Made by a program: the position numbers and the translations under genes. A stretch of DNA of 64,000 nt, from the NCBI GenBank assembly GCA_037043015.1, contig CM073329.1:368448-432447 (forward strand), written 5' to 3'. The notes beneath the pieces are model-generated. The model was not told the DNA's origin, made no database searches, and worked only from the letters and a program-made list of their open reading frames with translations. Below, in pieces: positions 1 to 64,000 of the stretch. The stretch comes from Bryum argenteum (lineage: Eukaryota; Streptophyta; Bryopsida; Bryales; Bryaceae). Within the stretch, counting starts at the first letter, position 1; the number at the start of each line of letters is the position of its first letter.

Positions 1-90
1 CAAAGGGCTTCGAGGTACCCATACAACAAGGTCCAAGGACCCTCCACCATAGTTGGGTGGACTGTAGTAGTGGGCATCGGGGCTAGCGAT
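1..90 (-). mobile_element. SINE fragment (minus strand)
   Basis: The reverse complement of these bases matches the middle of the fuller SINE at about 33150-33490: the words TAGTCCACCCAA, CCTTGGACC, and GGGTACCTC followed by AAGCCC recur in the same order. It is cut by the window edge, so its true left end is unknown. The same family has pieces at about 8110-8247, 8512-8735 and 25553-25640. The assignment rests on repetition inside the window. Confidence 0.55.
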
Positions 91-611
91 TACCATTATA
101 ATTGCTACAATGCCCTTGTTTGGTAGTCGCTTGATAACTCCTGGCTGGAATGCGCTTACATTCCCCTAGGGTTCCCGATCCTCCCCGTGCGTGTGCCCAG
201 TAATCGCTCTGTTGAGCTCGCACAACCAGTCCCGTCGTTTGATGTTGGGGCTAGCGATGTCCAACCCGCTTCGCCATGCCCCTTGCGCGATCTTGAGTGC
301 AATTTGTCGCACGATCTGATTGATTCACACCTCGCTTCTGTTACTACCCAATTCTATTACAATTCCTTGAAGATGCTCCGAGCTGCCTACTTTGGGAGCC
401 TTGGGCATTTAAAGGTTAACTAATACTATTCACATTCCTACATGCATCTAGCCAAATTCCAAACACTTTGGGTCTCTACCTTGCTTGTCATATTTTTACA
501 CCTTCCCGTGCACTTATGTCCGGTTTGTTTAGTCAGAATAGAACCAAGATAATTTCAATGTTGCTCAAGTATTCTCGTAAAGTCACAAATACTGCTCCTT
601 ACTACATGTGA
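91..611. other. Intergenic stretch, no gene recognised
   Basis: Moderately AT-rich DNA. The short open frame at 187-423 has no recognisable motif and I do not call it a gene. No repeat ends or RNA gene are seen here. Confidence 0.5.
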
Positions 612-615
612 TTAA

Positions 616-1118
616 CCCTTATCGTTTTAGGAGGCCAAGTATGACGGATTTGTCTTTGGTCAGCCTCTGACTTACTATATTTAGCTCATGTGAAATTCAA
701 ACCTTTCCCAAATCCTAGAGTTTTCTTATACCTTACCAACAAGATTATTCATGCCTCGAAATTCCTCATAGTTCAGGAGATATTCACTCTTAAAGTTTGA
801 GAACACTATTAGGGCAAGTTGAAATCTCTCAAAAGTGCAGTATATTCATATATATTTTCTCAAAATTATGTCCAATAACAATTAAATTGGAGTAAGTTCA
901 AAATTCACCAAAAGTTGAGATTTTACTTCTTCTTTTTTCTTTTTTTCTTTTTTTTTTAAAAAAAAATTAAAAAATCTTTTGGTATGCGTAAAGAAATGTT
1001 CCCATGGTTTGGATTTCCTATGTGATGATTCTTCACATGCCTTTCTAACCGTCAAAAATAGGCCATTATATCTGAATATTAGCATACCCCCATATGGAAA
1101 ATCGAGCTTTTTTTCTAC

Positions 1119-1156
<38 letters not shown>

Positions 1157-1509
1157 ATGAGTGTAAAATGTATATGCAACATGTACCTAACTTGCCTAGG
1201 AATAAGGATTTTTTTGAAAAGGCTTAGATAAAGTTTACTTCTTAGAGTTTTTTTTGGAGCCCCGAAAAGCTGATTTTCCTTTTGACTACAAGTCAAGAAT
1301 TTTTTTTTTACAACTCTTGTACATTATGATCTCACAATGGTGTGGATTTTTAGTTTGAAAATTGGAGTATATAATCATGAACAAGTTTGGTACTACACCC
1401 AACGGTTACAATTCAGAAATTCCATTTACAAAGTGAAAATCTTAGCTTGCATAGAAAGAGGGCGGTTTTGGGGGTAAAGTGTTGAAAACAACCCTCATAG
1501 CTTTAGGGG
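616..1509. mobile_element. TTAA-flanked nonautonomous element, about 0.89 kb
   Basis: The stretch is bounded by TTAA at 612-615 and 1510-1513. It begins CCCTTATCG and ends in the complement of CCCCTAAAG, so the termini share only the CCC-TA core that other piggyBac-type elements here show much better. It contains a T-run around 1121-1154 and no coding frame. Relatives of its interior (the theme of tacttt-aggag followed by tttgaaaaca) appear around 9380-9700, 20820-21180 and 34730-35070. It could instead be two unrelated TTAA sites. Confidence 0.4.
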
Positions 1510-1864
1510 TTAATGTTGTAAATTGCAATGAATATATGGGATGAGAATCAAAAATCATGTTGTATATCCTTTCACATTTGTTAACCACCTTTAAATCATT
1601 GGGTCTATCCTGTGTAGTCTATAATTTTTTGAAACAATAAACTATGAAAATTATAAACCTTTGTTCAACTTAGGAACTTGTGAATTGTTGCTTGATGAGT
1701 TTCAAATCGTCCAATGTGAGTAATTCTTATTATTTTAGATGTGCAATCACTATCCATTTATTTATTCAAACATACAATATTGCAAAAGCTTCTCTTCTTT
1801 AGTGCTTCACATTCAAAGGCTCAAAGGCCTATGCCTCTCTCAATTACCAAGGGCCATTGAAGCC

Positions 1865-1962
1865 AAGGCCCACTTTTCGTGTAGGCCCAATTGGAGTTTG
1901 ATTGGGCCTTGACTTGGGCCCTAATCTCGGAATAGGGTCATCATTGGGCCTTGCTATATAAA
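1865..1962 (+). promoter_or_regulatory. Promoter-like block: TGGGCC/GGCCCA motifs and a TATA box
   Basis: Five copies of GGCCCA or TGGGCC lie between about 1868 and 1950, followed by TATATAAAG at 1955-1963. In plants, site II motifs (TGGGCC/T) upstream of a TATA box are a common promoter arrangement. If used, transcription would begin near 1985-1995 on the plus strand and run directly into the hairpin at 2033-2141. No protein-coding frame follows. Further GGGCC words at 2290-2360 mean the motif cluster could simply belong to a repeat. Confidence 0.35.
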
Positions 1963-2032
1963 GTCCATAAGCCCAATGGGATGACCTACGTTAAAATTTT
2001 AATGAGACCATTATTGAACCAAAACTTTATGT

Positions 2033-2141
2033 ACTAGAGAAGCGGCAATGTATTGTCAATTCGGTAGTATGGTGAGGTCACTGGCGAGCCAGCTGGCCGA
2101 ACCATACTGCCGAATCCGCAATACACTACCGCTTCCCTAGC
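2033..2141 (+). ncRNA. Imperfect hairpin, candidate small-RNA precursor
   Basis: The left arm (2033-2072) and the reverse complement of the right arm (2102-2141) agree at 32 of 40 positions, with a 29-base loop between. Most mismatches are transitions, so on one strand or the other they can form G-U pairs. Roughly 34 of 40 positions pair for a plus-strand RNA and about 37 of 40 for a minus-strand RNA. A TATA-like box lies about 70 bases upstream on the plus strand. I do not recognise a known miRNA. It could equally be the inverted ends of a small transposon. Confidence 0.35.
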
Positions 2142-2435
2142 GTTGAAGGACCAGAATCGGCAAGGCTGGCCGATTATGAACGGGTAGAATTGGCACTCCA
2201 CCTCAGCTGCCGATTTTGCCTAAAGAAATCTTCATAAACTGGTCGAATGGGACATACGGTCCTTTAACGTTAGGATTAAGGGCAATTCCCATGAGGCCCA
2301 GTTATGTTGTAAATTGGGCTTCACAAGACCTAAGACCGATGAATTGGGCCTTAGGTGAGCATTGAGTGTTTATCTCATGTTGACCCAAGTTTGTGGCTAA
2401 GGCCTACTTTTTTTTCTCTTTGAAATGCCACCATA

Positions 2436-3469
2436 TCACTCGCCGTGTAAAATCCGGATAATAAAGTCGAGCGTCAATATAAAACCCTTAGGCCCATACA
2501 TATATAAGGCTCGATCTGGCACTCCAAACATTCTCATTGATTGATACCATGAATATGGGATTGGGCCGTGATATAAAGAGACCCTCAGAACATCCCTAAG
2601 GTGGGACCTGGTTATGAATGAGTGGATATAGATGTCAAGTTCGTTGAATCTGATGTCAAGTTCGTTGAATCTGATGTCAAATTTCTTTTGAGACTTTGAA
2701 CTGGAGACCAACTCTGTACCTGCTGAATAGTAAGAGAAATTTCTGGGGCAGGCAACAGTGACATCATCTACAGACGCAGCGTACTTATTACTGGAGCGCT
2801 CTTCCAGGGACAGCATGTCCCAGCCTCCAGGACTTTTCCATCAATGAGGGGACTTGATACCTATCAAGTAGGGCGCAGTAAGTTCCAACATATCTTTCAT
2901 CATGTAATCAGCAGTCCTGATTGCACATAGACTTGACGCTTGGTAACATGGAAACTGCCCAACTTCACATTTACACTTACCACACGATTCATCGCACAAG
3001 CAGGAACACGGGGACAAAATATTGATAAGTGTGGTATTCGCAGCTTCAGAATAAGGCAGTGGATACGGCAGTCCAAACAATTGTCTCGTACATAACCTTA
3101 CAACAACAGTACATGAAGAAACTCATGAGTAGTAGTTGACGCCATTCTTAGATATCAACTGGCTGCAACAGGAATGTGGCTACATCTCGCAGAGACCACA
3201 ATATCCTGCACCACTGATAAACTGAAGGCCCTCTCTATAAGAATTTACAACTGCAGAGAACTGCCTAGCCTCAAAAATGAATGTAGATATGTACATAAAG
3301 AATTAGTCTACATGAACCAGAATGCTCGTTCGTTTCTTTCTGTCTCTCTTTCTTTCTGTTGCAGGCTGAATATGGCTGTCCTTCATCTACACCGGGGTCG
3401 ACCACTAAAACCTACGCTCACTTCACCTACGCACCAAAAAAAACAACAAAACTACTAAAGTAGTTGCCT
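2436..3469 (-). other. 3' flank of the MYB gene, probably partly 3' UTR
   Basis: This DNA lies directly downstream of the MYB stop codon (3472-3470). It is less AT-rich than the intergenic DNA further left, which suits transcribed sequence. Minus-strand open frames at 2436-2816 and 2841-3080 resemble no family I know. The second carries a cysteine cluster (CSCLCDESCGKCKC), which is suggestive only. I cannot place a polyadenylation site with confidence. Confidence 0.35.
2630..2684. repeat. 21-bp tandem repeat, 2.6 copies
   Basis: The unit TGATGTCAAGTTCGTTGAATC occurs at 2630-2650 and 2651-2671, with a partial third copy to 2684. The unit length is a multiple of three, so an open frame through it on the minus strand (2436-2816) repeats a short FNELDIR peptide. 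That frame shows no family I know. Confidence 0.8.
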
Positions 3470-5483
3470 TCACACCACGCTGATGGCATTCACTCCTTGT
3501 TGTATACTGTTCGTGTCGAAGGAGGAGTTCACGTGAAAAGCAGACGTATGTCTAGAATGAGGGTCAATAAGCTTGGCGGTTAGTTGGGAGGGCTCCGGAG
3601 GTGAGAGACCTAGGCTAAGCTGCGCGATATCCTTGGAATCATCTTCCGCCTTGACGGGTGCCGCAGAAACGGCGGCAACCTTGGCAGTAGGTCTCACAAC
3701 GTTGGACATGGGCGGCGAGGAGCTGCTCATGGGCACTCGAAACCCCTGCCCAGGCCATGAGTGGAAGGAAAAGGGCATCTTGGGGAGCCCCGAGGAGCCA
3801 CCCAGAGACAGAGCAGGACCTTTCTCAGTTGCTGCTGCTGCTGCTGCTGGTGAAACATCCATGTTAGTATAGCAGCTCATACCACCTGATCTCTCGATCC
3901 CGCTCCGTGGGGAGTTGTCCATGCTGTTGTAACTCATTCCCGCAACAGGTCCGTTCCGGGAAGAGCTTTCCAAGCTATACCCCAACCCCACCACTTCGGT
4001 GACTTGGTCGGCAGTGACCACTCCGGGGTTCCCGATGGACATCAATGGCAAGGCCATCGGAAGCGTCATGTGCTTGGGCATTGAGTAAGGTCGAACTGAC
4101 AGCCCATACCCTCCCGGCATTGTACTCGGTTCGTACAGCGCCCCGGACGAGTACATGGAGCTGGGACCCAAACTCAATTGGTGAATAGGGTTGTTGTGCT
4201 CGGAACCCGCAATTGATGTGGACTCTTCTGCAATAGAAGGGACACCCTGTAGAATTTTCACACAGCAGACACTAAATCAGAACCAAACGCATTCGATTCC
4301 CTCCCAGCAGCATTACCGTCAGAGGACTAGAATGATCATATTGATGAACATTTCACAATAGCAATTGAGCATATGATGATGCAAGACTTGCAGATTCTCC
4401 CACTCCAAGCCGGTTTCTCCAGGCCTTAAGATCAAAGGATGAAACTTACCGATTCGGACACGATGTCGAACAGGCTAGAGCGTCTCTTTCTCTTGTTCAT
4501 GTTGCTTTGACGAATGAAGTACTTCTGCGCATGGCTGGCCACCTGCGTTGGCGTCCTTGTCTGGACAAAGTTACGCGAAATACCTCTCCAATCACCCTTT
4601 CCCAGTTTCTGCAATCCAAGCAGAAAGAGACGATGCTCGTCTTCCGTCCATGGTACACCTGCAACAAATCAAAACTCTTGCTTTCAATAATGGAAAATTA
4701 CAGTACGATACGAGAAAACACAATGTATCATGGCTGCAAAAATGAGAACCGCAAGCATCATCGACTTCATGTTCTCCAGACAGAAAAGCTAAGTGTACCC
4801 ACATGCTGCCAGGCCCCGACATTCAATGTGCACTAAAAATTCAAGATCCACAGTGCTTGAACAACTACGTTTCCTGACACAAATGTATGACAAATTCGGC
4901 CCCGTTCAACAAACTCGGCGAATCCAGGAAAATGTAGTACATTATTCTTCAGGTTCTCATTCTTGCGATGAGCACAGCTTGCACATGCTGCCCGTGGGCA
5001 TATGGTATACGTAGCATAAATTGCAGAACTAGTTGGGACTTCTGCGGATAACAATGATACGAAGCAGAGCAAGAAACCCATCAGCAGAGCGCTGTACAGC
5101 ATCTTTTTAACAGAGCAAGCGATTCGTTCTATATTACCAACAAGAGTATGATTTCGTGAGAAAGACATGGAGGAAAAGGCCTATTCGGGTATCGTAATGA
5201 GACCTCATGTACCTTTTTTGCGTTCTCGCGCGTTGTTAGACGTCTGCACCAAGCCGTCGGAAACATAGCCGTCGGGCGCCGCGCCGGACTCAGAAGGCTC
5301 CGGAGGCGACGGGGGATTGTGCGCGCTAGTATAGTGGCTGAGATTGTTCATACTGACACTCTTGCGCATGTTCATGCTGCTCACGCCGTCCGTAAGACGT
5401 ACGCCGAACAGGCGCACCCCGCGGTCGGGGCACGTCCGACTGTTGTGGCCATTGAGGCCGCAGTGCGAGCACCGCCTGCTCAT
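3470..5483 (-). CDS. Single-repeat MYB transcription factor, SHAQKYF class with zinc knuckle (KUA1/MYBH/MYBS3-like)
   Basis: Three coding exons read on the minus strand: 5483-5213, 4658-4450 and 4246-3470. The introns have GT-AG ends and the joins keep frame (480 nt, then 777 nt including stop), giving 418 residues. Residues 5-18 are a CX2CX4HX4C zinc knuckle starting MSRRCSHC. Residues 24-30 are RLFGVRL, and about 91-141 are the MYB repeat ([14 protein letters not shown] to [11 protein letters not shown]). A basic KRKRRSS segment follows. The C-terminal half is Ser/Pro-rich with a polyalanine run (294-299) and an EAR-type LSLGL at 370-374. I chose ATG 5483 because the family starts M-S/T-R-R-C at the zinc knuckle. 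Proteins of this family bind I-box/TATCC-type elements in the nucleus and mostly repress, in sugar, light and growth responses. Target genes here are not visible. The ending AFHVNSSF...ISVV is unlike the Arabidopsis tail. Confidence 0.93.
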
Positions 5484-6320
5484 CTCGTTGTGCTCCAGGG
5501 CTGCCAGCTTGACGACCTCGGGGTACGAACAACTGCAACTGCCTCGCTCTCTAACCCAAATTGCAACAGAAGGGCGGAAGGACCACAAGCGCACTCAGCA
5601 AGGCAAGGCAAGGCAAATTCTAATACAAACCCACCTAAAGGACAGATCCAGAGATTCGGAAAAAGGGAGATTCGAGCGCAAGAGCCTAAGCGACCTCAAG
5701 AGCAACGACGCAAGCCACCAACTGCCACCAACCACGGGTGGAAAGAAAACTAGGAAATCGCAAGCAGCGCAAGAAGAGAAATCCGGGAGTGCACGGGGAG
5801 TGCAAAGGAGGGGAAGCAAAGGAGACAGGAACAAGGGGGGGAAGGGCAAGGTCAAGTGCAGGGGCGAGAGGCGAGGAGGGGAAAGTGGCAACGGGGGGTG
5901 GAGGCAGCAGCATTCCTCGCAGGGGAATGGCGTGTGGCCTGCGCGCAAGAGCGATCGGAGAGGGAGTGACGGTGGGGGCGAGAGGAGGCGACGGACGAGC
6001 GTGAAATTCGAGTGGCGATCGGGAGGAAAAAGAGAGGTGGGCGCGGCCACTCTTACTTGAGGGCTGCGAGCCTGGGGTGCAGCTTCGCTTCGCCTCGAGC
6101 GGGGGCGGGGTGGGCGGGTGGGCGCAAGACGAGTGGATGAAAGGGGTCATCCATCCGGGTGGATATTACGGGTGTCTAAAGGAAGGGGGAAGAGCATATT
6201 TGGGGTCTAGAGTACTTGCAATAGGCTTGCTAGGCCCCTCCGTAGGGCTGTCTTTCGATGCTCACCCCTCATGTAGCCACGTCTCCTTGGACGCTAATAC
6301 CTGCCCTTCCTGACTTCTTG
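5484..6320 (-). promoter_or_regulatory. GC-rich 5' leader/promoter region of the MYB gene
   Basis: This is a sharp GC-rich, purine-skewed block (plus-strand GGGGAGG/AGAGGCG words around 5790-6060) in otherwise AT-rich DNA, ending near 6320. Long overlapping open frames occur on both strands because GC-rich DNA lacks stop codons. None has a recognisable domain, so I treat it as 5' UTR and promoter. No TATA box could be assigned, and the frame 5' of ATG 5483 (to 5594) is open but not homologous to the family. Confidence 0.5.
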
Positions 6321-7117
6321 CACTCCCCCTTTCCTTGCATTTCAATTCTCTCCCTCTCCATCTCTCTGCTCTGCTATCATCCTCCAACCATTTCTTTCTA
6401 ACTTTTTACTTTTTCTCATCATTCACTTAGTTTTCGCAACTTGTTCACTTTTTCATATCCACTTTTCTTCTTTTTTGGTTAAGCCAATGGACAAAAACTA
6501 AGTGTCACTCTGCATTACACTTGAGGGGTTCATCGTTCAAGAAAACATCAAGGGAATCCTCCATTGTCATTGGTCAACACTTTAGAATGGATTAAAAAAG
6601 TTCCTAAAGGTGAGAGGGCCTTGCAAAACATTGCACGCCTTACTAGAGAGTTGGTTCTCAAAAGTTTCAAATTGGAAACAAAGGTGGCTTGGAAAATAGA
6701 AGGTGATTATCAAAACTTGGAAAATGTCTGATTGAAGATGGAAGGTTAAAAATTGCATCTATTTTATGCAAATAGAGAGCAAAGTCCCAAGGTCCCCTTA
6801 AGGGTTAAAAGATGGGATCATATTGTTTAACCCATTAGAGAGTACTGACCTTCAACTTTTCTCCAAAATGAGCAAGTCAATGAATGATATTTTATTTTAT
6901 TTTTTAAAATTTCAAAAATTTAAGAAATTGAAACGGTAGGATCCTCAAGAGGCATTAGTATGAGATGATTCACAATTATGTAAATTTTTTTAATTTTTTT
7001 TTTTTTTCCTTTGTACATAGTGAAAGATCCAAGATTTACATGCAACTTTGGCACCTCAATAAATTAGGGGTAGTGGTTCGACCAAGCATTATGACATCGT
7101 ACATAGTCAAGAACACA
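6321..7117. other. Intergenic AT-rich DNA without a gene
   Basis: The left 150 bases are pyrimidine-rich (CTCT words), and the remainder is AT-rich low-complexity DNA with T-runs near 6980-7010. No coding frame, repeat end or RNA gene could be supported. Confidence 0.5.
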
Positions 7118-7121
7118 TTAA

Positions 7122-8054
7122 TCCCTAAATGTCACTAATGTGGAAAAACGACATTTTGGATGAAAGGCAAAAACATTTGAAGAGCCATAACTTCTTCATT
7201 TAAACTCCGTCTTTGACGAAATCACTTGGTTTGGGTCACAGTACGGTCTAAATTGGGTCACAATGTGGTCTAGTTTGTGTAGGAAAAACTACATACCCAT
7301 ACAATAATGTATAAATAAATGGCATGCATTTTAGTGAAGGCAACTTTTGTTTTTGGGTTTTCAGACATTTGGCATGTTTTACCAATGCAAGCCAATTACG
7401 TGAAATCAAAAGTAGCTTGTTGTGATTTTTTAAAATTTCAAATTTTTTCTTTTATTATTATTATTTTTTAATTTTTTACATAAGTGTGATCATCAGATGC
7501 ATCCCAATGACTTTCATTTTGAAGTTTTTTAATTTAAATAACTTTGGTATTAGAATTACCATGATGTTTCTATGATCTAAAAAGTGAAAAAATGGATGAA
7601 TTTTGAAGAGCTATATCTTCTTCATTCACCATTACAATTAATTTATTTAGTTTATTTTTTTGAGTTGGAATTCAATTATACTTTAAGTTCAATGGTAGTA
7701 GCCTTTCTACACCATCCAAGATATAACGAAGATTTTTTTTTTGATGAATTTTGGTGCAAGAGTGTCTTTGAGATAAGGATTAACAAACTTTCTAATTGAA
7801 GATTTGTCTATTGCAAATGTTATGTTCGTAGTATTTTTACTTCAAAGTGAAATTAATGGTATTTTGTAGCATGTTGTGAGCAATAATATATTAGGATCTT
7901 CCAATGAGGTGCCATGTCAAGTTTTGGTCCACATGATTTACTACAAGTCTTTTATAATTTTAATGGTTGAGATCCAAATAGCTTATCTTTCTTTTCATCT
8001 ATGGCACTTTTTAAAAAGAGTTTTGGCTAAAAGTACTACAAGGACATATAAGGA
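7122..8054. mobile_element. TTAA-flanked nonautonomous element, about 0.93 kb
   Basis: It is flanked by TTAA at 7118-7121 and 8055-8058, with ends TCCCTAAATGTC and (complement) TCCTTATATGTCC. The interior near the left end shares the theme ACATTTTGGATGAAAGG then AAGAGCCATAACTTCTTCAT with elements at 24276-25072 and 55349-56320 and with DNA at about 41640. This marks one family of TTAA elements. It has no coding capacity: frames at 7584-7799 and 7876-8058 show no domain. Confidence 0.5.
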
Positions 8055-8109
8055 TTAATTCTTGAAAATAAAATTACTTACCATTCAACCATTCATGGTA
8101 CAAGCATTG

Positions 8110-8247
8110 GAGGTGTACAGATAGATAGAAACTCCGGTCCCTTTCTAAGGGGCCGACGTGAATGAAGTGTCTGTTCGTAATGCTAATATCCTGATGGCCA
8201 CCGGACAAGGGGAAATTGGAACAATACTACTTCCCCCTCTCGAGGGT
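8110..8247 (-). mobile_element. SINE 3' fragment (minus strand)
   Basis: Read on the minus strand, this matches about 33352-33480 of the fuller SINE. Shared words include CCACCCTCGAGAGG, TTCCAATTTCCCCTTGTCCGG, ATATTAGCATTACGAAC and GGCCCCTTAGAAAGGGAC. The head of the element is missing. Similarity is high enough to imply one active family in the past. Confidence 0.65.
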
Positions 8248-8511
8248 GGATGGAGGTGTACACAATTATCTATGACGCTTGCACTGGGCTAAGGTGCACA
8301 AATAGTCAACATTCCAAAAAAAATAGAAAATATGATAAATATTTGGCCAAGTTTAAATTAAACATTGTTAGGAGGGACCCTTCAATTGACTTGCACTTCA
8401 ACACATAGCCACTAAAGTGATTGTTGAATGAATATTGGCATTTAAAACACACAATAAGCACAACCATTCATAACTATCACATCACATTTTTTAAATATAA
8501 GTGCTAATATT

Positions 8512-8735
8512 GATCACCACCATAGTCCACCCAACTATGGTCGGGGGTTCTTGGACCTCGTTGTACGGGTACCTCAAAGTCCTTTGGGGGGATATTGTGT
8601 CGGGTATCTCTAAGGCACTAGTGGCTAGGTAAGAACTAGCATAGTGTTCACCCCCATAGGGGTTAGTAGTCCCGCCATTGGTGTGATGATCTCCGACATA
8701 CCTACAAGGATAGGTCAAACGAACACTCTATTCAC
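8512..8735 (+). mobile_element. SINE middle/3' fragment (plus strand)
   Basis: This matches the fuller SINE at about 33232-33470 in the same direction: CATAGTCCACCCAA, GGACCT then GTACGGGTACCTCAAAG, TCTCTAAGGCAC, and ATTCACG then TGGCC. It is more diverged than the 8110-8247 piece and lies 265 bp from it in opposite orientation. Confidence 0.55.
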
Positions 8736-8739
8736 GTTG

Positions 8740-10560
8740 GCCTTTAAATATGTTGGAGTTTTTCTCCTTCTTCTTGCTGATATTGATATCTTTTAATTAC
8801 CAGAAGTTGGAATTTGATAAAGTAAGTCGCGGGTGACCCTCTCACCTTCCTTGCCCCATTTACAAATTTCAATGGTGTGTATAGAATGCTCATACTTATA
8901 GCTCATTGGATTGAACATAGGCCTTTAAATTTCCATAAAAAATACAACATATATCCAAACATGGAGTTGTAAATTGCACATAATAGCCGACCCACTCAAA
9001 CATTTTTTCCATAAAAGTCGTTTTTGAAAACTCTTCACAATAATTAATGTTGGTTAAGACAAGACCCCATGCACAATTCCATGTCGCTACTCCCTCAGAG
9101 CGGATTCACTAATTGTTTCGATGAGCCCTTTGTTGTCTTTTTGTTACTTTCTTTCTTACCTTACTTTCTAGCTTCTCGTTATAGATTGGATACAAGACGT
9201 TGAACCTTGCCATAATCACTATGCTTCTATTATTACAATTGCAAATTCAAAACATCACTTCAAATGATGCAATCGTCGTTATGCACACTAAACCATACTA
9301 ATCAATTAAGAATATGCAAATGATTTCAAAATCATGAAAGCTTGCCCGCTTAATTCCTAAAGTTGAGGCCAAACCGAATGAGGTTGATTTGCCCGCGGTC
9401 ACCCTTTGCTCACCTAAATATAGATCTCATGAAGTTGGGACCTTTGGTAAGTTTTAGATCTTCTCTATACCTTTATAGAGAAGTCATCTCATGCTTCTAA
9501 AGTCCTCATACTTTAGGAGATTTTCATGGTCAACGTTTAAAAACACTATTTAAAATATGCCCAAAATTGCCCAAAGTGCCAAATCTGCTCACTTATTCTC
9601 AGGAATTGCCCAAAGTTGATTAAAGCACATAAATTCTAATAATTCACCAAAAATTGGGATTCAACTTTTTTTCTAGTTTGCAGTTTTGTACATGTAGAAG
9701 ATGTAGGAAGGCATAATCTCACCATCCCGATTTCCAATCCAATAATTTTTTACATCCCTTTATCATGGTAGAAAAGGAGCCTTTGTATTTCAATCTCAGC
9801 ATACCTTGATGTGAATAATCAAGCATTTCTATAGGTTTCATAGGTGTATGGGGGTCAAAATTGTGTGTACATATTCTTGTGTCATAGAAGGACAAGAATG
9901 TGAAGGGCCTCACTTCAATTTCACTTTCAAATTGGTCATTTTGGCTCCCAAAACATTGATGTCCCTTTCCACAACAAGTGCATTTTTAATTTTTTTTTCT
10001 TCTCAACTTTAAATATTAAGATCTCACAAAGGGTGAGGAGTTTGAGTCTAAGATTTGGTGTACATATTCTTGTGTCATAGAGTCTTGGTATAGGAGATCG
10101 CACATTTATATACTTCAAATTAAGTATTAATTCAAAAAATCTCAATCTGAATTTCAGCATACTTTGATGTGAATAATCCAACATTTTTGTGAATCATACA
10201 GGTCGAATGAGGGTAAAAATTGCATATAATGTTCTTAAGTCATCTACGAACAAGAATGTGAAGAGCCTCATGTCAAGTTTCCTTCCAAAAATGGTTTTTT
10301 TGGCCCCCAAAACTCTACTTTGACATTCTACAACATAGAAAAGAATTTTCATTTTCAACGTTGAACACTATGATCTTGCAAATAGTGAGGACTTTGAATA
10401 AAAGATTTGGTAGACATGTACACTTATCAAAATTCAAAATGTACATCTTGCATAAAAAGAAGGCAATTTTGAGATTTTTTGGTTGTTTTGAGGTTGCCCA
10501 CCTTTAGGGGTTAATTTTTAATACAACCTACAAAGGATGCAATTGACAGGAGAAGATGAG
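8740..10560. other. Repeat-derived AT-rich DNA, no gene
   Basis: Segments here (about 9380-9700, 9660-10190 and 10200-10510) are diverged relatives of one another and of 616-1509, 40740-41227 and 61350-61930. All share phrases such as TGTGAATAATCAAGCATTTC and AAGAATGTGAAGAGCCTCA. They end at 10510-10513 with AGGGGTTAA, a typical right end of the TTAA elements, but I could not pair it with a left end. Short open frames are not conserved. Confidence 0.45.
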
Positions 10561-10564
10561 ATTA

Positions 10565-10926
10565 GAGCATTCCCACCCACTCCTGAACTGAACTGAAAAA
10601 TGGATGTAGAGTAGTTCAGTTGAGGCCAAAGTGCCAAAACGGATGCCCTGAACTACTCTACATCCGTTTTTTTCAGGTTGACCTGCAAAAGGGAGGCTTT
10701 TTGCAGGGAGGTGGGCGGGCCTGAACTCCGAATGAGACAAATCCTTTTGCCGAGATGTTGACTTCCTGGCGCCCCTCATCGCCGATGCTGACACGAGATT
10801 TGGCTATCGTCAAGCTGTTCGTGTTCATGGGTGGGGCTCCTCCTCCGCCCTCACTATTCAGGGTGATGGATTTCATGAATCTAGTTGCTGGATTCGATTC
10901 AGGGCGCCCTATGGGTGGGCATGCCC
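10565..10926. mobile_element. Tourist-like (PIF/Harbinger) MITE, 362 bp
   Basis: The terminal inverted repeats are GAGCATTCCCACCCA on the left and GGGCATGCCCACCCA on the reverse-complemented right, flanked by a 3-base TTA direct repeat at 10562-10564 and 10927-10929. A second, longer inverted repeat lies inside (GGATGTAGAGTAGTTCAG near 10600 against its complement near 10660). The 3-bp TTA duplication is the hallmark of PIF/Harbinger. The family is inferred from ends and size only, since no transposase is present. Confidence 0.6.
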
Positions 10927-10930
10927 TTAA

Positions 10931-11002
10931 CCCTTAAACGTCAGAGCATGCCCCTCGGGCTTGGTTTCCAGTGTATTTTCAGAGGGGCTTGACGTTTAAG
11001 GG
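10931..11002. mobile_element. 72-bp TTAA mini-element (piggyBac-type MITE)
   Basis: Perfect 12-bp terminal repeats CCCTTAAACGTC lie between TTAA at 10927-10930 and 11003-11006. The interior (AGTGTATTTTCAGAGGGG) matches, in reverse, the mini-elements at 25966-26020 and within 55342-56389. It directly abuts the Tourist-like MITE, whose TTA duplication overlaps the TTAA. At 72 bp it is among the smallest plausible transposons. Confidence 0.75.
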
Positions 11003-11006
11003 TTAA

Positions 11007-12600
11007 GGAAGGTTGTTGGGGTGTGTGAAGCTGTCTGTTAGTCTGCCGTAAGGTGTGTCTCACCTACACTAACATAGTAAGTTTTGAGTGTTGCCATGCT
11101 TGCTTTGTGAATCCTGCAACTAACGCATCGCTGTAGCTCCAAACCAACCAAATTTCGAGTTCTCCAAGTCAAGGTGATAAGATAGCAGGAGGTTGGCAAA
11201 GTTAATAAAAAGTATAAAAATGGGTGAAAATTGAATTACTTGTTAGAGTAATAGGTATACCAAAAGCGGACCAAGTGTATCATGAGCACCATGACAACAT
11301 GCAGATTTCAAGAAGAGCCCTAAAATGTACAACCTGGGAGTGGACAGTTTTGAGAGCGTAGGGGGTGGATATCAGTGACCATGGAAGAAAGAAACAAAAA
11401 AAGAGAACAAGCAAGCAAGCAGAGGAGGGAATGCAGGAAGGAAGGAAGGAAGGAACCCAGGAAGGGAGGGAGGAAGTAAAGAAAGGGACAAGCAATAATA
11501 ATTTGGCAAACTCATGATCCAGCCAATCTGCAAATGAGCATGCATGAGCAACTGCCAAGCGAGCATAATGCAGGGGCAGAGGAGGGGAAGGGAAGGGGCC
11601 ACTTCATCCAGCAGCCAGATCCCACGGGATCCATCCACGGATACAGAGATAGATAGCTCGATCCACAATCTACTAATATCTATCTATCTGTGGCTGGACA
11701 GAGAGAATATTTCATCCTTTTTTTATACTACATGATGTCAACTCAGGCAAAGAAAAGAATATGGGAATATTGCATGGACTCCAAATGGCCAACCTGGATT
11801 CACAAAGATAAAGTGCAGGTCATGGGGCCAATGGCAAGCCGAGCCATTACCATTGTACCAGGAGGCAGTGGTAGAACTTGTACTGCCCCACAGCAGAACA
11901 ATGAGCACATGCTCCCTCCAACTATTAGCCATTTCCCACCGTTGTCCTTCAATACCCATCCCATCCCATCTTCGGTGGCCCACCGCATGTCCTCTGCTCT
12001 CTGGAGTCTGGGATGGATTATTCTAGCCCTGTTTCTCATTTCCTGCCCCCCCCCCCCCTCTTGTGGGTGCAGGCTTATTTTTGGCACCTCTTCCCCAGTT
12101 GAAGGAGATGCCGGACCTTACAAAATCATTACTTCGACTCTACTTCCCCCCTATCATAAGGCTTCTTCTGTTTATTCTGTTCCCACGTCTGTCCCAATAC
12201 CCGCTCCTGCCCAACATCAAATTATTACCAGCCCCCTTCTGAATACCATTTAAGATTGCCACTCGCCTTGATTTATTGGTCCTGGCTTCCAGTTCAGTAT
12301 TGGGTCGTCAGTCACTGTCAACGGTACCGACTCTACAGCACTTATCTATGGTCGGATATAGGTAGCTTTTGTTCCTGATTTAACCCATAAAGTAGCTTTC
12401 GACCCCATGGTCCATCCATTTTGAGGCATCCCCGGATTCGGAAAAAAGAAGACATTCTTTTCTTCATTTCTTCTCCAAGACGTTACTGAGGACGGTGAGA
12501 TCTCTTCTGTGAAATCGTGGAATTTAGGAATCCATGCAAAAGCAACTCTATCTACAAGTATAGTACTTTTTTAATTTTAATTTTTATTGATTATTTTTTC
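11007..12600. other. Lower-copy intergenic DNA, no gene recognised
   Basis: Composition is more balanced than in the flanks, with simple runs (GAAGGAAGGAAGG near 11437, a C-run near 12048, TATCTATCTAT near 11675). The longest plus-strand frame (11690-12253, 187 codons) is not similar to anything I know and crosses a C-homopolymer, so I do not call it a gene. It could be an unrecognised noncoding transcript. Confidence 0.4.
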
Positions 12601-12628
12601 TTAATAAATATATTTGAACCAATTAAGC

Positions 12629-13792
12629 TACACTAAATGGGTAGATTAGTGTTGGGAACAGTAACAACGGAACGAAATCTTAACCGTCAATTGTCTTCAC
12701 AACGTTTGAAGACTATTTGTACCAATAAGCAACTTCGAATATATACATAACCACATTGAGTGTTGGATGATCTTTTTGTGGATCTTAAACTGAGGAATTG
12801 AGGAGGAAGATGAGGCTTTGTAGATAACAAGGAAAGGGCCACAAAAGGGTGAGATGAAGCACAAGGAGGAGCTTTTCACAAAAGCTTAGATGCGATGAAG
12901 CAACGGAACCACCAATACAAACCAACAATTTAATCAAGTGCGACGGATGCAACAAATGAAGCAACGATTCAACAAAGATGAGCGGATATGATGAAGGACA
13001 TTGCTTTAGAAGGGGAAGCGAGCTTCGTAAATGAACAAGGGCAAGCATTACTTGAGAAACAAACACAGAAGTTTCAGATACATAGTATCTCTTGCGATGC
13101 AAAAGCATGTAACCCTCGTTGTCCATCAATGTGAAGTAGCGATCCACCCCCTTCGGAATACAATCAATATTTGTAGTATCTATCATACGTCGGGTAGTTT
13201 GTTTGTTTGTTTGTTTAGTGATTTCAAACAAATGATCTCAAAGAGTGACAATCGGATTGGCATGCATGAGATGTTTTTGGAACTGGGTATCTTTGAAGGG
13301 GTGCCAGCAACCATCGGATCACGGATTGGGCCGTCGGATCCGGATATTTTAAGTTTGAAAGTATTTATGGCCCAAAAACTATCGGAAATTCAAAAATGAC
13401 CTAATTTTAGATCAAGGAGAGACACAAGAGAATATCAACTATACAAGAATCGCATCATTTGGAGCTCTACAAAATTACCTAATTTTAAAGCGGGTTGAAA
13501 AACGAAAGGGACCCATTTTTTTATAATAGTAGGGATAGGCATGGTGAAAGTATTTATGTGGGCTTGGCAACGCTGCGCGAGCATACTTGGCTCTGTACTA
13601 ACAACTCTGCACATTGCGAAAGATCTTTATGAAAGTGAGCTTCAGCAAGGGAGTGGAAGCAAAAAGGGGCGCTTATCCTTACACGAAACCCTAAGCTAAC
13701 ATTATTTGTAATTCATGGTGATAATTAGTATTAAGGGTAAAGAATTCATCTAATATTAACCATCATCCAACACTAATCTACCTATTTAGTGT
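12629..13792. repeat. Inverted repeat pair about 1.1 kb apart, unknown element
   Basis: ACACTAAATGGGTAGATTAG at about 12632 is repeated in inverted form around 13768-13790 (CTAATCTACCTATTTAGTGT). Each arm is about 27 bp with one or two mismatches. No target duplication is clear. The interior includes DNA near 13340-13600 that resembles 32090-32290. It may be a transposon whose outer ends have decayed. Small frames inside show no domain. Confidence 0.4.
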
Positions 13793-13799
13793 GGTATAG

Positions 13800-16220
13800 T
13801 TTTAATAGTTTGAGATAAGTCTATCTTAACAATCAAGATTCTAGTGAAGTAGTTCTCTTTACCTCTTTTTGACAAAAATTCTATACATGAGTCAATCCGG
13901 CTTTTGCAAATTTCTAACTTGCCCAAGGTTGTTTTATAAGATGTAAGAAGGTGAACACCTCTTCAAGCACTTCAATAGCCCTAATACGGCTCAAGAGAGG
14001 TGGACATGCCTTTTTGTAAGACTATTCAACACCAAAATTTGATTTTAGTTTTAAATAATCATTTGTAAATGTATGAGTAAAAAAGGAAACTAAGATGCAA
14101 CATGAACATTGTTGCTAATAGACATAACCATTGTTGCGTTTTGAGTGATTTTGAAATACAAACTATGAAAGAAGTGACCATGTTGTGTTTTGAGTGACTT
14201 TTGATAGGTTCATCTCAAAAACCTTAGACTCAATTCAAGGTCATAAGCGGTTACCATTCTCCTAGATATCATATTCACATCTCCCAAAGGCCCATCTTAA
14301 AATGCCAAATCAACTACGTCCAAAATTAGCCGAGATGCTTCAACTACTTTACTAGAATATTGGTTGTTAAAAAGAGAATAATACAAAAATATGACATTTA
14401 ATAGAAGAGGAGCTCCACTAGCGAGTGGGTACCAACCCTTCAACTTTCCCCAAAAATGATTAAGTTAGTGAATACTTTCTAAGATTTTTTTATCAATCTA
14501 TGAACTTATAATTGAGGATCAAACCGTTTTAAAGAGTGGGTAGAACTCAGCTTCTCTAAGTTCTCTAAACTCTTTTGCAGGCGAGGAACGATAATACGAT
14601 AGCACCTTCAACAATGATAACTAGACTACATAGAGGATTGAAATCACATTATGGATAGGAATCGTCAACCATAAGATAGTAGGATAAAGAGGGACGTAAT
14701 TGGCTTGCTTACAACCTCAAGAAACAAAGATCAAATTCTATAACAATTTGAAGACATATCGTGCCGAAATAGGATTCAAGGTACTTGGAAGAACAATTAA
14801 TCGGAGTAAAAGTTACTAGAGAAGAAGTCACAAGGTCAAGGGAGCGACTCATTTTGAGTCTCTTTGTATACCTTTTGTATCATAGGTTTTATCTAATCCA
14901 TCTATTTGGTTCAAACATTGCGGAATCGATAGTTTTGTATAATATTTTCTCTTGCGGTAAAGGTATCCTCTTATTCGTGCCGAGAAAAAGGTGTCTACCG
15001 GTATTTACAATGATGTGTGATACAAGGAGCTTAATTATACATGTAAGTTATTTTATTCCATTTGCTTTTGAATTTACTATGTATTTAGCTTCTAGACAAC
15101 CATGGTGTTTTAGGAGCTCCAATTTTAAGAAACTCTAATTTTCCACCTTTCTAAACAACCATGAGGTATGAGAAGTTTTTTGAAACCTTCTTTAAAAATA
15201 TCAAACTTAGAATCTTGAAAATAAGAACATAAGAGGTGGTAGTTAAAATTTCAATTATTGGATCTTTACCACTTGTGAGATCATAACATTCAAAGTTGAT
15301 GCAAGTTTTTTTTGGGCCATCTTTACTCTTGCTCTTGTAAATTTTGAAAGTTGTCTTTGTAGAATTGGTAAGGGTTTCAAATGAGTTCATTTAGATATTT
15401 GAGTAGCAATTTGGTGATGAGCATATTTCCCAAAATAAATCAATAAAATTGAAAACCTCTCTCATGGATTCGAAATAAAAATGCTTTTCAAGCCTCAAAA
15501 TTGCATATTTAAGCTTGAAAATTTTACTACACATACTTTGTCGAATTCCCCGCCCCCATAAAAAAAATGCAGAGCCAAATGCAACCCCCAAAATGCAATT
15601 TCCACTTTTGTGGTCGTAGGGGGTTAAACTTAAAGTCAATTAAAAGGTTCTTGAAGGCAACCCTTCATCCACACTTGTCCCAATTATAACCATGTTCACC
15701 AATGCTCTTGTATAGTGTTGAATTTTTGTGTATTCCTTGCCATTGAAGTCTTACAAATGATTTTGTAAACCTTTAATAGTTTGATTAGAAACAAGAGATT
15801 GGTAGGTAACCCTTGTCCAGAAAATTTTGTGTATGCGAATTTTTATGAATTATAATTTATGGTTTAAGTGATTTGCCTCAACGTGTGTCCGATAGATACT
15901 AGTTTTTGATGTTTTTTTTCTTCAATCAGATGAGATTTGACTACTTTTTAAAAAAATATCCAACCTTACGGAATTAAACTCAAATCATTACTTCAATCGC
16001 TGCAAGAAGTTGCACAAACATCCAACGGTTGATAGAAAAATTTATAATGTTTAAAGTAGTCCGTATCGTAAAACTTGTGACCTTTTGAAGGATGTACCAC
16101 TTGGTCGGTAGCTTAGTGGCTTTGCAATGACATATCATATGTGAGAAGAGGCTTTATATACAATCAATAGTGACTATATTACATCATTGTACTTGAATAT
16201 GTACAAAAATGTTCTAAAAT
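13800..16220. other. AT-rich intergenic DNA, no gene
   Basis: No conserved coding frame is seen. The segment at about 15170-15640 resembles the TTAA element families (phrases such as CAAAGTTGATGCA and CCTTGGTA-type runs, ending with GGGGGTTAA at 15624-15632) and is probably an old copy. The frame at 14785-15138 is unsupported. Confidence 0.4.
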
Positions 16221-16225
16221 TATAC

Positions 16226-16375
16226 AGATCTAACAAGAAGTTTGGAATGTAAGGAGAGAGATCAAGATTCATGAAAGATCTAACAAGAAGTTTGGAATGT
16301 AAGGAGAGAGATCAAGATTCATGAAAGATCTAACAAGAAGTTTGGAATGTAAGGAGAGAGATCAAGATTCATGAA
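16226..16375. repeat. Perfect 50-bp tandem triplication
   Basis: Three identical 50-bp units beginning AGATCTAACAAGAAGTTTGG run head to tail with no differences. Perfect identity in decayed surroundings implies a very recent origin, or an assembly effect. No coding frame runs through it. Confidence 0.95.
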
Positions 16376-17943
16376 ACAACAGAGAATGCACCAATAGCAA
16401 ATTTTAATCAGATTTTTAAACTAATATGTTGTATGTGTTCACTGTTTTGTTGTACTTGATGTATTTTGTGTTGTATTCTTGGCTACTCCAAGAGTTATGC
16501 AACCCCAAATTGTTATCGAATTGTTTGAGAGTGTTCATATAAACTTTACGTATATTTGTTTAGAGAACCTCGAAGGTAGGTGTTTAGACTACAACCAAGG
16601 AGAAGACACGGTGAACCTTTTGGATGGATGAAAAATTGAGGTGGTTGCCTTGGCAAGAGTTTTTTGCAAATGGGCTTTTCTGGAAAGTAATATCTTGTCC
16701 AGCTTGATAAGGCTGAAGAAGAAACTACTGTCTTGGAGAGGCACAATTTAATTAAAATACGAAATACATGAGGGAATTCTTGATCGTAGATTGCAGTCAT
16801 TTATATTAGTTGAGGAACTCTTGATGTTACGGGCTATTGATATGTGAAAGCCCATTGATGAGCCATTTCCTCACTTACTCTCTCTTACAAAGACCCAATA
16901 TAATAAGAATACCCAAGTTAGCTACTTCATAAGGCCTTGTTCTATCATAAAAAGATTTACTCTTACGAGTCCAATATCCCCTCATGAGAGATAAGCAAGG
17001 CCCTTTATTTGATTTTTATCCTTTTTTAAGAATTAAAAGTCCAAGCCCTTTACAATCACTATTATGTTGGAAAATTGTGAGCTATTATCTTTCCTATTTA
17101 TTTTTCAATATTTATATATGTAGTTGACATTTACAAAAATAAAGTCCCTACCATGGCAAACCCTCACCATGAGGAGGTATTCTCTAGTGGACCTCTCCTC
17201 CAGGTGTTTCGATTACAATTCGTCAAGACCTCTCAAGGAATATCTTATGCCCTTAATTCTTCTCCAGCACATTCACTATTTTCAACATTTATCCATGTCT
17301 TGGCCAAGCATTCTTGATCAACCAGAGACCTTTTCTACGTAGTCTAGACCGGCTCTTAGGGCGTCTCCTATACTTAAATTATGCTCGTATCTTTTAAGGT
17401 TGTAATGTAGTTAGCCGCCATCGAAAATGAGGGAGCAAATATAGAAGGTCTTTCTCATGTATGAACCGTACCTTCAAACTTCTCCACTTGAATTTGGTTT
17501 GGGGTGGTGGACTATGGCTGGGTCGCATGGCAGAAGGTCTCGCGACAATCGAAGCAACAACCACAACTGGCCAGACAACTACATTCAACCTTCACCGAGA
17601 CATGGTGTAAACACAACTATCTAGCTTCACTTTTACCCCTTGAGGACAAGGTTAGGTGGGAGCTCACGGCTCCCCGTAATTCGTATAGCCCTCGGTTCTG
17701 GGACTCTCACCTATAGCCTTATACATGCCGTCCCCTCCTTAGCTGCTAGAATTTAGGATTCTTGTTGTAGTAGGAAGGTAGAGTAATATCCTTGAAAAAA
17801 CAAAAAACAAAGAGAAAAAGGGGAAAAAAAAGAGTCTGTCGTGTCTGGTGTCGATGTGGTGTGGTGTGCCCCAGCCGCTCCCGGCTGGGGTCTCTTGTTG
17901 TACCGTCTTTTTTTGCAATTGATACCCTTCAATTTGTCTTCCA
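16376..17943. other. Intergenic DNA, no gene; possible faint retroelement tail
   Basis: No supported gene. The segment about 17480-17720 is more GC-rich and encodes, in one frame, LPLEDKVRWE. A phrase of that kind can occur near the end of plant Ty3-type polyproteins, but the match is too short to call an element. A 38-base A run starts at 17945. Confidence 0.35.

Positions 17944-17944
<1 letters not shown>

Positions 17945-17982
<38 letters not shown>
17945..17982 (+). repeat. A38 homopolymer followed by GAAAA repeats
   Basis: A run of 38 A is followed by (G)AAAAG repeats to about 18012. It could be the tail of a retroposed sequence reading left to right, but no element body to its left could be recognised. 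Long homopolymers are also error-prone in assemblies. Confidence 0.8.
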
Positions 17983-17990
<8 letters not shown>

Positions 17991-18414
17991 GAAAAGAAAA
18001 AGAAAAAGAAAGAGCTCTCAAACAAACTAGCAATAAGAAGATAACTAAAATGGGGGAGAATACTCTAAACTAAGAAATGAGGGAGACTCTCTTTCTCCAA
18101 AGGGCTTGCCAAGCTCTCTTGACAAACGGGTGAAAGGAAAATTAAAATGACGGCTTACTTTAGGATAAATAGTGACTCCAAATTAGACGAAAGTCACCCT
18201 GACCCTCAAAATAAAATAAAGCGGCTTGGCCCAAGCGCCGCTCACTAAATCCAATCCATGTTCCAAATGTCAGGCCCTGTTTTAGCCTTTTTTCCGCGAA
18301 CTGCGTAATGAAAAGAAAGTGGATTTTCCCCCTATCGCTTGCGTCTTTTCCTTCCCGCCTGCATCTTTTCCTTTCCGATGCACTTGAGTGCGTCTATCGT
18401 CCAAGAACACTTTC

Positions 18415-18558
18415 GGTAACCGATACCTCGAACCTCTTGGTAACCGATACCTCGGACCTCTTGGTAACCGATACCTCCAACCTCTTCGTACCCGATACCT
18501 CCAACCTCTTTGTAACCGATACCTCAAACCTCTTCGTAACCGATACCTCCAACCTCTC
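18415..18558 (+). repeat. 24-bp minisatellite, six copies (left arm)
   Basis: Six units of GGTAACCGATACCTCGAACC plus TCTT, with point differences, span exactly 144 bp. The unit is a multiple of three, so it stays open in the same frame as the expansin-like piece just downstream and would encode an eight-residue repeat. Confidence 0.9.
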
Positions 18559-18560
18559 GT

Positions 18561-19060
18561 GCACACCGCATTGGCGGGAAACGAAGCGATCTTTCAGGGA
18601 GGGCTAGGGTGCGGCCAATGCTTTGACGTTAAGAGCACCCACGCCGCAACCTACAATCCCTAATCCACTCGCATAGTCGTCACAGATTAGTTTTTGGGCG
18701 GAGTGTACCGCAGCAAGTCCAACCCCGCCTTCGACTTCGATGGATGCGTGGCCGATGCCGTTTCAAGTAGATGCGCGGCGACGCCATTTTGGTTGTCTTT
18801 CACGGTGAACCACGTAGGAGAGCCGGGTGACATCGAGAGTGTGGAGATCAAGCTCAACAGTAGGGAGTCTTTTGAGCCGGCTAAGCACAACAGGGACGCC
18901 AACTTGATGTTGATCAACAGGCAGACATTCAAGGGTCCTTCCTCCATCAAGGTCACCGCCAAGCTAAACAGACACTTCGTTGTGGTAGAAGGACGCGATT
19001 CATGAGGGATTCGAGCCCCGCAAGGTATACGAGAGGAAGGTGCAATTCAAGAACTAGCGT
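18561..19060 (+). pseudogene. Expansin-like gene fragment (left arm)
   Basis: One frame reads ALAGNEAIFQGGLGCGQCFDV near 18575-18640, like the cysteine-rich N-terminal domain of expansins (usual form ALF-x-x-G-x-x-CG-x-C). From 18694 the frame reads FTVNHVGEPGDIESVEIK and then FKGPSSIKVTAKLNRHFVVV, like the C-terminal grass-pollen-type domain (NVGGAGDV-x-SV-x-IKG, then SFRVT-x-x-DGR). A stop separates the two pieces, no signal peptide is visible, and much of the catalytic-like domain is missing, so this is a fragment. It could be a gene piece captured by a transposon. The family call is from motif memory. Confidence 0.55.
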
Positions 19061-19195
19061 GGAATCTTCACGAAGTACACAACAACTTGTAGTCTCGACA
19101 AAGGTAGATTTTTGAGTGCGAGCTTTTCTCACAGAGAGTGCTATCGTCCAGAGTTTGGCCGATAGCATGGGGTCTCGGACAGAGGTAATTCTACG

Positions 19196-19754
19196 AATTT
19201 TTGAGCTTCACCGTCGATCACACATAGAAGCAATAGAAATGTACAATTGGTTACCCTGAAAGAATGTACAAATGCACAAGAATGTGTACTTTGAAATAGT
19301 GAGCTAAGTTTGAAGTTGTTTTGGATCTCCCCAAGGAAATTCCAGTAAAGTGTAGGGCTCGACTATTTGGATTTTCTATCAACGATACTCGATTTACTCG
19401 ATTTCTGCTTGATAGTGCAGCTAAGAGATGTTTTGTGGCATTCTTATTTACGCCTCTCACCTAGTACTTTATGTTGTAATAATGGATACATGCAACGCTT
19501 CATGCCTCTTAGGGCTGATTTCTGAATAACTTGCTTATTGATTATCAAGTGAATTTCATGTCCATCGTTCTAGGATAAGGCATACTTGTACACATGTCAA
19601 CAAGACTCACAAGATGTCCAAAGGACAAATCAAATTAGACAATTGCTACAGTTCACACAATCCAAACACACAGACCATCAGTGTTACCCAACTAAACATG
19701 TTCGAGTCGTACTCCACACATTCTAAGAGCTTCGAGCTACTTAAATTTCCAAAT
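19196..19754. other. Spacer of the inverted duplication
   Basis: A 560-bp AT-rich spacer between the two arms. It has no similarity to the arms, no recognisable coding frame and no transposon ends. It would be the loop of a read-through transcript. Confidence 0.6.
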
Positions 19755-19939
19755 CATAGAATTGCCTCTGTCCGAGACCCCATGCTATCGGCCAAACTCT
19801 GGAGTCTGGACGATAGACTTGCCTCTATCCGAGACCCCATGCTATCGGCCAAACTCTGGACGATAGCACTCTCTGTGAGAAAAGCTCGCACTCAAAAATC
19901 TACCTTTGTCGAGACTACAAGTTGTTGTGTACTTCTGAA

Positions 19940-20440
19940 GATTCCACGCTAGTTCTTGAATTGCACCTTCCTCTCGTATACCTTTGGGGCTCGAATCCCT
20001 CATGAATCGCGTCCTTCTACCACAACGAAGTGTCTGTTTAGCTTGGCGGTGACCTTGATGGAGGAAGGACCCTTGAATGTCCGCTGTTGATCAACATCAA
20101 GTTGGCGTCCGGGCTGTTGTGCTTAGCCGGCTCAAAAGACTCCCTACTGTTGAGCTTGATCTCCACACTCTCGATGTCACCCGGCTCTCCTACGTGGTTC
20201 ACCGTGAAAGACAACCAAAATGGCGTCGCCGCGCATCTACTTGAAACGGCATCGGCCACGCATCCATCAAGTCGGCGGGGTTGGACTTCACGCGTACACT
20301 CGCCCCAAAAACTAATCTGTGACGACTATGCGAGTGGATTAGGGATTGTAGGTTGCGGCGTGGGTGCTCTTAACGTCAAAGCATTGGCCGCACCCTAGCC
20401 CTCCCTGAAAGATCGCTTCGTTTCCCGCCAATGCGGTGTG
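19940..20440 (-). pseudogene. Expansin-like gene fragment (right arm)
   Basis: The inverted copy of the left-arm fragment, reading ADAVSSRCAATPFWLSFTVN and HVGEPGDIESVEIK on the minus strand from about 20259, and the GLGCGQCFDV piece from about 20440. Relative to the left arm it has small indels (for example CAACAGCCCGGACG against CAACAGGGACG) that shift the frame at the SSIKVTA segment. The two fragments point towards each other across the spacer. Confidence 0.55.
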
Positions 20441-20443
20441 CAC

Positions 20444-20589
20444 GAGAGGTTGGAGGTATCGGTTACGAAGAGGTTTGAGGTATCGGTTACAAAGAGGTTG
20501 GAGGTATCGGTTACGAAGAGGTTGGAGGTATCGGTTACACAAGAGGTCCGAGGTATCGGTTACCAAGAGGTTCGAGGTATCGGTTACGA
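20444..20589 (-). repeat. 24-bp minisatellite, six copies (right arm)
   Basis: The inverted counterpart of 18415-18558, also six units with the same order of variants, apart from one extra base near 20538. The equal copy number shows the array existed before the arms were duplicated and has not changed in number since. Confidence 0.9.
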
Positions 20590-20764
20590 AAGTGTTCTTC
20601 GACGATAGACGACTCAAGTCGCATCGGAAAGGAAAAGATGCGGCGGGAAGGAAAAAGACGCAAGCGATAGGGGAAAATCCACTTTCTTTTCATTACGCAG
20701 TTCGCGGAAAAAAGGCTAAAACAGGGCCTGACATTTGGAACATGGATTGGATTTAGTGAGCGGC

Positions 20765-21333
20765 GGCCCAAGCATGGGAATGAGCTACTAATTACGGCAT
20801 GTCTTTCTGTTTATCAACCCTGCATGCTATAACCTCAAAAGTCAAGTGAGGCCAAAGGCCGGTGGATTTGACCTTGACCACGCTTGCATCCACTCAATTT
20901 TTACCCCCACGGTAAAACTTATAGCAAATTTTAGAACCATAGAATTTTCTATATAATTCCACCAAGACCATATATGCTTCCATATTACTTTTATGTTAGA
21001 CGGTATTCACTCCCAAAAAGTGCATTTCTTGGGTCATAGTACGATGAAAGCTAACCAAAACTACATTATATTCTTTTATATTTTTCAAAATGTGCCAAGA
21101 AAAAACTAGATTAAAGAAACGTCTAGAATTCACCATAAAATGAAATTCCACTTTTTTGGAGTCTTGCTATTTATACATGAAAATATAATAAAATATAATT
21201 TCATCATATCAATATTTCACATGCCTTCTTTACTTCCTAATTTTTTTTTCCCTTAAAATCCCACTTTGAAAGATACCATCACACAAATGGTGAGAAGTTC
21301 AAAATGGTGAATTTAAGAATTTCTGTGTAGGTA
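20765..21333. other. AT-rich intergenic DNA
   Basis: Contains a diverged relative of the 9380-9700 and 34730-35070 repeat (AAGTCAAGTGAGGCCAAAGG and following). No gene or clear element ends. Confidence 0.4.
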
Positions 21334-21337
21334 CTAG

Positions 21338-22253
21338 CCCCTAAAAATCCAGGGGTTTCCTCGACCTCCAGAACCAAAAACTGCCATTTTCCACCTTTGT
21401 TGGGAAATGGGGAAATGGAGAAACTTTTTTTTCCGGTTTTAGACTTTGAACCGTAAGATCTTGTACCTAACTTGTATACAAAGGACTGGTCAAAATTTCA
21501 ACCGTTGGATGTTTGTCATTACTGAGATCATAACAATCAAAGTTTGACCAACACTTTTTTTTGCCGCTGCGTGAGAGGCATTGTCTAAATGGTGCCAAGG
21601 GCAACTTGATGATTTTTATTCCAAATATTTTTCCCTCATTTTTTTTCATGTAGGTAATCAAGTTGGGTATGCTCATGCAAAATTTTAGAGACCAATTCCA
21701 CTTTTTGACCTTAATGTAAAATATTTTATGAAAGAAGGTCTAAAAACAACCATATAGTAAAACAAGCACCACGTATGATATATTTAGTTTGAGAAAAATC
21801 TCGACGGTGAGAAGGTGCATTTATGATAATGTGAATTTTGAAAAAAATCTTGGAAAAAATCCAAAATCTCGAATTTTGGCAATTTTGAAAGAAAAAATTG
21901 TAAAATTACTAGAAATTGTGAAGATTGTTTTTGAAAGTTTTGGAGGTCGCCCTTGTAAAATTGGTAAACTTTTTGACTTGAATACTATGGAATTTGAATA
22001 GTAATTTGGTAATGAACATATTTCTAAAAAAAAATTAAAAAAATTATTTTAAACGCTCGTTTAGGACTTGAAACCTAAAATTTCTAGGTGAAGGTTATAA
22101 AATTAAAATTTGACTTTGAAAATTTTACCACATACACATTACTGTATGGGGAGCACCCAATAAAAATCTTAGGCAAAAATATCAATTTAAATGCTTAAAA
22201 TGAGCTGCCCGAAATCTCAGAAAACCGAATCGGTTTTCCTGGATTTTTAGGGG
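21338..22253 (-). mobile_element. 0.92-kb piggyBac-type MITE (family 1) flanked by CTAG
   Basis: Terminal inverted repeats CCCCTAAAAATCCAGG are perfect at both ends. The body is the reverse complement of the element at 28991-29915. Unlike its relatives it is flanked by CTAG on both sides (21334-21337 and 22254-22257) instead of TTAA. Short frames inside are not conserved between copies as protein and are not genes. Confidence 0.88.
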
Positions 22254-22320
22254 CTAGATCCTATAATTACAATTCTCAAAATATGTGGTAAAATAGAAAA
22301 CTTCACCGTGCACTCAATAA

Positions 22321-22682
22321 CCCTTAAACGCCCGAGGTGACCCGAGGGGTCATATTCCAACAGAATCTCCTCTGTAGCTCTCAATGTACTCAACTCTTCA
22401 CTTATATTTTGATGTCAAACTGGTCACCTTCTTGTAATGCATTCAAAAAGTGAAATTTTACAATTCAAATCACAATTTGTATGAGTGATTTTGTGCTTTG
22501 AAAGGATTGTGGTAGGTAGGTTGGAGTTGTACATAACCTTGTAGGAGGTTGCAAGCCCATCATTGATTGGATCATTCATGATGCCCAAGTTCAAAAAGTG
22601 CACTATTCATGATGCCCAAGTCCAAAAGATGCTGTGATCCAATACTAGGCTGCCCAAATCCGTATAGCCTGACGTTTAAGGG
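22321..22682. mobile_element. 362-bp TTAA-type element, family 2 ends
   Basis: It begins CCCTTAAACGCCC and ends in the complement of CCCTTAAACGTC. The flanks are ATAA at 22317-22320 and TTAA at 22683-22686, so one side has changed or inserted at a noncanonical site. The interior has a repeated ATTCATGATGCCCAAGT phrase (near 22567 and 22603) and no coding frame. Its termini match the 72-bp mini-elements. Confidence 0.65.
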
Positions 22683-22686
22683 TTAA

Positions 22687-24271
22687 CATGAACGGGGGCA
22701 GTTGTGAGGGTAAAGCATAGATACTAAGCCTTAGAATTGAATTGTAGGAGTTATGTGCACTAATGAATGGAATAGCATTGCAAGGAGGAGCTTGCCAATG
22801 GAACACCACCAAACACCCTCCTCTCATCATCATCGTCGTGCACATTATGCTGGAATGTTTCTCCCAAAATAGCTCACAAGCAGTCCATCAGCAGAGTGTG
22901 GCATAATCACAAAGCTTACTCACATCTCTAAGGGCTGATTAACACTACGTTGGAGAAGGCTTGTGGTCGGTCAAGAATGCTTGGTCAAGACATAGTTATA
23001 TGAGGCAAATGGTGAATGTGCTGGAGAAGAATTAACGGCAATAAATATTTTTTTAAGAAGTTTTGACCGGTTGTAATCTAAACACTTTGAGCAGAAGTCT
23101 ATCGGAGAAGTTCACTAGTGAAGGGAAATTCACCAAATGGTGAACACTACTTATGATAAAGAAAACCATATTCCCTACATGAACATTGTATCAATAAAAT
23201 TCAACAAAAGTTTGTTCATGAAGAATCACAATCTATGTAAGGCTCCCTTCACACTTTGGACCAACAACCATCCCCAAGAAAATTAAAATCATTTTCGTGG
23301 TCATGGCGCTTGGCACACGAGCCGTGATCATGATAAATAAATAAAACGGAATTTTGAGTGGCTTTGTCACTCTTGTAGTGTAAAGTGGATTTAGACGGGG
23401 ACAAGTTTAACCTTAATTCTCTAATATATATTCTCGTCATTCTCTCTTTTAATCTCCTTTTTCCCCTCCTTTCTATTTAAATAATTGAATCCTAGCCAAA
23501 ACACTTATTGTTGAACCTCATGGTTTCCTTGATTGTAGTTGAGTTGAGGCATTTGCTTTGACCCAACTATAATCAAGGAGACCATGAAAACATTATCCAC
23601 TATGGAAATTTAGCATACTTTGGGGACCTCAAAGTTAGTGGTCATTCTCCTTTTTTCAAGGTAGTGAGAAGCCAAATGGAACCGAGAGCACTTTATCCTC
23701 TAATCACAGATTTTAAAAGGCTGTGGTCAATCTTCATGGTCCATAGTGTAATGCAACCCTAAAATGGAGAAGTTTAGTATTGCAATAGTGTCCTTTCCTG
23801 TTCCGAGGGTTGAGCAACGTGCACAACGTGAGAGCTAGGTAGCTTTTTGGGGAGCTTAATAGTCACTTCACGGGTATCCTCTATACGTATTCAGAGCGCT
23901 TATTCCAAAATTGAAGCTCATTCCATGTTGTCTATCCTTGACATTAGAGAGGTGTGATATTACTCAAGTGTAACATTAAAAAGAAAGGAGGGGGTGCATA
24001 TGCATGTGCGATGGTATATCACGCATGGGGCCTTCGCTAAATTAAAATTTATGTTTAGTTTACTTGCACTAATTGATATACAACTGTTATAATTTTCTAC
24101 TCTTTGTCAAAGAGTTTATTAGTTGTGATTACAAGTTTGCTCCCCTTTAAGTATTGTAGGTAATTGGTTGCTCAGTAAAATTAGTTTATCTAAAGTCAAA
24201 AAACTGTAGCAAATCCTAATCATATATTATTGACTATACTAGTTTATTTTAGTGTATTTGAGATATAAAGC
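22687..24271. other. Intergenic DNA, no gene
   Basis: Includes an imperfect palindrome near 23517-23590, where TGGTTTCCTTGATTGTAGTT faces its complement AACTATAATCAAGGAGACCA about 50 bp away. Otherwise AT-rich unique-looking DNA without a supported frame. Confidence 0.4.
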
Positions 24272-24275
24272 TTAA

Positions 24276-25072
24276 CACTTAGATGCCCAATATGTCAAAA
24301 AACAACAGTTTGGATAAAGGCATAAACTTTGAAGAGCCATATCTTCATCATCTAGAATTGGTTTTAGACAAAATTACTTGAATCCTGTCCCAAATCTAGT
24401 ATAGTTTGTGCGGTGAGAGTTTTATGTTCAAATTAAGAATTATGGTATTGGATTTGCAATGAAAAAGTTGGAAAATGGATGATTTTTGAAGATCTATATT
24501 CCCTTCATCCAGTGTTAAAATTCAACTTTGTTCTTTTGATAGGTTCTAACTTAAGTCTAGTTTGAGAAGTAGAAACCTTGTCCCAATTAAATGCGTTTTG
24601 AAAATAAGGCAAAAATTCCAATACAAGGGGTGTGGAATTGGACTAAGTTTTCTTTGTAAAAACTTCGGCAATTTTCAGGATTGCAAGGCTTTTATTTGAG
24701 CCAAGTTTTTTTTTTTTTTAAATGGATACTTTTGGTCCAAGAGTGTTGCAAGATGATATTCAAACAACATCCTAGTCGGTGAATTTTTCATTCCAATAGG
24801 TTTGTTAGTAGCTTTTTCACTTCAAAGTGAACATGATGAAATTTTGTACTTTAATTTGAGTACTAATATATTAAGATTTTAAAATCTATGATGCCTCATG
24901 ATTTCAAATTTGATCCACATGACCTAGAATAAGTTAATTACAAGATTGTATGGTTGAGATTTAGATAGCTCACCTTCATTTTTGTTTATGACACTTTGAA
25001 AAAACTTGTGATTCTAGGATTTCTAGTTTTTCCAAAGTGTCCCCCACTGGATCCCCCTTGGGCACTTTAGGG
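24276..25072. mobile_element. 0.80-kb TTAA-flanked element
   Basis: Flanked by TTAA at 24272-24275 and 25073-25076. The ends are CACTTAGATGCCCAA and (complement) CCCTAAAGTGCCCAA, matching at about 12 of 15 positions. Interior phrases (AGAGCCATATCTTCATCATC) tie it to 7122-8054 and 55349-56320. No coding capacity. Confidence 0.55.
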
Positions 25073-25552
25073 TTAAGATTACAAAGAGTTGATGAAACCC
25101 TAAAACGGAATTTGCCTTCACTAAAATGGATGCCATGGATTCATATCATATTGGATGGATTTGCAATTATAACTATTACATAAAGTGGACTTGATTTGGG
25201 ATGTAGTCTAACATATTTCTTCAAAATTGGACTTTGAGTGAAGAAATGTATTCACATGTAATTATATTTTTGATTTTTGCCAATTACTATTGAGATTTTA
25301 ACGTGGTTAGGCAAAGAGGTGTTGCAAATTTTAGGGTACCCTTATGACACACACTCATGTGAAGAACTAGAACTCCAAATCTACTTTAAGGCCAACATGA
25401 ATAGAGTATAGAGTATTTGTTCGTTCTTCAATACTTATGCGTTGAGGTTATAGCACCAATGGAAAAACTACTAACCTTTCCCATCGCAAATACCATGCTA
25501 GTTACTACTTAACCTACTATTTCCTAAAAGATAATCAACATCCTAATCTCCA

Positions 25553-25640
25553 AAGGGCTTTGAGGTACCCATACAAAGGTAAGGTGCTGAACACTATGTC
25601 AACACAAGAAAGAGAACCTATAATCTCCTCACTAGGGTCC
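25553..25640 (-). mobile_element. SINE fragment (minus strand)
   Basis: CCAAAGGGCTTTGAGGTACCCATACAA is shared with the left edge of the window (positions 1-30) and, in reverse, with the SINE at 33280-33300. A further phrase, GGGTCCACCCATCATAG, follows after an interruption. Short and diverged. Confidence 0.4.
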
Positions 25641-25965
25641 ACCCATCATAGCGAGACATGTTAGTAGTTAAATTGTTGTATGAGTAAACTGTGTGATTAC
25701 ATTCAATGATGGTGAACTACACCATGGTGGGTGTGAGGTATCTTGCTTGAAATCCACACAACACCACAAATGGCTTACTAGGTCAATCTTAGTAATCTTC
25801 AAGGTACATTATAGCTTTAACATTCAATTTCTAATAGAGTGAACAAAAAAAATCTTATACCGAATAATTTTAGGTACTGAGAGTTGATCATTGTGAGAGG
25901 ATTAGTGTTTTTGAATTAAAAATATAATTAGATTATTTCTCAACATTTTTGAGATCGGTGTTTAA

Positions 25966-26020
25966 CCCTTAAACACCCAACCCCTCTGAAAATACACTAA
26001 AAAGCATGCCCGTTTAAGGG
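25966..26020. mobile_element. 55-bp TTAA mini-element
   Basis: Flanked by TTAA at 25962-25965 and 26021-26024, it begins CCCTTAAACACCC and ends CGTTTAAGGG. The interior CCCCTCTGAAAATACACT is the same as in the mini-elements at 10931-11002 and near 56333. It is shorter than them by loss of the second stem-like half. Confidence 0.72.
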
Positions 26021-26024
26021 TTAA

Positions 26025-27239
26025 TGTGAGAGTGGCCATTGCAATCAATGCTCTCTTTCTTTTCTTAGAGCCACCAATCATAGTAATTTCTTCCCTTTTT
26101 AAAAAATTCCATGATTTTCACATTCAATATTCTTCCTTAAAGAGTAATGTTACAACGACAAAGTGACAAATCAAACTTAGTGTTTTCGACTCCAATGAAT
26201 GAATGTTTACCACACTAATACACAACTCTTGTGTAGGGGTAGGGTGTGGTGCTTTCACAGAGGTGACAGAAATTGCGTAACGTTGTGGAATGGAGAGGTT
26301 GGATTGACTTGCAGAGGGGAAAAGAGGTTTGACAGCTGCCTCAATCTGACCCTTACATGGGAAAGTTGCAAGGGTTTGCAAGCACTGCACTGGCATGGGA
26401 TATTCGGCGCAGATGCTGATTCTGAGGCGTTGAGCATTATTGACACATGATGATGCAACATAAGATCCATGTGCACGCATATTCTCGTGACGTCGTCGTT
26501 TATACCTCGTCCACGCTTTGCTTCTCAGAGACAGTGGAAGAAGATTGAACTTCTTTTCAACTTTGCTTCCTTCTCATTCTCACACTGTGGACAATACCCA
26601 CACCTTTTGTTTCATTATCTCCTCGACCTCACATTCTGCAAATACATACATGCATTCGCTTGTTTGATCTCTTTCAGTCACTTCTTGGTGAGCAAGTAGG
26701 TAAATTTCTTGTATGAATCTGATGACAAAACTTCTTGTTTTAGATTCTCACATTGGGATCTCACGTACAGTACCCTCCAACAAGTGTTGCAACACACTCT
26801 GTTTTTTCACTTAAAAACATATCCCATGGCCTGTTTTAGAATGGTGGTGTTGGCATGATAATCATCACATCTCCATGAGATTTTTTGCATCATGGAAGGT
26901 GTTCCAGTTACCTTCATACACCAAGCATTTTCTAAATATAAAGAGGCATCCATTGCCATGTGTCTACCAAAATTGCCATCATGCTTAAAAATCTTGGAAA
27001 AGGGTACCCTTCTTAATGTGATCACTTCTTCTCTAGGATATCGATTTTTTGAGTATGTTTGAGCTTGGGAGGGTCCGAGAGATACACATACTTGTTTGTA
27101 AGTCATCTTGATGGTACACATTTCTTAGAAAAGTTGTTCGCAACAAGTCATGTTTGTCAAACATATCGTTTACGTGTTGTTGTTAGGACCTTTTTTATCA
27201 AACTTTTTGTGGATGTAAGTGTTGTTTGAGGATTGTGCA
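26025..27239. other. Unrecognised lower-copy DNA
   Basis: Composition around 26200-26520 is balanced. A 118-codon minus-strand frame (26124-26480) and shorter frames exist, but none carries a motif I recognise, and several frames are open at once. It could be a remnant of a host gene or a transcript without a protein. I see no repeat ends. Confidence 0.35.
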
Positions 27240-28270
27240 CCATGACAAGGAGTTATGTATCAAATGATATACGACACATGATAGTTGGTATGCGTAAAAG
27301 TTGGCATGTCGGTGAGTGAAATTGGAAACATTGTAGGAAGGCCAAAATCGACTATTTCAAGGATTCTCAAGCGATTTAGAATTAGTGGCTCAGATTGCCA
27401 ACAAGTAGATCCGGTAGGGCGAAAAACATGAGTGATTGAGATAGGAGAAGGCTCCATAGAGAGATCTTAGTAGTAATCGTCGTGCTCCTCTTCTTGCAGG
27501 TGTGCAAAGAATGTGACATCTTCCGTGGGCATGTCAACTTTACGTAAAGAGCTTCATGAGCTTGATATTAATGATTGCATTGCGGTGAAGAAACCATTCT
27601 TGAGTGACATACACAAGGCAAAGAGGTTGGCTTTTGCAAAGGGGCACTTGCATTGGACGATTGACGATTGGAGTAATGTGATTTGGACCGATGAGTCATC
27701 CTTTGAAGTTGGAAAACCATCACGCCAAATTAGGTAATCCGGCGAAAAGCATATGAACGCTACAACTACAATTGCTTAGGACCTACATTCAAATCCGGAA
27801 GGACTTCAATTATGGTATGGGGTGCTATCATTTGGCTCTTCTAAGTCTTATTTGGTGTTAATTCCTCCTAATAGACGACCGCCAAAGACTTTGTAGAGAT
27901 AGTATCTCAAGGAGCATTAGAGCATTATTATTGGCACCATGACCACTATGAGCACCTCATTTTTAATGGAGGATGGTGCTCAAAGACATGGTAGTAATAT
28001 ACAAAAAGATTGGAGACAAAGAACTTGGATTGAAAAAGCTTGAATGGCCACCAAATTCTCTCGACCTTAATCCTATAGAGAATGTCCGGAAGCAAGTTAA
28101 AGATCAAGTGCAAACAGAGAAATAGACCACAAAACAAAGACGAAATGTGGACATCGGTCAATCGGCTTGGGAGGATATACCTCAAGAAAGCATCAAGAAG
28201 TTGATTTCAACAATGCCAACCCGGATGAAAGTCGTAATAGCGGCTCAAGGTGGTAGCACTCGATGGTAGT
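27240..28270 (+). pseudogene. Decayed Tc1-like transposase (DD34E type)
   Basis: From left to right the plus strand holds a helix-turn-helix-like EIGNIVGRPKSTISRILKRF (about 27320-27380) and WTIDDWSNVIWTDESSFEVG (first catalytic D at 27690-27692). It continues with MEDGAQRHG (second D at 27972-27974) and WPPNSLDLNPIENV (E at 28078-28080). The spacing between the last two acidic residues is about 34 after allowing one frame change, the Tc1 pattern, not the DD39D usual for plant mariner elements. Several in-frame stops and at least two frame changes break it. Ends could not be located. It would have cut and pasted DNA at TA sites. Confidence 0.8.
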
Positions 28271-28986
28271 AGGTGTTCCATTTTATTGTAGAATATTTGT
28301 TAGTGAGTAAGACATATTGTAAACTTCATATCATATTAGGCTTCTATACTACTATAGCTTTGTAATGATACCTTATTTGACTTTATTTGATCAAATTTTG
28401 ATTTAATATATGAGTTTGATTTCCTTAGCCTAGAATATGAATGAATGGAAACTATGAAAATACTTTAGAGCCACATAGAGGAGAATTTTACCTAGTACAT
28501 AGTATGCATCTTTGTAATACCAAGAATGTGAACAATGATATATCCTATAGATTGGTGCAATCAAATTTTAAAAAATCATCATATATATTTCTCAGTTAAT
28601 TTTTTTTGAAATTAAGTGAAAAAGATAAAATAATTCATCAAAAATAGAGATTTTGTTTTTTAACATTGACATTTTATGAACACGTGAAGGGTCCATAACA
28701 CAAAAGATTTAATAGGATAAATTTGATAAAATCCTCCCATTTTGAAAATGAATTAGAGAATTTCAAGAGTTCACAAAATGGTTGCAAGACTTGTTGGAGG
28801 GTTCTGTACAATGCATTTCTATGTCGAATGTTTTGTCATTGCACACGGGTTCACTTTTATTTCTATCTGGATCATAGAAGTTGACCATGCACAGTACAGA
28901 TCTCTCACCATGATTTACGAGTTCTGCTCCGTGAAGCAGTGTTCCAATCAATCTCAAAAACTTTGAAGATTGTTAAGAGTGGTTTA
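28271..28986. other. Intergenic DNA after the Tc1-like fossil
   Basis: AT-rich with no gene. If the Tc1-like element had terminal repeats they should lie within about 300 bp here, but I found no counterpart to any sequence upstream of 27240. Confidence 0.35.
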
Positions 28987-28990
28987 TTAA

Positions 28991-29915
28991 CCCCTAAAAA
29001 TCCAGGAAAGCCGATTCGGTTTTCTGAGATTTCGGGCAGCTCATTTTAAGCATTTAAACTGATATTTTTGCCTAAGATTTTTATTGGGTGCTCCACATGC
29101 AGTAATGTGTATGTGGTAAAATTTTCAAAGTCAAATTTTAATTTTATAACCTTCATCTAGAAATTTTAGGTTTCAAGTCCAAATCGGGCAGTTTAAAATA
29201 ATTTTTTTTTTTTTATTTTTTTTTTTAGAAATATGTTCATTACCAAATTACTATTCAAATTCCAATGTGTCCGAAGTCAAAAGTTTACCAATTTTACAAG
29301 GGCAGCCTCCAAAACTTTCAAAAACAATCTTCACAATTTCTAGTAATTTTACAATTTTTTCTTTCAAAAATTGCCAAAATTCGAGATTTTGGATTTTTTC
29401 CAAGATTTTTTTCAAAATTCACATTATCATAAATGCACCTTCTCACCGTCGAGATTTTTCTCAAACTAAATATATCATACGTGGTGCTTGTTTTACTATA
29501 TGGTTGTTTTTAGACCTTCTTTCATAAAATATTTTACATTAAGGTCAAAAAGTGGAATTGGTCTCTAAAATTTTGCATGAGCATAACCAACTTGAATACC
29601 TACATGAAAAAAATGAGGGAAAAATATTTGGAATAACAATCATCAAGTTGCCCTTGGCACCATTTAGACAATGCCTCTCACGCAGTGGCAAAAAAAAAGT
29701 GTTGGTCAAACTTTGATTGTTATGATCTCACAAATGAAAAACATCCAACGGTTGAAATTTTGACCAGTCCTTTGTATACAAGTTAGGTACAAGATCTTAC
29801 GGTTCAAAGTCTAAAACCAGAAAAAAAAGTTTCTCCATTTCCCCATCTCCCAACGAAGGTGAAAAATGGCAGTTTTTGGTTCTGGAGGTCGAGGAAACCC
29901 CTGGATTTTTAGGGG
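28991..29915 (+). mobile_element. 0.93-kb piggyBac-type MITE (family 1), TTAA-flanked
   Basis: TTAA at 28987-28990 and 29916-29919 flank perfect 16-bp ends CCCCTAAAAATCCAGG. A further subterminal palindrome (GGAAAGCCGATTCGG) lies just inside the left end. The body is nearly identical to 44036-44957 in its left two thirds, and 42937-43892 and 21338-22253 are close relatives. It has no transposase, so it would depend on an enzyme such as that of the 35083-40735 element. Confidence 0.9.
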
Positions 29916-29919
29916 TTAA

Positions 29920-31818
29920 CTCTAAGCTGATATTGGAGCACTCAAACTTTTCATTGAATTTGACTTTCGTAAGAGTAAAAGATCATCGATTTATTGGCCT
30001 GTATTTGAATGCTTTGTCCTTGAGTTTTGGGAGTCAGCTTGAAACCTCAAAACTGTCGTTTCCTACCTCTATGCACTCTCAACAATGTGAACCAATTTAT
30101 TATTTATTGATATTGATTATTTTCTATTTATTTTTCAATTAAAAAAAAAATTCCAATTGTAAGATCTTTTAACTAGGTCTATTTTTACAAATAGTTTGGA
30201 AAATTGACCGTTGAGTGTTGATCATATGCAAGATTGCAACATCGAAAGTTGGGCAAATTATTTTTGGGGCATTTATTGGGAGGCATTGTCTCCATGGTGA
30301 CAAGAAGGGCTTGAAGATTATAACCCTGAATAGCTTGGTCGTATTTTTCTCCATGTAAACAACTTAGTGGGATATGTTGATTCAATATTTTAAAGACTCC
30401 TTACGCTTTTTTGACCTCATGCATAATATTTCTAGAAGAAGGTATAAAGAAGCAATATGGTAAAACATATATGATTTCACATGTGTTTGGCTCTGTAAAA
30501 AATCAAACAGCGATTGAAAACCTCTATGGGTTTTTATTTTTTCAAAAGAAATTATTCGGGAAATTTTAGAATCTCAAACTTTGAGAAATTTTGAAAGAAA
30601 TAAGTGTAAATTACTAATAACTTTGAAGCTTGCTCTTGTATTTTTTGAAGGTTTTCTTTGTAAAACTAAACCAAACTTTTAATTCTGTTAAAGGGGAGTA
30701 CTAAAAATTGGAGCGGTACCAATTGTAGAGCTCTAGGAATCTTAACCCACTGGTACATAATAGCTTCACGATCCAACAATACTATGTATTCATTTTGAAC
30801 ATCAAAGGGTGTCAAATTAGAACACTATTTTAGGAACACCTATAAGTTCTCCTTTAGAAATTTATAGCAAATGGTAGAAGAGTCCAAAAATTATGAGTCC
30901 ACTTTAACTCTCCTTCTACATACTTTTCTAATGTGTTATTACCTCAAATATCTTGCTTGTATTTTTTTTCATGTAGATAACTGAGTTGAGCATGCCCATG
31001 CAAAGTTTTAGACACTCATTTAGATTTTTTAACCTTCGTGCAATAAATTTACGAGAAGAAGGTAAAAAATCAAGGGTCAGTATAACATGCATCACATTTA
31101 TCGTATTTGGTTTAAGGAAAAAATGAATGGTGAGTAGGTAGCTTGTGAGTTTGTGAATTTTATGGAAGTCAAATCAAAAAAAAAATCGGAAATCTCAAAC
31201 AAATTTTAACAAATTTTGAAAGGAAATAAAATATCACATTAAACTTCAAAACTAGCTATTGTAATTTTGAAAGGGTGCCTTCGTAGAATTGGTAAAAGTT
31301 TTAACTTGGGTCACTTCAAGATCTGAATACTATATCATCTAAGAAAAAATTTCTTGGAAAAAATTTCTTAAAAAGAAGTTGAAACTATTAATTTTAACCC
31401 CTTCTTCTAGGCTGCCCAAAATAGCAAAAGCCAAATTAGTGGCCGTGGGATTTAAAGTTTAATAGGAGCCAAAAATACTATGTTTTTTGAGAGAGTGGCA
31501 ACTTGCTGCACGTCCTCAAACATCCTCAAACCATCAAAATGACCCTTTCTAAATGAAGCTCCTATAACTTTTTGGTGCCCATTTAGCTCCAAAGTTTAAT
31601 TTCTGATTGTCCCATATTTCACCATGCATTGTACTTTTGAGCCACTCTTGGTTCATATTCATCAACAATTGAATGTTCACAAATCAAATATGAAAGATGC
31701 AATTGTTGTGCACCTTGCATAAACCTTTAACATACATTGTTTTGAATACAAAAAGTTTGATGACCGTAATGCACTCATTTTGAGGCTCAAATTCTCAAGC
31801 ATTGCCTGCTTGCCCTAG
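29920..31818. other. Old repeat-derived DNA, no gene
   Basis: Segments around 30150-30670 and 30950-31400 are diverged relatives of the family-1 interior (AAGATCTTTTAACTAGG, CATTTATTGGGAGGCATTGTC, GTGGGATATG-type phrases) without clean ends. About 30690-30960 is a dispersed repeat shared with 54876-55110. No conserved frame. Confidence 0.45.
30690..30960 (+). repeat. Dispersed repeat shared with 54876-55110
   Basis: Shared phrases in the same order are TACATAATAGCTTC, ACTATGTA/ACCATGTA, CCATTTTAGGAAC or its close variant, and GTAGAAGAGTC. Divergence is moderate. No coding frame and no clear ends, so its class is unknown. Confidence 0.6.
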
Positions 31819-31822
31819 TTAA

Positions 31823-32081
31823 CCCCTAACTCTCCTTGTTGCAAAACGGTCTAAGTCACAAAATGTGACCTTCCTTTGGATTAAGCTCAAACAATCTCAA
31901 TCCAAGCATTATTTAAAAGATTCAACCGTAAGATCTCAAAGTTCACTTGACATTCTTCTCACATACCAAATTTGAACCGTTCATTCTTCCTCATTTGTAA
32001 GATTATAATGGTCAAAGTTGGCTGATTTTTTCTCCTGCGGGAATCTCCAAACCCGATTCGGGTTTTAAGGAGAGTTAGGGG
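31823..32081. mobile_element. 259-bp TTAA-flanked MITE (family 3)
   Basis: TTAA at 31819-31822 and 32082-32085, perfect 15-bp ends CCCCTAACTCTCCTT. The same terminus, with changes, bounds 59420-60004. No coding frame. The right subterminal GAATCGGGTTT is also seen as variants in family-1 elements, linking the families. Confidence 0.82.
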
Positions 32082-32085
32082 TTAA

Positions 32086-33149
32086 CATTTAAAATTGTGC
32101 AATCTATTAATTAAGGCAAATAGTTTGTTTTGTTCCGTTCGTCAACGGGTCCCGAGATATTGAATTTCTCAAATAATTTTGGCCTCCAAATCACCAAAAA
32201 TTACAGGAATGACCTAATTTTAGATTTAGCAAAAAAACAAGAGGGGCATGGTCAAAATATTTAAGTGGGCGTGACAATGGTGCAAGGATATACTGATAAA
32301 TATTAATATTTATTGCCGTCACTGTTCTTGAAACTCAAAATAGGTTTTGTAATTCAAGATAGCCTAGATGGACTTAAAAGTGTTCTTTTTGTCTAAGATT
32401 TTTATTAGATGCTCTTTATACCACGAAGTATATGTGATGAAATTTGAAGCCAAGTTCCAATTTAAAGACCTTAATTAAGAAATTTTAGGTTTCAATTTTC
32501 AAAAAGGGCACTTAGGGCACGTTCAAATTTCTCGTTTGTTTTTTTTTTGGTATATTTTGTTTGAAATTATGTTCATAACCAAATCACTCCTTAAATTCGA
32601 CAATGACCCAAGTCATGAAGTTTACCAATATTACAAGGGCAACCTCATAAATTTCAAATACAATCTTCACAATGCTCCAAAACACTTGGAAAACAAACAT
32701 TGGATGTTATGATCTTTCAAATGGTAAACATCCAATTATCAATTATTTGGAATAATAGCTAAAAATAGTCTAAGGTACAAGAGCTTAGCGTTGGAAGTTT
32801 AAAAAAGAAGAAAAGTTGATCCACACTCCCTCCCAAGAGTCATAGAGGTAGAAAATTGTTGTTTTGAGGTTTCAAGCTCCCAAAAAAACACAAGGACAAT
32901 TAGGGATTAAACTTTATGATTTTGCAAAATGCAATTAATTTTTGTTATCTCACAGCTTAATTACATAATAGAGAAAGTTAACTTGAAGAATTAAGTGTTG
33001 AGAGTTTGATTTTATTAGTTTCCTTACCAATCTTTCCAATTTCATACAACTTGGATTTGAGAGACTACTTAGTGACTGAAATGGGCATGGACATAGAAGG
33101 GTTAATGATCTGCACCACACGATTAAAATTCCAGAAAAGAAAAAGGCAC
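32086..33149. other. Old repeat-derived AT-rich DNA
   Basis: About 32090-32290 resembles 13340-13600 (ATGACCTAATTTTAGAT and following). About 32380-32910 resembles the family-1 and family-3 interior in shuffled order (TTGCATGAGCATAC-less, but AAGTTTACCAATATTACAAGG present). No gene. Confidence 0.4.
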
Positions 33150-33490
33150 CAGAAGCCTTGGCTTGGTGGTTAGGGCTCATGGCCCCCATTGAGGAGGCTA
33201 TGGGTTTTATTCCCTATGCCGGCATGGTGCTCACCACTATAGTCCACCCAATTATTGTGTGGATCCTTGGACCTTATTGTATGGGTACCTCAAAGCCCTA
33301 AGTCAAGTATCTTTAAGGCACGAGTGACTAGCTAGAAACTAACGTAGTTACAGTGTCCACCCTCGAGAGGGGAAAGTAGTGTTGTTCCAATTTCCCCTTG
33401 TCCGGTAGCCATCAAGATATTAGCATTACGAACGGACACTTCATTCGCGCCGGCCCCTTAGAAAGGGACGTGAGTTTCTATCTCTCTCCA
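33150..33490 (+). mobile_element. tRNA-derived SINE, most complete copy
   Basis: The head (about 33153-33225) looks like a tRNA: an A-box-like TTGGCTTGGTGGTTAGGG, then GGGTTTTATTCCCTATGCC in the place of the T-arm/B box (usual GGTTCGAATCC), closing towards GCCGGCA. A 250-bp unrelated body follows that recurs at 1-90, 8110-8247, 8512-8735 and 25553-25640. SINEs of this kind are transcribed by RNA polymerase III and copied by a LINE enzyme. No LINE was found in the window. Confidence 0.65.
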
Positions 33491-35078
33491 AGAAGGAGTA
33501 TCATAGACCGATTTCTTACATTTGAAAACATCTCCACGGTTAGAATTTCAAGAAGATTTATGGATAAGCGTTGTTTCACAGAAACTTCCAATTCATGGAC
33601 TTTGGAAAGGAAAAAAATAGCCCTTCCAGCATGCAGGGGTTAATGATTGCAAAAGTACGTGAAAGTGTTTTCATTTCTCCAGAAACCGAAAAGATTCCTG
33701 ATTATTATGATCCTCAATCTACCTCCCTGCTCTGCTCTGCTCTGCTGCAACAGCCTTCACACCCTCGGTGACCCTCCATGTACTAGCCACACATCAGACC
33801 GACCTGGGTGCACGTCATGTCACACTATTATTTGGCCATGAATCATGTCTTCCCTTTCATGACAAGATCTGACCTCACCCTGCCCACCCTAATTTTCCCC
33901 TTCTTCAATCTCCTCATACCTAGGACATGAATGCATTTTACTTTTATACTTGGCAAAGTCGGAGCTTCTCTTAACCCCTAAGGGCATTCCTAACGGACTC
34001 GCTGAAAGGATTTAGCTAAATGGAGCGACGGATGAGGAGTTGCTACAGTGGTACCTAGATAAGATCAACCTCGTGAAGATCAATGTTTAGTTAAGAACGT
34101 TGTCCCTGTCCCTGTCCCTTTATGATGCAAAGAGGCATTGTTTCGTTATCGTCAACGCTTGGATAAGATCAACGTTTTTGTCTGTTTGAAAACGTTTATC
34201 TAATCCAAGCACCACTGTAAATGTAGCACCCCATTGAATCCACACCCTTTCACGATCTTGGCTATGCTACTTGTCTGATAGGAAAAAGAAGGCTCGAGAC
34301 CCACCAAAGGTAGCGACCCTCTACAGCCTTGCTTTCTGTATGGCCATCTACCCAACTCCCACTCGAACGCGCCGTTTACTTCAATTAACTTGACTTTTGG
34401 GAGATTTCATCCAATCTCTTGGAAAACCTCAAAAGGTTTAAGCTTAGATACTTTTGAAACTTTGTCATGGTGTGGTGGAGCATGGTTAGAAGGGTGAAAA
34501 TGCAAGAGGTGCTACATTTAGCAACTCCTTTTTCCTATCTACATTCAACCCATTTTCTTATCTAGTTCTCTAAAGGCCCAGGGAGTTTGGAAAAAATTTA
34601 GATGTGTTATAAAATGTGCCTTTCATGACTCTTATGAAGTTTTTCTCAAAAGACAATATGAAGAGCTTAATGTGTGGATTAAATCGATAAGGTTGAGTTT
34701 CTTTGAATAGTTACTGTCTATTTGTAATAGATTAACCCTAAAGTCAAAACAAGTGAAATTGTGGTCATTTGACTTTGGTCAAGCTCTCAAATTACTTCAT
34801 TTAGATTTTATGAAGTTGCTACTCTAACGCATTGTAGAGTTTCCTGTACCTTTCCGGTAAGTCAATTTGGGCTTCAAAATTCTTTATACTTTAGGAGATA
34901 TTTGCAATCAAAGTTTGAAAACACCATTTGAAATGTGCCCAAAACTCCCCAAACTCCATAACATGCTCAATTATTCTCAAAATTTGTCGAAGATCAATTA
35001 AATTTCGGATACTTCACAAAAATTGAGATTAGACTTTTTTTTTTTCCAGATTTTGTTATTTTTACATGTAAATGAAGT
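33491..35078. other. Lower-copy intergenic DNA with small inverted repeats
   Basis: A CTCTG pentamer run lies near 33728-33748. Around 34048-34072 and 34195-34219, CAGTGGTACCTAGATAAGAT faces an imperfect complement, suggesting a small MITE of about 170 bp. From 34726 (TTAACCCTAAAGTC) to 35070 the DNA is related to 616-960. No protein-coding gene was recognised. Confidence 0.4.
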
Positions 35079-35802
35079 TTAACCCTTAAGCGGGCCGAAT
35101 GTTGATTTTCGACATTCTGGATGACACCACGGATGTTTGAACGCTCCCCGCCTTCTCGTCGTCGCGATTTTTCATCCATCGATTTTTGCCCTTTGTGGGT
35201 AAGTGGGGAATGTTTACTCTGGGCTTTACTGCCCTTCCAAATTTTATTTTCACAATTTACAATGGCGATTTTAGTGGCAGAATTCTTGGTTTTTTTAGGA
35301 GTTTTCTTCGTTTCGGTGTGAAGTTTTGCCATTCGGGCATTGAAATGGGGCAGTTGGGCATGGGGGCTAATTTGCAAAAGAAATATTAGTGGAAAGAGGG
35401 ATTTGGGAAGATAAGTCATAATTTGGAAAGAAGTGGGAGGATTAGTGCATAAATGCAACTGTCATGGCGGTTGAGCCATCAATTTCAGCCCCCATCACCA
35501 ATTTGAAGGGCCCAGCCTTAGAGTATTGAACACCATGAACTTATTCAAATTCAAACTTCTTGCCAACATAATTTCTCCATGCCAATCCTATCCGGCATCA
35601 ATACTCTAATGGAAATTTGCATCATATGGTAGCATCCATCAATTCACATTCAAAATTCAAACCACCACAATCACACCTAAGATATCACATCAATCAATGC
35701 CATAATTTTTTAGTTTGAATTTGAATGTACATGAGTTTTCAAACAAACTCCTCCTCATTTGTGTCCAACACACGTTCCTCCTATTTCTATCTAGCACATA
35801 TA

Positions 35803-36185
35803 ATGGAGAGTTCAAAAGAGAGGTTGCTTCATGATGCAAGGGAGGAGTTAGTAAGATGGGCTACAATTGACAAGGGTTTGGGGGAGCAACAAGTGGGTTT
35901 TTTGTTAGAGCTTTTGGATAGAGATGTGTTACTCAATTTGCCATGTTCAAACAAGGTTGAGAAACGTAATACCTCTAAGGGAATTCGTCACCTGTTCTAT
36001 CACCATGTTAGCAATATTTTAGGATGGAAGGAGAGGGTTTGTGAGGGAGATCCATTAGGAATTAGTTCTCTATTATATTCTTTGATTCACAAACGGCCTC
36101 ATCGAACACCATGCCAACAACGAGGAGCACAACACACCAAGTATCAAGGGAGATGGGGGAAGAGGAGACAATCAGCAGCTTCCAG
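35803..36185 (+). CDS. Possible first coding exon inside the piggyBac element, function unknown
   Basis: An open frame from ATG 35803 (MESSKERLLHDAREELVRW) runs 127 codons to a good donor site (CAG, then GTATGC at 36186). It is followed by stop-free but GC-biased sequence if unspliced. An acceptor (CTGCAG, exon from 37190) would join it in frame to a short charged segment ending at about 37300. The composition here is like the transposase exon, not like the GC-rich islands. I recognise no domain. It could be an N-terminal part of the transposase, a second element-encoded protein, or a captured gene piece. Confidence 0.35.
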
Positions 36186-36284
36186 GTATGCTTACATGTC
36201 ACCAAATCTTAGTAGCATAGAATTTCCATGGAAATTGGGTTTCAACGAGTGGGAGGATGGTATCCGGGGTCAACAAGAAAGAAG

Positions 36285-37900
36285 GGCGTCTCATGAGCCG
36301 CTTCCATCGGACAATGCAGAGGAAGAGATCTCGCCCAACAAGTTGTTCCATCGGAGGAACCCGGCCGACCGGCAAGGGGGGGGGCCAATGGAGCGGCGTG
36401 GATCCACCGACAGCAAGAACGACTGCAGCGACTTCGGCGGAGGAGAGAGCGACCAATGGGGCGCGGAGGGGAGCGACCGAGCGAAGCGACCCCCTGAGCG
36501 GAGCGACCCGGCCGACAAAGAGCTTGGAGGGGACCCAATGGGCCGGGGATGGGGGAGGGGCATCGGCGGCGAGCGAACTGAGTCGTCTGCGGAGTCGTTG
36601 GGGACCTCGGCCGACAAAGCAGCTTCGCCGAGGATTTCGGCAACAGGCCCGATCGCGCGACTCTCCGTCTCCACCGACGGGCGCAGCTTGATCTCCACCG
36701 AACAAATCGATCGCACCCAAACCTGTTCGACCTCCACCGACGGCCAAGACAAGACAATGACAAATGGACAACAAGGCCCAACCTCGGTGAGGGTCTCCAC
36801 CGACGGCCCAAGAACCCAAATGACGGGGAGTAACCCGCCACAAAGAACAGAGAGGGAGGATCGGGCCGGGGTCCTAGACAAGCAACGGCGTTCAAAGATC
36901 CAAATACGCACCAATCTCATGGACCCGCAACGGCCGTCATGTCATAACCGCCACAAGAGATTATCGAGCCTCTAGAAGTTAGAGTATTGCAAAGGCAACG
37001 ATAGATCCAGAAAGTGAAATTGGAGACGAAGAAGAGGAAGGATTGATTTGGTGGGTTAGGGGAACGACTACTAGCGATTTTGTGTGTCCAATGTCGTGAA
37101 GATTGATATATGTGGTGCAAATGAACAATGAAACTAAGCAAGTGCCATTTGGTGAGATTGCTCCCATCTTTGCTCACACCATACTGCAGGAAACACAGGA
37201 AGAAGAATGCTTGGGGGAACCTGAAGAACCAGGGCTTGATTCAAAGCGATTTAGAAGATGAGAGAAAGAGAGAAGAACTCGGAATTCTTACTCCTAAATG
37301 ATGACCTCGGCGGGGCGGGAGTCCCGCTCGGCGGCGACCGCGCTCCATCGCAGGAATTTCGGAGACCAACGGTCACCAAGACTACTCCCGGCCAGCCCGG
37401 CCGGCCCGGTCATTGGACCAAGCAATGGGCGCTGGAGGGCGAGACCCGCAAAGCCGGCCCGGTCATCCGACCCGGCAAGCGCTGAGGGAGGGCGCTGACT
37501 CGGCCAGCCGGCCCGGTCATCCGAAACCAACCCGGCGCGCCGGAGGACTACGACCGGCCAAAGCGGCCGGTCATCCGGCCACCCACCGAGGCGATGTTGG
37601 CTACGACCGGCCACCAGCGACTGCAACGACTCCGTGAGCGTGGCCAAGCCAGGTCGATGATTTTTTTGGATGGTGCTTGGGTGTTGGGCCCTCGGTGGGC
37701 CAAAGAATCGGGCGAGCTCAGGAGGGTTCGGCCCTCCACGCACCTCGGCGTGGTTGGGGGGGTCGACCTCGCTTCAACTCGACGGATGCTATTGGAGTGG
37801 AAGGTATGGGGAGAGGGACCCGCCAGCCCGAGCCCATTGTGGGCCACAATCAAGTCTTCCATGCGAGAGAGCCCGTTGTCGGGCACACCCCGTATCACAT
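36285..37900. other. GC-rich low-complexity islands inside the piggyBac element
   Basis: Two blocks (about 36285-36960 and 37300-37900) are strongly GC-rich in AT-rich surroundings and full of short imperfect repeats: TCTCCACCGACGG about four times in the first, CCGGCCCGGTCATCCG about four times in the second. Open frames of 140-220 codons occur in most of the six frames, as expected from stop-poor GC-rich DNA, so none is called a gene. They may be intronic, subterminal-like repeats, or part of a fast-evolving disordered N-terminus. Confidence 0.45.
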
Positions 37901-37975
37901 TCGAGTTTTGATCATACAAGGGTAAGTGGGCACATGGAAGGGGCGGGAGGAAGGGGTGTAGGAAGGGGACTAACT

Positions 37976-38248
37976 AATTGGGATGTTGGTCTAAGTTTCA
38001 AGGAATGCTTTGAAGACAAATATTGGGGGAAATTTCGATCAACTTACACTCATGATAAAGTTGTTTTCACCGGACCTAGTGAGGGTCCTCCACGTGTTTT
38101 TAGGAAAATCTCTCCCGTGTTAGACTTGTTCCACAAATTCTTCACTAGGAAGACTTTGAGGAAAATAATGAGAGAATCTAACCGGTATGCCGCTTCTATT
38201 GACCCGACCACGGGAATGACTAGGGGCCAAAAGATTGGTGGAGTTTGA
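37976..38248 (+). CDS. piggyBac transposase, N-terminal part
   Basis: The frame reads NWDVGLSFKECFEDKYWG, then ISPVLDLFHKFFTRKTLRKI and MRESNRYAA. This matches the region just before the piggyBac catalytic core, where the family usually has P-x-D-x-F-x-x-FF and E-T-N-x-YA. It reaches a stop at 38246-38248, while the catalytic frame is open from 38220 in the +1 position. The two therefore overlap and a one-base shift (or an unrecognised short intron) separates them. The upstream limit is uncertain: GTAAGT at 37922 and a CTAAG before 38000 could be splice sites. The shift lies near GGGGCCAAAA, a place prone to sequencing error. Confidence 0.6.
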   Translation, partial: NWDVGLSFKECFEDKYWGKFRSTYTHDKVVFTGPSEGPPRVFRKISPVLDLFHKFFTRKTLRKIMRESNRYAASIDPTTGMTRGQKIGGV

Positions 38249-39569
38249 CCGTGCGGAGTTGGAGGCATGGTTGGGCATTAGTATACTAATGGGGTTAAAA
38301 ATTTTACCTAACCGTAGATGCTATTGGAAAAGTAGCGAGAAATTTTTCTATTGTCATACTATTGCTAACACTATGAGCATGAAGAGGTATGAGGCTATAA
38401 CGAAGTGTTTACATATTCATGATGATTCCATGGCCCCCACGGATAGAAATGACCCTAACTTTGAGAAATTAGTGAAGTTGAGGTGGCTAATTGAGGAGGT
38501 GAGGCACCAATGTGTGTCAAACTGGAATCTTGGTCAATACGTAACCGTTGATGAGCTAATGGTGAGATACAAGGGAATCTACGGCCATGGCATGAAGCAA
38601 TACATGCCTAACAAGCCGGTAAAATTTGGATTCAAGATTTGGGCGGCCGCAAATTCGAAATCCAAGTATCTTTACAACTTCCAAGTCTACACAGGGGCGG
38701 ATTTGAAGAAAAATCTTCGAACGGCGAAACCGGGGGAGGCAAAAACGGGGTACGAAGTGGTGATGGGATTGATGGACGGATTGCATGGGCGTGGCCACGT
38801 GGTCGTCACCGACAACTTCTTCACTTCACCGAAACTCTTCGTCGATTTGCACTCCTTGGGCACATACGCCACGGGCACCGTGCGTTCCAACCGGATTGGT
38901 TTGCCGAGCGACTTGGTGGACAAGCGGAGATGGGTGAAGCAACCCCAAGGGAGCTCCGATTGGCACATGCATTGCACCGGTACGTTATGTTTTCTTGTTT
39001 GGGTAGATAAAAAACCGGTGCTTTTATTGTCAACCCATGCGGAGCCGTTGTCACCGGATCCGGAGGTGCCTCTCACGGTGCCCCGTTATACTCGTGGGAG
39101 GACGGAGCACATACCCACCTCTCCTATCCACTTGGAGTACACCCGCATGATGCGGGGTGTGGATGTGAGTGACCAACTCCGGGGAGTCTACACGGCCTTA
39201 TCCAAGACCCACAAATGGTGGCATAGGATATTCATGTTTTTGGTAGATTTATCAATTACGAATGCATGGATCATTCACAAGCGGGAGAGTTTGGATTTGG
39301 GGCTTGGTGCTATGAACCATTTAGACTTTGTTACGGCATTGGCATTCTCTCTCATGGAGAATTGGCGGCGGGACCGGATGGGCGTGGTCTCTCTATGCAC
39401 TTATACCCCGGGCACTCATGGGCTTGAGAAGGTTCCCCGAGCTAGACACCAATGTGCCACGTGCAAAGACAAAAAAAAACTTACAAATTATGTTTGCAAG
39501 GATTGTGGTGGTGCATGGTATCACATGGGGGATTGTTTCAAGAAGTCACACTTTGTACTCCGAAGGTAG
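38235..39569 (+). CDS. piggyBac transposase, catalytic core and C-terminal zinc domain
   Basis: The coordinates follow the open frame from 38235 (a TTG, not a real start) to the stop at 39567-39569: 444 codons without a break. Piggybac landmarks are all present: AELEAWLGISILMGLKILP (residues 8-25), TVDELMVRYKG with D106, VVTDNFFTS with D193, and RGVDVSDQL with D310 and D313. These correspond to the D268/D346/D447/D450 set of the insect enzyme. The C-terminus has CATC (407-410), CKDC (421-424) and H430, C434 and H439, the cross-brace Cys/His domain that binds the transposon ends. The enzyme excises and inserts at TTAA without leaving a scar. Its true N-terminus lies upstream in the next frame. 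Confidence 0.93.
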   Translation: MVEFDRAELEAWLGISILMGLKILPNRRCYWKSSEKFFYCHTIANTMSMKRYEAITKCLHIHDDSMAPTDRNDPNFEKLVKLRWLIEEVRHQCVSNWNLGQYVTVDELMVRYKGIYGHGMKQYMPNKPVKFGFKIWAAANSKSKYLYNFQVYTGADLKKNLRTAKPGEAKTGYEVVMGLMDGLHGRGHVVVTDNFFTSPKLFVDLHSLGTYATGTVRSNRIGLPSDLVDKRRWVKQPQGSSDWHMHCTGTLCFLVWVDKKPVLLLSTHAEPLSPDPEVPLTVPRYTRGRTEHIPTSPIHLEYTRMMRGVDVSDQLRGVYTALSKTHKWWHRIFMFLVDLSITNAWIIHKRESLDLGLGAMNHLDFVTALAFSLMENWRRDRMGVVSLCTYTPGTHGLEKVPRARHQCATCKDKKKLTNYVCKDCGGAWYHMGDCFKKSHFVLRR

Positions 39570-40739
39570 TGGGTTATTCATCTAAATGTAAGATCCCATT
39601 TCTTCCATCTTCTTTTGTTTATATTTGGCTTGTCTTATTTTTAATCTTTTTAGCTATGATTTTAGAATATCAATGAACTATACCAATGTGTTTTTTTTAT
39701 CGATTGAAATACTCCAGGGACTCATGCTTTGCAAGTCCAGGGACTCCCATGCGAGAGAGCACCAGGAATTCCAGCGTGGCGAGGCATGGGGGGGGGGGGA
39801 ATTTAGTAGCGACATTTGTTTTGCCAGCATGATGGCGGGGCATCGGGTCAGCGGCAAGGTGGGGGGGGGGGGTGATCACAACCTCAGCCCATTCCAGTGA
39901 CAGGCGGACGACCAGCAGCGGGCTTCGTGGCAGCTGCCGGCCCGACCCCTTCCACAACGGCAGGCTTCCTGCCAGCTGCCGGCCCGACCCGAGCGGAGCG
40001 CCCCATCACGGAGCATCGACGGCTCATAACGCTCCTCCTCTTCTGTAATCCAGCGGCCGGGGATGGGTGTGGCGGGGCATCAGATCAGCCCTTTTGGGGT
40101 TTGGTCCAAACCGTTTCTAAACCTGACAGCCCTATTAGATGGTGGCAGACACCTTTATCCGGAAGGACAGATTTTATAGTCTCTTTTAGCTATCCTCCCA
40201 TTATTTTTGTGTTTTGTGTGTTCTTCTTTCCAATCTATCTTTATAAAAGGCTGCCCCCTCTTACACCAACTCTTGTCCACGGAGGACAAAAGCGTGGGTG
40301 GGCAGCCTTGAAACACTATTGAGAAATAGCTCTTTCCTCAACCCACATGCGTTTCAAATAGTACTATGTGCAAATGGAGCTCACAATTATGTTTTTTTTT
40401 TTGGAATAGCTCCTTTGCTTCATGCCGGATATTATTGTACTTGACCAAATTTGATTTTGAGGGAATTCTTGATACGACTTTTCACTCCAAAGTCTAAACT
40501 TGGTGACTGCCCCACTATTTTCAGCCCCCCATTTTTGCCTTCAATCATGTGGATGAAGTACCCCCCCAACTCCAAATGGCATGAAACTTGGCATTTCAAC
40601 TATTTACAAAAGGGAGAAGAAGATCCTACGGTTAGAATTTAAATTTACTGCCTCTCTTTTCTTTTAACGACCTTGACATTTTTTCACAAATTGGACCCCT
40701 CTCCAACTGCCCCGATGGATTGAAACGTTTAGGGGTTAA

Positions 40740-42932
40740 AGGTAAAAGCTCACTGTTTGGATCTTCCATGCAATTATTATTCACATGCCTTTTTTATTGT
40801 TAAAGACTTGCCTTTGTGTTTGAATTTCAGGAGTTCTCCATGTGAGAAATCAAGCATTTCCTTAGATATTATAGGTTGTATGAGGGTAAAAATTGCATGG
40901 ACATATTCCTAGCTCACTTAGGAACAAGAATGTAAAGAGCCTTATACCAAATTTGCTACCAGAATGGTTTATTGGGTCCTCAAAGTACTATTTACCCTAT
41001 TTCCAACAAGCGGAAAAAACTTGTTTTCCAACTTTTAATATTGTGATTTCACAATTGGTGAGGAATTCTAATTTAAAATTTGGCATACATATGCACATAC
41101 AAGTTAAGTAGTAGATCTTCCGTTTATATACTCAAAAATACATCAAAGTTGAAATTTTTCACTTTGCATTGAAGTGGGCACGTTTTAAGGTTTTTTTTTA
41201 GTTTTGAGGCCTTTCAATTTTTGGGGTTAAATAGATCAAAACTCTAAAAAGCAGTAGAAATTACACTTTTTATTATTTGTACTTGAATTTAATACGATTG
41301 ACTAAAATTACATGTTATATGATGAAATAGAAAAGACCACTAATAACTCAAGAAGAATATTGTAATTTTTTTCTAAAAGTAATTTCCTAACACTAAGCTG
41401 ACCTTGCCCCATTTGTGTTTGAAGGCTTGGTGTGAACACTATATGATTCCAAACAAGGTCATGCAAGTTGGATGTGATTTCTCACTCACCAATTAAAAAA
41501 TAAAAAATAAAAAATAAAAAATAAAAAAAATAAAATTAAAAAAAAAATTACTTTTAGCCAGGTACACCTCCTCAAGACTCGGAACTGACAATAATATGGT
41601 TGGTTGGGCTCTTAGGAGTTGACTTCTTAAGATCCTCAACCCCTAGACGTGCTGAATGTCGAAAATACATTTTGGATCGAAGGAAGCAACTTTGAAGAGC
41701 CATGGCTTCTTCATCCAAAGTCCGGTTTGGATAAAAGTACTAGAATGAGGTCTAAAATCAAGTCTAGTTTGTGTGATAAAAATTGCAGACCTATACAACA
41801 AAGTATGAAATTATGGCAAGCATTTTAGTGAAGAATGCTCTTGTTTATGGAGCATGTTTCGTTTGTTCGTTTGGTTGGACTCTAATTTGAGTCTATTTAT
41901 AATGGTTGAAATGTTTTGATAGTTTGAGCCAAGAATTTTTTTTTGATGAATTTTGTTGAGTTGGGTGTGAATGAAATAAAGGTGAAGATCTTTCTACTTG
42001 GTGATCATTTTGTCAGATAGTCACCAAACTCATGAACAAGTGCCAATCTAATTAACTAAAGATTTTTGTTTGGCCATTTCTAACGAAGCTAAGTTCCAAA
42101 TCAATTGCGCAATCCCTTTTACCTTAATGGCATTTATTTATACATCATTGTTTGGGTTTGTAATTTACCATACAAATTAGACTTGATTTGGGAGCCTATC
42201 CTCAAGTAATTTTGTCAAGAAGGGACTTGAGATGAAGAAATCATGTCTCTTCATAGTTTCACTCTTTCATGTGAAATGTCATTTTTCAACACTAGGGATG
42301 TTTGGGGATCAAGAATAACAAGACACTTTCAATCATGAGACACTTCGACATTATGACATTTTCCTTGTTTCTTAAAGGTGCTGTATTGAAAGAGGTTGAA
42401 TCGTAATGCTTAGTTTTAGCTTGATCAAGCCTAAAATGAAAAACGATACTTTCCCGTTGTATAGGAGTCTACGAGTAGGAGACCCTCAGATTAAGCTCAA
42501 AGTATAGGTAATTAACTTATTTCTTTGAAAACTTTGATGTTGACTCCCATTCCATAGCCTCTTGAAAACACAAAAAATACAAGACAATGTCAAACCACTT
42601 AAACAAATATTTATTATCATTGAAGTTAAATTTTAGCAGACTTTCAATAGTTGGTCTCGTAAACCAAACCAAGTTTTTCGAGATGTAGTATATACGGACC
42701 CAAAATTCACAGTTAGTGAGAAATTTTACTCTTAAAATTACAAAAAAAGTAGCTATGGTACCAGAATTAGTGGAGTTGGTGATACTGTCCAACACACCAG
42801 CAAACACGGAACAATTTTGATAAAGAAGATTCTAGCCTTATTACATTGATTTTTATTCATTTTAACACTTACAAGAGCACACATTGTTGTATCTGTTGTC
42901 TTTTGTAGATTTCTGTTGTAAATTCACTACAA
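40740..42932. other. Repeat-derived AT-rich DNA between elements
   Basis: About 40740-41227 is a relative of 9660-10510 and ends GGGGTTAA at 41221-41228. About 41637 (CCCCTAGACGTGC) starts DNA related to the 7122-8054, 24276-25072 and 55349-56320 family, but no right end was found. No gene. Confidence 0.45.
41492..41550. repeat. AT-rich low-complexity run (TAAAAAA units)
   Basis: Repeated TAAAAAA units form a simple A-rich tract of about 60 bp. No further signal. Confidence 0.85.
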
Positions 42933-42936
42933 TTAA

Positions 42937-43892
42937 CCCCTAAAAATCCAGGAAAACCGATTTGGTATTCTGAGATTTCGGGCAGCTCATTTTAAGCATT
43001 TAAATTGATATTTTTGCCTAAGATTTTTATTAGATGCTCCCCATACAGTGATGTGTATGTGGTAAAATTTTCAAAGTCAAATTTTAATTTTATAACCTTC
43101 ACTTAGAAATTTTAGGTTTCAAGTCCAAAACGGGCAGTTTAAAAAAATAAAATAAAAAAAAATAAATAAATAAATATATATAATAATTTATTTTTTTTTA
43201 GAAATATGTTCATTACCAAATTACTATTCAAATTCCAAAGTATTCGAAGTCAAAAAGTTTACCAACTTTACAAGGGCAACCTCCAAAACTTTCAAAAACA
43301 ATCTTCACAATTTCTAGTAATTTTACAATTTTTTCTTTCAAAAATTGCCAAAATTCGAGATTTTGGATTTTTTCCAAGATTTTTTTTTTTCAAAATTCAC
43401 ATTATCATAAATGCAACTTCTCACCGTCGAGATTTTTCTCAAACTAAATATATCATACGTGGTGCTTGTTTTACTATATGGTTGTTACTAGACCTTCTTT
43501 CATAAAATATTTTACATTAAGGTCAAAAAGTGGAATTGGTCTCTAAAATTTTGCATGAGCATACCCAACTTGATTACCTACATGAAAAAAAATGAGGGAA
43601 AAATATTTGGAATAACAATCATCAAGTTGCCCTTGGCACCATTTAGACAATGCCCTCTCGCGCGGCAAAAAAAAAAGTGTTGGTCAAACTTTGATTGTTA
43701 CGATCTCACAAATGACAAACATCCAACGGTTGAAATTTTGACCAGTCCTTTGTATACAAGTTAGGTACAAGATCTTATGGTTCAAAGTCTAAAATCGGAA
43801 AAAAAATTTCTCCATTTCCCCATTGCCCAACGAAGGTGAAAAATGGCAGTATTTGGTTCTGGAGGTCGAGGAAACCCCTGGATTTTTAGGGT
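42937..43892 (+). mobile_element. 0.96-kb piggyBac-type MITE (family 1)
   Basis: TTAA at 42933-42936, left end CCCCTAAAAATCCAGG, right end complement CCCTAAAAATCCAGG followed by TTAA at 43893-43896 (one terminal base changed). It has private differences from 28991-29915, for example an expanded AT tract near 43143-43200. It sits inside one unit of a 40-bp tandem repeat, which preserves the pre-insertion sequence (see findings). Confidence 0.9.
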
Positions 43893-44035
43893 TTAAATCT
43901 CAAAAAACTAAAATATTGTAAATTCACTACAATTAAGTCTCAAAAAACTAAAATATTGTAAATTCACTACAATTAAGTTTCAAAAAACTAAAGTAGCCTC
44001 TGGTAGTAATTCATGTGGCCCTAGATATCTGTTAA
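43893..44035. repeat. 40-bp tandem repeat and unique flank, first copy
   Basis: Units of ATTAAGTCTCAAAAAACTAA plus AATATTGTAAATTCACTACA run through about 44000, followed by AGTAGCCTCTGGTAGTAATT to GATATCTGTTAA. The whole block is repeated at 44958-45103, showing a tandem duplication that includes an element. Confidence 0.9.
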
Positions 44036-44957
44036 CCCCTAAAAATCCAGGAAAGCTGATTCGGTTTTCTGAGATTTCGGGCAGCTCATTTTAAGCATTT
44101 AAACTGATATTTTTGCCTAAGATTTTTATTGGGTGCTCCACATGCAGTAATGTGTATGTGGTAAAATTTTCAAAGTCAAATTTTAATTTTATAACCTTCA
44201 TCTAGAAATTTTAGGTTTCAAGTCCAAATCGGGCAGTTTAAAATAATTTTTTTTAATTTTTTTTTTTTTAGAAATATGTTCATTACCAAATTACTATTCA
44301 AATTCCAATGTGTCCGAAGTCAAAAAGTTTACCAATTTTACAAGGGCAGCCTCCAAAACTTTCAAAAACAATCTTCACAATTTCTAGTAATTTTACAATT
44401 TTTCTTTCAAAAATTGCCAAAATTCGAGATTTTGGATTTTTTCCAAGATTTTTTTCAAAATTCACATTATCATAAATGCACCTTCTCACCGTCGAGATTT
44501 TTCTCAAACTAAATATATCATACGTGGTGCTTGTTTTACTATATGGTTGTTTTTAGACCTTCTTTCATAAAATATTTTACATTAAGGTCAAAAAGTGGAA
44601 TTGGTCTCTAAAATTTTGCATGAGCATACCCAACTTGATTACCTACATGAAAAAAAATGAGGGAAAAATATTTGGAATAACAATCATCAAGTTGCCCTTG
44701 GCACCATTTAGACAATGCCTCTCACGCAGCGGCAAAAAAAAGTGTTGGTCAAACTTTGATTGTTACGATCTCACAAATGACAAACATCCAACGGTTGAAA
44801 TTTTGACCAGTCCTTTGTATACAAGTTAGGTACAAGATCTTATGGTTCAAAGTCTAAAATCGGAAAAAAAATTTCTCCATTTCCCCATTGCCCAACGAAG
44901 GTGAAAAATGGCAGTATTTGGTTCTGGAGGTCGAGGAAACCCCTGGATTTTTAGGGT
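44036..44957 (+). mobile_element. 0.92-kb piggyBac-type MITE (family 1), mosaic copy
   Basis: TTAA at 44032-44035 and 44958-44961. The left part up to roughly 44600 matches 28991-29915 almost base for base (GGGTGCTCCACATGCAGTAA, TTTTTAGACC). The right part carries the private variants of 42937-43892 (ATACCCAACTTGATTACC, GGCAGTATTTGG, AGGGTTTAAATC). It is therefore a recombinant between two family members. Confidence 0.9.
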
Positions 44958-45103
44958 TTAAATCTCAAAAAACTAAAATATTGTAAATTCACTACAATTA
45001 AGTCTCAAAAAACTAAAATATTGTAAATTCACTACAATTAAGTTTCAAAAAACTAAAGTAGCCTCTGGTAGTAATTCATGTGGCCCTAGATATCTGTTAA
45101 AAC
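44958..45103. repeat. 40-bp tandem repeat and unique flank, second copy
   Basis: Essentially identical to 43893-44035, ending at GATATCTGTTAA, but followed here by AACTAGAC with no element at the TTAA. This is the unoccupied version of the junction that holds an element at 44036. Confidence 0.9.
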
Positions 45104-45772
45104 TAGACTTTGGTAAATGAGTAGTAGTATACATCAACACCATTCATGTTCTACAAGCTTTCTACATATTGTTTGTGAAACTTTTTACACAGTTCATAAT
45201 TTGACACCTTGGGGGTTACATGCAAAAGTGCAGGCATAGATTTTTATGAAAAGCAAGTGTGGACGAAGACATTCTTGAGGACAGATATCAACGTTGAAAG
45301 GAATTGGTTGGTAGTGTTTGAAACATCAGAAAAAGCCATTTCATGGGCATGTTTCATTAGAAATCGGATTTGGAACCACCACACGAAACAATTTCAGCAG
45401 ACCAGCCAACATAGTCCAGTAGTCTACGATTATTCATGGTAGAGATTACATAGTACATCGTAAAATATTCTGCTAGATTCTTAGATACCGATAATAGGAG
45501 CTTCTGCACGGCTGAATACCCACTCAGGCCTTATCCATGCCATACATAAAGCCAGCAAATCCGAATTGGCAAATGTGCAAGAACTCTACAAGTTGATAGC
45601 ATATGAACAGAAAAAGCACAAGAACACAAGCCTAGAAGGCAGCAATGCCCAGGTAATGAAGGAAGGTAGGTTTTATACACCCAAATTTACAATTATTCAC
45701 AGGAGTACCGGTCTTCGCACACAAAAATAACACAAGTAGGTCCCTCTTCCACTAGCACTAGCGTACGATGCT
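45104..45772 (-). other. 3' flank of homogentisate dioxygenase
   Basis: Downstream of the stop codon at 45775-45773. It probably includes the 3' UTR. The plus-strand frame at 45209-45442 has no recognisable domain. No polyadenylation signal could be assigned with confidence. Confidence 0.4.
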
Positions 45773-48700
45773 TCAGGATTCTTCTGCTGCGGGCACATTT
45801 GCGCGATCAAAGTGCGACCGTAGGCCAATCCAACACTTGTAATACTCAGGATCCAACTGTGGACAATTGAGCGCCCAAGGAGTCACACGAGGAATCAAAG
45901 ATGACTCGAACATAAAAGCTAATGCATGATCTGGTATTTTGGATGGTTTTGGGTCCTCGCAGATGGTTCTCTGCACACACACACACACAGTATACCATTG
46001 TCAACTATCACACTAACAGCATTTGCTAGTCATGAACGTTACCATCAATAAGCAAATATGCTGCCGAGGGCAGCTTAACATCTCTTGAAACAAGCCTTTC
46101 TTCAAGCATTCAAGGTTTCAGGACAAGATAGCTCACATCATGCTACCTGGAGTCTATCCATCCATCAATCACGTAAGGTGGCAAGATATTAGATGATAAT
46201 TAGACCATGAAAATCCAGGTGATGATCTTTTACTTGATCAATTTGGAAGTAAATGAAACTGGAATGGATGGGCTAGATGCATGGAAAGGAGGAACCCACC
46301 TCATAGGTAGCAGTGTCTACACCATGAGGAGTCATGCAATTGTGAAGACTTGCTCCTCCCGGAATGAATCCATCGGCCTTTCCCTGTGACAATAAATAAG
46401 ACCCGCAAATTAGTCGAACATGGATCTCGACTATCTCCGCTCTGCAGCAGGGATACTGTTCGGAATTACCCTGTTCCTCTACTATACTGTACAACAATGA
46501 ACTTGCCTGGCAGTGTTGATGCTCACCTCATACATGCCGTAGATTAGTCCCATGAACTCGCTCATGCAATTCCGGTGAAAGTAGGGCGGTCGAAACGTGT
46601 GCTCGGCAACAGACCACCTCGGCGGAAATACCACGAAGTCTACCACAGCGACGCCAGGCTTCTCCGACGGTACAGTCAATACTGCATACACAATTAACGT
46701 CAACAAGGTCGTTTGCACGTTGTGGATCATATCGACTGCAGATGCCCAGGTTATCAACCATTTGAAATTATTCCCTTCCCTCACCTGTATTGATGGAAGG
46801 ATCCGCGTGATCGAACAGGACAGTGTTGAAGGGGCAGAACTTCTTCAGATTGTACTACATTCCCACACACCCACGAAACACTCATCAATCGTCTGCACTA
46901 TGGTACTCCTACGCCCGCACCCAAATTACCGCAGTAATCACTTGCCTAAAAGTCCTATGACTTTGGAGACATAAACCATGTACCATATCAAGTGTTAAAG
47001 TGCAGTTTGTCTGCAAACTTAGTTTTCAAGTAGCAATATCAGATCTACAACTACTCTAGATGTAGAAGTGGAAGTTTCAGAATCTGAGGGCAAAGCGTGG
47101 ACGATGAGAAAAGAGGGTGACTCAAAACTTGACAGGAGGGCTACACCATCATATTGTAGGCGAAATTTCAGAACCTTCGCCTCGGATTCGACATTCAAGC
47201 AATAATAAAAGCCAGAATATCATGTCTCACCTTGTACGGGGCATAATTTCCGTGCCAAGCAACGACATTAAAGGGAGAAAAGTCTTGCTTCGCATCAAAG
47301 AGTGCGCCACCAAATTTATGGATCACAGTGAAACCACGTGTTCCATAGCTTCTCTCCTCAAACCAAGCTTTAGGAGTGAGGAAGTCTCGAGGGTCTGCTA
47401 GTCCATTTGCGCCTGTACATCTCACCGCATCAAACCTCTAATTTCGTCATTTTTCCCTTCTCGACAGCCAATTTTGGAGTGGGCCAGTATTGTATGCTCA
47501 AAAGTGTCAAACTGCAATTGCCAAAGCAAGAATTCAACTTGAGATTGCAGGGTTTCAGAAAAGTGGGAGGAAGTCCTTACCGATTGGGCCGAGGTCGGGT
47601 AACTGAAAATGACCACTGAAGACTTCGACGACATAACCTCTTGAAGGACCATCCGGTAGCTCAATAGCAAAGCGTATACCCAGCTGTAATACCACGAGCT
47701 CCCCGGGCTTCACCTCTAATCGGCCCATCTCCGTCTTGATCCATAAGCCTGAACACCATCCCATCACAACTACCACAATCACTACTCCCCACCAGATTCA
47801 CACTCAGAAAGTTGGACTATTTCTTTCGGATGCGGCCTGCATGCGATTAAACACTTCAGACAAATGGGAATCAAGACATCCATACGTCATTCATAGCAAG
47901 CTTGCCTAGTAGAACACACCAGTATAGCAACTAAGCAGTGCCGATGACTCAGTTGCAAGTATGATGTACCGAACACCTACAATGTGAATGGTAACTCCTA
48001 TTGAATGCATTTTAAGTTGGTTCTAATTACATAAGATGCCTCCATGATATTGGACAAGTAGACTAACAGTGCCTGCACCAGTAGTGTGAGGTCCTCTGAT
48101 CGCCAGCGCCAACCAAGTAGCAGCGCTTAGCACCCGTGAAGTCTTATTTTAACTTCCTATTCCACATGTGAGACACAACAGATCCGATTCCCTTCCAGCC
48201 GGGTAATTCAAGTGCCGCTACTCGGTTGGTTACATAGACCAACTATACAAATTAGACCAATTTGAAAAGTCAGAAGGAAAGGTGAAACTTTACGTCCTAG
48301 TTGTGGGACAATAAGAAGATCCCCATCTGCGTTGGCAAATGCACAACCCTCCATGGAGATGTTCGCAGTATACCTAAAGACACGTCACAAGTGTGTGTTC
48401 ATAAGACAAAGATACAGAATTATACATTGGCATCTGTAAGGATTGTAATAGAAAGCGGTAAAAGGAAGTGAAAGAAGCATATCAATGATCACGAAGACTT
48501 CAACCATGCGGCAGTGCAGAAATTGTCATGAGCTCAAGCTTGTGTTGTCCAAAAAATATGAGGAGCTCAAGAATGTGCATAACAGAAATGAGAAATGAGA
48601 AGGAAATTCTCAAGGGAATGGAAGAAGACGAAAGGGAGAGAAAGAGAAGGAATATACATACATGTGGACGGCATAACCGTGACGCAAGAACGGGCTCCCA

Positions 48701-49847
48701 GCCCCACAAATGGTGTACAGTCCATCAATAAAGCTGAGCTGTGACTGGGGAATAGGGGGAGGTTTCCATCTGAGTTGTGTGGGCGTTACAGATGCAGCCG
48801 AAGTAGAACTGAAATCGCTCACGAGCCGTGGGTTGGTCGGCTCACGGGGATGAAACGGCTCATGCGTAACGGATGGCTTGATTCGATACAACCAGCTGTT
48901 ACCAACCAACCAACCAGTAGACATCGTCAATCTCATTCTTCATCATCTCCAGCACTCCAGGCATCCAAACGTGTCAAGCATCACATTCCTACACGGACAC
49001 TCCCTTGAATGCTTTCGCCACAGGTTTTGGCTGGAGTAGCGACACAGTAGATTCACATGTGAGGACATCTAATTACTTCAAAATGCGCTCCATTACACTT
49101 ACGTTCCATTGAACTTTTATTCAAGGCTTTTGTACGATCTAACCAGCAACACTGCGGTGAGTATCCTTTTCAGTGAACCAACCAGAGTGAGGACGAGAGA
49201 GATCCAGGAGAAGTTCAGTCAAGGAATGCTATAATCTCGCATAATCAATAACACATTCAACCATCAGTAACGGTATGAATTTGCGTAGGGTTCCTTTTCT
49301 GCAGGTCAAGCAGGGTATCACAAGCACCGATTCTATCAGTCAGAGTTATCTTGGCAATTGCACACATATAATATAATGCTCGACAACAAGTAAGAAGGTA
49401 GACTTAACAAAGAACTTCCTCTCGTCTATTACACAAGGGTACCAATTTTTTATAACGAGTCGAAAAATATAATACTCAAAAACATAAAGCAGTACATTCC
49501 TAAAACTGTAAAAACATCTCTCGGCATTTGAAAAACTTTGCAGATCGTATGTAAGAATCACTAGATGAAATTGATGTAAATCACACATCAGATGAGGGAG
49601 TGCAAATTTACCTGCGCTGGTTATGCGAACGGGGAACAGTAAATGCAGTGCCGGAGATCTGTTCCGCGTAAAGGCCATAGGGGCACTTCAGGGGGCTGTT
49701 CTGTCCCACGGGCAGCGCCCCCTTCAACACCTCCGTCGAGAAGTGGTTACCGAATCCACGCTGATACTCCAACTCTCCAAATCCCACGTCAGGCTCTTTC
49801 TCTGTTCTCACTTCCAACTCCTTCATTGCTCCATTCATTCTCTCCAT
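45773..49847 (-). CDS. HGD: Homogentisate 1,2-dioxygenase, nine coding exons, intact
   Basis: Exons on the minus strand: 49847-49612, 48895-48662, 48373-48294, 47748-47581, 47412-47231, 46854-46785, 46681-46527, 46383-46300, 45970-45773. All introns are GT-AG, every join keeps frame, and the product is 468 residues (Arabidopsis about 461). The enzyme opens the ring of homogentisate to maleylacetoacetate in tyrosine breakdown, using Fe(II) and O2, and competes with vitamin E and plastoquinone synthesis. The sequence runs from [16 protein letters not shown] near the N-terminus through [10 protein letters not shown] (H316, equivalent to human H292) and [11 protein letters not shown]. Iron ligands are H359 and E365, with H395 in MTPHG. 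ATG 49847 is the first after an in-frame stop at 49871-49869. The C-terminal end is divergent (ANVPAAEES). No organelle-targeting peptide is evident, so the cytosol is likely. Confidence 0.96.
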
Positions 49848-50983
49848 TGCCCTCCTATATTCATTCACTCACAGCATTGTGAATGCCATCACCGCACACC
49901 ACATTCGTGCACTGCATGGCACGGCTTGCCAATCCTTTCTGATGCATCTTATTTCCTAGCCTACATCCAGATTTGAGAACTAGATTCCATGAAATCCTGA
50001 AACTACGACGTTCTATACGCCGCCAGCTCTCAAAGGCATGCATGCACCTCTCAGTCTGGGAATTAGAATCAGATCGCTGCAATTATCTCTGCTCGGGTAA
50101 AAAAGGCGACATGATTCCAAGACTCCATACAGGGGCGCACACTTCAGATTCGGGTGGAGTTAAACCTAGACAACTGCAAATAATGAAATCTCGCAGCGGC
50201 AGGAGTTGAGAGCTGAGTAACCGGCCCAATTAAACTGCGGCCTTTCAAACCTAAAGGTTCACGAGGGCTTTATCTTCTACCCGCATAGAACCTGCGTCTG
50301 CGAAAGGTTTAGGCTAATACTTAGCTGGGCATTACATAGAAGCAAACTCAAGGATTTAGATCATGGATTCTTTTTCTCTAGACACAAGTGAAGCAAGGCT
50401 CTATATGCTGGAGGAATCAAGTACTGCAACAACTAGTAACCCTGGCTTTACATGGCCAGAAAGTGGTGCGTGAATTTTCTTGGTGCATCCGTGAAACCAA
50501 CGAACGAAAACGAACAAAATCAATTATGAAGGGGATGAAAAACTGCTCCGGCGTAGAATTTGATAAAGCACCTGTACTATTGGAAGATTCACAGCTGCGC
50601 ATGAGAAGGAAATACTAGAATAGAATAGAATAGAAGAGAATAAATGCGATGGCTTTACAGTGTAGAATTACAGGCGCAGATCGCTTGACAGCATGTGACT
50701 TTCTAGAGTTATGAAGGCTCCTGAAGCTCCAGATCGATGTAATGATGAAAAGCAACAGAGCACGATCGCAAGGAGCGAGCAGAAACACAAAGCAAAGCGC
50801 GATCGGGAGGGAAGGGAGAGCAGAGTAGAGTAGAGTAGAATTGGAAGAGAAGACGAGACGAGAGAATCGGTGCGAGACCCACCTGCGGAATTGAGCGTGC
50901 AGAGAATTGGCGGAGGCAGGTAGGAGACTTGGAAGGCGTGCTGAAAAGGATGATGGGGCGTTGGTAGTTGGAATTGACGCAAA
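48258..50983 (-). repeat. Upstream-side unit of a 2.7-kb tandem duplication (functional copy)
   Basis: This unit runs from intron 3 of the homogentisate dioxygenase gene through exons 3, 2 and 1 and about 1.1 kb upstream. It is repeated at 51948-54661 with an offset of about 3690 bp. The part beyond exon 1 (49848-50983) probably holds the promoter and 5' UTR. It has AGTAGAGTAGAG and AATAGAATAGAA microsatellites and no gene. Confidence 0.92.
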
Positions 50984-51947
50984 CCTGGAATTGTCTAGAG
51001 AAATTGCCGCACCTCCTTCACGCACGCAGATGATGCACCCAAAGTTAATGCACAACCTTCACGCACGCCAACATCACCCAAACCCTTGCGCCTCTTCGAT
51101 GCTTAACCTCGTCCGCCTAGTCGCGTGCACAAACTTAACGCTAAGCTTACCCTCACACCCTCTCTTCCAATTTCACGCAATGTCGGACCCTAAGCTTACC
51201 CTCACACCCTCTCCAGCAGCTCCAAACACGTAACCCTCACAGAGAGGTACGAAGACCTCAGAAAACGGTGAAACCACAGCGGCGAAAACTCCCGCGCATA
51301 CAAAAACCTTCAAAAAAAAACAACCAAACTGGCGCGAGAAAACGGAGCTGGCGCAAGGAAGCGTAGCTGGCGCGAGTTAACGAAGCTGGCACGGGTAAAT
51401 GAAGCTGGCGCGAGGAAGGAGACAAAACGACAAAGGAAGGTGGTCACGCTCGTTCCCAAGCGTTCTCAAGGCTGCCCACTGCAAGGCCTGCCCAGGTTTT
51501 GAAACTTGTGCCCAGTTAAAAAGGCTGCCCGGTTTATGAAAAACTTCAAGAAAATTTACAAGGCCTGCCCAACTTTTGAAAAAGCTTTTAGAAAAGGTTC
51601 CATGAATGTGTTCCACACAGAAAACGGACTGAATCTGGTTGTGCTCTCACATTCTATTCTTCCAGTTTGCATCTACAAAGGGTAAGTTTCTGAGCTTTAC
51701 TTGATGTGCTCATACACGTCGCAGTAAGTCCATGTCCATACATAGTAAACACGAATCTCTGAGTATCAGAGGTGCAATTTTGAATACAACACCTCATTGA
51801 AAGTACGGATTTAAGCTTCTACATCAAACGGCATCGGTGATACAATTGACACCTTCGGTCAGCTCAGTTTCAGGTTACTACCCTCTTCATTTCGCACAGC
51901 CCTGGAACACATACATAGCGTACGTACACACAAACATATCGCTGCCA
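50984..51947. other. DNA between the two duplication units
   Basis: Contains a 20-bp direct repeat (AAGCTTACCCTCACACCCTC near 51144 and 51191), the 19-bp array at 51329-51421 and a GGCTGCCC/GGCCTGCCC-rich stretch to 51570. No gene. Its 3' side does not match intron 3, so the duplication is not a simple back-to-back copy. Confidence 0.45.
51329..51421. repeat. 19-bp tandem repeat, five copies
   Basis: Units beginning CTGGCGCGAG at 51329, 51348, 51367, 51386 and 51405, each 19 bp with a few substitutions and the last incomplete. Confidence 0.88.
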
Positions 51948-54661
51948 CAATTTGAAAAGTCAGAAGGAAAGGTGAAACTTTACGTCCTAGTTGTGGGACA
52001 ATAAGAAGATCCCCATCTGCGTTGGCAAATGCACAACCCTCCATGGAGATGTTCGCAGTATACCTAAAGACACGTCACAAGTGTGTTCATAAGACAAAGA
52101 TACAGAAAGAGACATTGGCAGCTGTAAGGAGTGTAATAGAAAGCGGTAAAAGGAAGTGAAAGAAGCATATCAATGATCAAGAACACTTTAACCATGTGAC
52201 AAATGGCAAAAGCGTCATGAGCTCAAGCTTGTGTTGTCCAAAAAATATGAGGAGCTCAAGAATGTGCATAATGAAATGAGAAATGAGAAGGAAATTCTCA
52301 AGGGAATGGAAGAAGACGAAAGGGAGAGAAAGAGAAGGAATATACATACATGTGGACGGCATAACCGTGACGCAAGAACGGGCTCCCAGCCCCCACAAAT
52401 GGTGTCTGATCCATCAATAAAGCCGAGTTTGTGTGGATCGGGAATAGGGGAGGTTTCCATCCGAGTTGTGTGGGCGTTACTGATGCAAAACCGAAGTAGA
52501 ATCGAAATCGCTCACGAGCCGTGGGTTGGTCGGCTCACGGGGATGAAACGGCTCATGCGTAACGGATGGCTTGATTCGATACAACCGTTTGTTACCAACC
52601 AACCAACCAAAGAGACATCGTCAATCTCATTCTTCATCATCTCCAAGACTCCAGGCATCCAAACGTGTCAAGCATCACATTCCTACACGGACACTCCCTT
52701 GAATGCTTTCGCCACAGGTTTTGGCCGAGTAGCGACACAAGAGATTCACATGTGAGGACATCTAATTACTTCAAAATGCGCTCCATTACACTTACGTTCC
52801 ATTGAACTTTTATTCAAGGCTTTTATACGATCTAACCAAAGAACACACTGCGGTGAGTATCCTTTTCGGTGAACCAACCAGAGTGAGGACGAGAGAGATC
52901 CAGGAGAAGTTCGGTCAAGGAATGCTATAATCTCGCATAATCAATAACACATTCAACCATCGAAGAACGGTATGAATTTGCGTAGGGTTCCTTTTCCGCA
53001 GGTCAAGGGGTATCACAAGCACCGATTCTATCGATCGAGTTATCTTGGCAATTGCACACATATAATATAATGCTCGACAACAAGTAAGAAGGTAGACTTA
53101 ACAAAGAACTTCCTCTCGTCTATTACACAAGGGTACCAATTTTTTATAACGAGTCGAAAAATATAATACTCAAAAACATAAAGCAAGACATTCCTAAAAA
53201 TCGTAAAAACATCTCTCGGCATTTGAAAAACTTTGCGGATCGTATGTAAGAATCACTAGATGAAATTGATGTAAATCACACATCGATGAGGGAGTGCAAA
53301 TTTACTCGTTTGGTTATGCGAACGGGGAACGAGAAATGCAATCTGGGAGATCCATTCGCGTAAAGGCCATAGGGGCAGGGTACATTTCGTCCCACGGCGC
53401 GCCCCTTCAACACCTCCGTCGAGAAGTGGTTACCAAATCCACGCCGATACTCCAACTCTCCAAATCCCACGTCGGACTCTTTCTGTTCTCACTTCCAACT
53501 CCTTCATTGCTCCATTCATTCTCTCCATTGCCCTCCTATATTCATTCACTCACAAAGATTGTGAATGCCATCACCGCACACCACATTTCGCAGACCGCAT
53601 GGCACGGCTTGCCAATCCTTTTCGATGCATCTTATTTCCTAGCCTACATCCGGATTTGAGAACTAGATTCCATGAAATCCTCGAAACTACGACGTTCTAT
53701 ACGCCTTGACTCTCAAAGGCATGCATGCACCTCTCGGTCTGGGAATTAGAATCGATCGCCGCAATTATCTCTGCTCGGGTAAAAAGGCGACATGATTCCA
53801 AGACTCCATACTGGGGGCGCACACTTGATTCGGGTGGAGTTAAACCTAGACAATCGCAAATAATGAAATCTCGCGGTGGGCAGGAGTTGAGAGCCGAGTA
53901 ACCGCCCAATTAAATCTGCGGCCTTTCAAACCTAAAGGTTCACGAGGGCTTTATCTTCTACCCGCATAGAAACTGCGTCTGCGAAAGGTTTAGGCTAATA
54001 CTTAGTGGGCATTACATAGAAGCAAACTCAAGGATTTAGATCATGGATTCTTTTTCTCTAGACACAAGTGAAGCAAGGCTCTATATCTTTGGAGGAATCA
54101 AATCTCGCAACAACTAGTAACCCTGGCTTTACATGGCGGAAAGTGGTGCGTGAATTTTCTTGGTGCATCCGTGAAACCAACGAACGAAAAACGAACAAAA
54201 TCAATTATGAAGGGGATGAAAAACTGCTCCGGCGTAGAATTTGATAAAGCACTGTACTATTGGAAGATTCACAATTGCGCATGAGAAGGAAATACTAGAA
54301 TAGAATAGAATAGAAGAGAATAAATGCGATGGCTACGAGTGTAGAATTACAGCGCAGATCGCTTGACAAAGATGTGACTTTCTAGAGTTGTGAAGGCTCC
54401 TGAAGCTCCGGATAGACGTAATGATGAAAAGCAACAGAGCACGATCGCAAGGAGCGAGCGTAAAACACAAAGCAAAGCGCGATCGGGAGGAAGGGAGAGC
54501 AGAGTAGAGTAGAGTAGAATTGGAAGACAAGACGAGACGAGAGAATCGGTGCGAGACCCACCGAGAATTGAGCGTGCGAGAGAATTGGCGGAGGCGGGTA
54601 GGAGACTTGGAAGGCGTCTTGAAAAGGATGATGGGGCGTTGGTAGTTGGAATTGACGCAAA
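51948..54661 (-). pseudogene. Truncated tandem copy of homogentisate dioxygenase (exons 1-3 and upstream)
   Basis: Matches 48258-50983 throughout. The exon-3 copy (52063-51984) is unchanged over 80 nt. The exon-2 copy (about 52586-52350) has lost the AG acceptor, has an extra C near 52390 and several small changes that break the frame. The exon-1 copy (about 53530-53315) has multiple indels, so [11 protein letters not shown] is not readable. Exons 4-9 are absent. As written it cannot encode the enzyme. Most differences from the intact copy fall at CAG or CTG triplets, so part of the damage may be sequencing error. Confidence 0.88.
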
Positions 54662-54796
54662 AGCTGGGCTCGCCGTTCGAGCAAAGGCCTACAAACCGCA
54701 TCTGAATCTGCGATCTCCTTCGCGAAATACCAAGAACCCCGGGGCGCGGCCCCACGTGACGCTTTGGCCACATCAGTGGGGCCTGCGTCGTGGCTG

Positions 54797-54816
54797 CCCC
54801 GTCACGCGTGACGGGG
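54797..54816. repeat. 20-bp perfect palindrome
   Basis: CCCCGTCACGCGTGACGGGG is its own complement over 20 bases, in a short GC-rich stretch (54690-54830) next to the end of the duplication. It contains ACGCGT, a word known from plant stress and cell-cycle promoters, but no gene is adjacent on either side within 700 bp. Confidence 0.8.
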
Positions 54817-54875
54817 ACGTGGATTTTAAACGTGGATCCAGCCAGTCTGCTCTTCCATACTTATGGTAGAGCAGC

Positions 54876-55110
54876 CAAAAATGGCGCAGTGCCGAAAATG
54901 GAGCCCTAGTAATCTTCACTGTCACGTACATAATAGCTTCTCCTTACAATAGTACCATGTACACTCTGCAAAGATTGTAGGGCGTCACTTTAGGGCACCA
55001 TTTTAGGAACCCCTATATTTCCATCTTTAAAAATTCATAACTCACTGTAGAAGAGTCGAAAAATGATGATTCCACTTGCTCTAGTTTTCTACTAATTTTC
55101 CCCATGCACC
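54876..55110 (+). repeat. Dispersed repeat shared with 30690-30960
   Basis: Same order of phrases as 30690-30960 (TACATAATAGCTTC, CACCATTTTAGGAAC, TGTAGAAGAGTC). Short inverted words ATGGCGCA (about 54882) and TGCGCCAT (about 55155) may mark the ends of a nonautonomous transposon, but no target duplication is clear. Confidence 0.55.
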
Positions 55111-55341
55111 AAAATTGCGTGCACTCGCAACATTCCAGTAGATTTTCTGTGCTGAAAATTGCGCCATTATAGGACACCTTACCATATCATATCCGCACCT
55201 TTCACTTTTCTCATTCTCATTGCTCCTCACTTATTATTTGTGACGTTCCTGTCTTACCCACCCTTCCCTTGCGTGTCTCAATATTCCTTCCCTTCCTTTC
55301 ATGTCATTTACGTGATGCTATATTCTTGACTAATGGATTAA

Positions 55342-56389
55342 CCCTTAACCCCTGAACGTCCCAGCCTATTTTTAGTAGAAAAGCACATTGTCATAAAAAT
55401 CGTCATAGATGAAAATGAAGAGAAGCTAATAAGATCTCAACTGTACAAACTTGTAATAGACTTATCGAAGATCATGTGGACCAAAATTTGAGTCATGAGG
55501 CCTTATAGATCGGGAGATCATAACATATTAATACTAAAAACAAACTGCAAAATTTCATCATTTTCACTTTGGGGTGGAAATGCTACCAATATACCTATTG
55601 CAATGAAAAAGTCACCAACTAGAAAGATGTTCACCTTCATCTTAATAAGTCCTTTACCCAACAAAAATTCATCAAAAAAATTTCTTGGCTCAAATAAAAG
55701 CCATGCAATGGTAAAAGCTGCCAAAAAATTTACAAAGGAAAAATAGTCCAAAACTAGACCCTTTGCATTCAATTTCATGCCTTATCTTCAAAACATCTTC
55801 GATCTTGTTAAGGTTTCTACCACTTAGACTAGACTCTAATTGGAGGCCATTCCAAAAAATTAAGTTGAAATCCAACGGTGGATGAAGGAGATATAGCTCG
55901 TCAAATATCATCCATTTTCTCACTTTTTCTGTTGACAAAACATCATTGCAAATCCAATAGCAAAATCATTTGGATCAAAAAACTTCTCACTACAAAGTTG
56001 TTAAGAATCACCTTAAAATCACGACCATGAAAAAAAATTCATGAAAAACTATTTTAAATTTCACATAATTGGCTTGCAATGGTAATACATGCCCCATGCT
56101 TGGAAACCCAAAAACAAGAGCTGTTTTCACTAAAGTGCATTCCATTAATTCATAGTTTATTGTATGGGCTTGCAAATTTTACAACACAAACTAGAATTGA
56201 TTTGGAACCCAACACAAGTGATTTCATCCAAAACGGAGTTTGGATGAAGGCGTTATGGCTCTTCAAAGTTTCTGCCCTCCATCCAAAATGTAGAAAATCG
56301 ACATTGGGGACGTTTAGGGGTTAAACGCCCAGCCCCTCTGAAAATACACTGAAAAGCAAGCCTGAGGGGCATGCTTGGGCGTTTAAGGG
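55342..56389. mobile_element. Mini-element (family 2) split by a nested insertion
   Basis: Outer TTAA lie at 55338-55341 and 56390-56393. The outer element is CCC at 55342-55344, interrupted, then TTAAACGCCCAGCCCCTCTG from 56321 to GGGCGTTTAAGGG ending at 56389. Without the insert it is about 72 bp and about 85 percent identical to 10931-11002 in reverse orientation. Confidence 0.82.
55349..56320. mobile_element. 0.97-kb TTAA-flanked element nested in the mini-element
   Basis: TTAA at 55345-55348 and 56321-56324; ends CCCCTGAACGTCCC and (complement) CCCCTAAACGTCCCC. The interior near the right end (GAGTTTGGATGAAGGCGTTA, CTCTTCAAAG) is the inverted version of the theme in 7122-8054 and 24276-25072. 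It entered the TTAA that is part of the mini-element's own terminal repeat. No coding frame is supported. Confidence 0.82.
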
Positions 56390-56393
56390 TTAA

Positions 56394-59300
56394 CAACGCA
56401 TCCTCATTGGACCTCTAAATCTCTTCATTTATAATCTTCAATTTCGTCTTTTTTTATCCAAAACAACCTCGTAAGATTTCACATAGTCACACTACTTAAT
56501 AGGTCTTCTGTACATTGAAGTATAACCGAAAATGATCTCACAGTTTTAAATGTAAAATTGATTTGTATTTGATTAATCCCTACTTGTCCAAGTGTTTGCT
56601 GGATCTCCAAACTAAAAAAAGGCTATTTTTGACCACCTTATGGAGATTAATGTAAGGCTAATTTTTTTACCATTTTGAAGGATTCTAAGCAAGCAATCTC
56701 AACTACTACTAGAACTATCTTGTCAAATTCAAGGTGTTGGATCTCGACCATTTGTGAGATCCTAACATTCAAAGTTGATGCAACTTTTCTTGGGCATTGT
56801 CTGGGAGACATGCTCTATTATTTGCAAATGGAAACTTGATGATTGTTGCCCCAAAAAAATTCATCATATTATTAATTTTATTTATTTTTAATTACCAAAA
56901 ACTTTGAAGATTGGTCTTGTAATTTTTGGAGGGTAGCCTTGTAAAATCGGAAACTTTTGACTTGGGTCGCTTTGGAACTTGAGCAGCAATTCGAGTATGA
57001 ACATATTTCAAAGATGATGATTAAAAAAAAAGGGGGAATTTAAATTGCCCTTTTTAGGCTTGTAACCTAATATTCCTAAAGGATGGTTTTAAAATTGGAG
57101 ATTGGCTTTGCAAAATTTACCACATACACTTTGCCACATAAGGAGCACCTTGTAAGACTTTTAGGCAAAAAAAGTACTTTTAACCCCTTTGTCCAAGCTG
57201 CCTGAAATCACAAAAACCCATTTTGGGTTTTACAAAATTAAACAAAGAACCTAAACTTAAAAGCTCAAAAATGGTGACAAATAATTAGACAAGGTTATTG
57301 TATGTCATAAGCCGGTTCGACACCTTGTTGTCAAATGATTAATACTTTTTTGAGATGTTCAATTTGGCACTATAACTTCTCTACCGATTCCAATTCTTTT
57401 AGATACCAATACCTTTTTCCAAAAATAGAATTCAAAATTTATCGGCAATTCCAATTTTAATTTTTCCCGTTGAACTATCCTATGACATACAATAGTCTAA
57501 TAAGTTTTCCTCATGTTCTAAATATACACAACACTAAGAGTTTGGATTTGCTTTACTTTAGAATTTTTAAGAACATATTTTCATTGCTAAAGCTTTCATG
57601 AATTTAAAGTTGGAAGTGTTTGTAAGATTTATTTTTCTAGTTTTTAGTTCTTTAAATGTTTAACGAGTTTTTGACTTTAGTGGCAAAAATTTCAATATAC
57701 TTGGAGACTTGTCTTCAGATTTGTATAAGCATAATCTTTTCTTGTGATAGAATGCAATGAGGCATAGTGGTCATGGGTATTAAGAATGATAACGAGTTTG
57801 AATACGATATGCTCCTTCGAAGATATGCTCCTACGAAGATATGCTCCCACGGTGATGGGCCCTTTGTGGGGACATGTTCTTATGATCATAATTATGGTCT
57901 TACAATAACAATTTTGGAGGTAACATTATAAGAGTAGGAAGAATAATAGAGAGGAGGAGTGGCATTACAAAAGAGGGGCATTAAGAGTATGGAGGTTGGA
58001 GGTGTGTTGTTATAGAGCCGGGTGTAAAATCATAAAGATTTAACTCATCTAAGGGGTGACATTTTAAAGAATATTGCTTATTTTCAAGTACATTTTAATA
58101 AGGATGTATGTAAGGTGATGTTTAGTTGGTTGTTTAGATTCCACATTTGAATTTAGTATGTTACATAAAAAGAAGTCAAATATCTATACTACATGTGATA
58201 TATTATAATTGTATCTTATATTGTTTTAAATCTACCCCAAGAGACAATATTGAGAAAACTTATTAAAATATTGATATAAAAGGGAGGGAGTAGTATTGAA
58301 AGTTTTCATCACCGGGATGTAAATTGAAATAGTAATTCTCCTACATATATGCTAACCAGTCTACTTTTATGATTTTTATATCCTGAGCACCAAGCATCTA
58401 CTATTCAAAAATTATGAAATAATATAATATATTAGTACATAGGAAACTTCAAGATCTTACAATTTATTATTTGATGTACTCCGTTGAATATGCTCAAAAT
58501 TCTACAAGAAGAAGGAAGTCAAAATTAGCACTACTTTCACCACAAACATCAAGAGTTTTTAAGGGTTAAACCCAAAAACCTAAAAATCATAACAACCCAC
58601 CTCAAAAGAGAGATCTACTTGTTCCACATCATGTATTTATAAAGTCGGGGAGATTTCAAATTAAGAAGAATGTAGAGCAATCAATAGATAACTTTGCATG
58701 AATTGTCAAAGCTTACAGTTGGCTAATATTTAGATGTTGAGTTAAATAAATATGAAATCACTCTTGACCTTAAAACTCCAACTTATATTGTTCTGGTAAT
58801 CTAATACTACGATAGAATTTGGTGATCATCTACAACTTGGTTAAAATTTGCATGTTATGGTGAATGGATATGGAATTACTTCAACATTAAAACTCCAACT
58901 TACATTGTTCTTGGAATCTTATACTGTGATAAAATGATAAAATGATGATAAAGTGTTCTGAAGAGTGACATTACAAAAGGAAAAAAAGGGGTGGTATTAC
59001 ACAAAGTGAACGTGTGATGATACAGATGTCGAAGATGTGATACTAAAAGATTGGTAGGATATCATAAAAGTCATAGGGTTGACATCATGGAGACTCAAGT
59101 ACACAATAGTAATAAAAAACACATCCCCGTGCCTATGTACTCACATATTCAATTTCTAGTTTTTAACCCTATAGCTCCAAGTATTTTTCGGATCTCCAAA
59201 GTCAAAAACTGCGAGTTTTGACCACCTTGTAAAGGTAAGGCTAGAGGTCAACTTCAACCATATTGAAGAATTTCAACCGTAAGATTTCAAAGAAAACTAC

Positions 59301-59415
59301 TATTGAAAACATTATGTCAAATATCAACTGTTGCATCTGCACCAATTGTGAGATTATAACACTCAAAGTTGATACAAAACGTATTTTATGCATTATGTGA
59401 GACACATAGTCTATC
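56394..59415. other. Intergenic DNA with old TTAA-element remains, no gene
   Basis: About 56577-57240 is a diverged family-1/3-like body (AAGTTGATGCAACTTTTCTTGGGC, ATCCTAACATTCAAAG). About 57780-58320 is unique AT-rich DNA with a repeated GATATGCTCC phrase (57816-57850). About 59160 (TTAACCCTATAGC) begins another body without a paired end. No conserved frame. Confidence 0.4.
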
Positions 59416-59419
59416 TTAA

Positions 59420-60004
59420 CCCCTGACTCTCCTTGAAGCCCGAAATGGGTTTTTGCAATTTCGGGCAGCCTAGATGAAGGGGTTAGAAGTAATATTTTTG
59501 CCCAAGAGTTTTATTGGGTCCTCCATATACTGCAAAGTGTATTTGGTAAAATTTGCAAAGTCAAATTCCAATTTTTGAGTCATCTAGGACGACATTGGGT
59601 TGCGAGCCGAGATGGGGCAGCTTAAAAAAGTAACTTTTTAAAATTTTGTTTTTTGAAACATGTTCATTACTAAATCACTAGTTCACTACTCAAATTTCAA
59701 AGTGACTCAAGTCAAAAAGTTTACCAATTTTACAAGGGCAGCCTCCAAAACTTTCAAACCCAATCTTCGCAATGCCCAAAAATACTTGGGAGACAAACTT
59801 TGGATGTTATGATCTCTCAAATGGTAAACATCCAACGGTCAGTTTTTTGAACAGTAATCAAGCATATTCTTAGGTACAAGATCTTACGGTTGGAAGTCTT
59901 AAAAAAGGAACAGAAATTGGTTCACACCCCCACAAGTGCTTAGAGGTAGAGAATCGCAGTTTTGAGGTTTCAAGCTCCCAAAAAACACCAAGGAGATTTA
60001 GAGG
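59420..60004. mobile_element. 0.58-kb TTAA-flanked element (family 3)
   Basis: TTAA at 59416-59419 and 60005-60008; ends CCCCTGACTCTCCTT and (complement) CCTCTAAATCTCCTT, the diverged form of the 31823-32081 terminus. Its interior (TTTTATTGGGTCCTCCATATAC, then AAAAAGTTTACCAATTTTAC) is clearly related to family 1, so families 1 and 3 share an ancestor. Confidence 0.72.
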
Positions 60005-60008
60005 TTAA

Positions 60009-62821
60009 GCAAAGGGAGACTTGGTGATTGTTGCCTCAAACATTTTGCTCATATTTTTTTCCATGTACATTTCTAAGTTGAAAATGTCCATGCAAAACTT
60101 TAGAGATTCATTCCGCTTTTTGAGCCTTCATGCAAAATAGGTGTAAAAACAACAATTGGGGAAAGCGAGATTCACATTTTTTGTATTTTATTCATAGAAA
60201 AGTGTACGGTGAGTAGGAAACTCTATGAGTTTATGATTTTCAAGGGAAAGTTTTTTCAAAAAATTCCAAAATGTCGTATTTTTAATTTTTTTGAAAGAAT
60301 ATTGGAAAATTACCAACAATCTTGAAGGTTGTTTTTGTATTTTTTGGAAATTGCCCTTGTAAGATTGGTACACTTTTTGACTTGGGTCACTTTGGAACCT
60401 GAGTAGTTATTCAATAATGAACACATTTCAAAGAATGACTGATTTGAAATTTCCCTCTTTGAACTTGAAACCTAAAGTTTTTAGATGAAGGTTCTCAAAT
60501 TGGACATTCCTTTGCAGATTTTACTACATACACTTTACAGTATAAGGAGCATCCAATATAAATATTAGGCACAAATATTACTTTTAACCCCTTAATCTAG
60601 GATGCCCTAAATTGTAAAAACTTGTTTTGGGTTAAATTATGAATCTTTAAAGGTTAATGTTTGTTAAATCACTCATGATAGAAAGAGGGAATCTTCTTAC
60701 GTAGTTATATTTACATTCCCTATGTGATCAATTTATAGAAGACCACCCAACTATCAAGGAAACTAACAAACAAGTTCATTGAGTTAAATTGGATTAAACA
60801 TATGAACTCACCTAACCAGCGGAAAACCTCGAGGAAAACACAAGATGCATTTATGCAGCTCATTCCAAACTATTACAGTATTAGGCATTGACCTCCGGTG
60901 TTCTAAAAAGATGTGATTGTAGAGTAAGAGCATGGCCACCTATCAACTCAAAGAGAAACACAACATGATTTTTCCGGGTCTGCCTCCTCGATAGTGAGCC
61001 AACGGTCTCGGACTGGAACACAACATTGCTTCCGTGCCTGGTGAAAAACGTTGCTCACCGACACTCTTGGCGTGGACAGAATCGTTGAAAGCGAGCTTTG
61101 AATCCCCGCTTTTCAACTTTTGGAAGTCACTCCGGCTACTCGACAAGCTTTTAAACGTTGCTTGCAAGGATCTTGAGATCCAGGGAAGGTGTTCTTGCGA
61201 TATAAGAGTTACCGAAGACTTATTGCTCTAACTTTTGTTACTCTCTTTCAACCCGACGAGGGCAATACTTTTTTCTTCCAGTAGACTAGAACTGCTTCAT
61301 TGCAAATCACGTTGAGTTAAAAGAACACAAACTATGGGAACCAATAACCTTGACCCCTAAAGTCGAAAGCCCCCAAAACTTCCAAAACTCCTCAAAACCA
61401 CCAACTTTCAATGCAAGATGAAAAAGTTCAACTTTTGACATTATCTCAAAAATGTAACCGTAAGATCTTACACCTAACTAGTCCATGTATGTGTGTACCA
61501 AAACTTAGTTCCAAATTCCTTTCCAATTGTTAGATCGTAACATTCAAAATTGAAAAAAAAAATAAAATAAAAATAAATAAATAATTCCATGTTGCAAAAT
61601 GGGTTCGAAGTTTTTTGTGTGCTCAAAAAAATCAATTCAAGAGTAAAGTTGAATTGTGGCTCTTCAAATTCTTGTTCCTAAGTGAGTTAGGAACATGTAT
61701 ATGCGATGTCTACCCTCATGCTACCTACAAATCCTAAAGACATGCTTGAATTATCACATGGAGGTATTATGAAATTCAACTACAAAGGCCCCGCTTTGAT
61801 AATAAAAATGGCATGTGAAGAATAATTGGATGAAAGATCCAAAAGGCGAGATCATGCCTTAAAACTTACTTTCCAAGTACTAAAAACAAAACTTGAAAAA
61901 AAGTAAAATCTTATTTTTTGGTGAATTTTGAAGTTTCTACGATCTTATTCATTTTGGGGAGATCTTGAGAATAGACGAGCATATACTGCAGTTTGGGCAG
62001 TTTTGGGCAAATTACAAATTGTGTTTTCAAACTTTGACCGTGAAGACCTCCTAAAGTATGAGGAATTTTGAAGCATGAAATGACTTCCATGAAAAGTATG
62101 GAAAAACTCTACAACCTGCAAAAAGGTTTCAATTTCATATGAGCTAAACATAGTAAATAAGGGACTGAATAGTCCTGTCTTGGGCTCTTTTCGACATTAG
62201 GGGCTATCGGAAAAGTAAGTGATTCGGAGGAGAAGAGCTGAAAAAGCGCTTGCAAATCTAAACATTCGTGAACTCGAAGGCAAGAATAATCAGGTAGAGT
62301 TTTACTGGCTTCATCGGGGCTCACGTGTGCGTGCATGGGAGGGAGACCATATTATTGCAGAGCCCTGAATGCGAAAAAGCGCACTAAACACTGTTTTATC
62401 AGGGTTGGTTTTCAGGTTAAGGGTGGCCATGCCCTTCAGTTGGTCAGGCGAAAATATGGTAGTCCACGTAGAGAAGAGTTTTTATCACCAGAATAGTGCC
62501 AATTTCTGATAGCATGCTTTAGTAAGAAGACAGAGCATTGACATTAACATAACACAAGCATATCCCCGCACGATTTCTCGAAACGATTGAAGCATAACAG
62601 ATCGACTCCTTCAGGTGCTTGGCAGGTTAACATCCATGCTTAAACTTAAGGAGCAAAGCGTAATTCCTTCTGTTGCCATGTTTGAAGACTACTGGGACCC
62701 TCCACAATAGAAGTCAGAAGTTGCGGCACCGATGTGATTGCTGCGCTTCTTTCGAGGCCCCCCCTCACCGTAAGCGCACGAGAATTGACTCAAAGAGCTG
62801 AGTGTGCAATGTACTGTACTG
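60009..62821. other. Intergenic DNA, no gene recognised
   Basis: About 60010-60650 is another old family-1-like body. About 60930-61240 is less AT-rich with overlapping short frames but no domain. About 61350-61930 is the inverse of the 9660-10510 repeat. About 62170-62800 is more balanced DNA without a recognised frame. Confidence 0.4.
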
Positions 62822-62823
62822 TA

Positions 62824-63758
62824 CAGTGGGGTACAGAAATAATTCGAACTGCATTTGAAGGCAGTTTTCGGAAAAACTTCGAAATATGCATGTATACTCA
62901 AAAATGATCGGAATTGCAATCTGTAAAAGGCGTTGGAACCACATTAGAGTGTTTTACACTCCCATTGCAAAAAAGTTCTTCTTTTTTGTAATATTGTTCA
63001 AAGAACTAAAATTCTACATGTTCCATCCACAATTGACCACTGTCGCTTTGTGCTTCAATTACAATGTTCATTTTCATTTGCAAAATTGATATGAGTGCCA
63101 TAAGTTGTTCTTTAGCTACTTGAGCTCATTGTTGAATGTTCAAAAATACTTGCTTCCTCTAAACTTTTGAGTTGGAGTAGTTTTGTGGTAAGTTTCCAAT
63201 CAACACTTAAGGTGTGAAATTGAACTTTGATATAAACTCGACGGGAATGCTAAATGAATTTGAGTTTGGCAATGAGCTTATGAAAGTAATCACCCTAACT
63301 TTATCAAACCATCCTTTAAGTCCTTGTAGGACATTTCTAGTGGTGTGAATGGCTTCACAAAGTTTTGAGAAAAATTGACTAGCACAAGCACATTCTAAGA
63401 CATTCCTCCGACCCAAGAAACACACAAGGAACATATCAATGATTCAATAAGCATGAGCTCAAGTATCTAAAGAACAACTTATGGCACTCATATAAATTTT
63501 GCAAGTGAAAATGAACATTGTATTTGAAGCACAAAGCGACAGTGGTCAATTGTAGATGGAACATGTAGAGTTGTAGTTCTTTGAACAATTTTACAAAAAA
63601 TGAGCAATTTTTTGCAATGATAGTGTAAAACACTCTGACGTGGTTCCAACGCCTTTTACGGATTGCAATTCCGATCATTTTTGAGTATACAAGCACATTT
63701 CGAAGTTTTTTCAAAAACTGCCTTCAAATGCAGTTCGAATTATTTCTGTACCCGACTG
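62824..63758. mobile_element. 0.94-kb Tc1-like element with about 0.3-kb inverted repeats
   Basis: TA at 62822-62823 and 63759-63760 flank ends CAGTGGGGTACAGAAATAAT and (complement) CAGTCGGGTACAGAAATAAT. The inverted similarity continues for about 307 bp (62824-63130 against 63451-63758) around a 320-bp centre. CAGT-initial termini with TA target sites are typical of Tc1-like elements. There is no transposase, so it is nonautonomous. A decayed Tc1-like gene lies at 27240-28270, but common descent was not shown. Confidence 0.8.
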
Positions 63759-63760
63759 TA

Positions 63761-64000
63761 CAGGAGATAAGCACGCTACTCGCCAGGCCAATGTTGCATT
63801 GCGATAGGTCCTCAGAGCTTGCCACCTAATTCTTCAAACTCTAGCATAGCTGGGCACAAGAGCATCGGAATAGGCAGCGCTGCATACCATCCTCGTCCCC
63901 CCAACAGAGAAGGCTGTCTGCTGCATGAGCTCCATCACTCCTCCCTCACACAATCTACAAGTTTAGACTTCAACATTTCAGAGTTGAGATGCCTCGTGGT
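63761..64000. other. Right edge of window, nothing recognised
   Basis: Balanced composition (GCCACCTAATTC to the end), possibly the flank of a gene outside the window, but no motif is visible. Confidence 0.3.

Follow-up and report, generated by a model that had tools for sequence, protein, structure and literature searches.

Evidence for a resident piggyBac-superfamily transposon, accompanied by small elements with TTAA-type ends, in a land plant genome

Known piggyBac elements and the locus at 35083-40735

The closest described systems are piggyBac and piggyBat, whose transposases (PDB entries 6x67 and 9c0f, respectively) possess a catalytic core with four aspartates, and whose ends start with CCC and are flanked by TTAA on both sides. 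In plants, piggyBac is described as occasional in the accessible part of PMC12732532 (2025), which names red algae, and the available text of PMC10140906 mentions piggyBac in plants, fungi, and animals. Two surveys of transposable elements include the same superfamily in land plants. Table 2 of PMC4438587 lists PiggyBac among the superfamilies present in all groups studied, land plants included, and PMC6890710 reports a fern assembly with 1230 PiggyBac copies, corresponding to 122 kb. What both surveys provide in their accessible parts is a table entry or a copy count; the structure of the elements, their ends, and empty sites are not described there. Among the literature matches listed, which were searched in their available text and with subscription papers and preprints outside the scope, no land-plant piggyBac with ends and empty sites was found. 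As land-plant PiggyBac is already in print, the present element adds a member to an established group, in a host that is unusual for it. Animal-derived piggyBac is also used as a marker-excision tool in plants, according to reference titles in PMC12732532.

The window analysed here is a stretch of 64,000 nt. Positions 35083-40735 on its plus strand are interpreted, with high confidence, as a DNA transposon of the piggyBac superfamily that resides in the genome of a land plant and is probably defective now. The element shares the four-aspartate core, the CCC-starting ends, and the TTAA on both sides with piggyBac and piggyBat, but unlike these it is located in a land plant and its gene is broken. 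With 5.65 kb (5653 bp excluding the TTAAs), it is longer than the intact beetle elements of 2074-3465 bp given in the accessible part of PMC12732532.

The transposase core, consisting of the catalytic domain and a C-terminal Cys/His domain, is encoded at 38220-39569 on the plus strand. This open frame comprises 449 codons from stop to stop and shows codon periodicity with a z of 11.1. When the region was shuffled 2000 times under a second-order Markov model, the longest frame obtained had 242 codons. The Pfam profile DDE_Tnp_1_7 matches 38235-39566 over profile positions 34-349 with an E-value of 3e-68 (231.1 bits, cutoff 22.4). In the PDB, the core matches piggyBac (6.7e-26) and piggyBat (1.7e-18), with an identity of 26-29% to the two. 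In a three-sequence alignment with piggyBac and piggyBat, the catalytic aspartates of piggyBac transposase are conserved without exception as D106, D193, D310, and D313 (numbering from 38235). The C-terminal CxxC...CxxC...H...C...H stretch aligns with its counterpart in piggyBat, and is insignificant when scored by itself in HMMER. A first-pass annotation of this DNA had identified piggyBac from an unbroken frame at 38235-39569 containing these four aspartates and a C-terminal Cys/His domain. The Pfam and PDB matches and the four aspartates bear out this identity, and the Cys/His domain is recovered through its alignment with that of piggyBat. Relatives of the transposase were absent from the searched collections of viral contigs, prokaryotic genomes, phages, and plasmids, and no second transposase copy was found within the window. 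A structure of the core predicted from one sequence reached a pLDDT of 30.8 and was set aside.

The element is enclosed by a TTAA at 35079-35082 and another at 40736-40739, the left and right target-site duplicates, between which it begins with CCCTTAAGCG and ends with CGTTTAGGGG. The terminal inverted repeat CCCTTAAGCG / CCCCTAAACG, the right copy of which occupies 40726-40735 on the minus strand, begins with CCC and is identical at 8 of 10 positions, so that the ends cannot be proven from the repeat alone. The left terminal sequence at 35083-35123 (plus strand), composed of CCCTTAAGCG and a subterminal palindrome, is common to a family of small elements, family D (80% over 41 bp, E 5.9e-4). 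Folded as single-stranded DNA, 35083-35130 gave a z of -2.0, with 5 of 200 shuffles folding equally well, and an Rfam search returned no match at gathering thresholds.

For an empty-site test, both flanks were joined with one TTAA and aligned to other repeats of the window. The joined flanks agree with the repeat at 61658-62156 in 74% of 504 columns and with that at 9418-9910 in 70% of 501 columns, in both cases without a gap at the junction. A third repeat, at 716-1111, agrees in 65% of 402 columns, with gaps at the junction. The two best repeats contain no TTAA at the exact junction column. Therefore, they fix the insertion point and the presence of a site of this length once, but not the duplicate, which is read from the element's own two flanks. 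As the flanks match three uninterrupted repeats in the window, the element lies within a family of repeats that belongs to this genome. In the mechanism envisaged, the CCCYTAARCG ends and the subterminal palindrome would serve as binding sites for the transposase, whose catalytic aspartates would cut the element free; integration at TTAA would then duplicate the TTAA.

Small elements with TTAA-type ends

New here are twelve smaller elements with TTAA-type ends, some of which, judging from their sequence, look like hitchhikers of piggyBac. By themselves they amount to 7,333 bp, and together with the big element to 12,994 bp or 20.3% of the window; since some have decayed ends, counting the less regular ones among them is a matter of judgement. 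They resemble piggyBac-type MITEs as a class in being short and having CCCYTAA-like ends between TTAAs, and in that D resembles the terminal ~45 bp of a transposase-bearing element. They differ from this class in their location in a land plant window with such coverage, and the piggyBac link was tested for D alone.

The motif TTAACCCTTAAGCG has 21 matches with up to three mismatches, compared to 5.9 expected, and TTAACCCCTAAACG has 39, compared to 5.5 expected, with none of 100 shuffles reaching as many for either motif. The two match lists overlap, and several matches are copies of one family. Telomere-like CCCTAAA was considered as a source of this excess and rejected, as many of the motifs are opposed pairs at element ends. 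TTAA pairs at most 7 kb apart were further compared for an inverted match of at least 12 of 14 bases. The window contains 12 such pairs, 7 of them starting with CC, and 30 Markov shuffles yielded 0.17 pairs on average and none starting with CC. For each of seven other 4-mers the count was between 2 and 9, again with none CC-starting; TTAA is set apart by its CC-starting pairs rather than by its total (12 versus 2 to 9). The seven CC-starting pairs correspond to six distinct elements, as one pair links the ends of two adjacent copies, and three of the five remaining pairs lie inside longer inverted repeats. The big element, with its own terminal repeat of 8/10, does not pass this test. Empty sites were sought with 300-bp flanks at ten candidate intervals, which represent eight small loci, as three of the intervals are alternative bounds of D, and none was found; the 21334 copy of family B and both older relatives of D lay outside this search.

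The connection to the big element is closest for D, located at 55345-56324 with the TTAAs included. The 40 bases that follow the TTAA at the left end of the big element were ranked against every other TTAA end of the window (745 in all). The top score was that of D's right end at 56324 (32/40), ahead of 7118 (26/40) and 24272 (22/40), which are ends of the older D relatives. Fourth-ranked were ends of two small elements at 26024 and 22686, each with 20/40. D and the big element have their terminal ~45 bp in common, including the palindrome AATGT..ACATT. The right end of the big element and the left end of D agree at 15 of 30 positions, with little likeness past the terminal repeat. The two older relatives, at 7118-8058 and 24272-25076, possess TTAA at both ends and are, in pieces, 69-72% and 72-75% identical to D, respectively.

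D lies inside the end of an 80-bp MITE, which it splits (55338-56393, D included). Joined with one TTAA, the flanks of D measure 80 bp and are identical at 72 of 80 positions to an intact TTAA-bounded MITE with CCCTTAAACGTCA ends at 10927-11006, with TTAA present at the site; D was thus inserted at TTAA, with duplication of the TTAA. A 63-bp relative of this MITE is found at 25962-26024. We infer that family D was moved by the transposase of 35083-40735 or a close relative.

Family B comprises four copies of about 930 bp. The element at 28987-29919 has CCCCTAAAAATCCAG ends and TTAA on both sides. Compared to it, the copy at 44032-44961 is 97.6% identical, its right end reading TTAA and then ACCC, the copy at 42933-43896 is 91.9% identical, and the copy at 21334-22257 on the minus strand is 95.5% identical and has CTAG on both sides. 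The copies at 42933 and 44032 have the right end and right flank in common, and one of them may therefore be a local duplication. Flanks are TTAA or CTAG throughout, and no empty site was found for the three of the four copies tried with 300-bp flanks.

The CCC ends and the symmetric 4-bp flanks suggest that B is linked to this transposase. Alternatively, some of the small TTAA families, chiefly B, could come from a different superfamily (for example Tc1/mariner, which targets TA); we consider this possible but unlikely. No similarity between B and the big element is seen at an E-value cutoff of 0.01, TA is the centre of both TTAA and CTAG, and a decayed Tc1-type transposase is located at about 27300-28086. 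However, the B ends begin with CCC, and the symmetric flanks (TTAA, and CTAG around 21334-22257) are more simply explained by a 4-bp duplication. The other small families (80-bp MITEs, B, and C) may likewise have used piggyBac transposases. A working copy may have existed fairly recently, as suggested by the 92-98% identity within family B, whose link to the transposase is indirect. Two further small elements are a 370-bp element at 22317-22686 with CCCTTAAACG ends, ATAA on the left, and TTAA on the right, and a TTAA-bounded element of 267 bp at 31819-32085 with perfect inverted ends of 15 bp (19 bp with TTAA).

The break in the gene and the upstream region

The N-terminal part of the transposase is assigned to 37934-38221 on the plus strand, in a different frame from the core and with an ATG at 37934. 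Within it, 38123-38197 matches positions 4-28 of DDE_Tnp_1_7 with an E-value of 0.033, which is below the cutoff. The piece had no transposase match in the PDB, and its codon periodicity (z 0.5) gave no clear signal. As profile positions 4-28 in the upstream piece are followed by 34-349 in the core, the two pieces are collinear, with the frame change between 38198 and 38240 on the plus strand. This is in agreement with the single frame shift between core and N-terminal part that had been noticed in the first reading of the sequence. The break may have arisen by mutation or through a sequencing error, or it may mark a splice boundary. Since the gene is broken once, the copy at 35083-40735 is, on sequence grounds, probably inactive.

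The 2.85 kb upstream of the transposase contain GC-rich blocks and a long open frame at 35803-36975 (plus strand), which may represent a second ORF or a 5' exon, or be open by chance. If it were a 5' exon (35803-36189) and the break a splice boundary, the transposase would be intact as a spliced gene. Donor-like sequences, AGGGTAAGT at 37922 and CAGGTATGC near 36188, are consistent with this reading, and the openness of the frame exceeds that of most shuffles, with 188 stop-free codons in its AT-rich part and only 10 of 2000 shuffles equally long. However, the upstream frame has no match in Pfam, NCBIfam, or PHROGs, its best PDB match has an E-value of 0.02, and the codon periodicity test gave no clear signal. 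In addition, the break is confined to an interval of 43 bp, and usual plant introns are longer than that. A spliced, intact gene is thus regarded as doubtful, and less plausible than a broken one.

The length of the 449-codon frame and its codon periodicity could also point to a piggyBac-derived host gene that has been domesticated and is no longer part of a transposon. Domesticated genes usually lose the transposon ends and retain the open frame. Here, the opposite is observed, as the frame is part of an element with TTAA-bounded ends and a defined insertion point, and the gene contains a frame change, making domestication very improbable.

The host genome and the place of piggyBac in it

The host is assigned to the land plants because of a MYB gene at 5594-3473 on the minus strand. 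It encodes a SHAQKY-type MYB repeat (Myb_DNA-binding, E 1.1e-12) and a CCHC zinc knuckle with an E-value of 0.016, below the cutoff; we take the combination of the two to be a land-plant architecture. An origin of the element from contaminating DNA of an animal or fungus, or from a chimeric assembly, might be suspected, as piggyBac is best known from animals. This origin is rejected as scarcely credible because the joined flanks match repeats of the window, both flanks belonging to one repeat family with three more uninterrupted copies there, and it is further opposed by the resemblance of the element's end to small-element ends elsewhere in the window and by the plant MYB gene about 30 kb away.

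The first-pass annotation had described an element at 35083-40735 between TTAA sites as part of a plant genome. Its boundaries are upheld by the flanking TTAAs and the agreement of the joined flanks with uninterrupted repeats, and its residence in the plant genome by the joined-flank matches, the similar ends nearby, and the MYB gene. The absence of TTAA-bounded copies elsewhere in the genome had been named as an observation that would speak against it; within the window, TTAA-bounded relatives of the element's end were found. The reading given there is supported in part, since its further proposal, that this lineage carries or recently carried an active piggyBac, would have to apply to other copies than the present broken one. 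The finding is real and the identity of the element secure, and the local population is richer than that annotation had seen.

A wider interpretation can be put forward tentatively, as a possibility with the odds against it. This plant lineage might host a piggyBac population that is large, has persisted for long, and has been active recently, in which transposase copies and several MITE families fill a sizeable share of the genome. Together with the Tc1-type remnant, it would then appear as a lineage colonised, perhaps horizontally, by DNA transposons that are usually found in animals and fungi, with an autonomous element that has an extra reading frame upstream.

The occurrence of piggyBac together with matching small elements in a plant genome would bear on the classification of plant DNA transposons, on the search for plant-borne transposases acting at TTAA, and on tests of transposon transfer between kingdoms. 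Should the rest of this genome be as dense in them as the window, piggyBac-type elements would rank among its main classes of DNA transposon.

Setting and interior of the piggyBac element

The piggyBac element (35083-40735, + strand) sits within a repeat family whose members are 65-74% alike and occupy four loci in the window: 716-1111, 9418-10311, 61658-62156, and the flanks of the element itself (34792-41000, excluding 35083-40735). Within the element, GC-rich blocks with 60-70% GC are located at 36300-36900, 37300-37800, and 39750-40070, the second of which contains 53-bp tandem units (37400-37524).

Other transposons

Tc1/mariner-type transposons are known mainly from animals and fungi. 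A decayed transposase of this type, interrupted by stops and frame changes, is located at 27300-28086 (+ strand). It was recognised by a match to the HTH_Tnp_Tc3_2 domain (E 3.8e-11, 27477-27734), together with the motifs IWTDESSFEVGK and WPPNSLDLNPIEN.

Among the small, mostly TTAA-flanked elements of family B (about 930 bp), the copy at 21334-22257 has CTAG instead of TTAA on either side, possibly a non-standard target site.

Inverted and direct repeats

A large inverted repeat (18464-18893 / 20114-20538) is 99-100% complementary across two blocks, one of 155 bp and one of 245 bp, and 98% complementary across an additional inner block of 122 bp; it contains a 24-bp tandem repeat. A second inverted repeat, of 311 bp (62819-63129 / 63453-63763), is 93% complementary with a spacing of 323 bp. 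The direct repeat at 48258-49514 / 51948-53208, whose two blocks (139 and 172 bp) are 97-100% alike and whose copies lie about 3.7 kb apart, is perhaps a recent duplication.
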